The notes below the pieces were generated by a model that saw only the letters and a list, made by a program, of their open reading frames with translations, did not search any database and had not been told where the DNA came from. From contig VCJN01002033.1 of assembly GCA_006384855.1 (NCBI GenBank), forward strand, positions 1-64,000: a stretch of DNA of 64,000 nt. Direction: 5' to 3'. How positions within the stretch are numbered: position 1 is the stretch's first letter; each line of letters starts with the position of its first letter. Positions 1 to 64,000 of the stretch are shown one piece after another. This DNA is from Tetraselmis striata. Its lineage: Eukaryota > Chlorophyta > Chlorodendrophyceae > Chlorodendrales > Chlorodendraceae. A program made the translations under genes and the position numbers.

Positions 1-185
1 TACTATTGCCTTTTCGGGTGTTTTCTTGATCGCCTCTTGCAGCTAGCATGCTAGCAGCTCATGTAATTATATTTCCTCCCTGGGACTACTGCTGGCTGAC
101 TGGTGTGAGTGACAAAACAGCCAGTACTAATAACGAATCCACTCATCAAGCAGTAAGGATTACCCATGAAACTAAATTCAATATT

Positions 186-225
186 TTTCGCGGATGTGGC
201 GAACGAACGTGACAGTTCACGTTAC
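186..225 (+). repeat. Direct repeat flanking the foldback element, copy 1
   Basis: A stretch of about 38 nt beginning TTTTCGCGGATGTGGC and containing AACGAACGTGA recurs at 834-870 with two or three changes. The foldback element 302-656 lies between the copies. Both copies are also near a CAGTAAGGATTAC-like word (about 150 and 888). Either two remnants of one older repeat bracket the region, or the foldback element landed in a duplicated unit. Confidence 0.55.
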
Positions 226-301
226 ATCGTTCGGACATTAGGCGAGTAAAGTAAGCAAGTAAGTACAAAGGCACTTACATGCCAAGCCCCCGCACCGCTA
301 A

Positions 302-656
302 TGTTATGTACTCTACACTGCTGTACTTTGTACTGCGGGAGCCGACGAACTGGCGACTGAGGCGGACAAGAACGAGTACAAGCCGAGCGAAGTACGAGTA
401 TGAGCATTGCGAGTGCGAGTACAAGTTCGCCTTCACTTGTACTCGCACTCGCAATGCTCATTACTACTTCGCCTTCACTTATTATTGTACTCGCGCTCGC
501 AATGCTCATACTCGTACTTGTACTTGTACTCGCACTCGCAATGCTCATACTCGTACTTCGCTCGGCTTGACTCGTTCTTGTCCGGCTCAGTCGCCAGTTC
601 TTCGCTCCTCCGTCGGCTCCCGCAGTACAAAGTACAGCAGTGTAGAGTACATAACA
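302..656. mobile_element. Foldback/MITE-like element with long terminal inverted repeats
   Basis: The sequence from TGTTATGTACTCTACACTGC reappears as its reverse complement ending GTACATAACA at 656. The arms are about 120-130 bp and diverge little. The loop is built of iterated words related to CTCGCAATGCTCATACTCGTACTTGTA, themselves partly inverted. The 5 nt outside each end are identical, GCTAA at 297-301 and at 657-661, as expected for a target-site duplication. The termini begin TG and end CA. Apparent ORFs here only reflect the palindrome and are not genes. The element has no coding capacity, so it would need a transposase supplied in trans. The family is not recognised. Confidence 0.75.
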
Positions 657-719
657 GCTAACCCCGCACCCGGCATGGACACAGATACCCGAAACCCGGG
701 GCGGAGATAGCAGTGAGGC

Positions 720-835
720 TTATGTAACCATCACCGCCACCGGGAATCGAACACTGAGCCAACCGCATAGAAAGCGACCGGGAAAGCGGGAAAGCGAACG
801 ACATAACGAGGCACTCGGCCAACCACAAAGGCATC
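720..835 (-). other. Possible tRNA-derived (SINE-like) fragment
   Basis: Read on the minus strand there is an A-box-like TGGCCGAGTGC near 815 and, about 65 nt further on, a B-box-like GTTCGATTCCC near 748. This is the pattern of an internal RNA polymerase III promoter of Leu/Ser tRNA type. The flanks do not pair into an acceptor stem, so this is not a functional tRNA gene. A decayed SINE is the best guess, and chance is possible. Confidence 0.2.
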
Positions 836-870
836 TTTCGCGGATGTGGCAAACGAACGTGATAGTTCGC

Positions 871-2518
871 TACATTACATTATAAAGCAGTAAAGATTAC
901 TAAAAGGTCCACATAAGCCGCGCTTACTTGTATTAAAAAAGGCCCGCACAAGGTGGGGTGGTGTATGACCTAGAATGGGAGACTCACCCGTAGTGATGCG
1001 GCGCGCCCGGGCCGGTTTAGAGTCCGAGCCACGCGCTCACGTGTTCCTTATTGCCACCTTGGGACGACTGGCACGGTACCTGCATCCGTACCCCCTGGTG
1101 GCTTTTGCGAGTACGCTTTCGTTTTTGTACAGGTAATATAAATATCACGTGAATCGCTGACGTGTCGGGTTGTCCCGAGTGAACTCGCAAACCGGCGCAA
1201 TCCTGTTTTGAATATAAACGACAGATATATAGGCGGCGGCGGCGCGATATCGACTATCGACGAACCAGATACGTTATATATGTATGTATATACATGCAAT
1301 AAAAACATCCTAATACATCCATAGATATCTATATATCTATAAAATACAAATGACATCATATGATACATGATATCTGACACATTTGTATGATGTATGATAC
1401 ATAAATATTAATATCCACGTACGAATGTACCTATACATGTCTCTATTCATGTGTATACATGACATCACCATATATTTTGTACACCTAAGGGTTGCCATGT
1501 GTATACATGAGATTTTCTATATAGTAAATCTAAGGACCAGCGACACGACCTCCAGGCAGACAAGGAATATTTGGGCAACCAGCATTAAATCAGGATTGTA
1601 CCTGCACCTGTATTTCTGTGTGGATTTCTTGAGTGTTGCGTCTGGCTCATGTAATCGACCTGCACCTGTATAAAACCCGTACTGAGTTCAATATTAAATA
1701 CCATTGCCTTCCTAGGAGAAAGTAATCCCAGACCGTGTCGGCGCGTGAGCATGATCGTCCAGAATGAATTCAAGCCCCGGCGGGGGGAAGGGGGGGGGGG
1801 GGGGGGGGGGTAATCCTTACTTATTGATATTGAAACTCGAACACGAAATGTACCACGTCATATATCCACGTGATCATGACGAGGACCCGTAGTATGTCAC
1901 GCTGTCCCGCTGAAAGTAAAACGGTATTCGTCGCGACACCTGCTAAGGATACATAATATAAATCTGTTTGGTTATACAGGGAGAGCGTCAAGAGAATGCA
2001 CGGAAAGTACTGGGGAAGGAAAAAGCCTACATATAATATCGATGGATGATATAGGCCGAAATACTATATCGCGATGGATGATAAGACATTATTTAATATG
2101 GTAAGACAGATGAAAGACATCGTCGGATAAGTATCCTTACTCGTTTAAGGATACTTTACTTTACTCGTTTTGCTACCGGTGACTAGACATGGCTAAGTAC
2201 TGCGGTATGGTCGCCGCGAGCAACCCCGGGGAACCGCTGTATATAAACTACAATTTGGTGGGGGCGCGGGGGGGGGGGGGGGGGGGGGGGGGGCGGCGGG
2301 AGGCGCCAACGGACGCACGTGGTTCAGGGCAACACGCCGCCGCCCACCTGATTCGCCCCTCCTTGACGCCTCTCGTCGATCAGCGCATCGCCCCAGACGT
2401 CGCCCTTGAGACCAAACCTCACACATCGGAGACACATCGGCGCACACGATACCGTCGCTAGGGAGTGCACTTTCAACTCCTTTACAGGATTGCGAGAGCG
2501 CGCGACGCAGCGTTTGCG
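871..2518. other. Intergenic, AT-rich in part, with G-runs and a hairpin
   Basis: No supported gene. 1260-1540 is AT-rich with many ATACAT/TATATA words. 1608-1657 is a diverged member of the dispersed motif ending CTCATGTAAT. An uninterrupted G-run spans 1790-1810 and another 2268-2293. A perfect hairpin with arms AGTATCCTTA and TAAGGATACT lies at 2130-2155. The 5' UTR and promoter of the downstream transporter gene should lie in the last few hundred bases, but no clear TATA element or start site was identified. Confidence 0.5.
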
Positions 2519-4759
2519 ATGGCAGACGAAAAAATGGATCTTCCGGAGGGTGATCCGAAGAGCCACTCTCGCAACATATTCACCCGCTTCTGCGGGCCCG
2601 CGGTGTGGAGTCGCTGGTCGTGTGGCAAGGGCGACATCAGTGGGTTCTTTCAGCTGTTTTTCGACAACGTCGCGACGAGCTTGACCCTGGTCTTCCTGCT
2701 GGGCCCGTGAGCACCCGGCCCGCATCCCCCGAATCCCTTGTCGCGATGTCACACTGTGTTGTTCGCTCCCGGGACGCGACTGGCAAGTGATACACTTACA
2801 GCGTCTCCGCGGAAGCCTTTCAAGGACAAATGATTTAGACATCGCGACATCATGCATCTCCTCGATGTTTCGGACCTGTCTGGATTCTGCGGCTCGTGTC
2901 GTCACCCTGACTAAGTTATATACATCGTCAAGAGGGTTTTAAAACAACTCCGAGACACACGCTCCAGGGCAGTACCACCTGTCCCAACCCAAAGCCTGAA
3001 CCTATACGACTCTGACTTGCTCGTTCGTCGTGCTGCCGTGCGCTCCCTTTGCCTCAGGTTCGGTCTCGGCCTGCTGCAGTCTGAGGAAATTTACAGCGGC
3101 TTCTTGCCCGGCCTGGGCATATCTATGCTTTTCGGTAACCTGTACTACGCCTGGATGGCCTGCCGGCTGGGGGCGGCGGAGGACCGCAACGACGTCACCG
3201 CGAACCCGTACGGCATCAACACCCCCGGCGCCTTCGCCTACCTTTTCGGCGTGCTCGGCCCCGTGGGCTGGAGCCTCACCTGCCCCGAGGGTATGGATCC
3301 CACTAGCGGGGAGTGCGCTAGCTGGAAGTCTAAAGAGACGCTGGCCATCGGCGTGTCGGCTAACTTCGTGCAAGCGATAATCGCCGCCCTCCTGGGCTTG
3401 GTGGCGCCCTGGATCCAGCGCGTGTGCCCGGTGGCATCGCTGACATCGGCCCTCGGCGGTATCGGTATCACCTTTCTGGGCATCGGCCAGGTCATATATG
3501 CGTACGAGCAGCCCCTTGCTGGCCTGGTGCCGCTGTTCCTCATGCTGATCATTTACTTCTCTGGCCTGCGGACGGGCTACGCGCCTGAGGCGCTTGTCAT
3601 CGCCGGCGCTGGCACCATCCTGGGCTGGGCCGACGGCATCGTCACCGGCGGCATGGTGAGGGACGCCGCCACGGTTGTGGGCTGGAAGACGCCTCAGTTT
3701 CTGCTGGTCCCCATTTTTCAGAATATGGGCAAGCTGGCGCCCTACTTTGGCACCATTATCCCTGTGGCCATCACCGCTGCAACAAACACCCTCATGTGCT
3801 GGCAAACGGCCACCAAGAACGGCGACCAGTTCCCCCTCATTGAGACCATGGTGGTCGACGGTGTCGGCAGCGCCATCGCCGCCATCTTTGGCTGCCCCTT
3901 TGGGACCTCTGTGTACATCGGGCACACCGCGTACAAGCGGGTGGGCGCCAAAAGTGGCTACTCCCTGCTCAACGCCGCCTCCTTCATCATCTTGACGCTT
4001 TTTGGGCTGATGGGACTGGTGCAAGCCATCATTCCTATCCAGGCCGTGGCGCCCATCATTGTGTTTGTCGGTCTCATGATCGGCGCGGACGCGTTTGAGT
4101 CAGTGCCGTTCAGGCATATTGCGGCGGTGCTGCTGGGTTTCATGCCCAGCATCGGCGACTGGGCAGTCAACCAGTGCTCCATGGAGACAGCCGATGGCGA
4201 AATGTGCAATATCAGCACAGCACCGGTGAACGCGGGTCTGGTGGCCTTCAAGAGCGGCGCGCTCTTGGTGGCCATGCTTATCTCGGGCATCTTTGCCCAT
4301 GTGTGCGACCGGAAGTACCTCCAGGCGGCCATCTGGTCCACGGCGGCAGCCTTCATCTCCCTGTTTGGCATCATCCATGCCCCGGCCGCCAGCATCAACT
4401 TTGATAACGGCACACCGCAGGCTCAGTGGCGTTTCTGCGTGGGGTACCTCATGGTCGGCGCGATCTGCCTGATTTTGTTCCTGTGCCAGCGGTTTTTCCC
4501 CAGCCTGGTAGACCCGACCATCACCGACCCCAAGGAGTACATGTCAGTGTACCAGCTGGTGCACGTCGCCAACCGCCGCGAGGACGGGGTGGAGGAAGCC
4601 ATACAAAAGACTCTGGATGAGGGGCCCATATGGCAGGAGGTGGACTCGCGCAACAACAGCATGACTGGCCCCCCAGCTGCGGCCGCGCCGGAGATTGATT
4701 CCAAGGAGGCCAAGGCGGCGCTGTCAATTGAATCCACAAACAAGTCAAACAATGTGTGA
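2519..4759 (+). CDS. Xanthine/uracil permease-family (NCS2/XUV-like) transporter, two exons
   Basis: The coding sequence is 2519-2706 joined to 3058-4759, 629 codons. The intron 2707-3057 starts GTGAGC and ends TTGCCTCAG. Splicing in phase 2 joins FLLGP to FGLGLLQS and makes one continuous membrane protein. The family signature is clear: GDISGFFQLFFDN near residue 38-50, then NLYYAWMACRLG, and AEDRNDVTANPYGINTPG near residues 101-120, followed by about ten more hydrophobic segments. After roughly residue 535 comes a hydrophilic, probably cytosolic tail. NCS2-type carriers move purines, pyrimidines or related compounds, usually with H+ or Na+; the substrate cannot be told here. The start is the first ATG in frame. 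TGTAA words at about 5030 and 5070 are plausible algal polyadenylation signals. An extra upstream exon cannot be excluded. A long antisense ORF over 3002-4024 is a codon-bias shadow. Confidence 0.9.
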
Positions 4760-6675
4760 TCTGCCTGTCAGCCAGTGCGCACCTGTGATCGATCTCACGG
4801 CAACACCCATCAAATGCGGCGTAGCCTATTCTTCCGGATCACCGGAGCAGCAGGGGGGGCGACTACTACACGGCTACTACACGGATGGCCGCCTTGCTGC
4901 GACTAAAAGCCTCCCCTCTCGCAACCAAAGCGTCGTACTAAAGCCTCGCTCCTAGTGAAATAGGTAAATTGTACTGCATTTGCAGCGGAGGGCCGTGATC
5001 ATTCGCTGCGGACCGGGGTCAAATGCACTGTGTAAGTTAAGCGCCCATAATGCAGGGCTCTGTAAGCACACAGCGGACCGGAAGCACAGTTAAGGTGGGC
5101 TTGGGCAGGAGATGCTGGGGAGGGGGGGGGGGGTTGCCTGACGAAGAAGGCTTGTTCTGGCGGGCGCAAATTGTCGCCATTGGCGGGCTGTGGACTATCC
5201 ATGGACCGTGGGAGGCGCTGTCGCGAGGCCGAGGTGGCGGCTTCCTGTAGTCTGGTCTGGTGTACGCGGGGGAGGGGGGGGTGGGGGCTAAAAGTAGTTC
5301 ATGTACGGCCCCGCGATCCGCCTACGGGTGGAGTGGGAGTTGTGTACGACTGGGACAGGGGCAACCTACTCGCTGCGCGGGCTGTTTGAAATAAAATATT
5401 GTTCTCGCACTTCGGTACGACCTGCGACCGACCTTGAGCCGTTTGTCAGTACTCTCTTGGGCCAGTGCCCGCCTCAACCGGTCTGCAAGTGGCAAAGCAC
5501 CGCATCGGGTGGCTTGCCGTAGCAAAGTCTCCCCTTCCGCTTGCACATATCGTGTTGTCTGGTGCGCAACATCGCCACTTCACATCATCAACTAGGGCAC
5601 TGAGGTGCAACTTGTTGTAACACCCCCTTCCCCCGTTGCGTTAGGTCTTGGAGCTGGCGCTGGTTCCTCCATCCAAGTCGAGTGCTGGGAGAGGCTGCAG
5701 GGAATTATATGATGTGCGCCCGGCGGGGAAGGGTGCCGCCATGCAGAGCAACCGCCGTTGCCTGGGGGTGCAAGGATACATGTGCAGCAGCTCGTGGCCT
5801 AGTTGCTTTGAGCTTGGCAGCCACTGCCCACGTGCGCTGGGCTGCGGAACGGGGACTGCAAATAATGGTGTAAGGGGGTTTGAGTCTGAGATTCCGAGTG
5901 CTACAAATAACACTATTACAAATAGCATCGAACGTAGTATTGGTTCACAGCGGATTTTACGATGCGAAACGGCCGTTTCCGGGTTTTGAAATAACCGTAG
6001 GATGTTATGTACGAGTATACTATAATCAGATAGTACTTTACTCACAGTAAATGTCGGCGGTACACACTCATCCCTGTCTATTCCAAGGCTGAACAGTCAC
6101 AGTAGAGACTCATCACGAGGTAATCGCGAGTCAGCCTGTGAATATCCGCCATAGGGCAGTTACGATGATTAAACGGTATGTTTTGGGTACCGGATTTACG
6201 GGGAAACTTAGGGGGGATCTGTAATATGGGGTCGAAACTTTCATTTTCAGTACTTAAGCAGTGCTGGGCGGCCGGTGGCCTGAACTAGGTCTCTCACCGC
6301 CGCACTGCTGGCGCGCTGGCAACAGTGTCTACATCATCCATGCAAACGATACCATGATATTAAGGCGGCGCTGCGCCATGCTAGACAGTCACGCGCTTCC
6401 TCCCGCTAGCCCAACTTGGCCCGCCATCCTCGCCAAGGAAGAAATTATTTCACTTATAAACTAGATAACTTATTATTCAATATAACATAAAAACTAGAAA
6501 CTTTATAGTTCGTACTTACTATAAGTATTAAAAAAACAAAAGTAAAGTTTTCGTACAGTGCAATGTTTAATAAAAAGATGCAATTGTTCCATAGAGTAAA
6601 TCTCAATAAAAAATACAATCAACAATGTATTTATTGATTTTTTTAACACTGAAGCTTTCTTATTTGCAATTTTTG
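4760..6675. other. Intergenic; no supported gene
   Basis: It contains the 3' UTR of the transporter, short G-rich runs at about 5119-5132 and 5270-5285, and an AT-rich tract from about 6440 to 6670. ORFs of 60-130 codons occur in several frames but show no recognisable domain and no consistent splice structure. Confidence 0.4.
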
Positions 6676-7511
6676 AAGACATCGACAGAGTCAGCCTACC
6701 TGAAACTGACTGTGGTGTGGGAAGGCAGGCTCCTGGGCAAGAGTGTCTTCGACTTCGGTAGGTAGTGGCTAGAGATGCACACTCTCCGCGAGTTCCTGGA
6801 GCATGCGGTTGCCGACTTCGACAGCCAGCTCGTCTTGAGAGCCGGCCCCAGGATCTCTGCATCATGCGTGCAACACATAGACGTCAGCACCGCCTCGGGA
6901 GGTAGAAGGCGCCAACCCCATAACAAGTATGCCATCACCCGCAGGCTGCAGAAGGCGACATGGAAGGTGATGCATGACGTGCCACATGACAAGTGCTCGT
7001 TCGACGTGGAGCTACAGGGGGGCCACGCGCCTCAGAGCTCATCGCCTGCGTGGGGTGGTGCCCTGCAAGAAGCCAAACTGCTCGAAGCTGAGATGCATCT
7101 TTTTCGAGAAGGCACATGCCAACATGGAGCTTCCAGCCCGGACTGCTGAAGACCCGGTCACACCAGAGGAGATTGCCAACTGGCGGTGGGCTCCTCTGCA
7201 CCCCTCGCATGCAAAATGTCATGCATACATCAATTGCATCTGACATGGCACTGATCCTCGTGTGGTGCAGGTGGCTGCCTGCCCGCCAATGGGCTTGTAT
7301 AGATGCCCAGAACTCTGACATCTTCATGTGCGGCATCCAACCCCTGGATGAGGATCACCCTCATCTTCATCATGCTTTCTTTGTCTGCGATTACCGCGTG
7401 ACCTGTGCTACCCCAGTGGCGCTTGGGTACTACACGCAGAAGAAGACGAGCCCCGCTTGGGAGTACATCCCGGCCCACCTTTTGCATCGTGTATGCAGGG
7501 TCATCAGGTGA
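6676..7511 (+). pseudogene. Exon-like coding fragments, unrecognised (probably transposon)
   Basis: Several stretches look protein-coding although no single frame is open. One at about 6678-6763 encodes TSTESAYLKLTVVWEGRLLG and runs into a GTAGGT donor-like site. 6775-7020 encodes LREFLEHAVADFDSQLVL and continues. 7055-7243 encodes IFFEKAHANMELPARTAEDP. 7271-7508 begins after an acceptor-like GTGCAG, encodes SDIFMCGIQPLDEDHPHLHH and ends at a GTGAGG donor-like site. The family is not recognised. The downstream segment belongs to a repeat also found at 24.8 kb, where it follows a transposase-like ORF, so a DNA transposon origin is the likeliest reading. A host gene with unusual splicing is the alternative. 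Confidence 0.35.
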
Positions 7512-7682
7512 GGCTTGCTGCCATCTCTGCGCCCCCTTCTCGCCTCATTACCTGCCCCATGCCTCACAGCGCACGGAAATCGCAAGTACCTGTATTTTAT
7601 TATGCGCACTGATGCAGCTTGTCACACAATTCTACCCACTTTGCCACCATAACGCACCCACCAGCACTCACAAGTGCCAACA

Positions 7683-8350
7683 ATGGCGTACAGGAGTAAG
7701 AGGTATCGCAAGGCGAGAGCTCGGGCGGCGGCGGCGGCGGCTGCGGCGGCCGCGAGTGCCGATGCCGGCAGGCCGAGGGCGGGCTACGGCGGGCGGGCCG
7801 CGGCATGCATGCCATCCCGCTGCCGCCTGCTGAACTTGGCGGATGGGCGCTTCGCCCGGCGACGCCGCTGGCAACCGCTGTGTCAGTAGCGGATGCTGTG
7901 ACCACAAAGGTCATACGCTTGACCGTGGAGGGTGAGGAGCTGAGGGTCGCAGCGGTGCAACACCGCGAGACGTTTGAGGAGCTGCGGTCGCGGCTGTCGG
8001 CCGCCGAGATATCGGTGGAGCAGATCAACCATGCAGCGCGCGATGCCCATTCGAAGCTGTATCAGCACTGGTACAACGTCAGACAGCGCGAGCACGGTGC
8101 TGACGAGGAGGACTGTGATGCGGGGGATGAATCAGGCAGCGAGTCAGCGGAGGGCGGGGACAACAGCGGTGAGGAGCCGAGACAGCGCATACGGCGGAAT
8201 CGCCGGAAAGGGATGCATCACAAGCTGCGGAGGGCAGCCCCTGAAAACTATGCTGTCATGCCGCAACAACCCCACCACTGGCTTATGGATTGTTGGACAC
8301 CTCTGATATCTTGCTGGCGGCGGCGGGCTGCGGGATGCAGGGCCGCATGA
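7683..8350 (+). pseudogene. C-terminal coding region of a repeated transposon-like unit
   Basis: The start ATGGCGTACAGG opens a basic, alanine-rich stretch. A second frame from about 7805 carries an acidic, coiled-coil-like region (HRETFEELRSRLSAAEIS, then a DEEDCDAGDESGSESAEGG tract) and ends in ENYAVMPQQPHHWLMD. The shift of frame near 7800 suggests an indel or an intron. The closing segment is also present at 24776-24920, where the frame reads on to a stop after LLDTSDLAGGGGLRD. In this copy a small insertion (TTGTTGGACAC) changes the ending. Two copies with the same tail fit the 3' end of a mobile element ORF. No catalytic domain is visible. Confidence 0.4.
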
Positions 8351-8785
8351 CTGAGGTGGCGGTGCTGGTGAGCCCGGAGATTCTGCATGCAGAGGCGGCG
8401 GCGCAGCCGCATAGGCACTAGACAATGCTCTGAAGCGTGCCCCAATTGTCTGCTCAGCGCCTGCCCCAATGTAACGCACCAGCTTGGCAGCAATTGGCAG
8501 CTCATTCGCCCCCCCCCCCCCCCCCCACAGACACACTAACAATACCGACGCAGCTCATCCCGACGGGCAGTTGATGCGTATACCCAGGCTTGTGCGTACC
8601 CTGTCCGGGGAGGGGGGGGCATCATTGTAGCTAAGCTAGTGATGTGAGATATGAGTGCAGCAAGAGATATTGTGCAATATATAATACGATGGCAGGCAAG
8701 CGGGTCCCCGCTCTTCCACAATCATTGGCCCTGCTCCCTCTTGCCCCGCCCCCGGGTGCCCTTTAGCTGCTCTCAGCATCCCTGC
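8183..8785 (+). repeat. Dispersed repeat, copy 1 (transposon 3' end)
   Basis: From GAGACAGCGCATACGGCGGAA to CTGCTCTCAGCATCCC this stretch matches 24776-25372 over about 600 bp. The match includes the words AGACAATGCTCTGAAGCG, TGTAACGCACCAGCTTGGCAG and TTGATGCGTATACCCAGGC. The copies differ mainly in homopolymer length (C-run here at about 8511-8526, G-run there at 25185-25210) and small indels. It covers the end of an ORF and its 3' untranslated part. Confidence 0.8.
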
Positions 8786-10202
8786 CCCCCCCCCCCCCCC
8801 CCCACCAGCCCTCAACGCCCCCTCTCCCATTCCCAGCCGTGCGACCCGCCTTTGCGGGTGCACCCACCAAGCGAGCCCCGCGCGTGCCTCGGCACCAGCT
8901 CCTATAGCCTAGCACTGGCCCCTTTAGCCTCGCCATCATCCAAGTGCCAGGCATCACACTAGCGATGGGGGAAGGAGAGGACAGGGAAGATTACAGGCAC
9001 CGGTGGGTGCGGCAGAGGGGGGAGGGGGATCAAAACTTTATGTGCGCTGGGAAGATGCGCTGCTATCCGTAGTCGATGCTGCTGGCGGCGCGCCATCTGC
9101 TCCGGCGCCTCGGGGTCCCGGAGCTCGTCCTCCATGAGCTGAGCAAGCAGGCATTTGATGCAGCACGCGCTATAGCCAGACATGCAGCTGCATGTGCACA
9201 GCACAGCACACGCGATTCAACACACCATGCGTTGTTCAACCTGAGTCCGCACACACATCACACAAGCACCAACGCCCCTACATGCTCATATCTAACACCC
9301 ATGGCTACCCTTCTGCGCAGCTTCAGACTAATTGGTGCCATTGGGGCGCTTGCGTTAAACGGCGAATGCGCAATGTAATCGTAATTGCGCACACCGCTCC
9401 CCCTCGGCAACGGAAGGGCAGGCGGCCAGGTCACCTTTGTCAGGCGCTCGTGGCAGGCCAGCGCGCGGTCGGCGGTCGGCGGCGCTCCTGGGGAGTGCCC
9501 TGCGGGGCGGTCATGGCGGCTGATGCCCAGCGCGCCGGGCCGGTTCCTGCATGCGGCAGCCGAGTGTGCAGCGGTTTCAGCGCGGTGGGCTGCGGCGTTC
9601 ATGCCGCAAACGGGAGCTGAGCGCACCATGCGCCGCTCAAAGAGGCTCCGCACACGCACAAAACATACACCCGCGCACCTAAGGGTCCATAGCCAACACC
9701 CATACCTACCCTCCTGGGCCATTTACACAGGTGGAGCGGGTGTTGCGAGGCCGGGAGACTCTCTCGCGCCTGTGTGAGTGGCGAGTGCGCGGTGCCGCAG
9801 CACCAACCGCAAACCGAGACGTGAAGGCGGGCAACTCACCTCCGCCGGGCGCTTTCGGCCGGCCGGCGCCCGGTCAGCGTGCGGGCAGGGACCAAGGGTG
9901 ACCCCTGGTCCCCGATCTCGTGTAAGCAAATAAGCACTGGCCGCCGCGGCCCGCCATCTGCACCAGCACGCGGCACAGCCCTGTCAACCCCCCGCCACGC
10001 GAGACGCAATGACGGACTGCACACTCCATAATGACGCAAACCCCCGTGTAGGTCTATGCACAACACACATACGCACGCGTGGGGACCGTTTACAGCCGGT
10101 GAGCGGGCGTGGTTCGTGATTGCAACTTCTCACTGTGACGTGCATCTCGCGTGTCGAGTGGGTGGTGGAGTAGCATCTACAGGCATGCGGGTAGCTGGGG
10201 GC
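8786..10202. other. Intergenic; degenerate GC-rich sequence
   Basis: No supported gene. A C-run lies at about 8787-8803. Segments around 9063-9310, 9540-9720 and 9830-10060 share loosely similar words (CGCCATCTGC, CACACACATAC, CTAACACCCAT/CCAACACCCAT). They may be decayed copies of one repeat of about 400 bp. The last 5 nt, GGGGC, are the target duplication of the adjoining copia element. Confidence 0.35.
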
Positions 10203-10633
10203 TATTTACAGAAGTCAATGGTCAAAGGTTTGACCCGCTGTTACAGGATGTTACAGTAATGTGACTTTCTAGTACTTAGTAGTACTCGATGCACTGGCTA
10301 AAGTATGATAACAGGGGCAGGAACAGCCCCAGGGACCCTGAGAGGAGCTGGAAACTTCTAGCGCATGCATGTCTTGAACAAGACATGCCTGCAGACCAAC
10401 TTTCTCTAGAGCCCTAGCTATCTGCTGTCACGGCCTGGCAGTAATGTAGGAGTTCTAGAGCCGCCGAAATGGCGGCTGAGGTAGCTTAATGTATGCAGTT
10501 TGGAGGATGCTGGACTGCAGCTCCGGGTGGTGGGGAGCTGCAGGCAGCAGCCAGTATAAAATGCAAGAGACACTTGTAAGAAACAGAGTCTTGAGTGCCA
10601 CCAAGCAGCCTGATACTTGCATAACTTTCAACA
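10203..10633 (+). repeat. 5' LTR of the copia element
   Basis: It aligns along its length with 17263-17690. Its first bases read TATTTACAG, where the 3' LTR has TGTTGACAG, so the terminal inverted TGTTGA is mutated here. The end TTTCAACA is kept. A TATAAAA motif at about 10555 is well placed as the promoter. The following GGTTATGGGC at 10634 is where the primer-binding site should be, but I could not assign the tRNA. Confidence 0.92.
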
Positions 10634-10943
10634 GGTTATGGGCTTGTTCACGTGCTAGCTTCCCTGCCTGGCTGCTCTACACTGCCCTCTCGTGCGCTGT
10701 CGCGCTGTGTAGCTATTGCTGCTGGTTGTGCCTCTGTCTTGAGGTGCTGTGGGCTGCGTGCCTACCTGCTGCTGTTCAGCACTGCTCGTGCTGAGGAGGG
10801 GTGTTATCTCCTCGTGGGCTGCTCTGCCCTGCCGAATTATTGGTCGACTACATCGAATCTTTCTCTCTCTGCGCTCGTCTCGCATCGACTTGCCTCCTGC
10901 TGGCTGGTAGCTCCTGCTGGTCCCTTCTGCCCCTGCTGTCCCC

Positions 10944-11950
10944 ATGGCCTCCACCAGTGCTGGAGTCATCAGCCCCGCTGAGGTTGAAAAACTGAGGCAC
11001 AAGGATTACAAGTTCTTAGAGCTAGACGATATCATACCTAAGCCCATGTTTTTGCTGTGGATGATGGACGTGCGCAGCGTAGTGCGCCGCGTCCGTGGCT
11101 ACGACAATGACGCCGCGGACACCGACCTGCACCGCTGAACATCACGCGGAGCTGGTGCGCTTTCTGTCTAACCTTGTGAAGAGCTCACTGATGCTTCGCA
11201 AGATCCAACGTGCTGCAACTGCGGCCACCTTTCGCGCAGGGTACCATGCCATGCGCGCCCTGCGTGACCGCTTTGTGGGCACTCGCATGGACGACATCCG
11301 TGCTGCCCTGGATCAGCTCCTGCGTGAGCCGCAGACACAACATGAGAGTGTGGCTGACTACATCGACCGCATTGAGGAAACCGAAGCTGCCCTGGCTGAT
11401 GTGGGTGGCCATGTGTCCGATGATGGCCTCATGGGAGCCCTCATATCCGGGGGCTGCGCCCAGAGCTGAACAACATGAGGCAAATCTTGCGCGGCCTCAC
11501 CTTGCCCACTTTCGATGACGTCCGCGTCAAGCTGCTGGAAATGCCCCAAGATACTGACGACATTGGTCCAATAGCCGCCTTCGCCGCCGCTGGTTCTTCA
11601 TCTGCACAAGGCGCGTCCACACTCGCGCAGACTGCTGCCGCCATGTCTGCCATGCAAGCACAGGTCGCTGAGCTGACTACCAAGAATGCTGATGAGCTTC
11701 ACGCTCTGATCGCCAATGGCACCGGCGGTCGTCGCTCCAATGGTGTCCGCAGCGGCGGCGAGATCAAGCCCTTCTCTGGCACGTGCTGGTACTCCAAGAA
11801 GGTGGGACACCGAAACTTTGAGTGTCCAGGCAAGAAGGCCGGCAAGAAGAAGGTACCACCGTCCGAGCAGGCTGATGACGGCGCTCAGGAGTTTGGCAGT
11901 CTGTCCTTTCACTTCGCATGCGTGGCGCTGGATGCGGGCGCTCACCTGCC
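10944..11950 (+). pseudogene. gag: copia Gag, frameshifted, with damaged zinc knuckle
   Basis: The start is ATG at 10944 (MASTSAGVISPAEVEKLRH). The sequence continues through the copia Gag region: LDQLLREPQTQHESVADYID near 11308-11370 and a glycine-rich linker. It ends in a CCHC-type knuckle at about 11781-11822, C-WYS-KKVGH-RNFE-C. The second cysteine of the C-X2-C pair is serine here (TCC for TGC). At least two frameshifts, near 11100 and 11465, separate the pieces. The knuckle would bind element RNA in the particle. Confidence 0.8.
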
Positions 11951-12689
11951 GGCCATGCCCGCTGAGGCATGGCGCCCTGTCGAGGTCACTGCTCGTGGTC
12001 GCTCCCCCGTCATACCCATCGCGCTCGTGAGGCGGCTACTCCCGTGTCAGATGTTCCAGTGGACAACCCTTTTGCCCTGCTCCCCCCCCCCCCCCCCCCC
12101 GATGCTCTTTTTGTCCGTGGCGCTACGCGCGCGCGCGCGCCGATGCCGTCCTTGCTCCCACAATCTAGCTTCCGCCGTGCTGCCGCTGCACCTGTGCGCC
12201 AGCCGCGTGTCATCCGTCCTGCAGACCATGGTCACCGTCCGCTAACTGCAACCGCTCAGGAGGGGATGCTGGCCTTCCAGGCTGCTCGCCTGAAGCAACA
12301 ATCAACAAGCAGCAAGCTGAGGAGCCGTGCTCATCGGATGTCTCATGTCTCCAGCCGCACTCGGTTTGGCTGTATTTGCTCCAAGATCAACAAGCACAGC
12401 TCGCGCCGCAGCGTTGTCAACGTCAACTGCACTGGAGCGGCGTCGTGGACCAGCCTCCCGCGCCACTTGCCGTCCTTCTGCCATGCACCTACCGATGATG
12501 GCATTGCTTCTGTTGATGACACTGCCTCGGTCACATCACTGGAGCCCGATCCCTGCGACATCGACATCGGTGACATTGAGGACAGCAACCTCGACGCGAT
12601 CGACCAGCTGAGTGCGCGGATGGCATTTGAGGCTGAGATTGTCGCCCTTGGAGAGCCTGATCCGCTGCCCTCACTGCATCATGTCAAAG

Positions 12690-13640
12690 CTGATCAGGAG
12701 TTGCTGAGCTCTCGTGCAAGGCCGCTGCACTACCTCGGGCTATGCTCTGGCGGACTGTTCGCTGTCCTGCGTGGACTGTGTGAGGAGGGACACACCTTCA
12801 GCCTCATCACCCTCGTGGAGAACGATCAACGTGTCAGCGAGACGGCCATGCACGAGCTGTGGAAACTGCAGGCTGAATTTCCCAACTCGCTGTCCAAGCG
12901 GGCGGTGAAGTCTGCTGCGTTCCGAGTTGACTGCGACATCACCGAGCTGACTGAGGACTCCTTCAATCACCTTCCGCCTATGGACATCGTGGTGGCGTCA
13001 CCACCATGCCAACCGTTCTCAGCTGCCGGCAAGGGTCTGGGCATGCACGACCCTCGTGCACAGCCATTCTATGCGTCATGTCAGGTGATCAAGGATCTTC
13101 ATCGCCGGCAGCCTTACCGCAGCTGGATTATTGGGAACGTCGCTGGTGCTGCGTGGTTCCCGCGTCTGTCTGAGGCTCTTGGGGAGCCCATGCTGGCGCA
13201 TGAATTGGGGTCCTCTGCTCGTCGTGACACCCTGATTTGGACCAACGCGCAGTCCATTGAGTGCCTTCGCTCCCATTACCATGCGTCCATGCAACGCCCG
13301 CGGGAGGTGGGGGAACTGCTGGTCAAGCATGGGTTCTCACCTGCCTGGACGGCGCCACCTCATCTGCGCCACAACGTCTTTCCCAAGTTCGTCTCTCGTG
13401 TTGGTAGCTGGGCCTATCGCATGCATGGCCCCACCCCCGGCAAGGGCATGCTGCTCCACAATGGCGTGCCCGAAGAGCCCAACTGCGCCATCAAGTGTGT
13501 GGCGATGGGCCATGACCCTGGTGCCGCGGATCTGCCTGGCATCTCTCATGTCCTGCGACACCAGATCATTGGTAGGTGCGGGCATCGACATCAATGTCGG
13601 CAGATGGCTCGTCAAGGCGATCTGCGCAGCCAAGCCCCCT
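12690..13640 (+). pseudogene. C5-cytosine DNA methyltransferase domain embedded in the copia polyprotein
   Basis: The long frame 11969-13642 holds the ordered motifs of m5C methyltransferases. Motif I is YLGLCSGGLFAVLRGL at about 12733, the AdoMet-binding loop. Motif IV is ASPPCQPFSAAGKGLG at about 12996, with the catalytic PCQ cysteine kept. Motif VI is present as WIIGNVAGA at about 13123, where the conserved Glu of ENV has become Gly. A motif VIII-like ARRDTLIWTN lies near 13219. A motif X-like LRHQIIG continues as GIDINVGRWLVKAI only after a frameshift near 13570. The domain runs on towards the protease, so it was part of the element polyprotein, not a host gene caught between LTRs. Retrotransposon-borne methyltransferases have been reported in some algae and dinoflagellates; function in this copy is very unlikely given the lost Glu and the frameshift. 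Confidence 0.88.
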
Positions 13641-13654
13641 GAGTCAGCGCTGCC

Positions 13655-16600
13655 CAGCATCCATGACTTTCCCGAGTCCTGGGTGTTTGATACTGGTGCA
13701 ACCGCACACATGACTGCAAACCGAGCTGACTTCTCGGACTACAAGGTCATCTCCCGGCGCTGGATCGGTGGCATGGGGAGCACGCTATTGGCGTCGGTAC
13801 AATCCACATAACAGTTTGCGACGCTGACCAACTGACGCACTTCATCGAGGTGTGCAACGTGCTGCATGTGCCTGACCTGGCCGCGAAGTCCAACCACCAG
13901 ATTCTACGCCCGTTCAGCGCTAGCTCGGCGCGGGACACTGATGCGTCTCTGGAGGTCGTCTTCACGTCACGGGGAATTGTATGACCCTAGGAGGAGGCAC
14001 CCACGTACCCTTGGAGCCAGTTGGTCGGCTGTTCATTCTTCATTCGTCCATCCTGCGTGGTGCTCGACGCCCAGCAGCGCGATCGTCTTGCTCCCCGTCG
14101 CGCCATCGTCGCCAAGACCCACGCCCACCGCCGCCAAGCACCTTGCCCACGGCCCTTGCAGCCACCAGCAGTCGCGATGGCGTGTCAGCCAAGATGCCGT
14201 GGCATGCTCGCCTTGGCCATTTTGGTGAGACTGCGCTGGATGCAATGCTAGCCGGCCTGCCGTCCACTGGCGTCAGCCTGCGTCACTACGCGCTTCCGTT
14301 CTGCCACTCATGTGCTATGGTTAAGGCGACTGTTGCTCCCCTTCCCCGTCAGTGTGCCGAGAAGCCCACTGTGCCTGGATCGCTGACTGGCTGGGATTTC
14401 TGGGAGGTTTCAGGTTGTGAGTCCTTGCAAGGCCATACCTCCTGCTGTGGTGCGTTCGACTATGCCAGCTCGCTGGCGTGCCTCTTCTTCTGCCAGTCGC
14501 GATCCGCCGCAGTTGCGTGCCTGCGCGCGTACAACACCATGATGGTCAATTACGGCTTCAGGCTGGCTGCCCGTCGCCTGGACAACGACTCTGCCTTCCG
14601 CAGCGCGGCATTCGTTGCTGCGTGTGATTGGCTCCAGATCCGCCGCACCTATGCGGAGCCATACAGGCAGTTTCAGAATGGTCTATCTGAGCGCGCTTGG
14701 CGTACCCTCAGCCTGTGGTCCCGCTGCATGCTACTGCACGCCAGCCTCTCTAATGCCTACTGGGAGTTTGCCATGACAGTGGCGTTGGTGATGTCCCCGT
14801 GCGGATCATCACGGGCCGCATGCCTGGCCTCAGCTGTCTTCGCGTGTGTGGCTGCCCGGCGTACGTCCATGTACCACGCACTACTCGCCGCAAACTGGCC
14901 CCGTCTGCCCGACATGGCGTCTTCGTGGTGTATTCTGCTGACTCGCCAGCCTGGCTTGTCTACTTCCCCGACACGCGCACAGTTGTGGCCAGCCGGTCTG
15001 TCACCTTCAACGAGACGCAAGCTGCTCTGTTGATGCCTCCACGGCTCCTGAGGATTGGCATGTTGCCACCTAGGAGGGGAGTTTATCGCCTGCAGGTCAT
15101 CAACCGTCTTCCAGCTCAGGAGGGGCAGGCCCCAGCTCAGGAGGGGCAGGCCCTAGCTCACGAAAGGCAGGCCACAGCTCAGAAGGGGCAACACCTACCT
15201 CAGGAGGGGCAGTCTGCCCGTCATGCAACCGCCGCGTGCAGCCCACCAACATGCCGATGGAGTGGCGCCTGCGCGTGGCCTGCAACCTGGCCAGGTCCGA
15301 CAACGAGGACGACAGCGACATCGAGTCCACTGAGGAGTGGGATGCTCCAAGAGCAGTTGCACCCAACCGTGAGGTGACCCGCCACCGCAGGAGCTCGCGC
15401 CACAGCCAGCAACACCGGGCCGCACGCCTCAGCTCCCGACACCAGCAATTCCACCCCTGCGTCCAGGAGCAGCCGCAGCACCACCAGCAACAGCAGCAGT
15501 AACTGACTTCAGGCGGACGAGCAGAGCGAGGCAGCCATCGGCCTTGATCCGCGACTCTGGCATGTGGCACATCAATGCGAGGAGTTATGCTGCTGTGGTA
15601 TCGCAACTGGCTTCAACAATAGCGGGAGATCAGCAGGACTTCACTCGCAGCATTGACCCGGAGGACTAGGCGTGGCTGGCGGGGGAGTCATCGGGAGATC
15701 CACAGTCCTACATGGAGGCCATCATGGCCCCCGATCAGCTGAATGGATGGAGGCGATGCAGTCAGAATATAACTCACTTACCTCTCGCAAGACGTGAAGA
15801 CTGGGTACACTACCAGCCGGTCGCAAGGCAGTAGACTGCAAGTGGGTCGACAAGACCAAGCACTACTCAGATGACAGTGTTGCGAGATTCAAGGCGCGAC
15901 TCTGCGCCAAGGGGTTCACGCAGGTGGTTGGCATTGACTACAACAAAACGTTCGCGCCGACTGTAAAGTTCACCACGTTGTGTCTGACTTTCTCATTGGC
16001 GGCGTACCTCAGGCTCACGATCGAGCAGACTGATGTGGACTGCGCCTTCCTGTATGCCACGCTGTCTGAGGAGATGTACATGAGGCAGCCCCATGGCTTC
16101 GAGCAATATGGCCCCAGCGGCGAGAGACTGGTCTGCCGTCTGCAGAAGGCTGTCTACGGCCTGAAGCAGGCACCCCACAACTGGCACCGCTTGCTTCATG
16201 ATTTCATGTCATCACAGGGCTTCAGACACCTCAAGACAGACCCGGGAGCGTACGTGTTCACTGATGGCCAGATTTCAGCATTGTGGCGATGTATGTCGAC
16301 GTCCTCATCGTCAGCAACTCGCAGACCTGGATCGCAGCATTCAAGGCAGCACTCGGCACACGTTTTGACATCAAGGATCTAGGAGAGTGCACGCGGTTGC
16401 TTGGAGTCGCTGTGGAGTACAACCGAGGCGCCAGGACCATTCGGACCCATCAGTCCAAGTACATCATGGAGCTGCTGGACAGGTTTGGCATGGCTGACTG
16501 CAAGCCCACTGCCGTCCCCAGCACTGGCAACGACCCCCGCGAGTCGGCACCACTTGAGGACCCCGTCACGGACCGCTCCGTGGTGGGTGGTCTGCTATAC

Positions 16601-17268
16601 GCCGCTGTCTTCACGCGCCCTGACATCGCAAAATATGTCGGTCGACTGTGTCGATTTATGTCGGCGCCCACACGGGCGCACATGGAGGATGCCCAGCACG
16701 TCATGTGTTACATGAAGGGGACCCACCAGCGTGGCCTGACCTTTGGCGGCAAGCCTGACCTTGAGCTGCGAGGCTTCAGCGGCGCCAACTACCGGACAAA
16801 CTACCCCAGTCAGTGCAAGTCTACCAGTGGCTACGTCCCCTGTGCGGCGCTGCCATCAGCTGGCTGTTCAAGCTGCATGCGTTGGTCGCGCTGTCCACCG
16901 CAGAGTCGGAGTACATCGCGCTATGCATGACAGTGCAGGTGGCAGCATTTCTCAGGCAGATGCTGATGAAGCTCGGTTTTCCCCAAGATGGGACGGCCAC
17001 ACCAATCGGCGAAGACAACCAGGCATGCATTAAAATTGCTACCACCGATGTGACGTCAGCGAGAACTAAGCACCTGGACATCCGCCTTCACTTTGTGCGC
17101 GATACACATCGGGACAGGCGTGTCAACATTTTCTATGTCCCCACGGCTGACATGCTCGCTGACATGTTCACTAAGCCGCTGTCCAACCCTCAGTTTGAGA
17201 AGCTGTGCAGGCTGGTGATGAATTTAACTGAGGACGCTGATCAGAATATCAGCGAGGAGGGGTGTTGA
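13655..17268 (+). pseudogene. pol: copia Pol: protease, integrase, reverse transcriptase, RNase H (degenerate)
   Basis: The protease shows WVFDTGATAHMT at about 13680. The integrase has the pre-integrase HHCC segment (WHARLGH near 14200, FCHSCAMVKA near 14299). Its D,D-35-E core appears as GWDFWEV near 14390, RLDNDSAF near 14575 and QNGLSERAW near 14675. Reverse transcriptase blocks follow: GIDYNKTFAPTVK near 15930, QTDVDCAFLYATL near 16025, VYGLKQAPHNWH near 16150. The catalytic box at about 16290 reads YVDV where YVDD is required. RNase H blocks are STAESEYIAL near 16895, EDNQACIKI near 17010, TKHLDIR near 17070 and DMLADMFTKPL near 17150. Frameshifts occur near 13800, 14800, 15100-15900, 16280 and 16800. 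A run of four or five AGCTCAGGAGGGGCAGGCC-like repeats lies at 15110-15215 in the spacer between integrase and RT. Confidence 0.9.
15110..15215 (+). repeat. Short tandem repeat in the copia integrase-RT spacer
   Basis: Five imperfect units of about 21 nt follow the form CAGCTCAGGAGGGGCAGGCC, diverging to CTCACGAAAGGCAGG and CTCAGAAGGGGCAACACC. The unit length is divisible by three, so the array reads as a degenerate heptapeptide repeat (AQEGQAP-like) in a non-catalytic linker. Confidence 0.7.
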
Positions 17269-17690
17269 CAGAAGTCAATGGTCAAAGGTTTGACCAACTG
17301 TTACATGATGTTCCATTAATGTGACTTTCTAGTACCTAGTAGTACTTGATGCACTGGCTAAAGTATGGTAACAGGGGCAGGAACAGCCCCAGGGACCCCG
17401 AGTGGAGCTGGAAACTTCTAGCGCAGGCATGTCTTGAACATGCCTGCAGACCAACTTTCTCTAGAGACCTAGCTATCTGCTATCACGGCCTGGCAGCAAT
17501 GTAGGAGTTCTAGAGCCGCCGAAATGGCGGCTGAAGTAGCTTAATGTATGCAGTTTGGAGGATGCTGGACTGCAGCTCCTGGTGGTGGGGAGCTGCAGGC
17601 AGCAGCCAGTATAAATAATGCAAGAGACACTTGTAAGAAACAGAGTCTTGAGTGCCACCAAGCAGCCTGATACTTGCATACCTTTCAACA
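17263..17690 (+). repeat. 3' LTR of the copia element
   Basis: It begins TGTTGACAGAAG and ends CTTTCAACA, so the outer six bases TGTTGA/TCAACA are perfect inverted repeats. It matches 10203-10633. The purine-rich AGCGAGGAGGGG directly upstream is a plausible polypurine tract. The 5 nt after it, GGGGC, repeat the 5 nt before the 5' LTR. Confidence 0.93.
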
Positions 17691-17981
17691 GGGGCGGGGT
17701 GTTCACCTCACAGCGGGCAGCTCCGGAGGCACCACCACCGGTCAACGGTCGGTCGAAGGGGTGGGAACCGGGTTTGGGCGGGCAGATTGGGTGGGATGGC
17801 GGGTAGGCCCGGCATGCGTCATGGTTGTGACGAGTGATGTAAGTGGGCCGACAGAGCAATGTCGCGGGCCGGCAGAAGGGCTTGTTCGGGGCCCACTTGC
17901 TTGTAGTGTATACGAGGTAAAAAAAGGGGGTGGCGCGGGGCGCGGCGTGCGCTGTGCTTATCTTAATGTCTGCCCTGGTAG

Positions 17982-18224
17982 GTTGTGCCCACTGATGATG
18001 CATTGCGCCCATGGCGGGCAAGAAATCCAGAAGGAGGCCTCATTGATGCTGAGTCACAGACTGCGTACAACATAGTTTTGCCCCTATGCACAACCTGTGA
18101 GCGTGCCGGGTACCCGGTGCTCGCGACGAGCGCCAAGGCCAACTGTGCTGAGAAGCTGCATGCGCTAGATGATAGGCGGGCAGCATTGCGTAGCATGGGT
18201 GAGCAGAGGGCAGTAGAGCAGCTG
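17982..18224 (+). pseudogene. Terminal exon-like ORF cut by the gypsy LTR
   Basis: After an acceptor-like CCCTGGTAG the frame encodes VVPTDDALRPWRARNPEGG and LCTTCERAGYPVLATSAKA and runs to EQL followed by TAA. The LTR of the gypsy element starts at 18223 (TGTAAGC), so the last codon is completed and the stop is provided by LTR sequence. Past the far LTR, at 36025 onward, the bases ACAGCCACAGCAATAG would continue the frame for only a few codons. The C-X2-C pair and basic residues could be the end of a transposon protein. The family is not recognised. Confidence 0.4.
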
Positions 18225-18627
18225 TAAGCTTTAGGCGCGGGACTTCAACATAGGCAAGGAAAAGGTTTGCATCAACGGAAATTGTTACAATATGTCAAGG
18301 CATACACGGCTTTTGTACCACTATCCGTTTGGCATTCGGTTTGCATGTAGGCATTTAGGTTCATGCATGCAATCTAGGCTTGTTGTTGTCAGGGGATCCT
18401 CGGGTTGTCATGGATGGTGAAAGCATGGCATGTGGCGGGCATGTGGCAGACATGTGGTAAGCGTGTGGCAAGCATGTGACAGGCATGTGGCAAGCATATG
18501 TATGTGGGCTGATGAGCAGCTTGGTTGCGTGTTCTTGTGTTAGTATAAGGGAGTGAGTGGTGTGAGTATGACGGTACATATGTGTGGGTATAGGTATTCA
18601 GGTAGGGTTATGGTGGTAACCCTAACA
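18223..18627 (-). repeat. 3' LTR of the gypsy element
   Basis: In element orientation it starts TGTTAGGGTTACCACC and ends GCTTACA. A polypurine tract (GGGGGCCGGGATGGAA) lies immediately upstream in element orientation. It contains a run of GGCATGTGGCAAGCATGTG-like words (about 18424-18505) that is roughly 50 bp longer than in the other LTR. Confidence 0.88.
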
Positions 18628-18654
18628 TTCCATCCCGGCCCCCAAAAAGTAGCC

Positions 18655-21287
18655 CTACGGGATACGCAAAGGAAAGCGGGCGGGGTATTTCGCAGACACG
18701 ACACGATAATCAGGTTGTGTAAGCACAAGGCGGAGGGAAGGTGTGTAACGGGCATAGACATGCAGCATATCGACATTTTTGAGGTTGGCGTAGGGTTCCC
18801 ATGAGTCGTGGGAATCGTCGAAGCCGGACCACTGCACAAGAAAAACTAAGGCAGGGCCGCGGGCATGGTGTGGCGAGTGGTGGTCAATGCGGTGGTCGCG
18901 AATGGCATCGACGATGTATTCGTCTTGCGGGGGCTCAATGCGGCCAGGTATGCTATCGGCGGGAGTGTCTGGGGATTCACAGCGGAGCAGGCGAGGTATG
19001 TGGAACACGGGGTGGTAGGCCACGCCGGGGGGCAGGCGAAGTTGGTAGGTTTGCGAGGAAATTTTGCGGACGACGGGATACGGGCCGATGTAACTTTGGC
19101 GGAATTTGCGAACTGGTTGGTTGCGAAGCATGAGGTGTTGTGTGGAAAGTCACACTCTGTCGCCCTCGGTGAGTTCGTCGGGACGAGTTCTACGGTTGGC
19201 ATATGCTATTTGGTATGCGTCGGCGAGTTTTACTTCCTCTGTGATTACGGCATGGGTATGTTGTATCTGTGGAACGGTATGAATGTGATCCGCGGGGTCG
19301 CTCGGCCGGTTGAAACAAGAGGTTTGCGGGTGTTAGCGGGTTCATGCCGTAGCAGGCCTCGAACGGGGTGCGTTTAATGGCGGAGTGATAGGCGTTGATA
19401 TAGCTGAATTCGGCAAGAGGCAAATTATTGAGCCATTCAGTGTGGTTTTGGTGCACGAAAGAGCGGAGGATTTGTTCAATGGTGCGGTGCGTACGTTCGG
19501 TTTGTCCGTCCGTTTGGGGGTGTATGAGGAACTGATATTTAATTTTGTACGTAAAGATCGGAACATATTTTGCCAGAAGGTCGAGGTGAAGCGCGGGTCG
19601 CGGTCAAATATTATGGTGCGGCAAAGGCCGTGGTGGCGAAAAAATGTTATCGATAAACAAGCGGGCGAGTTGGGGGTGTCCATGTGAATACTGCATGGAA
19701 TGAAGTGGGCTTGTTTAGTAAAAGTGCAGACAAATGTGGCGATAGTGTCGAAGCCATTTCGCGTGGGGAGAACGGTGATAAAGTCCATGGAAATGACTTC
19801 CCAGGGTCGTGTGCCTTTGGGTAGAGGCGACAGAGAGCCTATGGGGCGCTGGGTGGGATTCTTTATGCGTTGGCAGGTCGGGCAGGTGCGGCAGTAATTT
19901 TTAATGGTTTTGCGCATTTGGGGCCACCAAAATGTTTTGGAGATGTTGGCGAGCGTGCGTTCTACATCGGGGTGGCCGGCTGCGTCGTGGAATTCTTGGA
20001 TAATTAAGTTAAGCAGGGGTTATCAGACGTTGGTAAGCAGACCTTATCAACTATCCAATACAAAATGTCGTTGGTATCGAACATAACGCCAATGGGAATG
20101 CGATTGCCATAATAAGTTGCGGCAGTTGTGTAGCCGTGGCGGATGCGAACAAGTAATTGTGGATTAACTTGCAGGTGGCACATGGTTGAGAAAAAAATCA
20201 TGCATGTCCTCCAGATCCTTATCAAGAAGTTGGGTGTCGTGTTCATTTAAGTCATGGCGCACGTCTGGACGGCGGGAGAAGACATCAGCTTCATTTTGAG
20301 ATCCTTTGCGATATATATAGGATTTGTAGGACGGGTTGACCTGTGCGGGCGTGATTAGCAAGGTATGGGGAAATGGCACTAAGCCATAGGGAGTGACGGC
20401 GGCCTAGCGCGGGTTGATCGGGTAAGTGGCGGAGTGTTGCGTGGTCGGTGATGACAGCTATGCGGCAACTGCCTTCGATATAGCAGCGCCATTCGTTTAA
20501 TACGCAGACCACACCCAAAAGTTTTTGATCATAGGTGGGGTATCGAGTATGGGCAGGTTGTAAAATTTTAGCGTAGGAAGCGCGCATGGTCGGAGGTGGC
20601 AGGTGGAGTCTTTATGCAGTAAGACTCCGCCCAGGGCATATTTTTGAAGCATCTGTTGAGACTACAAACTCGGCGTATGGGCATGTTTTAGGAGTCATTA
20701 AGACCGGGGCTGAACATAGTGATTGTTTAAGAGCATTAAAGGCGACATGCTCGCGTTCCCCCCACATATTGTTTTTGGTTTTGCGGCAAATATCATAGAG
20801 AGGGGCCGCCATGTGGGAATATTTGTTGACATATTTGCGAAAAAATTGCAGAATCCAAGGAACTTTTGTATTTGTTGTACGGTTTTAGGCGGGACCCAGT
20901 CGCGAGCTGCAGCAATTTTATTTTCGGAAGGACGTGTGCCATGTTGGCTGACCATATGACCTAAATATTCCAGGTCATTTTTGGCGAAGCAAGAAGCATT
21001 TAGGCAATCGCAGCCGTATGTCGTTATCGGCGAGGAGGTTGAGTGTGGCATCAAGATGTATCAAATGGTCATCGAGTGAGTTGCTGAAGACTAGTAAATT
21101 GTCAAGATAAACAAGGATAGATGTGTTTTTGTGCGGTTGAAGGACGTTATTCATCCACCGTTGGAACGCCGAGCGAAGGGGCATTAGACAGGCCGAATGG
21201 CATATTAACCAGAAATTCGAACTGGCCGAACTGAGTTTTAAATGCACGGCGTTCCTGAAACGCGAAAACGCGCTTTTTGTACGTCCT
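18655..21287 (-). pseudogene. pol: gypsy Pol, 3' part: end of RT, RNase H, integrase and chromodomain
   Basis: Reading leftwards on the minus strand, the RT resumes as AFKTQFGQFEFLV-MPFGLSNAP (about 21250-21170), then FQRWMNNVLQP and SILVYLDNLLVFS, where YLDN stands for the catalytic YLDD. RNase H-type blocks follow: STDASK near 20660 and YPTYDQKLLGVV near 20540 with VITDHATLRHL. Integrase has CRTCPTCQRIK near 19890, MDFITVLP near 19780 and FDRDPRFTS near 19600; the expected third acidic residue region is altered (KRTDKPN). The chromodomain is at about 18930-18770: EYIVDAIRDHRI, LVFLVQWSGFDDSHDSWEP. It probably directed integration into methylated-histone chromatin. Several frameshifts and stops. 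Confidence 0.88.
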
Positions 21288-21410
21288 TGTAGCACCACAC
21301 CCCCTATCAGCGGTGCTTGGCTACCACACGACCTCAGGGCATACCCAAAACCCTTGCGGACCTCGAATGTGACATGTACGGGTTAATGCGCGCTAGTACA
21401 TGCGGGCTAA

Positions 21411-21866
21411 GTGGCGGTGGTGCGCTCGGGAGGCGGCTGTGTGGGTGGGTCGGTGGACCTGATGTGGGTGGGCGCACGCGGCGGCATGGCGACGGCGGTA
21501 CTAGCAGCATACCTATCGCAGCCCGCCATGCTCGGCGACGAGCCAGACTCGCAACAACCCGCCGCTGCTAGCGGCGGCAAAGCTGCACGCGCATGCAAGC
21601 GGGGTAGATTTGGTAGCCGTCGGCGAGTGGAGGAGGCGGAGCAGCGCCAGACAACGGCGGAAGCCGCGGTTGCTCATCCGCAAAATGCCAACGAGCGAGC
21701 GGCGGCGGCGACACAACGGACAACAGCAGAGAACGTCTTGCTTCGCAACGACGGTGACATGCTCATCAAACGTGTTGACAAGCTAGACAAGAACGTAGCG
21801 TCGCTACAAGTCCAGCTTGAGGCGGCGCGGGTGCGCTCCCGGGCTAAGAAAGAGGCTGTAAAGTAG
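21411..21866 (+). CDS. Coiled-coil ORF, unrecognised
   Basis: Open from a valine/glycine-rich start through MATAVLAAYLSQPAMLGDEP (ATG at 21486). It then becomes rich in Glu, Gln, Arg and Lys: RRRVEEAEQRQTTAEAAVAH, and a heptad-like segment MLIKRVDKLDKNVASLQVQL near the C-terminus, ending KKEAVK. A 126-residue product from the ATG would be a small basic coiled-coil protein. It lies just inside the left end of the nested insert, so it may be an accessory ORF of that element. No family is recognised. Confidence 0.35.
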   Translation: MAVVRSGGGCVGGSVDLMWVGARGGMATAVLAAYLSQPAMLGDEPDSQQPAAASGGKAARACKRGRFGSRRRVEEAEQRQTTAEAAVAHPQNANERAAAATQRTTAENVLLRNDGDMLIKRVDKLDKNVASLQVQLEAARVRSRAKKEAVK

Positions 21867-22649
21867 ATTCGTGCGGCCGCCGGACATGCGGAGTGCGCAT
21901 GCGAAAAGCATGCAAAGGCTGTAACTCAACGCAAACTCTGCCAAGGCAGCCGTTCAGCGAGCAAAGGGAGTGTTTACCAACGGCAGCGAGGCTTCGAGTC
22001 GGGCTGGAGTGAAAGCTCGGGCCGCCATTAAGGAGCGGAAACTGTTGCGAGCCATGGCGTGGTGACAAAAAGGAGGACATGCATACCTATCAACTTGCGC
22101 CGTTCGGCCATGTCACAAATGCCGGCTGGCTTCATGTGCATCGAGCCAGAGGACATGATCGGGGACACCATGCATGCATGCATCCAGATACGTCCGCATG
22201 TCACTGTGAGATTCAGATGTGACGTAAATGTGCCCTACTGGTGACGAACGACGACATACGGGGACGATACGGGACGGACGAGGGACGTGGATTTCATACC
22301 CAGTAGCGACGACTATCGCGCGCGACCTGTAAAGTACTATATGAATTTCTCGTTTCCATAATTTCATCAAATTGATATGCGCACGCGGGCTCGCGTGTCG
22401 CCCTCCGACGCGGAGCACCCGGGCTAAGTACAGGCGGATGTACGCACTCATTGCACATCGCCGCACATCGCTGACCGCACATCGCTGACCGCTGACCCCG
22501 CGGTGTGCCGCGATGTGCGGCACGACGGGCGGAGGTGTGGGCGGATGTAGGTGGTACGGTAGGTGGTAGGCGGTAGGTGGTGTTCGTAGGTGCGCGTTTT
22601 AATGCAGCCGCCCTAACTGCTGATGATTGTGTAACGCCCCAGCACGCGC

Positions 22650-23222
22650 ATGAAGTATGGGGTCGCCTCACGGTCACCGCCGCTCACCGTTGAATCAAGC
22701 GCGGACAGCCGCGCACTCGCATCTGTGTTGCCTGCCGGTGGTGGGTTACATCCACCCCAACTCTCAACCCCCCCCCCCCCCCCCCCCCGCCCCTCGCGCG
22801 CGGCAGCAGGCATGCCGGCAAAGGGATGGATAGCGAGTGTGTCGAAGGATGGCGTGTACTCATGCAAGCACTGCCGGGGCAACGTGACGGGCACTTGTGA
22901 TAAGATGGCGCGAGAGCGGCACTTCCTAAAATTCCCGAACTGTAGCCACTCGTTGAAGCGTGCGGCTAAGTTGCGCCGCAAGGCCGCCTTATCACAAGCA
23001 GCAGCAGCAGGGGCGGCAGCAGCAGCAACAACAACAACAGGGGCGGCAGCAGGAGTAGCTGCAGCCGTCGGAAACGGCCCGCCGGCGCCGGTCTCGGACG
23101 ACGGCGGCTCGAAGGTGGACGATGTGATGGGCGTGGGGGAGGACCCCGTTGGCGAAGACGGTATGGACATCGACGCGCCTGCGTGGCCGCCGGCGGGCGT
23201 GGAACCCGCGATGAGGGCGTGA
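22650..23222 (+). CDS. BED-like zinc-finger ORF (transposon N-terminal domain)
   Basis: From an ATG at about 22812 (MPAKGWIASVSKDGVYSC) the frame gives a C-X2-C pair (CKHC) followed by CDKMARERHFLKFPNCSH, the spacing of a BED-type or hAT-like DNA-binding finger. An alanine-rich linker with CAG/CAA repeats (about 23000-23065) and an acidic tail (VGEDPVGEDGMDIDAP) follow. The upstream part over the C-run 22769-22789 encodes only polyproline. Its position before transposase-like exons suggests the DNA-binding N-terminus of a DNA transposon. Identification rests on spacing only. Confidence 0.4.
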   Translation: MKYGVASRSPPLTVESSADSRALASVLPAGGGLHPPQLSTPPPPPPRPSRAAAGMPAKGWIASVSKDGVYSCKHCRGNVTGTCDKMARERHFLKFPNCSHSLKRAAKLRRKAALSQAAAAGAAAAATTTTGAAAGVAAAVGNGPPAPVSDDGGSKVDDVMGVGEDPVGEDGMDIDAPAWPPAGVEPAMRA

Positions 23223-23420
23223 TATGGAAAGGCGATTCCGGCGACTTCTACATGAAGGTCATCGCCAAGAAGTTCCGGGGAGTATGGCACTACGGCGTGA
23301 TAACCGGCGTCGTTACCGAGTGGGTGTTGGAGGACTACGGCGGGGCGACCCAGTGGCGCGCTGTTTTCGAGGACGGGGGCATTGTGGGCCTTCTGCGTTC
23401 AGAGGTGAGTGGGCCCGGCC
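23223..23420 (+). pseudogene. Tudor-like segment within the same unit
   Basis: The frame starting at about 23223 reads VIAKKFRGVWHYGVITGVV and, about 15 residues later, QWRAVFEDGGIVGLL. This fits the barrel pattern K-F-x-G-x-W-x-x-G-x-V ... W-x-x-x-x-D-G seen in Tudor-like repeats of algal and stramenopile proteins. The preceding frame ends at TGA 23222, one base away, so a frameshift or a splice separates the two. A GTGAGT donor-like site follows at 23405. Role unknown; chromatin binding is only a guess. Confidence 0.35.
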
Positions 23421-23589
23421 TGCGTGCTGGTGGCACCACTCAACTGCGGTTGTATGGAATCACACGCACCCGCCCGGTCGGCGTGGCAGGTTGTGGAGGC
23501 TATGACGGCTGCCCATGAGCACCCCCCTGTGGATGCGGACGGGGAGGCTCGCTTGGTAACCGTCCATGAAGGCGATGACTTGTCCAGTG

Positions 23590-24300
23590 AATCACGCACC
23601 TTGCCCGGCGTGCGGTCAACACAACCCGGCTGGCGGAGGCCAAGCAGAACACTGGCTGCCATGGCGTGTGCCATGTGCATGTGGTCCGGGGCTATGTCAG
23701 CATGGTCAACCTCTTCCCCCTCGCGCCGTTCCACCTGTTTTTTTTTGGCTTGGGAAGGGACTTCTGGAGGAAATTTGTCACCGTGCAGGGCCACATTGGA
23801 TTCCGAGCTATGAAGCAGGAAGACCGGCGCCAGGCTTTAGTCCCGATACCCAGCAACTTTGAACGCGGGTTGCGCCCTTCGTTTGCAGTGTCCAAGAATC
23901 GAAAGGTAAACCCCTCCCCCCCCCCCCCCCCCCCCCCCCGGGCGTGGGCGTGGGCGTGGGCGTGACGGCATTCCCCTCCGTGACTGCAGGGTCAGGCAAG
24001 GTGACGGTGCAGCCCGGCTGGGTCATGGAGGACTGCTTGCACCACATGGAAACGTTTTCCATTCTTAACGCCGGTCCGCTCCTCGAGGAGGCCCGGGTGA
24101 AGGCGATCATGCCCGAGAAGGAGCTCGCGTCCCCAGCGGTGGTGCGTTCGGTGTCACGACTGGCGGTGCTTGGGCACATGTACAAGCGCCTGCAAGGAGC
24201 TGCGTGGTTCGTCACGCGGTGGGGGTTGCAGAATGTGGTGACGGAGGAGGACGGCCCCGAGCGCAAGGCGCAGGTGGACGCGCTCACTAGGGAGGGGAGG
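23590..24300 (+). pseudogene. Transposase-like exons (EDWLH-type C-terminal region)
   Basis: Two exons are visible. The first (to about 23907) reads TGCHGVCHVHVVRGYVSMVN, then APFHLFFFGLGRDFWRKF and PIPSNFERGLRPS. The intron begins GTAAACCCC, contains the C-run 23911-23938 and a GGGCGT repeat, and ends TGACTGCAG at 23989. The second exon reads QPGWVMEDCLHHMETFSIL and RLAVLGHMYKRLQGA. The layout (H-x-x-x-G-x-x-x-D-F-W, then IPS-x-F, then W-x-MED-x-L-H-x-x-ETFS) resembles the end of transposase-type proteins of large plant and algal DNA transposons. It runs without a stop into the minisatellite. Confidence 0.42.
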
Positions 24301-24312
24301 ACTCGATACCCA

Positions 24313-24775
24313 GCGCGGCGCCAAGGCGCGGCGGCCGGGGCAGCGCGGCGCCAACGCACGGCGGCCGGGGCAGCGCGGCGCCAACGCGCGGCGGCCGGGG
24401 CAGCGCGGCGCCAAGGCGCGGCGGCCGGGGCAGCGCGGCGCCAAGGCGCGGCGGCCGGGGCAGCGCGGCGCCAAGGCGCGGCGGCCGGGGCAGCGCGGCG
24501 CCAAGGCGCGGCGGCCGGGGCAGCGCGGCGCCAAGGCGCGGCGGCCGGGGCAGCGCGGCGCCAAGGCGCGGCGGCCGGGGCAGCGCGGCGCCAAGGCGCG
24601 GCGGCCGGGGCAGCGCGGCGCCAAGGCGCGGCGGCCGGGGCAGCGCGGCGCCAAGGCGCGGCGGCCGGGGCAGCGCGGCGCCAAGGCGCGGCGGCCGGGG
24701 CAGCGCGGCGCCAAGGCGCGGCGGCCGGGGCAGCACGGCGCCAAGGCGCGGCGGCCGGGGCAGCGCGGCGCCAAG
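24313..24775 (+). repeat. 30-bp GC-rich minisatellite, about 15 units, in frame
   Basis: The unit GCGCGGCGCCAAGGCGCGGCGGCCGGGG plus CA (30 bp) is repeated about fifteen times with almost no divergence. The changes are CAACGCACG and CAACGCGCG in the first units and CAGCACGGCG near the end. The period is a multiple of three, and the plus frame reads a decapeptide RRQGAAAGAA repeated through 23944-25005, joining the transposase-like exon to the shared 3' segment. The opposite strand is also open (APRCPGRRAL). The near identity points to recent expansion or to polymerase/assembly slippage. Confidence 0.9.
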
Positions 24776-25372
24776 ACAGCGCATACAGCGGAATCGGCGG
24801 AAAGGGATGCATTACAAGTTGTGGACGGCAGGCGCTGAAAACTATGCGGTCATGCCGCAACAACCCCAGCACTGGCTTCTGGATACCTCTGATCTGGCTG
24901 GCGGCGGCGGGCTGCGGGATGCAGGGCCGCATGACTGAGGTGGCGGTGCTGGTGAGCCCGGAGAGTCTGCATGCGGCGGAGGCGGCGCAGCCGCATAGGC
25001 ACTAGACAATGCTCTGAAGCGAGCCCCAATTGTCTGCCCAGCGCCTGCCCCAATGTAACGCACCAGCTTGGCAGCAATTGGCAGCTCTTTTGCCCCCCTC
25101 CACCCCACAGACACACTACCAATACCAGTTTCTCATCCCGGCGGGCAGTTGATGCGTATACCCAGGCTTGTGCGTCCGCGGTGCGGGGGGGGGGGGGGGG
25201 GGGGGGGGGGAATCACTATAGCTAAGCTAGTGATGTGAGATATGAGTGCAGCAACAGATATTGTGCAAGATATGATACGATGGCATGCAAGCGGGTCCCC
25301 GCTCTTCCACTTTCATTGGCCCTGCTCCCTCTTGCCCCGCCCCCGGTGCCCTTTAGCTGCTCTCAGCATCCC
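24776..25372 (+). repeat. Dispersed repeat, copy 2 (transposon 3' end)
   Basis: It matches 8183-8785. The coding part reads RIQRNRRKGMHYKLWTAGAE, AVMPQQPQHWLLDTSDLAGG and stops after RDAGPHD; this ending is probably the ancestral one. The 3' part ends at CTGCTCTCAGCATCCC, beyond which the two loci differ. A 26-nt G-run lies at 25185-25210. Confidence 0.8.
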
Positions 25373-25375
25373 GAG

Positions 25376-25691
25376 TGGGATGGGCGGGGCAGCGGTTGCT
25401 ACCGAGTGAGGCGTAGCATCGTTTGCAGTAGCAACGCAGCCTTTCCGGTGTGACGCCGCCTGGATGTAACCCAGCAGTACGCGCAAAGTGCAAGTGCAAG
25501 CTGCTGATGGCGGGGATCTCGCGCGCGGGGGGGGGGGGGGGGGGGGGGGGGGCAGCGGCTGTGGGATAGGCGGGGCAGCGGTTGCTACCGAGTGAGGCGT
25601 AGCATCGTTTGCAGTAGCAACGCAGCCTTTCCGGTTGCATAGTGTGACACCGCTTGGATGTAACCCAGCAGTACGCGCAAAGTGCAAGTGT
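25376..25691 (+). repeat. Duplicated 122-130 bp segment
   Basis: 25376-25497 and 25561-25691 share GTGGGAT(G/A)GGCGGGGCAGCGG through TAACCCAGCAGTACGCGCAA. The second copy has 8 extra bases (TTGCATAG). A G-run (25528-25551) lies between the copies. Confidence 0.85.
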
Positions 25692-25732
25692 TACACGTCC
25701 GTGTGCCCCACCCAATGACATTGCGCCCGACC

Positions 25733-26110
25733 TCACTGACGGCATGTCTCGCTCTCCTTCAGCTCCTGGGCCGTCCGCCGCCTCACCCTGCGCACCCTAC
25801 CAGCCGCGCGTGCCTTCTCGGAAGCCTCACACACGGCGGCGCGAGTCGCGTCGTGGAACGCGTCCCTGACATGGCGGAACTCCGCCCTCACCGTGGCCGT
25901 GGTCGGGCAGAGGACTGCCCGCTGATGGGTCGCCATGCATGGGTACTTGGGGCCGCACAAAGCCGGGGTGCCGTCGCAGCAACACTCCCAGTCCGTCCGT
26001 TGGCCGCAGTCCACGCATGACGGGCGTCCGGCCAGGACACGCACATGATAGTGCATGTGGCCGCCTCCCGCCACTGCTCGTAGTGCTCCGGTCAACATGG
26101 CGACGAGCAA
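25733..26110 (-). pseudogene. Cys/His-rich zinc-binding ORF, piggyBac-C-terminus-like
   Basis: The minus frame gives SCVDCGQRTDWECCCDG, LCGPKYPCMATHQ, then a helical basic tail ending ELKESETCRQ. The spacing C-X2-C-X7-C ... LC-X5-C-X3-H is like the Cys-rich end of piggyBac-type transposases, which binds the transposon ends. No DDD catalytic region was found upstream on this strand in the 26-27 kb interval. This is an isolated domain or a remnant, and the assignment is by spacing only. Confidence 0.3.
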
Positions 26111-27230
26111 GTCGGCATGTCCCGCAGGTGGCTGCGGGGCGGGTGGCGCGAGCGCAGCCTCGCTCGCCTCGACAACTCACTCAGCCCGATCAGTCGCCTC
26201 GACCACGGCCTCCTCCGCCTCCTGACGCGGCGCACCAGGCGCATCATCGTCGCCTGGCAGGGCGTCCCCCCCGCAACGGCGCCGTCGGCGGTGGCCGACG
26301 CCGTCGTGGCGGGGTGTTGTGAGGAGGTGGCCCTAGACATAGGTGGGGCCGGCACCGCCATGTGTTGCTCCACATGCGGTGCGGTTCCTGACGCGACAGC
26401 TCCGTCGCACCAGTACCGGCGCCGGCACCCCACGCCTGCTGGGATTACCACCAACCGGCATGTTTCCTTTGGGAGGCGGTTCATCCGCGTCGGAGGTGAG
26501 CGGCGGTGCCTGTGTGGGTGTGAATACTGCCCGGCCATTAGGGCTCCCGCCGCCTGCCGCTCCGCCGACCCAAGCCGCGGCGTGTGCTGCGCCCCGCATA
26601 GTCGCCTCGAATATAATATACATGACGCGGGGACGGGGGGGGGGGGGGGGGGGGGGGGGGGATTCGTGCGTTTCGTATGTCGGCGGAAAGGCGTGCGAAG
26701 CTGCGGCTGGCGAAGGTGGTGGAAATAAGCGTGGCGGCGTCGGCGGCGTATTACCGTGCGTGCATGCGTGCGCAACCCCGCGGCAGCAAGCGCCGGACTC
26801 GGCGTGTGCCGGCGGCAGAGCTGCGAAGCCATGGACACGGTACGGGATGCCAAGTCTGGCTAAGCAACTGCCGAGGCTGGCGGCTTAACCCCCATGTCCG
26901 GCGGTTAAGGGACGGAAAGTGCGTAGAAGTTGATCGGCAAAGCGGGCATATAAGCCTGGCTGTGCTAGGTTCCTATTAAGTAATGGCGGTTTGTGCTAAG
27001 TAATTCGTAGGGGTGGACCATGCAGCGCAGGTAGGGGGCGGTATAAATGAGGCCGGGCACATATACTGCTCCACGAAACGACACTGTCGCACGTGTAGTT
27101 GAATAGACGCCCCCCCCCCCCCCCCCCCCCGCCGGGTCGGCCCGCCGGGTCGGCCCGCCGACCCGCCACGGCATGTAATATCTGTCATGCATCGCCGGGG
27201 TATGTGTGAGTGGATGCCCCGCCGCCACAC

Positions 27231-27263
<33 letters not shown>

Positions 27264-27356
27264 TTTACACTTGTGCACTCATTAAGTTTGGGCTGGTTTC
27301 GGAGCAGTACATGTACGTATGTATATACATACAATGGAACGTAGGACCTGCGCGGA
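26111..27356. other. Non-coding, with three homopolymer runs
   Basis: No supported gene; long ORFs in several frames over 26117-26890 are products of high GC. G-run at 26636-26661, C-runs at about 27109-27130 and 27231-27262. A short tandem GTCGGCCCGCCGG lies at 27133-27160. Confidence 0.4.
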
Positions 27357-27370
27357 AAGAGGCGGGGCTG

Positions 27371-28145
27371 GCGGAGTGCGTTGGGGGTGCGTAGAGTAGC
27401 GTGTTGGTGAGATTCGGGGTGCATCGGACGCCGGATGCCCATCCACCCAGCGTAAAAGACGCGTACGTAATATTCACACTATATATATTCACACGCAAAT
27501 GTGTGAAAACCGGACATTCCGTGCCGGATGGGTGGGAATACGGCGTCCGATGCAGCCAAAACCCCAGGGACACGCTATTCTATGCACCGCCAATGCACTC
27601 CGCCAGCACCGCCTCATTCTCTGTCGATTTCGAAAACGCCTTCACATTATCCACCGCTAATTGCAATTGCCACCGTGTAATGTTGTCACGATGTGCGCAC
27701 ACAACAACACTTACTACCGGTTCCGACGCGGATGGAGGCGAGGCTTGCGGAGTGCGTTGGGGGTGCGTAGAGTAGCGTGCTGCAAATAATTGGGGTGCAT
27801 CGGACGCCGGATGCCCATCCACCCGGCGTAAAAGACGCGTAATATTCACACTTTATTAACACACAAATGTGTGAAAACCGGACATTCCGTGCCGGATGGG
27901 TGGGAATACGGCGTCCGATGCAGCCAAAACCCCAGGACCACGCTATTCTATGCACCGCCAATGCACTCCGCCAGCACCGCCTCATTCTCTGTCGATTTCG
28001 AAAACGCCTTCACATTATCCACCGCTAATAATTGCAATTGCCACCGTGTAATGTTGTCACGATGTGCGCACACAACAACACTTACTACCGGTTCCGACGC
28101 GGATGGATGCGAGGCTTGCGGAGTGCGTTGGGGGTGCGTAGACTA
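27371..28145 (+). repeat. Tandem duplication, period about 371-376 bp
   Basis: GCGGAGTGCGTTGGGGGTGCG starts at 27371, 27747 and 28118. The two full units share GGTGCATCGGACGCCGG, CCGTGCCGGATGGGTGGG and CTATGCACCGCCAATGCACTC and differ by a few small indels (the stretch around ACGTAATATTCAC). A third unit is cut after about 25 bp. No ORF is conserved in register. Confidence 0.88.
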
Positions 28146-29858
28146 GCGGGAGACTAGATGCATTGTCGCTTATTTACAAGCACGGGCGGTGCTGCCAGAC
28201 CTGATCGTCTACGGCCGATATAATATTCACACTAAATTAACATCGGTGCACACCGCCGCACACCGCCGCACACCGCCGCACACCGCTGCGCGCGCACATT
28301 CGTCGCACACATTATCCCGGATTCACTCGCCGAATCCATTACGCCGTGCTACTTCAACAATAAACATTGCGAAATTACACCGACACAATGCCGCACCGAC
28401 TAGCTCTTGACAATACGTGCATATAAATAGTAGTGGCGCGCTGCTCCTCGCCTCCGATGTGTCGTTGACTGCTGCGGAAGGCGGTCGTCGACTGGGTGTT
28501 AGTTTCTCCACCTCGGCCGCCCCCCCCCCCCCCCCCCCCCCCCCGCCCCCCCCCCCCCCCTTCACCGCTCACAGCGCCATGGCCGACCTCGCCCCCCCGG
28601 GCAAACGTGGGCGGCGAGCCTTGTTGTCTCGCGTGTCCGCGCCGCCGGCATCGAGGAGGACGAGAAAGACATGAGGAAACGCGTGACAAGGTGGGCGCGC
28701 AACAAAACACTCCATCCTCCACATTAGCACGCACCCACTCGTGGCTAACTTGTGCCGCGCGCAGGTTCGTCCGGGAGCGCCGTTAAGGCCCACCTCAACG
28801 CCAAGGCTTCCACAGTGCCAGCGGCGCAACTCGTGGTGGCCGAGGAGGCCGCATCCTCAGCCGCTTAAAGGCGAAACGATTGTGGCTTGTTGTGGGTGTC
28901 TGGGCACAGGGGGCGTCCCGACGCGAAGGTAAGGAAGCTCATGGCGGCGTCGTCGACGGCACAGCCTCCCGGGGTGGTGAAGACACTGACGGATGACAAG
29001 AAGCGGAAGAGGCCAGTGAAGAAACGCCGAGGTAAGAAACTGACGGTCGCGGAGTCGGAGGCGGAGTCGGAGGCGCAGGCGGAGGCGGAGGCGGAGGCGG
29101 AGGCGGAGGCAGCGAGATCGTCGAAGCGGAGGGTCCCGCGGGCACGCAAGAACAAGAACAAGCAGTAGCCCCCGCCCCCTTACCCCCCCCCCCCCCCCCC
29201 CCCCCCCAGGCGGGAGCGGCTGGCGGCGAGGGGGGGCGGGGGGGGGCGGGGCGGGCGTGGTCCCCCCGCCCCCGCACACCCCCCCCCCCCCCCCCCCCCC
29301 CCGCCGGGCCACATCCCCCGATGGCAGCTGTCGCGAATATTGTAATTCAATCATTCTTCGGCAAACCGCTGCCTGCCCCCGCCCTCCCCCTCGCGAATAT
29401 TTATGTAACGTGAGCACTCTTTGGCAAAACATGGCAGCCAAACCGCCCATCTGATGACCTTTGATCGGACGGCTGGCAGGCCCGTTCAGCAGTACTAGCT
29501 ATAATGTACACAAAATTCCCCAGTGTTACCAAATACGTACGGCTGCGATTTGCGCTCCCATGTACTAATAGTCGTAGTTATCCACAGGACGACTAGGGTT
29601 CGTACTCGATACCCGGTACCGGCGTAATAAATATATCGCGTACTACCCGGTACTACACGGACAACCTTGTACCTTGTACGTCAGTGCCATGTACGCTTCA
29701 CCGGGCTGGTACGACTACCAGAATGATGACAAAAAGGATTTATCGCCCGCCGGCAATAACGCCGGATGTACTCGCACGTAACTGGATGGACGTGCCGCCA
29801 CCAGCAGCAGCCTTCACGGATAAATAATAGTCGCTAGTAGTAGTGCTTCGTCACCTGT
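28146..29858. other. Non-coding with short tandem repeats and C-runs; one small basic ORF
   Basis: 28243-28290 is (ACACCGCCGC)n. C-runs lie at 28520-28560 (interrupted by a single G), 29183-29207 and 29280-29302. An ORF at 28941-29168 reads MAASSTAQPPGVVKTLTDDK, then lysine-rich, then (EA)n from a GGCGGA repeat at 29061-29110, ending KNKNKQ. It could be a nuclear or transposon accessory peptide but has no recognisable family. Confidence 0.35.
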
Positions 29859-30686
29859 ATGTCACATCTGAATCTCACAGTGTGTGGCGTGGCACACCGT
29901 GCACAAGCGGTGCAAGGACATGCAGACAATGCGCATGCGGCAATGGATGCGATGGACCTCATCGGGCTATCAAGCGGAGAGGTGAACGTGCAGAGTAGGA
30001 AGAGCAAGGCCATCACCAAGGCAGATCTCCCTGCCCTCAGCGGGCATGAGGTGCAGAAGATGCTGGAGGGCCGCCGCCAGCTTGTGCTTGACGCCGCGAT
30101 ACCTGCGTCACATGCTGGCAGAGTCAAGATTCTAGCGGTGTGCGAGAAGTACGACGGCACATCAGCAACATTGAGTGCAGACCCTGGCGGCCTAACGGCT
30201 GACGGGCTGGCAGCAGCCAAGAAGCTGTGGACAGCTACGGAGATGTTCTTCGCAGCCTTCAAGGACACCGCGACAGCACATGACATCACTCCGTACATGC
30301 ATGAAGATGCATGCCACTTTCCCCGATGGATGGAACTGCATGGCAACCTTGACGCGCTGAGCGCTCAGTGCATGGAGCACTGCAACATGGAAATCAAGGA
30401 GAGCTTCCGCAAGGGCAACAACCACCAGCCTCAGCGCCTTCTCAAGTCCGGCAAGGTGGCGCTATGCAAGACTGGCCAAGTTATGAAGCGCAGTACCTTC
30501 ATGGCGCACCACCATGACATGCACAGACCGTCCAGCCCATCATGCACAGCCCCACCTGCCCAAGTCAAAGGCATATGCCATAAAGGCAGAGATGGCAGAG
30601 CAAGCAGCGAAGCAAAGGAGATTGTGGATGCATTATTTACATCTAGTAACCGTGTCCCTTCCCCTTCCCCTTCTCGCTCGTATTGA
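29859..30686 (+). CDS. Unrecognised ORF, possible transposase C-terminal domain
   Basis: Open for 275 codons from ATG 29859. The N-terminal third is rich in charged residues with a leucine/aspartate stretch (AMDAMDLIGLSSGEVNVQ). The middle reads HDITPYMHEDACHFPRWME, then CMEHCNMEIKESFRKGNNHQ. The arrangement T-P-Y-x-H ... H-x-P-x-x-M ... G-x-L ... S ... E ... N ... is like the end of several transposase-type proteins of unknown group, but catalytic residues cannot be assigned. The C-terminus is low complexity (SSNRVPSPSPSRSY). The first 25 bases are the reverse complement of 22198-22222, so the ORF starts inside an inverted repeat. Confidence 0.4.
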   Translation: MSHLNLTVCGVAHRAQAVQGHADNAHAAMDAMDLIGLSSGEVNVQSRKSKAITKADLPALSGHEVQKMLEGRRQLVLDAAIPASHAGRVKILAVCEKYDGTSATLSADPGGLTADGLAAAKKLWTATEMFFAAFKDTATAHDITPYMHEDACHFPRWMELHGNLDALSAQCMEHCNMEIKESFRKGNNHQPQRLLKSGKVALCKTGQVMKRSTFMAHHHDMHRPSSPSCTAPPAQVKGICHKGRDGRASSEAKEIVDALFTSSNRVPSPSPSRSY

Positions 30687-30741
30687 ATTTACCACAGACA
30701 ATTTGTAACGTGAGCGGCGGGTGCTCGGCTCACCCCCGCCC

Positions 30742-32101
30742 TCAGCCCCCCGCGCGCCCCCCCCCCCTTCCCCCCCCCTTCCCCCCCCCCTCACCGATGT
30801 TGCTCGCCTCGCCTCCCGCTTGCATCGCTGTTCCATGCTCTGCCTTCCTCTGCATGTCGTACTTCTTCACATCAGGCCAACAGTTTGCCGCATCCCAGCC
30901 GTCAATGCGGTCGTAGCTTTCAAGGTGGCGCCGATGTGGGCTGCTTGGCGTTGTATAGTTACCTCCGCTGGCATTGTCTGAGGAACCCGCTGACTCTCGC
31001 TCCGTGCGCTCTTGCCGCTCCTTAGCGCGTAGCTTCCGAGCGTGCTCACGCAACTCGCGCGCTCGCCATGAGCACACAGTCCGGAACGCCTGCCTCGCTC
31101 TCGCCCGGTGGCCCCTCCCACCGAAATACAGAGCCACCTATCTGTCCGGGAAGGGGTGGCGGAATGGATGCGCTACATCAGAGCGTCGTAGTCCCAACCC
31201 AGCCCAGCTCAACCCAGCCCAACACAGAGCGCAGAGCGTCGCTGTCGTCCATCGGTCCCACGTGGTGCATGAAATGCGCCCCGCATAACGCATGCAGATC
31301 GCGCATTGCGTATGCTTTGGGATCATCAAAGGTAGGGAGGGAGGGCCATGCCTTTGGATCACTTGGGTCCATTTAGTAGTTGCAAGTCGGTGTCCTCCTT
31401 CGCTGCCACCACTCCGGGGTGGAGATACACAGTCCCCTTCACTACCTTCAGCTTGTTGCCATGGCCCCGGAATGGCTCTCCCTTCACTTCTAGGGACTAA
31501 GGGTACAACGTGAGCACGATGTCCCCATATCGGTCATCCTGACCCCACCGTGCGCTCCCCGCTTCACCTGCTGCTCCTCGCGTGCATCAGCCCGTGCCTT
31601 CTTCTCAAGCCGCATGTGATTGCGAACCTTCAGCGGCCCGCATTGCACGTCTTTGAAGACGGCGACCGACTCGACTCCCTCGTGAAAGGTGGTCATGTAT
31701 CTGGCCTTCTTGCTCCCGCTGCTTGTTGTGACGCGGACCTTTTGCCACATATATATTCGGTCGCTCGTGCCTCGCAGACCGAGATAAGGAGGTCCGTTGG
31801 CACGCCGCGAAAGGTCGTTGTCGCGGGGCTTCAAGCCTCCCCGCCTGTGGTGGTTGTTCAACGCGGCCGTACATATTGCCTCGGTCACCGCCGAGACCTG
31901 CGCCTCCTCGCCTAACACTGCCAGTGCGTCTACTGCGGCTGACTTGCCACACTGCCGGCAGAATTCGGAGGCGGCGGGCTGGTTGGGCCCGAAATGGCCA
32001 AAACGCACCGAGCGCAGTTCTCCCGCCGAGCCATACCGTTGGGGCGCTGCGTCGGCGCGACGGGTTTTCAGCCCCCTACCCCATGTAGCATAGACGGACA
32101 A
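30742..32101 (-). pseudogene. Unrecognised transposon-like coding region
   Basis: Minus-strand pieces look coding and lie in order. 32101-31490 includes FGHFGPNQPAASEFCRQCGK, LNNHHRRGGLKPRDNDLSRR and RIYMWQKVRVTTSSGSKKAR. A second frame at about 31480-31375 gives VKGEPFRGHGNKLKVVKGTV and YLHPGVVAAKEDTDLQLLNG. 31372-31178 gives KAYAMRDLHALCGAHFMHHV. 31137-30742 is basic, then glycine-rich. They are joined by frameshifts or short introns. Nothing matches a family I can name. It sits between the 29.9-kb ORF and the right end of the nested insert and may be another part of the same element. Confidence 0.4.
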
Positions 32102-32540
32102 TGCGAGAGAACATCGGAGTAACTCAAAAATTCGCCACGATAACGACCTCAGCTTCCCCTCTCTCTAGCGATATCGGGTCCGTGTCGGGTGGGATCGGTG
32201 CCGAGATGTCTCCGATTTTGTTTGGCGTGGGTGGGCTGCGGTGAGTGAGTGGGCAAAAAGGGCGGCATCCATACCTGATGCGGCCGAGTGCGCAGCCGGT
32301 GTTGACCATTGTGGGCGCCACCTGCCCGACCACCGCCCGTTATGTGTACCCAAAGGATAAGTTCGCGCTCCGGGGGTCGTGATGCGCATAATCTGCGCGC
32401 ACTGGCGGCGAGCGCGCTATGTGCATCTCGGGGTGGGTGAGGGAGTTTGCTGTATGCTGGACGCGCGCCGCGCGCGGCCCGTATAAAGCATTCTCGTATA
32501 TGAATAGTCCGCGCGCGATATCCCGGTACTGGTACGCCCT

Positions 32541-33470
32541 GTGATGTTTTCTGAACGTCGGAGTCTTTGATACGGAGTTGGTGATAGCCTAGTGCAAGGT
32601 CAAGAGCTGAGTAAACTGCAACGCCGGAGAGCACATATAGTAGCATGTCAGCGTATGAAATTGGGAATTCTATGGGGCGCGTATATTTATTTTGCTGCCG
32701 ATAATCGATGCACATGCGCAGGCCACCATTGCATTTTCGGGCGAACATGACGGGTGCGGCGTAAGGTGAGAACGGCTCTCTAATAAAGCCTTTCTCATTT
32801 AACTGCTTTTTAAATTCGTCCAACTCGGCAGGGGCTAGGCGTTATATTTTGCCGGATGGTACATGGGCATCGGGGAGTAGGGGTATTTCGAAATCAAAGC
32901 CCGGGCGGGGTCGCGGGAGGCAGTCCAATAATGGTTGGCAAACACTTCTGTGGAAGGGAACGGATTAAGTAGAAGGGAGCGAATTTGTTGGGTATACTCG
33001 GCAGACTGGTCGGTAGTAACACTGGCGATACAACAAGCTACGGAACGGGCAGTAGTGTGTTCCATGGCGTCGTACTCGCGCAGCACGGCACAAAAGAATA
33101 CGGTGTCGGAATCTTTTACAAGTATCTCACGAGCCATAGTGTGGCGTGAACTACGTCGACGTTACTTGAGCGAGGTTCAATAGGGCATGTCACGGTGCGT
33201 CCGTCGGAGAACGTGAGCGAACCGGTGGTCCAATTTATATTTGGGTTATGGTTTTTGAGAATGGAAAGGCCGAGGACGGCGTCGAAGTTATTCTGTAAGG
33301 AGGTTATAACAAACTCGACGTTTGCTTCATATCCATTTAATCCTTAAATAGAGTAATAATGACTGTGACGCCATAGGTGTCATACGGCCGTCTGCCATAA
33401 TAGTACGCATTTTATTTTTTAGCGGCGCGGTAGTAAATTTGCGCAGGCGGACGAAGGCCTCGTCAATAAA
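32541..33470 (-). pseudogene. pol: gypsy Pol, 5' part of reverse transcriptase
   Basis: In element order the segment reads PRPGFDFEIPLLPDAHVPSG (about 32900-32850, with one stop), AELDEFKKQLNEKGFIRE, PYAAPVMFARKCNGGLRMCI-DYRQQN, and LDLALGYHQLRIKDSDVQKT. These are the first RT blocks of Ty3/gypsy; D in LDLALGYHQ is the first catalytic aspartate. Homology ends at QKT near 32545, where the nested insert begins. Confidence 0.85.
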
Positions 33471-34035
33471 ACATAGTGTAGGCACCGGAATCTAGGAGCA
33501 TAGTGAGCGGGGGTAAATCTGGGTGGTCGGGTAGTTTGTGTTTTAGCAGTAGTAAGTCGTGATCGGACATTGATATTATGAAAGCTTTATCAGCTTCGGA
33601 ACATGGTTGGTGGGGTAAGTTTCTTAAAAGTATTATTTGGTACATATGACTTACCTTTAGACTCAAGCTCAAGAGCCTTGATGTGTTCAGAGCGCATACT
33701 GTCGTTGTGCGCAGTGGCCGCATGTTCGTCGACAGTGTTGTCGGCGAGGTAAGCATCCACGATCCAGTTGGTTGGTGGCATAGGCAGGTCGTCAGTGGCA
33801 GATGTGGCAGTGTGAAACTGATAAGTGCCGGCGGGGTACGAGTGGATGAGGCGGTATTTAGACAAGAATACCAAGATAGGGCGCCAGGATTTTCCGATGT
33901 CGCTATTCCAGCGGGGTAAAACAATAATAGCTCGGGTATCATAAGGGGATGCCTGACGCTGAGCCTCAAAGTGTTCGAGTTTAGGTAAGGCAGACTCATC
34001 ATACGGGGGGTGGATAAGCACGGTATGGCCGACAA
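33463..34035 (-). pseudogene. gypsy region with aspartic protease motif
   Basis: The C-terminal part of this minus frame reads LPPLTMLLDSGAYTMFY at about 33520-33465, with LLDSGA the active-site motif of retroviral-type proteases. Before it comes a low-complexity spacer downstream of Gag. The flap region that should follow is in another frame. Confidence 0.65.
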
Positions 34036-34461
34036 CCGATATAAAACGGTTTATCGCGCGAACAAAAAATCGGACACACCGCGCCAAACGCAGAAGCGCA
34101 AGCACCAAGGGTAACTGGGTCGTAATTGAAATTAAGGCGGGCAAACTCACCACGGTCAAAGATTGTAGAGTCGAGTGGGCATGCAGTTGGCCAGGCATGT
34201 TTGGTTTTAGTGTCAGATGCGGTAGGTGCGGCGTTGGTAAAATTTCCGAATAGCAGCGCGGTTTTCAATCGCGGACAACTTGGCAGCGGCCGTGTCGGCT
34301 GGGATGGCAAAGTCGGTAGTATCAAGTTTGAACCGGAGTAGCTCGTGCGAAGTCAACGAGTGTGTCGACTCAACATGTCACGGGACCGGATGAAGAGGAG
34401 GCCCCGTCATGCGCAGACACCGGCACGCATGGCTCGGCCGCGCTCTCATGAGTTATCTCGT

Positions 34462-35628
34462 TCACTGGGGGCAAGCCAATAGGCATAGTCTCAGGGATGG
34501 GGACATACTCGGCCAGTAAGAAAGATTATCGATTGATCTATGTTTCGACATTGAATCTAGACTGGCCCCAAACCGCCATTGAACGGCAGGGCGGCTCAAG
34601 TTCAGCTTAGTGATATCTTTAGTTGCCTTCTTGGCAGCCACTGTCTGGCGCCATGCATGCTTGTCAGCCTCGCTCGTCGACGAGCGTTTTATATTGGAGT
34701 GGCCCATTCGGCCACAGCCGTCGCATTTGCTGTCATAGCGGTCAGAGCCAGAAAGATGGGGGGCGGCGGGTGTGGGAGCATGATGGGGGGGGAGGGGGTG
34801 GATGGGCCTGCGGGGGGAAACGGGCCAGCACCCGGGCGGATGTAGCGGTGCATGGGGGCATCGGCAACATATTTGCGTTTGCCGTTGGCGGTAGCGGCGA
34901 ACTCGAGGTCGAGGGCCTCACGGTGGCGGCAGATGGTGGAGTAGGAGTCGGTCGGCTCGTCGGTGCGACGGCTCGCAGCCTCGAGGGCGACTTGAGCTAA
35001 ATGGGGTAGGCACGCTTGGATGACGCCAACGACGGTGAATTCGTCGTACCGACGATGTACCGGGAGCATGTCGAAGGTGCGCCGCAGGTGTTGGGCGAGC
35101 TTGATGGCGGTGCCCGGCAGGTGGGGATGGTTGGGGGCGATGCGGAGGCCAGTGGCGTAACGCATGATGACGCCATGCAGGTTGGAGTTGGAGTGGAAGC
35201 ATGCCACGAGCTTGGATTGGAAGTCGTTGATGTCCGCGAAGATGGTGGAGACGCTCACGCCGGGCGCGACTTCGCGGGGGGGTTGTCAGCAGTGAGGCCG
35301 CGATAGGCCATGCCATCGTCTGACTCTGGAGCGAACTAGCGGAGTATCCACGCCACAAGAGCAGGGGTCCAGTAAATGCCGGCGATGAGCTCACGGAGTT
35401 TGGAAAAAAAGGCGATGAGTTGGCGGACTTCACGGCGGTCGCCGAGGATGCGGGAGGCGTTGATGATGTCGCGAGTCGCGACGCGGGTTTTAGCTTTGGC
35501 AAGCTCCACTTGGATGACGCGGGCAACGTGGGTGTCGATTTCCATGGCCTCGAAGCCAGCGGCAGCGGCGGCGGCGGCGGCGTGGTCGGCCATACTAGCG
35601 GCGGTGGCGGCGCGGGGGTGACGGGCAT
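34462..35628 (-). pseudogene. gag: gypsy Gag with defective zinc knuckle
   Basis: Two overlapping minus frames (35628-35336 and 35258-34689) carry MEIDTHVARVIQVELAKAKT, ILGDRREVRQLIAFFSKLRE and, later, FQSKLVACFHSNSNLHGVIM, LAQHLRRTFDMLPVHRRYDE. This is helical and Gag-like. About 34735-34680 encodes CDGCGRMGHSNIKR, a C-X2-C-X4-H knuckle in which the final cysteine is arginine. A frameshift near 35260 separates the halves. Confidence 0.7.
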
Positions 35629-35678
35629 ACGTAGTGGAATCGCAGCGGGGGATCTTAACCAGGGCTCTCCGAAACCAA

Positions 35679-36024
35679 TGTAAGCTTTAGTCGCGGGACT
35701 TTAGCATAGGCAAGTAATAGGTTTGCAGCAAAGGAAATTGTTACAATATCTCAAGGCATACACGGGTTTTGACCACTATCCGTTTGGCAGTCGGTTTGCA
35801 TGTAGGCATTTAGGTTCATGTATGCAATCTAGGCTTGTTGTCATCAGGGGGTCCTCGGGTTGTCATGGCTGGTGAAAGCATGGCATGTGGCGGGCATGTG
35901 GCAAGCATATGTGGGTGGGCTGATGAGCAGCTTGGTGGCGTGTTCTTGTGTTAGTATATGGGAGTGAGTGGTATGAGTATGGCGGTATAGGTATGCAGGT
36001 AGGGTTACGGTGGTAACTCTAACA
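35679..36024 (-). repeat. 5' LTR of the gypsy element
   Basis: It starts TGTTAGAGTTACCACCGTAACC and ends GCTTACA in element orientation and is about 60 bp shorter than 18223-18627, because the GGCATGTGGCAAGCATGTG array has fewer units. The adjacent TTGGTTTCGGAGAGCCCTGG is where the primer-binding site would be. It loosely resembles the initiator-Met type (TGGTATCAGAGC). Confidence 0.85.
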
Positions 36025-38283
36025 ACAGCCACAGCAATAGCAGCAAGTAGCAGCGACATACAGAAGGTCAGCGGCAACATAGCACTACATGGAGGGTGGA
36101 TAGGGCCACCTGATGGTTGGGTTGCCTTAATGCTGACTGCAATTTGCTGATGGTTTCAAAAAGTGCTCCACCCCCTCTCCGTTTTGTGCTTGCAAATGGT
36201 ACGTAGGGAACATGTTAGGCTCTAGCTTAAGCATGTTCTTTAGGCCCTTTAGGATGCAGCGGAAGGATTTAGAAAGTATGGCCAATCTCTTCTGGTTACA
36301 GGGGTTCCTGGGTTATAGTTTGTCTCTGACTTCTACCTAGCAGACTTCTCCGAGGCGGTATTGACCGCCGAGGTCATAGTCATACCTGTGCTATGTTAGC
36401 CGGGTGTCTGGGATACCCGTGCTGTGTTAGCCACGTAAGGCTTGAATCAGAGAACTCTAGAGAATTCCAGAACAGTCTTCGGCCTCATACTTCTAGTATT
36501 TATACCCGCAATACTATAAATATTTACAGCGACTCCGCGGATGCGTAGTCGTACTACTTAGCGGGGAGTTATACCTGCTAGTATAGCAGAACATTATGGC
36601 TAAAGGGAAATGGAGTATAACAGAACACCCTCATGCATTAAAAACACCAGCCATGCATTGAAAGAGTTAAGAAGAGTCATGCTAGTGGGAGTATTTATGT
36701 AGCTGAGGGCATATTCTACTAAGTGCTGTCAGACCTAATAAAAGATAGTTGAGGGGGGGGGGGGACCTAAAACAACAAATTGGAGCTGCCTAACAAACTA
36801 AACTTCGGATTTTTTGGTAAGTTGCAACACTCCAGGGGCACGAGTAGTTAGCAATGCAAAAAATGAGTCCCAAGGCATTTCGAAAAGTGCACGTAGTGAT
36901 AAATATCTTACTGCAACGCTTAGGCCAGTACGAATTGTAAGTGTGTTTTAGGTGCCATATGTCGCTCAAAACATAGGGGGGGAGGGGGAAGGGGGAATTT
37001 GATAGCTGGCAAAAACAAATGCTAGTACTTTCCGCTTTGCTTACCGGCTCCAACTAACCGCCGTAGCGCACCGCACCACCCTCACTAGCACTGCCGCCGC
37101 CGCGCTAGGCCGGCATGCTGCTATCGCTCGGCCCGAGCGCAAACACCTATCAGTACACAAACTATCGCCTACCTCACGTCGCCACCCTTTGGCGTGGGTA
37201 GCTAACATCATATAATTACGAGACAGTCGGGGAGGCGAGTGGAGGCAATTGGCCTAGGGGAAGAAGGCCGTAGGGGCCGCCACTATTGCTTGCCGACTGA
37301 GGGCGCGTGGGCATACATACGGCAGACGGTCCGCATGAGCATTGTGCGCCGCGCTTTGAAGCGAGGGCGGCTTAAGGGGTTGCAGTTCAAGTCAATGGAT
37401 ACGAGGCTACGACATTGGTGAAATGATAAATAAACCTTACCATATGTAAATGCGTTGCATCGCATGTACCGACGCGGTGTACATCTCTACGGTTATCCAG
37501 GGTATTCTATACCCTAATCTGAGGACATGCAGGGTATGATGTTTCGGCATCGCAAGCGCCCATGGCCGCGTTTGGCGTACGCGCTTCAAAAATGCGATAC
37601 CCGCCCGCTATATATTGCGCGCCGGAAAGCGGAAATTGCCGGTCATCAATAAAATGCGGGAAATGATCGAAATATAAGCGCCCAGTACATAAGGCCATAG
37701 TGTGGTTGTGAACTGTGTGCGGTACTTTGTCGCACCTGCGCCCGCTAAGTCCGTGCTTCGTCCGTGCACCTACCGTGGTTCGCGCGCGGCGGGCCCGCCT
37801 CACTACAACGACAACACCCCTATAGTGACACCCTACTATATAGTGACACTACCCTTAAAGTCACACGGCAAGGGGGGGGGGGGGGGGGGGGGGATTTTTC
37901 CCCTGTGTTTAAAAGCAGATTTGACCACCCCTACAATGACACCCCCGTTGAAAGTGACACACCCCTAGAGTGACCGGGGGGGAGGGGGGGGGGGCAAACT
38001 AGCCGCTTTACACTGGGGCAAGACCTTTACAATGACACTAGAGGCTTAACATTGGGAAAATCGGGGTTTTGACATGTTGACACATTGTTGCAGCCCGGCC
38101 GGTTGCGCCCGGCGGCACTCCGCGCGCTGCAGCAGCGCCCCACTCGGCAGCCCCGACGAGGTGCGCAATGCCGCCGCCGCCGCCGCCGTTCTTGGGCGGT
38201 CCGCCGGCACTTACGCTCTAATTGCCTTTCGCACCCACTAGCCAAGGTCGCGCCCGGCAGGATCTCGCGCCCTAAACGGCACG
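36025..38283. other. Intergenic; no supported gene
   Basis: G-runs occur at about 36751-36762 and 37872-37893. 37815-38045 holds several degenerate words of the form (A/T)AGTGACACC (37829, 37846, 37937, 37957) flanking the G-run. A related cluster occurs at 41855-41950 on the far side of the recombinase element, so the element may have entered this repeat. Confidence 0.4.
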
Positions 38284-38493
38284 ATGGCTAGGAAGAAGCG
38301 GGGAGAGGTCACATGTTCCTACGTAGACTACGGGCCATACGCCCCCCACTGGTGCCCCGGCCGTGACCTCGGCCGGCATCCCATGCAGGGATGCGGTCAG
38401 CCAGGGTGCAAGTCGGACCATGAGGACTTCGGCTACCTAGCGGGGGCGAACATGCTCCACCCGGCGTGCGAGCGAGCCTTTTGCGACACGTAG
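38284..38493 (+). CDS. Small Cys/His-rich ORF, unrecognised
   Basis: ATG at 38284 in good context (CACGATGGC) opens 69 codons: MARKKRGEVTC, then DYGPYAPHWCPGRDLGRHPM, CGQPGCKSDHEDFG and HPACERAFCDT. Seven Cys and four His suggest metal binding, and the start is basic. The product would be an isolated zinc-binding peptide. No family is recognised, and transposon debris is possible. It ends about 130 bp before the left end of the recombinase element. Confidence 0.35.
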   Translation: MARKKRGEVTCSYVDYGPYAPHWCPGRDLGRHPMQGCGQPGCKSDHEDFGYLAGANMLHPACERAFCDT

Positions 38494-38626
38494 GGATACC
38501 GTTTGGTACATAGCATATTACGGATATGTAATGGATTGTTGGTCATGCAGCAATATTTCTGAGGACAACACCCATATAGTGACTATTACACCAACATATT
38601 GACTTTGTCACTTTATAGGCAGTGTT

Positions 38627-38812
38627 TGATCTAAACTAGTTTATGGGGTTTCCATCCTTGACCTAACCGCTTTTCAGCTACAAGTGCTGCGCAGTGGTAC
38701 GGGAACTAGTAACTGTTGTTGCGCCCTTGTTGGGTGCAGCACGAGTAGACATAAAAGCAGCCAGAACAGCTGAGCCTGCCATCTTCCAGTTTTCGCTGCG
38801 TTCCACGCAGCG
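38627..38812 (+). repeat. A1 repeat of copy A
   Basis: 186 bp starting TGATCTAAACTAG and ending CGTTCCACGCAGCG. The end forms a short stem (CGCTGCGTTCCACGCAGCG). It is repeated at 41542-41727 and, inverted, at 48779-48964 and 45896-46085. Confidence 0.92.
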
Positions 38813-38925
38813 ATGTAAAAACTGTCTCGTAACCCGTTGCGAGCAAGGTCACCCCAGGTTGTTCAAGACCACACCCGGCTCGCCACCCGAGTGTGATATT
38901 CTCGTCCGTACGTCCGTGCGTTACC

Positions 38926-39801
38926 ATGCCAGATGGAGAAGAACCCGTCGCTGAGCCGACGTTGGAGTCGCTGAACGCAGATATGAGGGCCCAGTCTTCA
39001 TTACTGCGAGAGCTAGCTACAGCTGTGGCACAATTGACGGCTCGTGATCGTGTTGTTGATGGAGAAGGGGCACATGGCTCCGGCTCCGGGCAGCGCTTCG
39101 CGGGACAGCCGACAGGCAGCGGGGGAGCCGCAGAGCGCCCCGACTTGCTAGAGCTAGCCCAGAGCGGCCGTGTCGGAGCAAAATCCGTGAGTGCCGAGGA
39201 TGATTACCTCGCGGTGCCAGAGCTACTGCAGAGAGCAGATTCTGGTTACGAGGCCGTTCGACCGGTCAGCCGAGTGCCTGGACTTTTCCCTTTGAGCACC
39301 GACCTAACGAACGAGTACCTCAAGCAGGATGACCGGCGTCTGCCGGCCCAGGAGGAGTACTTGTGGATGTCGTGTTTCGGGGCCCACATGGCCGCCCTTT
39401 TCGTGGCGCTCGACGAGCTGCTACCTTACGTCCCCGCCACTAACCAGGACTTCACCCCCTACCTCGCGAGAGCTCGGAATCACGCCGAGGCCATCGACAA
39501 GGCGTTTCGTTTTCGTCTAGCCTTCCTGCGGAGGCTGAATGAGATCAAGCGTGTGCACGGTGACCAAGGTGTTCTGGACGTGCTGCGAGCTCAGCATTTT
39601 CAGCCTGCTTCGGAGCATCTGGGTTCTGCGATTTTTGGGGACCTCATGAGGGACTACGAGCGTCGTGTCTTCGAGGCGACCGTGGCCAGCAGCGCCAAGG
39701 CGACCGCTACTTCTCGAGTAGCGGCTGCAGCTGCAGGTCGCGGGCGTGGGCGAGGACGTGGCGGCGGGCGTGGACGCGGCCGCGAAGGTGAGCACGAGTG
39801 A
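38926..39801 (+). CDS. Gag-like ORF1 of the recombinase element, intact
   Basis: The first ATG in frame (TACCATGCC) gives 291 residues. The N-terminus has a short coiled coil (LESLNADMRAQSSLLRELAT), then a Gly/Ser-rich linker. A conserved helical core follows: AEDDYLAVPELLQRADSGYE near residue 90, QEEYLWMSCFGAHMAALFVA near 143, and FRFRLAFLRRLNEIKRVHGD near 195. The C-terminus is an arginine/glycine tail (GRGRGRGRGGGRGRGREGEHE), suited to nucleic-acid binding. It resembles the Gag-like ORF of DIRS/PAT elements in position and tail; the core is not recognised as a named domain. In the inverted copy B the same ORF is broken. Confidence 0.7.
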   Translation: MPDGEEPVAEPTLESLNADMRAQSSLLRELATAVAQLTARDRVVDGEGAHGSGSGQRFAGQPTGSGGAAERPDLLELAQSGRVGAKSVSAEDDYLAVPELLQRADSGYEAVRPVSRVPGLFPLSTDLTNEYLKQDDRRLPAQEEYLWMSCFGAHMAALFVALDELLPYVPATNQDFTPYLARARNHAEAIDKAFRFRLAFLRRLNEIKRVHGDQGVLDVLRAQHFQPASEHLGSAIFGDLMRDYERRVFEATVASSAKATATSRVAAAAAGRGRGRGRGGGRGRGREGEHE

Positions 39802-40013
39802 CGGCGTGGGGCGCCGCTCGTCGGAGCTGCAGGAGCCTTGCGAGGCCACCTTTCGGTGACCGCCGCAAGACGCACCCTTGCAGCTCAACGGCGGGATGAG
39901 CGCCCTGTGTCAGGACCTGACCCCCCACCTTACAGACTTCATTTAGACCTTCCTCGGTGCGGCGCTTCTTACAGCTACAGCCGAGTGCGGCTCAACCATC
40001 CGCACGCCTGCAC

Positions 40014-41462
40014 ATGGCGGCTCAACCATCCGCCTTTCTTACAACCCCATCTCTGCGTTCGTCGGTTGTTACACTACGTGTTACAACCGGTTCGCAACGA
40101 CCAAGTTTCGCGCGTGTACGTTACGCACGGGACAGGCGCTGCGAGCGCGAAGGGCGCGCGGGGCGGCCCTCTTACCTGAACCTAGCCCCGCAAACCCGTA
40201 CTGGAACTACTGCAAACCCGTCCAGCAACTACCGGCCAACCGCCGGGAACCTAACTGCTGCTGCCGAGTACTTTGCGAACAGTAGCCGTGCCGGTGGAAC
40301 TCTGTCAGTAAAACGACGCACTTACGTAATCGACGAGCCCGCAGCTATCGCTCCATGGGCTACGTCACTGCGATCTCGGCTGCAGGACGCGTTCGGCTCA
40401 GACGAGCTAGGCCAGCGGACGCTGGACCTGCTCTCCAGCTCCCTCAGCGCGCAGACCCTCAAGAGCTACGCCGGCAGACTGTCTCAGTTCGCTGAGTTCT
40501 GCCACGACTCCGAGAACATCAGCCCGCTGGAAGCGACTACTGCTACTGTTGTTCGGTACGTTGCCTGGATCGGGGAGCGAGGGCACATCGCAGCTAAGTC
40601 GCTGCAGCCCTACCTGTCTGCCATCAACACCTTCTTCGAGCTGCACAACCTCGTCCCGATCGCCAAGGACAGCCTACACCTCACTTCGGCAAGGCGTGGG
40701 TTAATGTTGCGGCAGCGCCGACTTGACGCTGCCCCTCTGCGTGTCCCTCTGCCTGCGGATGTAGCTTACCGCTTCGTCTCAAAGGCCGAGCTAATTGTGT
40801 CTGCTCCTTACCCAGAGTCCCACCTCGACTACCGAGCTCTCTTGGCCTCGGTTGTCAACTTCCTGTTCTTTGCCAGGGGCCTTACTGGCGTCTCCTGTCG
40901 AGTGCAAGATGTGCATGTCGACACCTACAACATCACCTTGCAGATCTACCGCGAGAAGGGTCGGGCTGGCCGTCGGGGACCCGACGACCTGCGCGTACTT
41001 CTCCTTCCAGTGTCCGAGCACCCTCGAGTGGCACGACTCTTGCGCTACTTCATCGACAACGTCCAGTCTGTCCCCCTGGTTACTGTTGGCTTGGCTGCCT
41101 CCAACTTCTGGGCTGTCAATGTGGCTGAGCAGTCAAAACCTTGGACTGCGGCTACGATGTCAGACTGGTTGTCTACAGCAGTCAACCTAGTCAACGCTGC
41201 CCCTCCTGCTGGCACTTCCTGGACTTCCCACAGTCTACGCAAGGGCGCAGCCTCTGCAGCAAACGCCATCGGAGCGCCACTGTCCCACATCCGCTACCAA
41301 GGCGGTTGGGCCACTAACTCCGATGTCGTTCTGGACTACATCGACCCCAACGTTCTTCCTTCTCCTGGCGCGTGGTTCTTCTTTGGACACATCGCCCCCC
41401 TCCGCCACTTCCAAGTCCAACAGGACTCCGCAGCGGTGGCCTTCCCAGTGCCTCCTTCATGA
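40014..41462 (+). CDS. Tyrosine recombinase ORF2 of copy A
   Basis: From ATG 40014 there are 482 codons. An N-terminal SAM-like core-binding domain (LSAQTLKSYAGRLSQFAEFC, then VVRYVAWIGERG) precedes the catalytic domain. The first conserved arginine probably lies in NFLFFARGLTGVS. Box II is SWTSHSLRKGAA (H-x-x-R), followed by IRYQGGWATNS (the H/W position) and the nucleophile in VVLDYIDP. All catalytic positions expected for a tyrosine recombinase are present. The frame is open upstream to 39921. Relative to copy B there are 5 extra bases at about 39938-39944, so an N-terminal extension from the overlapping frame joins in B but not here. The enzyme would integrate a circular intermediate. Confidence 0.88.
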   Translation: MAAQPSAFLTTPSLRSSVVTLRVTTGSQRPSFARVRYARDRRCEREGRAGRPSYLNLAPQTRTGTTANPSSNYRPTAGNLTAAAEYFANSSRAGGTLSVKRRTYVIDEPAAIAPWATSLRSRLQDAFGSDELGQRTLDLLSSSLSAQTLKSYAGRLSQFAEFCHDSENISPLEATTATVVRYVAWIGERGHIAAKSLQPYLSAINTFFELHNLVPIAKDSLHLTSARRGLMLRQRRLDAAPLRVPLPADVAYRFVSKAELIVSAPYPESHLDYRALLASVVNFLFFARGLTGVSCRVQDVHVDTYNITLQIYREKGRAGRRGPDDLRVLLLPVSEHPRVARLLRYFIDNVQSVPLVTVGLAASNFWAVNVAEQSKPWTAATMSDWLSTAVNLVNAAPPAGTSWTSHSLRKGAASAANAIGAPLSHIRYQGGWATNSDVVLDYIDPNVLPSPGAWFFFGHIAPLRHFQVQQDSAAVAFPVPPS

Positions 41463-41541
41463 CTTGGCGCTACCCCTTCTCCGTCAATCCACCGCTCTCT
41501 ACGTTCGCTCAAGACTGGCAAAACCAGACTCAACTTTGAAA

Positions 41542-41846
41542 TGATCTAAACTAGTTTATGGGGTTTCCATCCTTGACCTAACCGCTTTTCAGCTACAAGT
41601 GCTGCGCAGTGGTACGGGAACTAGTAACTGTTGTTGCGCCCTTGTTGGGTGCAGCACGAGTAGACATAAAAGCAGCCAGAACAGCTGAGCCTGCCATCTT
41701 CCAGTTTTCGCTGCGTTCCACGCAGCGCCCCCCCTGACTCCGTTTTCCCTCCACGCTTTTCGCTAAACCTTCCTGCCAATTTCGGCTCTTGACCGTGTAA
41801 AACAGCCTGCGCGACCTTTTTGGCAAAACCAGACTCAACTTTGAAA
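41542..41846 (+). repeat. A2-B2 right end of copy A
   Basis: A2 (41542-41727) equals A1. Then comes a unique 93-bp stretch (CCCCCCCTGACTCCG to CGCGACCTTTT) and B2 (41821-41846), equal to B1 just after the recombinase stop. Confidence 0.9.
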
Positions 41847-42330
41847 CCTCACCCATACAGTGACACCCCCCATTCTGACACCACCCTTACGGTGACACTG
41901 CGGGGGGGGGGGGGGGGGGGGGGGGGTGTCCCCCAGGTCACTATAAGAGTGTTGTCGCTGTACTGTGTTTATATATTGTTAGCGCGCGGGTGGCGTAAAC
42001 TTTAATGGCGGGCCTGCCCTGGCCGTGTTTTGCCACCCTTCTATAGTTATTCTCTAATTATGTGCTGCATACTTACGGTACTGTATGTCTGCAGGGACAA
42101 AATATATTCATGATGAGATGTTTATCGCTGCTGAAGCTCCATCACAACGAAGTGATTACATGAGCTAGACGCAACATTCAAGAAATCCACACAGAAATCC
42201 AGAAGGAAATCCAGAAGGAAATCCAGCTACGGGCCAACAGAGGCAGGAACCGCCATGGTAGCCTCCGACCAGGCATCGCCACCAGCCAGCCGCCGCTCCA
42301 CGCAGTAGGGACGCTCTCCCCAGCACACAA
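41847..42330. other. Flank with G-run; no gene
   Basis: The sequence begins with AGTGACACC-like words and a 25-nt G-run (about 41901-41926). 42165-42215 read on the minus strand is a member of the dispersed CTCATGTAAT motif. Confidence 0.4.
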
Positions 42331-43165
42331 TCCCGGGCCACTCCAATAGCGGCACTAGGCCGAATGTAATGTGAAGGCGCCGACAGGAAAGGAGCTTCGA
42401 AGTTGAGGTCTCGCAGCAAGGAGCGGAAGTGGGGGGGTCCAACCCAGAACGGGGCACAACGGGCGTGCATCAGACGCAAGCCACCCAACGCCAGATGCGC
42501 CGCCAGCTCGGTCGCGTCCTTTTCCGCCAAACGTAGAACGCCTTCCCAAGCACAACATCCCGGGCCACTCCAATAGCGGCACTAGGCCGAATGTAATGTG
42601 GAGGCGCCGACAGGACAGGAAGGGAGAAAGTGCTCAACGAGTAGGGAATGCAGAGCCGACCGGGCCAGCAACGACGTAAGACGCCGGTGTCCAACGCGCG
42701 TTGTTCCGCCCAGCGCCAGATCCGCCGCCAGCTCGGTCGCGTCCCCTTCCGCCGAACGTAGAACTCCCTTCCCAGCACAACATCCCGGGCCACTCCAATA
42801 GCGGCACTAGGCTGAATGTAATGTGGAGGCGCCGACAGGACAGGAAGGGAGAGGGTGCTGAAAGAACAGCGAACAGGGACTTGACCGGACCAGCAACGAC
42901 GTAAGACGCCGGTGTCCAGCGCACGTTGTTCCGCCCAGCGCCAGATCCGCCGCCAGCTCGGTCGCGTCCCCTTCCGCCGAACGTAGAACTCCCTTCCCAG
43001 CACAACATCCCGGGCCACTCCAATAGCGGCACTAGGCCGAATGTAATGTGGAGGCGCCGACAGGACAGGAAGGGAGAGGGTGCTGAAAGAACAGCGAACA
43101 GGGACTTGACCGGACCAGCAACGACGTAAGACGCCGGTGTCCAGCTCACACTGCTCCTCCGCGGC
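42331..43165 (-). repeat. 225-bp tandem repeat array, about 3.7 units
   Basis: CCACTCCAATAGCGGCACTAGG occurs at 42338, 42565, 42790 and 43015, so the periods are 227, 225 and 225. The last three units are nearly identical, while the first is diverged. 225 is a multiple of three and two minus-strand frames stay open (43188-42634 and 43018-42470), reading 75-residue repeats such as LVPLLEWPGMLCWEGSSTFG or ARDVVLGREFYVRRKGTRPS. Which frame, if any, is translated is not known. The flanks carry related TCACAACGAAGTGA words (about 42140 and 43195), so the array may sit inside a transposable unit. Confidence 0.85.
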
Positions 43166-43199
43166 AGTGGCAGCACGGGCGGGGCCAAGGCAATTTCAC

Positions 43200-45440
43200 A
43201 ACGAAGTGAAATGTGATTATGCTAGCTAGATTATGTAATCCTTACAAGTACGAGGACCCGTATCAGCATTGCTGTATTGATCACTAATGCCAATACAGTA
43301 TATACCGACCAGGGGCCGCGTATCCAAGCACAGTAATACCCGTGTATAAAAACTCCATGAACGTATTTTGCGAATACTCCGTGTACCAGTAGTTTTTAGT
43401 AGTTGCGGGCCGCTTTTAGGCGGCGTGCTGTGTTGATTCTCTAATTCTGGGGAACTGCCCTTTTTGTAATTCACACCAGTATTAGTTTTTAACGGTACCC
43501 GTTTCGATACCCATTAGCGACTACTACCCGTTTCGACTCTCCGATCATGCAGGCAACCGTACCTGTACCTGATCGCAGTAGTACAGGGTAGCACGCCGTG
43601 TGCTGCGTGATGATAATAACTCGTCATAATATTTCGCGTAATCTTATCGGTATGAATCAGTTTACATTCCTTTAACTTTATCTAATCTGAAAATATAGTG
43701 CTGTATTTTTCGCAATGATAAAACGGGCATTCGCTGTAGAGGACCTTTCTGATTGCCTTTTATTTTGGTGATTTCCGATATCGCCTTCTGCTGCTCGCTC
43801 ATGTAATTAAGATGTAGAGATAAAACGGGCATTAGACAGTAAGAAAATGCCATTAGTACTATATGCGAAATCGATTCAGAATACGACAGATGTATCTGTT
43901 AGTTCTCGTACAAGAAAAGGCAAATTATCAGCACATTAATATCTTATTTTGTCGTCGTCTTTTCTTTTGTTCTTTTCCTTTTTGTTTATGCTTACATCAT
44001 TGCTGTGTAGACATATGTGCACTACAAACAGAACTAAAAGCCATTACACCTCTCCACAGAAGTCTGGGGTTTGCGAATTTGATCCACTTGCCCATTCGCG
44101 GCTACACTGAGACCGTGCGCGCGTGCATCCGTGTTACTCAGGGTCGTACGGCTAGAGGGGGGGGGGGGGGGGGGGGGATGCCGCCGCGATAGCGCGATAT
44201 ATACCCCATATTGCCACGCGGTGGCCCTTGCCGTCAACGCTTTCATTCAGGCAAGAGCATGGCTTCTGGTGCTAGAGCTTCACACCCACAAATTGTGCCA
44301 CTCGTGTGCAGAACTATGCATGAGACAGCACAGCCCCCGTACTCATACCACATCACCCTTGGTATGATCACTATCCACATAGGGCATTGAAATCAGGTCA
44401 TTAACGACCCGGATCAAACCCTACGTGTCGATGACGATGGTTTATGGCCAAAATCATGGACAAAATGCGGCTGTGATCGTTGCACACGCAGGCGGGAGAG
44501 GGTTCTCGCGGCCTCCTTGCCGTAGGCCAAAGCTTTTCTATATCAGTGCATGGCCGCATGCTCATAGCGCGCCATGCCCATGCCTTCCATTTTGCCATGA
44601 TGAGGCCAGTGGGGCGGTAATGGCGTGCAGCCACCTAAATGCGTCGATGCTGGTGGAGATAATGTTGTGAAAGGGGGGATCCGGCATGGCGGCCATGGGC
44701 ATCGCTCAAGGGGGGTGTGTGACAAGTATGAGTAGTCCGTGCACAAGTACATACAACACACTGTCCCGCCACCGTGTACCAGGTTTTGAGATCCCCTTGG
44801 CGTAAAGTTTCATGCCAACGTGCTGACCACACGCTGACATTGACGTCAGATTTCGACAAAGTATTTCAAAAAAATCGAAAGTGCCTAAATGGCCTCGGAC
44901 GACCGTGCTGCTACTGTGGAATCTGTAGCCCCGCTCATGTAGTTTTTATTGGTATTTATACGAATATTTTCTAACGTTTCCTCGCATCGCACTGAGCGAT
45001 ACCGCGAGTTTGAGAGCTGCACCACAAGGCGGCACTGCAGTGGCGATGTTATCACGCCACATCGTGCCCGGGCGCACGCCACTGTGCCCCCACCCCAAGC
45101 AAAAATACCCTAGCCTCTTTGATGATATGATATCGCGCCCGCCCTTGGCCATCCCACCATGCAATGGTCTATGCATGCGCGGCGGGACGTGCGGGGCATT
45201 AGCCCCCGTTGTTGTGGGGGTACTGGAAACGCTCAGTGATGTGGCGCAAGTGCCACTCGTGTAGGGCACTTGTTAGGGCCAATGGGGTTGCTTACACCTT
45301 AAGCTTTGGCGGTAACGGCTGAGCCTAATTGTGCAATATTATAGAATTTCAGGTCAGAAACCCTAGATTCATCTGCCCTAATATTCGTAAGCTCGGATTC
45401 GGCGAGAAAGGGGCATGGGAGTTATTTGGAGGGGGTGTAT
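43200..45440. other. Anonymous sequence; no supported gene
   Basis: AT-rich from 43200 to 44050. Dispersed motif at 43751-43807. G-run at about 44157-44177. Short ORFs only, with no recognisable domain. Confidence 0.4.
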
Positions 45441-45570
45441 GAAAGATTGCCTGCAAACGAGGGACATAAGCATGAAACCTAGGGTCAAGCATGAGGCGGG
45501 GGAGCCAAGAACCAATGAAGAACCAAGGGAACCAGGAAGTCGCCAAGCTGCCAAAGAACCATAGGGTCAA
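45441..45570 (-). repeat. Fragment related to the LINE-like 3' end at 58 kb
   Basis: The stretch (GCCTGCAAACGAGGGACATA to CAAAGAACCATAGGG) matches about 58044-58165 with roughly 80 percent identity by eye, including GGGAGCCAAGAACCAA and CAAGGGAACCA(G/C)GAAGTCG. At 58 kb the same bases follow a LINE-type C-terminal ORF on the minus strand, so this is probably a 5'-truncated copy. Confidence 0.6.
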
Positions 45571-46164
45571 GGGAAGCACTGAAGCTTTTCGTTTCGTTTC
45601 CTTTACTTACCGCGCCTTTCTTGTCTTGCTCTGACTTTGTCTTGTCCTGTCTTTCTTTTTCTTTTCGCCCGACCTGTATTCTTTATAATTGATTGGTGAG
45701 TTCTGTACGGTCCGACGTCCGATGACGACTACGAATACTGGTACGCGACCACGAATACATTTATCGATAATACAGGGTTTCAAAGTTGAGTCTGGTTTTG
45801 CCAAAAAGGTCGCGCAGGCTGTTTTACACGGTCAAGAGCCGAAATTGGCAGGATGATTTAGCGAAAGCGTGGAGGGAAAACGGAGTCAGGGGGGGCGCTG
45901 CGTGGAACGCAGCGAAAACTGGAAGATGGCAGGCTCAGCTGTTCTGGCTGCTTTTATGTCTACTCGTGCTGCACCCAACAAGGGCGCAACAACAGTTACT
46001 AGTTCCCGTACCACTGAGCAGCACTTGTAGCTAAAAAGCGGTTAGGTCAAGGATGGCTGGAAACCCCATAAACTAGTTTAGATCATTTCAAAGTTGAGTC
46101 TGGTTTTGCCAGTCTTGAGCGAACGGAGAGAGCGGTGGATTGACGGAGAAGGGGTAGCGCCAAG

Positions 46165-47613
46165 TCATGAAGGAGGCACTGGGAAGGCCACCGCTGCGGA
46201 GTCCTGTTGGACTTGGAAGTGGCGGAGGGGGGCGATGTGTCCAAAGAAGAACCACGCGCCAGGAGAAGGAAGAACGTTGGGGTCGATGTAGTCTAGAACG
46301 ACTTCAGAGTTAGTGGCCCAACCGCCTTGGTAGCGGATGTGGGACAGTGGCGCTCCGATGGCGTTTGCTGTAGAGGCTGCGCCCTTGCGTAGACTGTGTG
46401 AAGTCCAGGAAGTGCCAGCAGGGGGGGGAGCGTTGACTAGGTTGACTGCTGCAGACAACCACTCTGACATCGTAGCCGCAGTCCAAGTTTTTGACTGCTC
46501 AGCCACATTGACAGCCCAGAAGTTGGAGGCAGCCAAGCCAACAGTAACCAGGGGGACAGACTGGACGTTGTCGATGAAGTGGTGCAAAAGACGTGCCACT
46601 CGAGGGTGCTCGGACACTGGAAGGAGAAGTACGCGCATGTCGTCGGGTCCCCGCCGGCCAGCGCGACCCTTCTCGCGGTAGATCTGCAAGGTGATGTTGT
46701 AGGTGTCGACATGCACATCTTGCACTCGACAGGAGACGCCAGTAAGGCCCCTGGCAAAGAACAGGAAGTTGACAACCGAGGCCAAGAGGGCTCGGTAGTC
46801 GAGGTGGGACTCTGGGTAAGGAGCAGACACAATTAGCTCGGCCTTTGAGACGAAGCGGAAAGCTACATCCGCAGGCAGAGGGACACGCAAAGGGGCAGCG
46901 TCCAGTCGGCGCTGACGCAACATTAACCCACGTCTTGCTGAAGTGAGGTGTAGGCTGTCCTTGGCGATCGGGACGAGGTTGTGCATCTCGAAGAAGGTGT
47001 TGATGGCAGACAGGTAGGGCTGCAGCGATTTAGCTGCGATGTGCCCTCGCTCCCCGATCCAGGCAACGTACCGAACAACAGTAGCAGTAGTCGCTTCCAG
47101 CGGGCTGATGTTCTCGGAGTCGTGGCAGAACTCAGCGAACTGAGACAACCTGCCGGCGTAGCTCTTGAGGGTCTGAGCGCTGAGGGAGCTGGAGAGCAGG
47201 CCGAGCGTCCGCTGGCCTAGCTCGTCTAAGCCGAACGCGTCCTGCAGTCGAGATCGCAGCGACGCAGCCCATGGAGCGATAGCTGCGGGCTCGTCAATTA
47301 CGTAAGTGCGTCGTTTTACTGACAGAGTTCCACCGGCACGACTACTGTTCGCAAAGTACTCGGCAGCAACGGTTAGGTTCCCGGCGGTTGGCCAGTAGTT
47401 GCTGGACGGGTTTGCAGTAGCTCCAGTACGGGTTTGCGAGGCTAGGTTCAGGTAAGAGGGCCGCCCCGCGCGCCCTTCGCGCTCATAGCGCCTGTCACGT
47501 GCGTAACGTACACGCGCGAAACTTGGTCGTTTCGAACCGGTTGTAACACGTAGTGTAACAACCGACGAACGCAGAGATGGGGTTGTAAGAAAGGCGGATG
47601 GTTGAGCCGCCAT
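46165..47613 (-). CDS. Tyrosine recombinase ORF2 of copy B, intact
   Basis: From the ATG at 47613 (MAAQPSAFLTTPSLR) to the stop at 46165 there are 482 codons, the same length as copy A, with a few percent of residues changed (FELHN/FEMHN, DLRVLL/DMRVLL, SDWLST/SEWLSA). Catalytic H-x-x-R (SHSLRKG), GGW and DYI are kept. The open frame continues upstream to about 47778 without ATG, because 5 bases present in A are absent here, so a longer product by alternative start or splicing is possible. Confidence 0.87.
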   Translation of the reverse strand: MAAQPSAFLTTPSLRSSVVTLRVTTGSKRPSFARVRYARDRRYEREGRAGRPSYLNLASQTRTGATANPSSNYWPTAGNLTVAAEYFANSSRAGGTLSVKRRTYVIDEPAAIAPWAASLRSRLQDAFGLDELGQRTLGLLSSSLSAQTLKSYAGRLSQFAEFCHDSENISPLEATTATVVRYVAWIGERGHIAAKSLQPYLSAINTFFEMHNLVPIAKDSLHLTSARRGLMLRQRRLDAAPLRVPLPADVAFRFVSKAELIVSAPYPESHLDYRALLASVVNFLFFARGLTGVSCRVQDVHVDTYNITLQIYREKGRAGRRGPDDMRVLLLPVSEHPRVARLLHHFIDNVQSVPLVTVGLAASNFWAVNVAEQSKTWTAATMSEWLSAAVNLVNAPPPAGTSWTSHSLRKGAASTANAIGAPLSHIRYQGGWATNSEVVLDYIDPNVLPSPGAWFFFGHIAPLRHFQVQQDSAAVAFPVPPS

Positions 47614-47814
47614 GTGCAGGCGTGCGGGTGCCGCACTCGGCTGTAGCTGTAAGAAGCGCCGCACCGAGGAAGGTCTAAGTCTGTAAGGTGGGGGGTCAGG
47701 TCTTGACACAGGGCGCTCATCCCGCCGTTGAGCTGCAAGGGTGCATCTTGCGGCGGTCACCGAAAGGTGGCCTCGCAAGGCTCCTGCAGCTCCGACGAGC
47801 GGCGCCCCACGCCG

Positions 47815-48665
47815 TCACTCGTGCTCACCTTCGCGGCCGCGTCCACGCCCGCCGCCACGTCCTCGCCCACGCCCGCGACCTGCAGCTGCAGCCGCTACTC
47901 GAGAAGTAGCGGTCGCCTTGGCGCTGCTGGCAACGGTCGCCTCGAAGACACGACGCTCGTAGTCCCTCATGAGGTCCCCAAAAATCGCAGAACCCAAATG
48001 CTCCGAAGCAGGCTGAAAATGCTGAGCTCGCAGCACGTCCAGAACACCTTGGTCACCGTGCACCCGCTTGATCTCATTCAGCTTCCGCAGGAAGGCTAGG
48101 CGAAAACGAAACGCCTTGTCGATGGCCTCGGCGTGATTCCAAGCTCTCGCGAGGTAGGGGGTGAAGTCCTGGTTAGTGGCGGGGACGTAAGGTAGCAGCT
48201 CGTCGAGCGCCACGAAAAGTGCGGCCATGTGGGCCCCGAAACACGACATCCACAATTACTCCTCCTGGGCCGGCAGACGCCGGTCATCCTGCTTGAGGTA
48301 CTCGTTCGTCAGGTCGGTGCTCAAAGGGAAAGTCCAGGCACTCGGCTGACCGGTCGAACGGCCTCGTAACCAGACTCTGCTCTCTGCAGTAGCTCTGGCA
48401 CCGCGAGGTAATCATCCTCGTCACTCACGGATTTTGCTCCGACACGGCCGCTATGGGCTAGCTCTAGCAAGTCGGGGCGCTCTGCGGCTCCCCCGCTGCC
48501 TGTCGGCTGTCCCGCGAAGCGCTGCCCTGAGCCGGAGCCATGTGCCCCTTCTCCATCAACACGCTCACGAGCCGTCAATTGAGCTACGGCTGTAGCCAAT
48601 GCACGCACATTTGCTTGCAACGACTTCAGCGTCGGCTCAACGACGGGTGCTTCTCCATCTGACAT
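47815..48665 (-). pseudogene. Gag-like ORF1 of copy B, broken
   Basis: It starts at ATG 48665 like copy A. One T is missing from the TTTT of GGACTTTTCCC near 48330, shifting the frame after VPGLS. Further on the codon TAC of EEYLWMS is TAA (about 48255). The arginine/glycine tail is unchanged. Damage is limited to these two events plus small replacements near the N-terminus, so inactivation is recent. Confidence 0.85.
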
Positions 48666-48778
48666 AGTAACGCACGGACGTACGGACGAGAATATCACAC
48701 TCGGATGGCGAGCCGGGTGTGGTCTTGAACAACCTGGGGTGACCTTGCTCGCAACGGGTTACGAGACAGTTTTTACAT

Positions 48779-48964
48779 CGCTGCGTGGAACGCAGCGAAA
48801 ACTGGAAGATGGCAGGCTCAGCTGTTCTGGCTGCTTTTATGTCTACTCGTGCTGCATGCAACAAGGGCGCAACAACAGTTACTAGTTCCCGTACCACTGA
48901 GCAGCACTTGTAGCTAAAAAGCGGTTAGGTCAAGGATGGAAACCCCATAAACTAGTTTAGATCA
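48779..48964 (-). repeat. A1 repeat of copy B
   Basis: 186 bp, one or two substitutions from copy A (CTGCTCAGTGG for CTGCGCAGTGG; GCATGCAAC for GCACCCAAC). It ends at GATCA, after which ATATGTTACTGC is unrelated to the flank of copy A. Confidence 0.9.
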
Positions 48965-50743
48965 TATATGTTACTGCTTCCACCCCGCAGTCGATGTAGA
49001 GGACCTTTCTGATTGCCTTTTATTTTGGTGATTTCCGATATCGCCTTATGCTGCTAGCTCATGTAAATATAATGGTATAATACAGGGTATCGGCGGCGCT
49101 GCCTCGTGCGCCCGCGGAGCTCTGCTATTGCGACTGCCGCACATACCATTGTAGCCGTAATCCTTACGTACGGGTAGTCGCTCGTCGCTCGAGGTAGTGC
49201 CTCATCAGCCAAATATGTTGTACAAGTAGACCCGTTGCAAGAGTGTGGAATCGAGAGTCGTAAGGGTCAATCGTAGTAGTCGCTATACATTGTAAAGCCA
49301 TGCGTCCGCCGAACCAGCCGACCCGGGGCCCGGCGTCCATCGACGGACGGGCGGCGAGGCGGACGGGCGACGGTCGCCTGGCGTCCGGCGACGGACGAAC
49401 GACGGCGTCCGGCGTCCAAGTATGGTCCACGCGACGGGCTCGACGCTTCGCGCCATGCCCGCCCCGTAGACGTGACGAAGTGACGAACGGCGACCACCGG
49501 CCCGACCGGCGGCGGCCGGGCGACCGGTGCCCATTCGGGTACCGGGAGTCAGCATGTAAGCGCGGAGAATATTTTGGCCTGCGCGGAATTATGACGGAAT
49601 CTATAGCGGAAACATGGTCTATATATAATAAACTATGTGAAACTGTTCCGAAAGTCGGCGAAAGACACACTCACGCACGCACGCGGAGACCTCGTGATTG
49701 ATATAGTAGGATGTCATTTATCAAGTTACATGAGCTAGCTGCAAAAGGCGATCAGGAAATCCCTTTCCTAGAAAAGGCAATAGGAAACGTCCACTTCCTA
49801 CATAAATTGCGCGGTGGAAGCATCACCAGAAGAGGGTGCGGAATGAGCACGGGCAGACGCATCAGACTTGGCCGTCTGCACTCCGGCAGAGAGAATGCCG
49901 CCCAAGATACCATGCACGCAATAAGCAGAGACTCGCGGCAACAACCCCTGCCGCGTGCGCGACATGTGACGGCGGAATTTGAATTTAAAATTTATTACAA
50001 CGTGCTAGTTTGCTGCTCTCCAACGCCCAGACTGAGTTGCTCTTAGGGCATGCCATCTCTAACGGACCGTAGTAAGGAACACATATAGCGTAAATACAGC
50101 TCAGGCTTCCGGCCATCCTCTTTCGTTTCCAAGCCCCGCCTCCTTCCATCACGTGAACTGTTTTGCAATTTGTCATTGCGCCCTGTTTTGCAAAAGCTGG
50201 GCTATTTGACCCTGTTCTGCTAATCAAGTCAGAACTGTACCCTGCTTTGCAATTTTCCCCTGTTATTTCATATATACGGTACACATCTGATAGATAATCC
50301 TACCATAATCCATCTTTTTTTTTGGTGCTTTCCTGATATCGCCTTCTGCTGCTAGTTCATGTAATTGTATAATACAGGTATATTGCACGACGATGCTGCT
50401 TTGCACCCTGCAGCACGATGAGCAATCATTATCACCAGTATGTATCGACTACATTATATATAGTCGCTACCTGTAGCGACTACATGTAGCGACGCCGGCT
50501 GATGGGAGCGACCCTATGTATGTATATCACATGAATGGAGGGCGGCAGATGTCACGGCGGCCCGGCGGACAATATTGTCGTCGTACTCGCGCTTCCCACT
50601 ATACAGGATAGCTCATGCACAGCTCAGACGCAGTGATGCAGAATTTGAAGGGGGACGTCGCATGCGCCGCAACGTCCTAGCACCTGGATACCGCCAGCAT
50701 CGTTGGTTGACGGCGAGGTGGTGCTAGTGCTGGCGCAGGCGCC
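48965..50743. other. Intergenic between copy B and the SBP gene
   Basis: Dispersed motif copies at 49011-49067 and 50318-50367. 49300-49540 is GC-rich with GGCGTCCGGCGACGGACG-like words. 50150-50250 has three CCCTGTTTTGCAA-like words. A small ORF (49711-50046, MSFIKLHELAAKGDQEIP) has no recognisable family. The SBP promoter should lie in the last 300 bp. Confidence 0.4.
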
Positions 50744-51920
50744 ATGCAAAATAGTCAAAACGACGGAAACCCGCCTGCACGCCCAATCACTACGCAGGCA
50801 ACTCTTCTGTCCGGGTCCCTTTCAGACTTGCAGCACACAGGAAATATAGCGATTGCACAGCATTTCACCTCCCCTATACTGGAATCAGATTTGATATCTG
50901 TTATCGCGCAGGCCTGTCCCGGAGAGTGGATAGGCTACCCGGGCGACGCGTCGCTGCAATCAGGGCGGCGCGGTGTCGTCCGGGCGGTCGATGCTATACC
51001 AGAGGTTGCGGCGCCTTCTAGGGGCTTTCTTCCGTTTTCTGCGCGCGAATCGATAACCTCAGATTCGACAGTCTGCAGGCCAACCGACTTCAGTTTAGTT
51101 CCAAACTGTGAGTACGCCAGTCACTCAATTCCTGTCGCGATGGAGGAGGAGTCCCAGTCCGGATGGCACCTGAACGGGAGACGAGAGCAGCAGTCCGACA
51201 GGTCAGTAAACTTCAACCCATTTTTACGGAATTTCTTACCGGCTTATTCGGTAGTGGGGCTGGGACCTACGGAGGCCATTGCAACAGCTACTCACACGTC
51301 ATACGACGCGATACAAATTCCCAGGCCCCTTGTTCGTACATCACATCAGCCAGAGGAGAGCCGGCTCGTGAGGGCGCTACCTGACGAGCCACAGCGTGAA
51401 TGGAGCGAGCACTCTGCGAGAGACAGTCAGCACGAGACTCGCGTTTCTGACGATGCGACGAGAAAGCCCGTCGCTGGCAGTCGCAATAAGCGCTTGCGGC
51501 ACGGCGCGCCTCAAGGGATGTGCCGCGTCGATAGCTGCAAGGCGCCTCTGGAGGACGCCAGCAAGTACAGCCGGCGTCGCAAGTATTGCTCGTCTTGCAT
51601 GCGACTCGGTTCTGTGGTCTATGACGGCGTCGAGAGTCGATATTGCCAACAGTGCAGGTAAAATAAGCTTACCTCCGTCTCCGGGCGAATGGCCGGGAGT
51701 GTGTGTTCTTGCCGGGTCTGTGCCGTGGAATGCCGTCGTGACACTTTCAGTCAAGGTCGAGCAGCAAACATTGTGCTGGTCTCTAACAAGCCTCTGTTCC
51801 TGTGAACGCAGTACGATCCACCAGCTAGCGGACTTCAACGGCAACAATCGGTCTTGTCGCAAGTCCCTGTTAAGGCGCAATAATAAGCTTCGTCTCACGG
51901 GCTCCAAGCCTCACCGATAA
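50744..51920 (+). CDS. SBP-box transcription factor, two exons, domain at the C-terminus
   Basis: The coding sequence is 50744-51657 joined to 51812-51920 (340 residues). The intron of 154 bp starts GTAAAATAAG and ends GTGAACGCAG, splitting a serine codon inside the domain after CQQC, so that CRQC-type ends join as CQQC-STIHQLADFNGNNRSC. The SBP domain is residues about 257-337. Zinc site 1 is CRVDSC ... KYCSSC (four Cys, where many members have Cys3His). Zinc site 2 is YCQQC-STIH-x11-C. The basic end RKSLLRRNNKLR overlaps the usual nuclear signal. The long N-terminal part (about 255 residues) is polar, without a recognised domain. SBP proteins bind GTAC-core promoter sites; in Chlamydomonas one member (CRR1) controls copper response, but no further assignment is possible here. 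Confidence 0.9.
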
Positions 51921-52802
51921 GTATTCCGGAGACTCGCCGTGACCGGACGAGATGTTTTTTTTTCTGTGCATTACAGAAGAAACATTGCAGCGATTTCTGC
52001 GGGCTACATGGCTGCTAGTGGAAGGCCCTCGTGGACGAGCGCAGCCTTGAACTGACGGGCCAGGATGCAGCCGGAGAAATGCACGATCTGATAGTAGTCC
52101 ACAGGGAAGCCAAAAGCTTGATATATGATTTGCAGCAATTAAGGCCAGTGTTGTTTCTGGCCTGGGGTACTGATCAGGGTACATTCTTACACGTCTAATT
52201 TTTTCATGGTTTGGGGAATTTGAGCCCCTGTCATGTATTATTAGCCATTTGCCATCTCCGGGGGGCGTCGTGGCTTTGGCTGGAAAACGTGCAATCTTTC
52301 TCCAAACCAGCATGCATTGTGTGTATTCCATGAGCGATTGTGACAGTTGATTCAACAGACAAATCCTGCAAACACCCCCTATGGGTAACAGAGCTGTCGT
52401 TACGCAGTGATGCACTCAAGGTCGGGGCAAAATCTGCATTGATAGGCGGCGGCTGTCAGGGTGAATTACCTATGCATTTTGGGGGAGAGAGAGGACCTGC
52501 TACACGCTCCGGCGCCCGAGTCGGCTGAGATGACATCAACTCATTCCATTGGGCATTTCTATATATAGAGGTCAATCCACTATGCAATAAAGTGACTGAA
52601 GCGGAAGGATGTACTTGAACACGTGGCAGCGCTTTCAGGACACTCGCGCAGGCTGCTAGTTCAGCTCAGCTATCGCTATGTGCCCTGCAACTTGGAGATA
52701 TCTCAGAAAGAAAGGGCATTGTCGCGCGTCAGGCGTAGAGGTTGAGAGATTGGCCAGCCACCCCTGACGGATGCAGGGCCGGGCGGTATGCTGCATCGAG
52801 AG
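51921..52802. other. Convergent intergenic region
   Basis: It lies between the ends of the SBP gene (+) and the PSMD10-like gene (-) and holds both 3' UTRs. There is a T-run at about 51953-51962. No other ORF with recognisable features. Confidence 0.45.
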
Positions 52803-54220
52803 CTATATGTCGAGGTCCAGGCTATCTAGCGTCCCGTCGCGCGCTGCCTGCGCAACTTGCGCCAGCGCCGGAGCCATGTCGCCCGCCAGGTCCAGGACCG
52901 TCTCCTCATCCTTGGTCTTTGCCTGCCGTAGCGTGTCGCATTTGTGAAAGCGCATCCATGCTGGACATGCAAATGGACACCCCGGGGTCGCGGTGGGGGG
53001 GGGGGGGGGGGGGGCTATCAACACCGTGCCGGATGGCTGCGCCGTATTCTTCCGACCGCTGACTTACCTGCAGGTCCGCTCCGCGAGCCACCAGCGTCAG
53101 TGCTACTTGCTTGTGCCCGCTCGCGGCTGCGCAGTGCGCTGCCGTCATGCCGGCTGCGTCAGCCGCGTCCAAGTTGGCCCGGCGCTCGAGTAACAGCGTC
53201 ACCAGTGGCGTGTGGCCTGTCGCGCCAGGGATGTTGGAACAACGCTGCGGTTGGAGGTTGGGGATTCATGACGTGACACTGCCAGCCACTGCGCCTCTTG
53301 CCCTCATTTCCCATCTGCATTCTATCTCACCATCTGCGTTAGCAGGCATGCCCATACAGAGCTGTCAATTGGGACCACGGCAGTGGCAAACTTGGGTTGC
53401 TGCACCTTTAGTGGCGGCTCGAATCAGCGGCGTGCCACCGTTCCTGTCTGCGGCATTCACCGAAGCCTTTGCATCCAGCAGTAGCTTCGCAATGCTGAGC
53501 CTTCCCTTGCTGCACTGCGCCACGCGGCAACCATGGCAAGCTCAGTTGCGCTCTACTTGGGCAGGGGGGAGAGGTGGCTGGGTGGGTGCTGCTTGATAGA
53601 TGCGTAGTTATGGCTGAAAGAGAAGGCAGGTGCTGGTCAGTAAAGATTTAAGCTGAGGCCGGTGTAAGCGAGGACAGGGGGGGGGGGGGGGGGGGGGGGG
53701 CGGAGACCGCGTAGTGCAGCGCTGTGCAGCCGCTGCTGTTGCGTGCGTTGACCTCCGCGCCTGCGTCCAACAGCGTCATCACCACCGCCTCGTGGCCCGC
53801 GCTCACCGCAGACTGCAGCGGCGTCCAGCCCTACAGCACCGCCATCAGCAAATATGATCCCAGCCTCCCACCAACCTGAGCGCCCTCGCGCCCGAACTCT
53901 ACCGCGGCTGGCAGCCTGAACTGCTCACATCCCTGCTGCCGCAAGCGCTTCACGCCGGGGCCTCGGGCTGTGCATGACGTTTCGCTCCGCGGTCGGCTGT
54001 GGCATAATAGTAACCGCACCTCTTCGTCGCTGGTGTTGCAGTCGGCGCCGCGGCCGAGCAGGAAATTCAGCACAGGGAGCGCGCCGCCGGCCGCGGCGTG
54101 GTGAGGCAGACTGCGGCCGTCCTCATCGGGCCGCGCCAGCAGGCTGGCCAGCGCGCCCTCGCCTAGCTCCTCGAAGTGTGCCAGCCGCCCGCAGCGCGCC
54201 GCCTCCGCCGCCGCCTCCAT
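52803..54220 (-). CDS. PSMD10: Gankyrin/PSMD10 (Nas6)-type 26S proteasome assembly chaperone, five exons
   Basis: Exons on the minus strand: 54220-54020, 53830-53708, 53514-53406, 53216-53068, 52922-52803, giving 233 residues (human PSMD10 has 226). Junctions: GTGCGG/GTAG, GTCTCC/CGCAG, GTGCAG/GACAG, GTAAGT/GGCAG. The protein is ankyrin repeats from end to end: DGRSLPHHAAAGGALPVLNF, GWTPLQSAVSAGHEAVVMTL, GCTALHYACSKGRLSIAKLL, GGTPLIRAATK joined to GHTPLVTLLLERRANLDAAD, GMTAAHCAAASGHKQVALTL, then a short helical end (DEETVLDLAGDMAPALAQ). Length, repeat number and the C-terminal T-x-L-D-L-A match the gankyrin family, which caps the Rpt3 ATPase during 19S assembly. A generic ankyrin protein is the alternative. 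Introns 2 and 4 contain long C-runs on the coding strand; the second donor GTCTCC is atypical and abuts one of them. Confidence 0.85.
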
Positions 54221-55180
54221 TCTGCCGCTGGCAGCTGTGTGGTGGGTCTGCTCCGTTCCTGCCGTTCGCGTGCGTCAGGGCAGGGGTTGTCATGGACCAG
54301 GAAACTGATTTCAGGTGCTATTTTTTTTTCGGTCATCGATTTAGTCTTGACACAGCGCCGGTTCGCTACTGTGCTGCCTATTTCTGGTACAATGACATGG
54401 CGCATTATAGATAGTCTGCTATGCACACGATCACGGGGCAGTATAAATCAAGTATCACGTCTCGCTGGGCCCTTCGCTATCCTTGTATACGTTCATCGAT
54501 TCGCACACCCTGTACATTTTTTTATTCTATCTGTTGGGACAGTACCTCGTACAGTTCTGACGTGTGGTCCTCGGCCCGGTTCAGACGGGTATTCAAGCTC
54601 TACAATATCGGATAATAACATCCAAGTCCGATCGGCACCTTTTTCGAACTTGATATCTCAACACTATCAGTAATCCTTAGCGAGTCGTCGTAAATAGATA
54701 TTTCGCACATATACTTCGTACATGAATCTTTACAGTACCTGATACTTATCGACGATTCGACGGAACAAGGGAAGTCGTTCGACGAATAAGTACAGGTGTC
54801 AGGACTAGGCTCCGAAACGTGCTGTGAAAAGGACGGAATGACATCGTCGTATGAGTACAGGTTACGATATTAATATTATTACTCGTAGCATATTCGAATA
54901 TGCCATATACGATATTTATTTATTTTTACATCATGGCTTATCACAGCTAACTACTGGGCCTCAAAAAGCTTCAAAGATTGCTGACACGCCAGGCCGCCAG
55001 GGCATGCGTACGCTTAGGGTGCCATCATAGATCATCCCTAGGGGAAACTTAGGACCTAAGGCACCTCCGTGCCGGGTCGTACGGTCCCTGAGTCAGTCAG
55101 CGCCTACCCTGGAGGCGGGCCGCGGGGGGCAGGTCACATGCCGCGAAACCCGTTCAACACCACCATGTAACAAAGCAATT
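54221..55180. other. Upstream of the PSMD10-like gene; AT-rich beyond
   Basis: The first 100-200 bp should hold the promoter of the gene on the minus strand. 54300-54960 is AT-rich with T-runs and no recognisable gene. 55010-55180 is anonymous. Confidence 0.4.
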
Positions 55181-55189
55181 CAACCTACC

Positions 55190-56510
55190 TCGTGTCTTGG
55201 CCGCCCTGCACGCGCCAGCCATAGGAAGAGGCAGCAAGCACCGCCTTAGGGAGGCTGTCGATGGCCGTCGTGGCGCGGGAGGTCGCTTTGGCGCGTCACC
55301 GCAGCCGTCAGTACTGGCGGCGGCGGGCCAGCCGGGCATGCCATCCGTACAGCCGCCGCCGCCACCACACCACAGCAAGCGACCCACCAACGTTCTGCCC
55401 GACATGAAAGTCTCATTACGAGCCTTCAGAACGCTGGTAAATCCTCTCGTGAGACGCTGAAGAATGCGAAGGAGGCGTGGAGGCTGGATAAGGCTATGTT
55501 GCTGGACGAGGCAACCGACGCGAGGCAGCAGCATAGTCGGGTTGTTGCACAGATGCGTACATAAATAAAGCAGCAAGGCGACTTACTCCGGAGCCACAGG
55601 CAGCGCTAGCAAGCAGTCTCACATATCAAGAATCACGCAGGTAACTTCGTACAAGAAGGGAAATAGAAGGTGTGTCCCGCTGCTGTGCCATTCAGATGCA
55701 TGTATGCAATAATATATGTCTATCATAGCATGCTCTGATATGATGTTAACCTTTGCTGTCATGATGTGCAGAGAGCCCGGGGTCCATACAAGACTCCCAT
55801 ACCTGTGTGGCATGCAAAGGAAACCGTCAAGGAGCATGAGATGAGCAGATGCATGCAGATTGGGATCGAGGAGTCAGAGGATGGCATGTCTGCAGTGGTC
55901 ACTGTTTTTGAGGCAGCGCTCAGGAGAAGGCTTGAGCAGGTCCCGCTGGCAGCGCTGCCCGGGGACTTTGTCATCAGACTGCAGGTCCTGGCACATGCCA
56001 CTATGATCTACAAGAAGGGGGAGGTATAGATTACCGTGGTCGTGATCAAGGCAATCATAGAGCGCAGGAATGCATATGGGAAAGGGATGGATGGCTGGTC
56101 CATCAATAGCCCCAATTATAATTGCAATAAAGTGTGCTTGTATGAAGGTGCGATAATTGCATGTAATGCAGATTGTGGTTTGAAATTTGGTGGGCATCAA
56201 TGCAACATTACTTACAATTGCATTCCTGCTGCTATATCTATGTTTGGCAAGCGCGAAGGTGGTGATAGCTACACCGACTTTAGTGCCAAGGAGGGAGGCG
56301 TGATCTAGCAAGTCTGAAAGCTGCAGAGGGATGGCATTCAGCTGCGCGGCAAGTAGTTCTCCGTGCTGCTGCGGCTTGGATCCGGGAGCATGGCTGCATC
56401 AGCAATTATTTTTGCCAGGGGGTGGAGCACAGTCACATCGCAGTCAAGGATGTAGCGAGGCGTCGCTGCAACAAGCACAAGAAGGGCGTAAGAGCAGGAA
56501 GTGGATCGTA
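55190..56510 (+). other. Exon-like ORFs, unrecognised
   Basis: Three stretches look coding. 55419-55563, after an acceptor-like CCTTCAG, reads SSRETLKNAKEAWRLDKAML and stops. 55771-56022 lies between GATGTGCAG and a GAG-GTATAG donor and reads RARGPYKTPIPVWHAKETVK, GMSAVVTVFEAALRRRLEQV and VIRLQVLAHATMIYKKGE. 56303-56508 reads AAAWIREHGCISNYFCQGVE, HSHIAVKDVARRRCNKHKKG and stops. They could be exons of one plus-strand gene, but frames and donors do not let me join them with confidence. Family unknown. Confidence 0.3.
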
Positions 56511-57115
56511 ACGGGTAAGGCCGACACTGCAGGGAACATTCACGCCAAGGCCGATGCCGTGCTGGGGGTCCGGCTGGCACATATTCAGCGTCAGAGCATA
56601 GGGCGCAGCGGCGAAAGCAACCAGATAGCTAGATCTTTAATCAATACAAGTTTGCAGCACACCCATGTAATTCAAACATGATCCCATTCCATACTGCCCC
56701 ATGCATAGTGCCGCACACATCATTGCAGCGATGCAGTCCCAGAGAGCGAGCGATCATAGGCAAAGCAAATGAATTACACGCCGGTCCTGTCCTGTGCCGC
56801 GGCACAAGCCAGGTCTATAGAATGGTCAAAAACTAGTTGACCGTCAATGTCTCTCACATTCCTGATCCTTTGCTGCACATGGTGCATGAAATGGTTTTCT
56901 ATCGCATTCGCGCATGTTGGTGTTTCATGCCAGCGCGACTTGTCGTCCACACCAGGGCAAGTAGCCAGAAGCTCTATCTTTGCACCTCATACTTCAAACA
57001 GAGAGACAACACTGAGCATAACGATAACTTCCTGCCTAACCCACATCGCAACATGCTCATCCACACCACCCAGTCGCCGCTCAACAATGACGGGACAGGG
57101 ACAGCCATATCACCC

Positions 57116-57582
57116 TTAGGGAAGCATTTTATATTCCACCAAGTTGGTGGCTTGCCCTCCCCCCTCTAACCTTTGGAACTGGCACATATCCTCTAGGGCT
57201 GAAAATTCTTCAGTCCAGAAGGCAGTGCGCCTATTACCTCGGATCTGCCGTGTAGGGAAGTGCTTCCACCTGGAGTCCTCTGCGAAGGTCTGGTGGAAGG
57301 AGGAGTAGAGCATGGGCACCGTCCAGCGCGTCACTCCCAACGCGCTCGGCGCCCTCAACTTCCGGTGAATAACGTAGGCAAGCTCCGCTCTGCACGCCGC
57401 TCGTCGCTCAGGACGGTCCGGACACTTAGGGGGGTGTCGCAGGCAGTGCATCGGCCGTGCGCGGGGGGTAGGTCGCTGAGTCGCTCAGCGGCGCAACGCA
57501 CGCATCGCCAAAAACCAGACATAATGCACCTGCACACAGCAACATATATGCACACACCACAGGTCACACAAGGGGTCGACAC
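57116..57582 (-). pseudogene. Zinc-ribbon-containing ORF pieces, unrecognised
   Basis: One minus frame reads WRCVRCAAERLSDLPPAHGR and CTACDTPLSVRTVLSDERRA (two C-X2-C pairs). After a one-base shift near 57380 the next frame reads LAYVIHRKLRAPSALGVTRW, SRWKHFPTRQIRGNRRTAFW and EEFSALEDMCQFQRLEGGG. Together they look like one protein of about 150 residues with a frameshift or a missed intron. The family is not recognised; transposon origin is possible. Confidence 0.35.
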
Positions 57583-58009
57583 ATATTCTGACCGGCAGAA
57601 ACTTTGATATGGTTCTAAACTGCCGGATTCTGAAGTTTGACTAGGGCGGGTGCCGGATCGGGTCCATGGATCACTTTGACAGCGAGGGGAGGAGGGTCGC
57701 GGTTAGGCAGAAAGTCAAGTGCGCACTGTGACTCGCCCGCGCTCCCCTGACAAGCTTCGGCCGTGATCCGCCTGGATGATGGCGACAACCACCGTGGTGG
57801 CAGGCTTTAGTGTCCTCGAGACGGTGTGCCGGGCCTTGAGTGACCGGACCAAGTATGGTCGCCCCACGAGCGGCGGGCGTGGGCGGGGTGGTGATGGCCA
57901 ACTGACTGTTCCGGGCGCGTCGCGTAAGCATAGTTACAGTTATGCGGGCCGCGGCGAGGGCTCTAATGTGCCGATACCGGTACCTGCAGTTAGCTGTGTA
58001 TTAACATAT

Positions 58010-58850
58010 GCGAACTTCAAACAAAACTAACAGCAACCATGAAAGGTTGCCAGCAAAAGAGAGACATACGCCTGAAACCAAAGTCGAGCAGGAGGCCAGG
58101 GAGCCAAGAACCAAGGGAGAGCCAAGGGAACCACGAAGTCGTCAAGGAACCAAAGGGACCACCGCCCCGGGGTATGCCATCAGCCGCGGCGAGGCGCTTG
58201 CAGCCAATGACCCGGGCCATAGCAACACATGCCGACGAGCGACGCGACGCAGGCGCATGAGCACCATCACGTGCCGCGCGCGCGGCCGCGACCCCGCCAA
58301 GAACGTTTTTTGCATGTGCCATGTTGATGAGCAAGGAGAAACGGTGGCGCCACGTAGGCAAGAGCTGGCCGATTTTTTGGCCAGTGTGTGTGTGGCTAGC
58401 TTTTGCGAGCTCCACCCAAAAGGCCTCAACGTGCGGGGTTAGCGAGCCGAACTCGGAAACGGCGAAAGGAACAATGCGAACAAAGCGGCGGCGTTTCGGA
58501 TACCCTCGTCATACTTCTGGATTTTGTGGCGCTATGCAGCCCGCAATGCAGTCGTTGGATCCGAGCTTGACACACCGAGGATAGGGGCAATGGTGGTATC
58601 TACAGCAACCGTGTTCCCGCGGATACCACCACACACAAAAAGCCCAACATCGGCCGGCCGGCCGTCGCTGCCCTTCGGAAGAGAAACAAGCACCGACGGG
58701 TCCGTGAGGGTCTGGACATCCACGCCCAGGGGAGACTTCACGTCGTGGCAAACGTTAGAAAGGCCATGTGCCGCCCACTCGTGTGCGGCGTGATTGGAGT
58801 CGCCCCCAAAGCAACGTACGATATTACTATGGATAGAGCTACCTCGTGCG
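58010..58850 (-). pseudogene. LINE-like ORF2 C-terminal region (5'-truncated)
   Basis: On the minus strand: SNHAAHEWAAHGLSNVCHDV (about 58800-58740), GRPADVGLFVCGGIRGNTVA-VDTT (about 58660-58590), a stop in place of a residue near 58530, RHKIQKYDEGIR, then, after a frameshift, VPFAVSEFGSLTPHVEAFWV and RHRFSLLINMAHAKNVL. The succession H-x-x-x-H, RPADV ... VDTT, K-x-x-KY, and PFAVS-x-FG-x-L is typical of the segment after the RT in non-LTR retrotransposons. The RT itself is not present upstream (58850-59200 is unrelated). 3' bases recur at 45441-45570. Confidence 0.6.
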
Positions 58851-59639
58851 AGAGAAATATTTTTCTTGCAGGTGATACCAAAAATGATGAAATGAGGCTA
58901 CGTAGCCTAGACGCAGGAAGCTAGACATGCACATGCATATATAGCCGCGCGATCGATTTCGTACATGAATCGCTAGATTACCTGATACTTATTGGTGGAA
59001 TTCCACGCGGGTCTACCCGGTGCATTTCAGGTTTGGCCGCTCCAGGTTCCATGACTACACAGACAACATGTCGCGCACTAGTGTCGAATTTCGGGCACTC
59101 AACATATCAAAGGGATAGGGCACTCAACATATATGGGAAAATAAGCGACCACATCGTCGCTACATGTAAGAGTATTCAAGTGGTAGTAGCTAGTAATGGC
59201 GCGATATACCTATAGTAGCGACCTATAGAGATGGACCTTAAGCGCTACCTATATACCTCGCGTACCGTGCTGCGCATGCAATGATAAGGACGCTACAACC
59301 GCCGGTACTAATGACACCGTCGCGCCAACATATTCGACACAGGACAGTGATTTAAAATCCATATTAGTACTCGCGGCGTCGGGGGTTGGGTCGTCGTCGG
59401 GCTCGCATGAACTAACAACATTATTCCTGGACAAGGCTCACAGCTCTCGGCTTCGGAATAATGAGGGGCGGGGCACTCGCTCTGTCACTTATTGCATGGA
59501 ACGGATCTTGTTCGGCCAACTCGGCGCGGCGAATGGCATGTGGACGGTGGCCATCCCCACCGCGGCGATGGTCATGACTCCGCATGAGCTGGGGACCGAG
59601 GTCACCGCTGGGTGTACCTATTATTGCCGAGCCCATGCA

Positions 59640-60110
59640 TGACCCTGGTGGCTGGGAGCCACGTCATAATTTTGCCGCCCTCGACACAGCACAAACCATG
59701 TAGGTCAGTAACGACCACAATCTATGGCGACACGCTAGTGAACCGCCCTGGACATGGCGACACTCAGTGGCGTGTGCAACACGATCCTATCGCAGACGCC
59801 TTTCGTGATCACGGTGTTCACACACGATTTGGAAATGTATCCATGTACGCCGAGACGCGGATGACTTGTTCAAGCATGCAATGATGCCTCAGGGGGACAC
59901 CGTGTCCATGGATGATGAACTCGAGGACATGGTGCCAAACGACGCTGGCTCTCCATCCCGGCGTTCAACGTGCTTACTGCGCGTGGCTACGTCCGTGGGT
60001 CGGTTTGAGCTCACCTTGTTGCGCGACATGCGACTGGGGCCGGTAGTGCGGGATGCGGCGTGGCTCAACGCGGATGAGCCGGGACGTAAGGGCAAATGTG
60101 GACACTGAGC
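59640..60110 (+). pseudogene. Unrecognised coding fragments
   Basis: The frame 59700-59884 reads GDTLVNRPGHGDTQWRVQHD and FRDHGVHTRFGNVSMYAETR. A second frame from 59866 continues DDLFKHAMMPQGDTVSMDDE, ELEDMVPNDAGSPSRR and RFELTLLRDMRLGPVVRDAA, stopping at 60108. The two overlap where a one-base indel would join them. Overall form (H-D-x-I-x-x-A-F-x-D-x-G) has some likeness to post-RT segments of retroelements, but I cannot name it. Confidence 0.3.
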
Positions 60111-60599
60111 GCGGAACGCATGCGTGGCGGCCGCCGCGGATCGCATCGCCCTCTCATCGCGGGAAACTCGGTGCACCACTCGGGCTCACCATGAGGTCTT
60201 ACTCGCAAGAGATTTCCTCGGGGTCCAAAGCTTGGTGGCTCCCCGAGAAGCGTGCTCGCTGCCTAATCAGAACGGCGCATATTCATCCGCCATACCGTTG
60301 CCGACTGCACAACAGCACGTCCGTGGATCGATGACACTCGCACGCACGTGCACGCATGGCCCGGACTATGAGCCCTGCGCGCATCACTCATCCATCCCGC
60401 CTCGACGTGCGGGATGCGTGCCGCTTTTAGGCGGCTTGCTGTTTTGATCTTTTAGTGCCGAATGCGTTTAGCGATGGTTTTTAAACTGGCCTCTTTGTAT
60501 CGTACGTGAGTGCCAGCGGTACCGCCGGTACGACGAGTACTGATGCTCTCCTGGCACTAAGTACCTACTTACCTTTGCTAGCAATAGCGACTAAGTACA

Positions 60600-60740
60600 T
60601 ATTGTGCTGCCCTATCAACCGGAGTTGGGCTGCATGCAGTATCGGCTGCACTGTAGGCTGCAGTACCTGCAGCCTGCAGTTAAGCTACTGCACTGTACTA
60701 GTAGCCTGCAGTACTTCCCGAAAAGGGGCTGCAGTGTAGA
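60600..60740. repeat. Cluster of CTGCAG-type palindromic words
   Basis: GGCTGCA, CTGCAGTACCTGCAGCCTGC and TAGCCTGCAGTAC recur about eight times within 140 bp. The same words cluster again at 61830-61920. They can fold on themselves and across the two clusters. Confidence 0.6.
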
Positions 60741-60779
60741 TACCCATAGTGCCCCAAACCTCACTCTTAAGATAACGTT

Positions 60780-61600
60780 TCGATGGCGCCCGCTAATGAT
60801 ATTAACCCATATGGCGACGGTTCCGGCGGTCGGAGCGCCGCGGATAGCACCGTACTCGCTCGCAACATCACACGTCGCCGCATCGGGGCACAGACAAGTA
60901 GACCACACACGCCAGCCGAACCTATCCTCACTTCACGCTCACCCAGGCACCACTACCTGTCATCCTCCTCTCGTCACTCTTCGTCAATTATACGGAGGGA
61001 GACCAGTCTGCCGCGAAGCAGGGCGCAGCGGCGATGGCAGAGGAGGCGATGGCGGAGGACACCACCGCCGCGGCGTCAATAGCTCAGCAAGAGTGACACC
61101 GACACCACTTGTGACGCAAGCCGACGATACCCTCATCGACGACGACGAAGATGACCCCCTCTTAGGCCTGAGCCCCACTGACCCCCCCCCCCCCCCCCCC
61201 CCCCATTGTCTATCCCCCATTGTCTATCCGCCGGCTGCTGGGGCGGCACCCTGCGCGAGAACAACCGTGCCGTCTGGTCTTTTTCGTGCCGCATGACACT
61301 AGCCTGCCGCCCGACGAGCGTAGAAAGCCGAACGTCCTGTGCTGTTGGCTGTGCCACTTAGCCGATACGGGCGGCCTATACGGTTCACTGCCCCACGAGG
61401 GCCCCCACGCCTTAGCCGACCACGAGCGAGCCCGCGACTGTTGCTGCTGCTGCACTACTTTTTTTTCGCCAATTGTGCAACTGCCTCCCTACTATGTTGC
61501 ATGCAGTGGACACGGCAGATCATCGACAGCATCAAGACGGTGGAGTCCATGCTGGAGCAGTATGGAGCCGAGCCAGCGGATAAGGAGGCGGGGGATTAGA
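60780..61600 (+). other. GC-rich region with C-run; exon-like end, unrecognised
   Basis: C-run at about 61182-61204. 61220-61440 is open in one frame (CRLVFFVPHDTSLPPDERRK, VLCCWLCHLADTGGLYGSLP). After an acceptor-like TTGCATGCAG at 61506 the frame WTRQIIDSIKTVESMLEQYG ends at a stop at 61599. These may be the last exons of an unknown gene. Confidence 0.25.
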
Positions 61601-61609
61601 GGGGTTTTT

Positions 61610-62095
61610 ATGCCATCATGTTGTTTTACGCGTGTTTCACTATGCATGCGTTGAGAAATCATCGTTGGACACACACAAATGTACACACAGCAGACTTTCC
61701 CCCTCTGCGGGCAATTGAATGATATATTACAACTTCCACCACGATCGTTGCCCCTCTGCATCCGCCATGGCTGCCCCTTTGCCCTTCATTGCCCCGCTCT
61801 TCCCTATAATCAGCAGTTTCAGTGCTACTGCAGGCTGCATTGCAGCCTGCAGTACTGCAGACTGTTGACTGCAGCCTGCACTTCACTCTGCCTGCAGCGT
61901 GCAGTACTGGAAAGTGGACTGTAGCCCAACCCTGGTATCGACGTGAATACGACAGCAGAAGCGGTAGCAGGCGCTGATGCTAAAATACCTACTAACCGGC
62001 TGCCTGCAGTACATGTACGGTACCGGTACTCGATGCCCGCGCGCTGCTACTAGTTGATATTAGCGACTACTACGGGTATGGACTAATAATGTATA
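61610..62095. other. Non-coding; second CTGCAG-word cluster
   Basis: 61830-61920 repeats CTGCAGGCTGCATTGCAGCC-type words also seen at 60630-60735. No ORF of interest. Confidence 0.45.
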
Positions 62096-62097
62096 TG

Positions 62098-62350
62098 TTA
62101 AGATCCATGTGGACAAGCGGTCCATGTGTACATGGAGCGGTCCATGTGGACATGGAGCCTCCATTGACCCATGTCCACATGTCCCGTACCATGTACACAA
62201 TCATGGAGTTCACCGAAAACGGTCCATGTGAATACGGGTCGTTAGCTGACCCATGTACACATGGACTGCCCTCGACAAACGACCATGTACACGCGGACCG
62301 GCCCATGTACGCATGGAGCGCGGTACTTGGACCATTTACACATGGATCCA
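62098..62350. repeat. Cluster of CCATGTNNACATGG palindromes
   Basis: About ten occurrences of the 14-bp palindrome or close variants (CCATGTGTACATGG, CCATGTGGACATGG, CCCATGTCCACATG, CCCATGTACACATGG, CCCATGTACGCATGG) are spaced 20-35 bp apart. The spacers are unrelated to each other, so this is not a simple tandem repeat. Confidence 0.75.
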
Positions 62351-62488
62351 AGCAATCCAGCCCATGTCGTCCCCATTTTAAGGCAAGATTAATTCGATTA
62401 AGTTCAAATTAAGTAGCAGATGCAATTAACTTTGAATTAGAGTGAAATTAAAGAGAGACTTCGATTGAATTATACTTTATTCTATAAT

Positions 62489-63764
62489 TCAGTTCACTAC
62501 ACGGACTGGGGTGGCAGCTCCCTGAGCGCTAGTGCCAGCACCATGGTCCTCAATGTTCCGACAGCAGTTGTTATTAGGGTGACACCTAGAGTTGCATTTC
62601 CTACCAGCTTTGCGGCAACTGCACACACTGGTGGCACATGGCCCTTTACATGTGCACTTGATCATTCCTTGGCCCCCAAATAGTGACACAGATCTTACAC
62701 CTTCTCTGATGGAGATCTTCGTCCATGATGCTTGGTCGCTCCACTTCTCCACCACACCCGCCAAAACCCACCCGCGCGGGTGCAATGTTGCGCAACTGAT
62801 CCAGATCTTGCTGCCCACATGTGGTCTTGATAACACCCGCGTCCACAGCCACTCTGTAAGAATTGCATTCTGTGACCTGCAAAACATGGGGTTGGGGGAG
62901 GGCATTTGAGAAAGAAGATGTGCGCGTCATCACTAGGACACATCAAGCATTGCGTGCAACTGGCATCAGTATACAACAAGAGGAGCATAACTTACTCACC
63001 TCAATCACCACGCATGTCAAGAATCTAGGGTCCACCTTGCCACGGTCCTCCTTTGCCGACGGCACTCTGACCACATCACCCACCACTGGTGCTGGGCCGG
63101 CCTTGGCAGCGACATGGGCACGCATCACCCCAGCCTGCTTGGCCTTTGCAATACTGCACTGAGCCCTGATTGCGCGCCGCCCGGGACTGTTGCCCAGTTG
63201 GGAGGGAGATAGTGGACTATAATCGCCAACGGCCGCGCGTGCTTGCACGAGGACTTGTGGAGTAGCCTCCGCCGCTGCAGCCGGAAGCACTGGTGGCTCC
63301 TCGGGCGACCTTTGCCTCTTACGGGCCACTGACTCACGGGACGAGGCAGCTGCATTGGTGGCTGCACTTGTCGTTTCAACATAGCGAGACACCACATCTA
63401 CTGTCCCAGCAGCCATGCAATTGTTGCTGCAGTGACCATCATCCGTTACACCTGCGTGCAAGACACATGAGTGACACAGTCACACCCATGCCATAACGGG
63501 CATACTGACAAGATTGGCAGCAACAACAGGTTACTTGTGCTTATGACATGGAAGAAGGCCTTGCAGCGCGCACACTGATGTACCTTGATAAGGCCGGCTG
63601 TGGGGATAAGCATCCCAATCTTGCAATGCCCACCATCGCACGAAGCCTTGCATGGGGCGCAATATGTGTCCGGGTCCCATGGCAAGTTGGGGTCTGGGAC
63701 GTAGGCGTAGTGTCTGCTGGTCCTCGTTGCGAGTGAGCAGCTGCTCATCGTGCTGCGCGTTCAC
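62489..63764 (-). pseudogene. C-terminal part of a KRBA2-like integrase-type transposon gene, with introns
   Basis: Three exon-like pieces follow each other on the minus strand. 63748-63560 reads PDTYCAPCKASCDGGHCKIG and GLIKVHQCARCKAFFHV (zinc-binding pairs). 63400-63000 reads AKQAGVMRAHVAAKAG, then VVGDVVRVPSAKEDRGKVDP-RFLTCVVIEV. 62745-62540 reads ISIREGVRSVSLFGGQG, then MIKCTCKGPCATSVCSCRKA, GRKCNSRCHPNNNCCRNI. The succession Zn pair, V-R-V-P-x-x-x-x-DRG-x-x-DPR, SLREA-x-S-x-x-GGQG, and C-x-C-x3-C-x4-C-x-C ... CN-x-x-CH is the tail seen in KRBA2-like integrase-derived proteins of animals and related transposons. The integrase core would lie to the right, outside the window. Intron boundaries are tentative. 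Confidence 0.6.
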
Positions 63765-63964
63765 GCTAATCCTGGACGTGATGGGCAGATCTTTTTCGTG
63801 TACACGGAGGAGCGGGGAGCAGGGAAATATGAGTTAGCACTTGTGTGTTTATGATACATATGCTGTGGAATACGAGCTAGCACTGCTACATAATTATAGT
63901 ACTCAAAAGGAATAGATAATACAGCAAACACACATAATAATGCAATTAGTATTATTTAGAGACT

Positions 63965-63984
63965 GAGAGAGAGAGAGAGAGAGA
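63965..63984 (+). repeat. (GA)n microsatellite
   Basis: About ten GA dinucleotides at the right edge of the window. Confidence 0.9.
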
Positions 63985-64000
63985 TACATTTCAATCAAAG

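Follow-up and report, generated by a model that had tools for sequence, protein, structure and literature searches.

Retrotransposons that carry their own cytosine DNA methyltransferase (DNMT) are already established among LINE, DIRS and Gypsy elements (PMC5890265), and the sections of that study on which we draw describe the Copia elements of Symbiodinium as having no DNMT domain. Two Symbiodinium systems – SymbioDIRS-Dnmt3 and SymbioLINE-Dnmt – resemble the elements considered here in that a C5 DNMT is encoded within the polyprotein or ORF, occurs in many copies, retains its key residues and is under purifying selection; they differ in being DIRS (tyrosine recombinase) and LINE elements, whereas ours is copia (PMC5890265). 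KnitGypsy-Dnmt3 of Klebsormidium nitens is likewise an LTR element of the green lineage with a Dnmt3-type domain in its polyprotein (its Ka/Ks is below 0.2), but it is classed as Gypsy, and its comparison with the copia domain is one of description only (PMC5890265). SymbioDIRS-Dnmt3 domains carried out de novo CG methylation in yeast; the DNMTs of KnitGypsy and SymbioLINE showed no activity in the yeast tests, a result reported there as inconclusive (PMC5890265). As possible gains from methylation the 2018 discussion names evasion of recognition, shielding from deamination and lower harm (PMC5890265), and a 2025 paper mentions, in the portion consulted, LTR Copia in streptophytes, pointing to the same earlier work (PMC12344493, citing PMC5890265). 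In the literature that we searched, with subscription journals and Repbase mostly outside it, we found no report of a methyltransferase in a Tetraselmis copia element, or of a copia clade from several sources sharing one. DNMTs in retrotransposons are known; what is new is a copia clade of multiple sources that shares one.

The window – the whole 64-kb stretch of Tetraselmis striata DNA that was analysed – contains at 10203-17690 one Ty1/copia LTR element of 7.5 kb, oriented along the plus strand. A preliminary description of the locus had proposed searching volvocine and other chlorophyte genomes; the host is no volvocine and belongs to the class Chlorodendrophyceae. That description had also noted LTRs with a perfect GGGGC duplication, and this is borne out: the five-base target-site duplication (TSD) lies at 10198-10202 and again at 17691-17695, and the two LTRs are identical at 408 of 427 aligned bases (4.4% divergence). 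The 5′ LTR (10203-10633) opens with TATTTACAG; the 3′ LTR (17263-17690) opens with TGTTGACAG and ends in TTTCAACA. Immediately 3′ of the first LTR stands a probable primer-binding site, GGTTATGGGC (10634-10643), which we take to be the complement of the anticodon arm of initiator tRNA-Met. The copies of this family fall into five subfamilies, or clades – A (the window copy and those on contigs C998 and C1713), B, C, D and E – and the same position reads GGTTATGGGCC in D, GGTTATGGCT in B and C, and GGCTATGGGCCC in two of three E copies. A polypurine tract, GAGGAGGGG (17254-17262), precedes the 3′ LTR, and the motif recurs in subfamilies B, C and D. A search for RNA families and tRNAs found none within the 64-kb window. 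In having integrase before reverse transcriptase, an RVT_2 domain downstream of the integrase, two LTRs with a 5-bp TSD, a stretch resembling a primer-binding site and a polypurine tract, the element agrees with Ty1/copia (Pseudoviridae); it departs from that group in an enzyme of about 300 residues together with a long linker, such that in the intact copy P0002 the zinc knuckle occupies residues 277-293 and the protease begins only at 1133.

A Ty3/gypsy remnant adjoins the element on the minus strand (18655-21382); it has a chromodomain as well as rve and zinc-binding integrase domains. Farther along are two inverted tyrosine-recombinase ORFs, near-identical by eye (39921-41462, plus; 46165-47814, minus), which belong to a tyrosine-recombinase mobile element; Phage_int_SAM domains were seen in the first, the only one of the two scanned. 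There are also a 30-bp tandem repeat of 15.5 copies (24311-24775; 98% matches, open on both strands) and three copies of a 225-bp unit (42484-43149). An ORF at 50711-51661 (plus) with a terminal SBP-box DNA-binding domain is probably one exon of a transcription-factor gene, and a 614-aa ORF at 2915-4759 (plus) has by eye the look of a purine-type membrane permease, with no Pfam match at 0.01.

The window copy is a dead, damaged relic of a methyltransferase-carrying Ty1/copia family. Gag (10944-12245, probable start ATG at 10944) is split over several frames, with tblastn matches at 11140-11451 and 11445-11996. Its zinc knuckle (11784-11825, in frame 11424-12245) is present, as the preliminary description had it, but in degenerate form, C-X2-S-X4-H-X4-C, the second Cys having been lost where P0002 has CYNCNAIGHLARNC. 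The C5-cytosine methyltransferase, recognised both by PF00145 in a 558-aa frame at 11966-13642 (E=3.4e-9, scoring 37 bits where the cut-off is 22) and by alignment with 15 other copies, extends with motifs I-VIII and a TRD-like region over 12647-13579, or to 13610 if the remnant of motif X is counted. Thus the central claim of the earlier account, a methyltransferase inside a copia polyprotein between Gag and protease, is upheld by PF00145 and by flanking copia domains in the proper order. The full set of motifs that it listed survives only in part. Motif I (LGLCSGGLFAV, 12734-12766), motif IV (SPPCQPFSAAG, 12998-13030; catalytic Cys codon 13007-13009) and motif VIII (ARRDTLIWTN, 13217-13246) are in place, but the stretch IIGNVAGA, taken for an intact motif VI, is damaged: it carries GNV in place of ENV (13133-13141), the catalytic Glu having become Gly. 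Motif X persists as VGAGIDINVGRWL (13572-13610; GACVDSNVARWL in P0002) in the ORF 13236-13811, out of frame with motifs I-VIII owing to a shift near 13570-13580, and the motif set at 12690-13640 is therefore not intact.

The remaining parts are in a similar condition. The active-site stretch of the protease, WVFDTGATAHMT (13680-13715), is accompanied by a Pol_BBD match of 1.8e-5, below the Pfam cut-off, and the gag-pre-integrase and integrase core (13942-15033, frame broken) give PF13976 at 1.1e-4 and PF00665 (rve) at 9.3e-4, both likewise below; so is Gag, at 0.019. The reverse transcriptase lies in two frames (15798-16930; PF07727, 5.5e-39 and 3.2e-12), followed by an ORF for the RNase H region (16765-17268), of which 16840-17265 aligns with the end of the intact copy and in which the Pfam scan gave no match. 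DNA_methylase and RVT_2 are thus the domains that exceed their cut-offs, and the domain order is that of copia. What had been read as a single long frame from knuckle to protease is, from the frame breaks in this dead copy, three: the knuckle in 11424-12245, the methyltransferase in 11966-13642 (TGA at 13640) and WVFDTGATAHMT in 13236-13811. With an intact copy as tblastn query the element is matched in ten separate pieces, and this, together with loss of the motif VI Glu, rules out an intact enzyme at this site.

Some of its relatives are in better repair. The genome (224.1 Mb in 2903 contigs) holds at least 126 matches, 20 of them within stop-free frames of at least 2,000 aa; the count is a lower bound because scores were obtained for 125 of the 489 initial candidates, and one broken copy can yield two matches. 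Twenty stretches of about 10 kb, chosen mainly for open frames and including two relatives of the window copy, were fetched. An ORF of 2,011-2,483 aa is present in 14 (it ends early in L021, at 2,011 aa, and in L034, at 2,057 aa), and intact copies encode Gag-linker-MTase-PR-IN-RT-RH within one ORF. A search that permitted shifts of up to 8 bases recovered a 5-bp TSD in 18 of the stretches and found none in L037 and L039. LTRs mostly start with TGTT; their terminal bases are CA in clades A and D, and AGA or AAA in clades C and B. In 8 of the 20 stretches the two LTRs are identical, which suggests recent movement. Queried with the MTase region from an intact copy, a protein search gave four hits, each of them a T. 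striata gene model with 94-99% identity, and a volvocine host is rejected on this evidence. One stretch, L039 (C998:6700-16699), is 98.7% identical to the window element, 3′ flank to 18217 included, while the 5′ side differs, and for this reason we regard it as likely to be a segmental duplicate or a haplotype of the window insertion and not an independent copy.

The preliminary description had called for a search for other intact copies, and LTR-bounded copies with intact frames and the ENV Glu were indeed found. It had also pictured an outcome in which a host gene had been inserted once, with no further LTR-bounded copies; because intact LTR-bounded copies occur elsewhere in the genome, that outcome is not what we see, and 126 matched places rule out a one-off insertion. 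The broken state of the window copy and its missing catalytic Glu are what would be expected of a fragment of host gene carried as a passenger in one dead element, but given 20 places in long open frames and the constrained evolution described below, we consider this highly improbable.

Evidence for constraint comes from the residues and from the rates. The catalytic Cys of motif IV is kept in 35 of 36 MTase rows and the Glu of motif VI in 34 of 36, the exceptions for Glu being the window copy and its duplicate on C998. Of 18 pairs, 15 have a dN/dS ratio of 0.18-0.43; higher values are 0.59 (L033-L050), 0.75 (L044-L045) and 1.02 (L042-L043). Among further pairs, L030-L034 gives 0.58, and L024-L027, one of six close pairs in which linker and MTase were compared, gives an MTase value (0.67) above that of its linker (0.37). 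In most of these pairs the domain is under constraint, and some are nearer to neutral. An alternative reading is that the domain helps the integration complex to bind DNA or methylated chromatin, catalysis being incidental. The domain adjoins Gag, and chromodomains play such a targeting role in gypsy elements; nonetheless, retention of both catalytic residues goes beyond the needs of binding, and we think a targeting module improbable.

As to the type of enzyme, the family combines a PF00145 match above the cut-off of 22 bits (P0002, 44 bits; L022, L036, P0101, P0026 and P0063 also above) with the catalytic Cys and Glu of C5-methyltransferases, although the window copy itself lacks the Glu. 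The whole polyprotein of L033 falls short at 18.5 bits, and the Pfam scan gave no PF00145 match in P0124. The Pfam match spans just 54-87 residues of the domain, and the Pfam and NCBIfam matches are to the generic C5-methyltransferase family. In structure prediction, for two models the top 37 and top 38 of 50 rows, among candidates preselected by Foldseek, are DNMT3A/B/C. The catalytic domains of DNMT3A and DNMT3B are thus the nearest solved folds and share the motif order I-IV-VI-VIII-X, yet the structural alignments carry only 12-20% identity and motif IV here is mostly PPCxPFS. The predicted DNMT3-like fold suggests de novo methyltransferase activity. By sequence against the PDB, HaeIII and DNMT2 rank above DNMT3A, with profile bits close together.

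The DNMT2 match (1.1e-6, aligned over motif IV) raises a different substrate. DNMT2 methylates tRNA, and a DNMT2-like domain might methylate the element's RNA, or its primer tRNA, within the particle; the stretch after the 5′ LTR that resembles a complement of initiator tRNA-Met, best in clades A and D, would suit such a role. Both predicted models are nevertheless closest to the DNMT3 fold, and we judge action on RNA unlikely, if a little less so than a targeting role.

The source of the domain was sought more widely. An MTase tree separates all of its 13 rows from six bacterial enzymes (100/100). Four scans of viral contigs gave 44 loci for query A1, with similarity mostly confined to motifs IV-VI, and no confirmed locus with P0101, P0063 or P0124; of the 67 pattern matches from one scan of genome contigs, none was confirmed. 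A viral or bacterial donor is compatible with these scans.

Carriers extend beyond Tetraselmis. With the RT region as query, the 120 best-scoring proteins out of 3881 copia proteins were taken, and a domain profile applied to 136 proteins found the methyltransferase in 8 of that best 120. Four are T. striata clusters (P0003, P0004, P0005 and P0024, the last in pieces) and four are ENA clusters (P0026, P0063, P0101 and P0124) with the domain at the same position in the polyprotein. In P0026, P0063 and P0101 the Pfam domains stand in the order MTase-PR-IN-RT; in P0124 the profile places the domain, at 267 bits, between CCHC and PR. The other 112 of the best 120, which include copia proteins of plants, fungi, arachnids, Tetradesmus and Haematococcus, gave no domain match at E 10, though gene models may miss it. 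Accessory sequence of other kinds is also seen: the related ENA copia polyprotein P0099 has an OTU protease domain (PF02338), and residues 271-320 in the Gag part of the carrier P0026 show weak, sub-threshold similarity to zinc fingers of the CCCH and C2H2 types.

Whether the domain was gained once is a question for the trees. Among Tetraselmis copies, clade E stands apart from all others at 100/100, by MTase as well as by RT. Clades A+B+C group at 86/87 in the MTase tree and B+C at 90/95 in the RT tree; as the RT tree gives no support for the placement of A and D, the two trees are without supported conflict. An RT tree with more rows joins A+B+C at 98/93. On a longer pol alignment (IN-RT-RH) of 24 selected rows, one non-carrier, P0076, joins the eight carriers in a single clade at 98/94, and forcing the carriers alone into one clade is not rejected (p-AU 0.205); a single change suffices, though, in only 16% of the bootstrap trees, the other 84% requiring more than one. 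Several captures, or swaps of the domain among copia lineages, are therefore a real if less favoured possibility, one that concerns origin only and is compatible with the mechanism proposed below. On the 42-row RT tree P0101 groups with the non-carriers P0055, P0076, P0078 and P0079, a domain-free Tetraselmis family (99/96), so that carrier labels must have changed at least twice, and the positions of clade E and P0124 lack support. Set against this are the 98/94 clade, the p-AU value, the shared position of the MTases and their joint separation from the bacterial enzymes. One capture at the base of the carrier clade followed by one loss appears, from the alignments, to be the simplest account, with swaps between elements possible. 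The preliminary description had wondered whether this lineage represents an independent capture. Our data answer in part: the carrier is copia and not DIRS, LINE or Gypsy, the MTase and RT trees of Tetraselmis copies show no supported conflict, and the domain is shared with ENA copia polyproteins from other sources.

Taken as a whole, we infer, with a probability of roughly 0.6, an old single capture of a gene since kept as a de novo methyltransferase that methylates the element's own DNA. An ancestral copia would have taken up the methyltransferase once, in a clade extending beyond Tetraselmis. From what is known of copia biology, the element's protease would cut the enzyme out of the Gag-Pol polyprotein, and the freed enzyme would be packaged in the particle together with RT and integrase; there the double-stranded cDNA – or, later, the fresh insert – could be methylated de novo, a step that the DNMT3-nearest fold fits. 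Incoming DNA so methylated might resemble that of the host, or escape attack directed at unmethylated DNA. A more elaborate version is offered tentatively, as somewhat short of an even chance: that in a copia clade of several unrelated hosts one ancient gain of a DNMT3-fold enzyme, borne in the particle, marks cDNA before integration – an 'epigenetic passport' – and has been lost in at least one sister family that shares the genome and still thrives there.

Base composition bears on these proposals. The CpG ratio is 0.74-0.86, with TpG/CpA raised, in clades A-D, and 0.95-0.97 in clade E. In the window outside the element it averages 0.98 (sd 0.12) over 103 overlapping 2.7-kb segments, which span 0.73-1.21, and in a host-like ORF it is 0.85. 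The depletion in clades A-D is a hint of possible past methylation, uneven among clades and absent in E. We do not take it as proof of methylation. The same depletion, with the constraint on the domain, could accompany self-restraint, in which the enzyme methylates new insertions, the host silences them, and copies become fewer and harm less. Host-type 5mC enzymes have been described in relatives of Tetraselmis – in the portion of the source drawn on, DNMT5a in one species and DNMT6 in three (PMC9998398) – and would be at hand for such silencing. But self-silencing is, as a general argument, hard for selection within an element lineage to maintain, and clade E shows no depletion; we regard self-restraint as a minor contender, slightly better placed than action on RNA.

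Against the reading we prefer, methylation of the element's own DNA by a captured enzyme, stands a family that does without it. P0076, a T. striata copia cluster of 103 member sequences without MTase, falls inside the carrier clade, and the enzyme is therefore not required. With P0055 and P0079 it makes up an abundant T. striata copia family that lacks the domain and lies within or close to the carrier clade, and so offers a natural control for the domain's effect.

Here a genomic parasite bears the kind of enzyme with which hosts silence it. The pairing of an element with its own DNA-methylating enzyme is unusual, and it allows self-marking to be tested. The genome of T. striata holds intact, very young carriers beside a related copia family free of the enzyme, and a comparison of the two could show how the domain affects methylation and spread. 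If the domain is common to copia elements of several sources, then captures of this kind can persist and spread, and are not mere oddities of single lineages.
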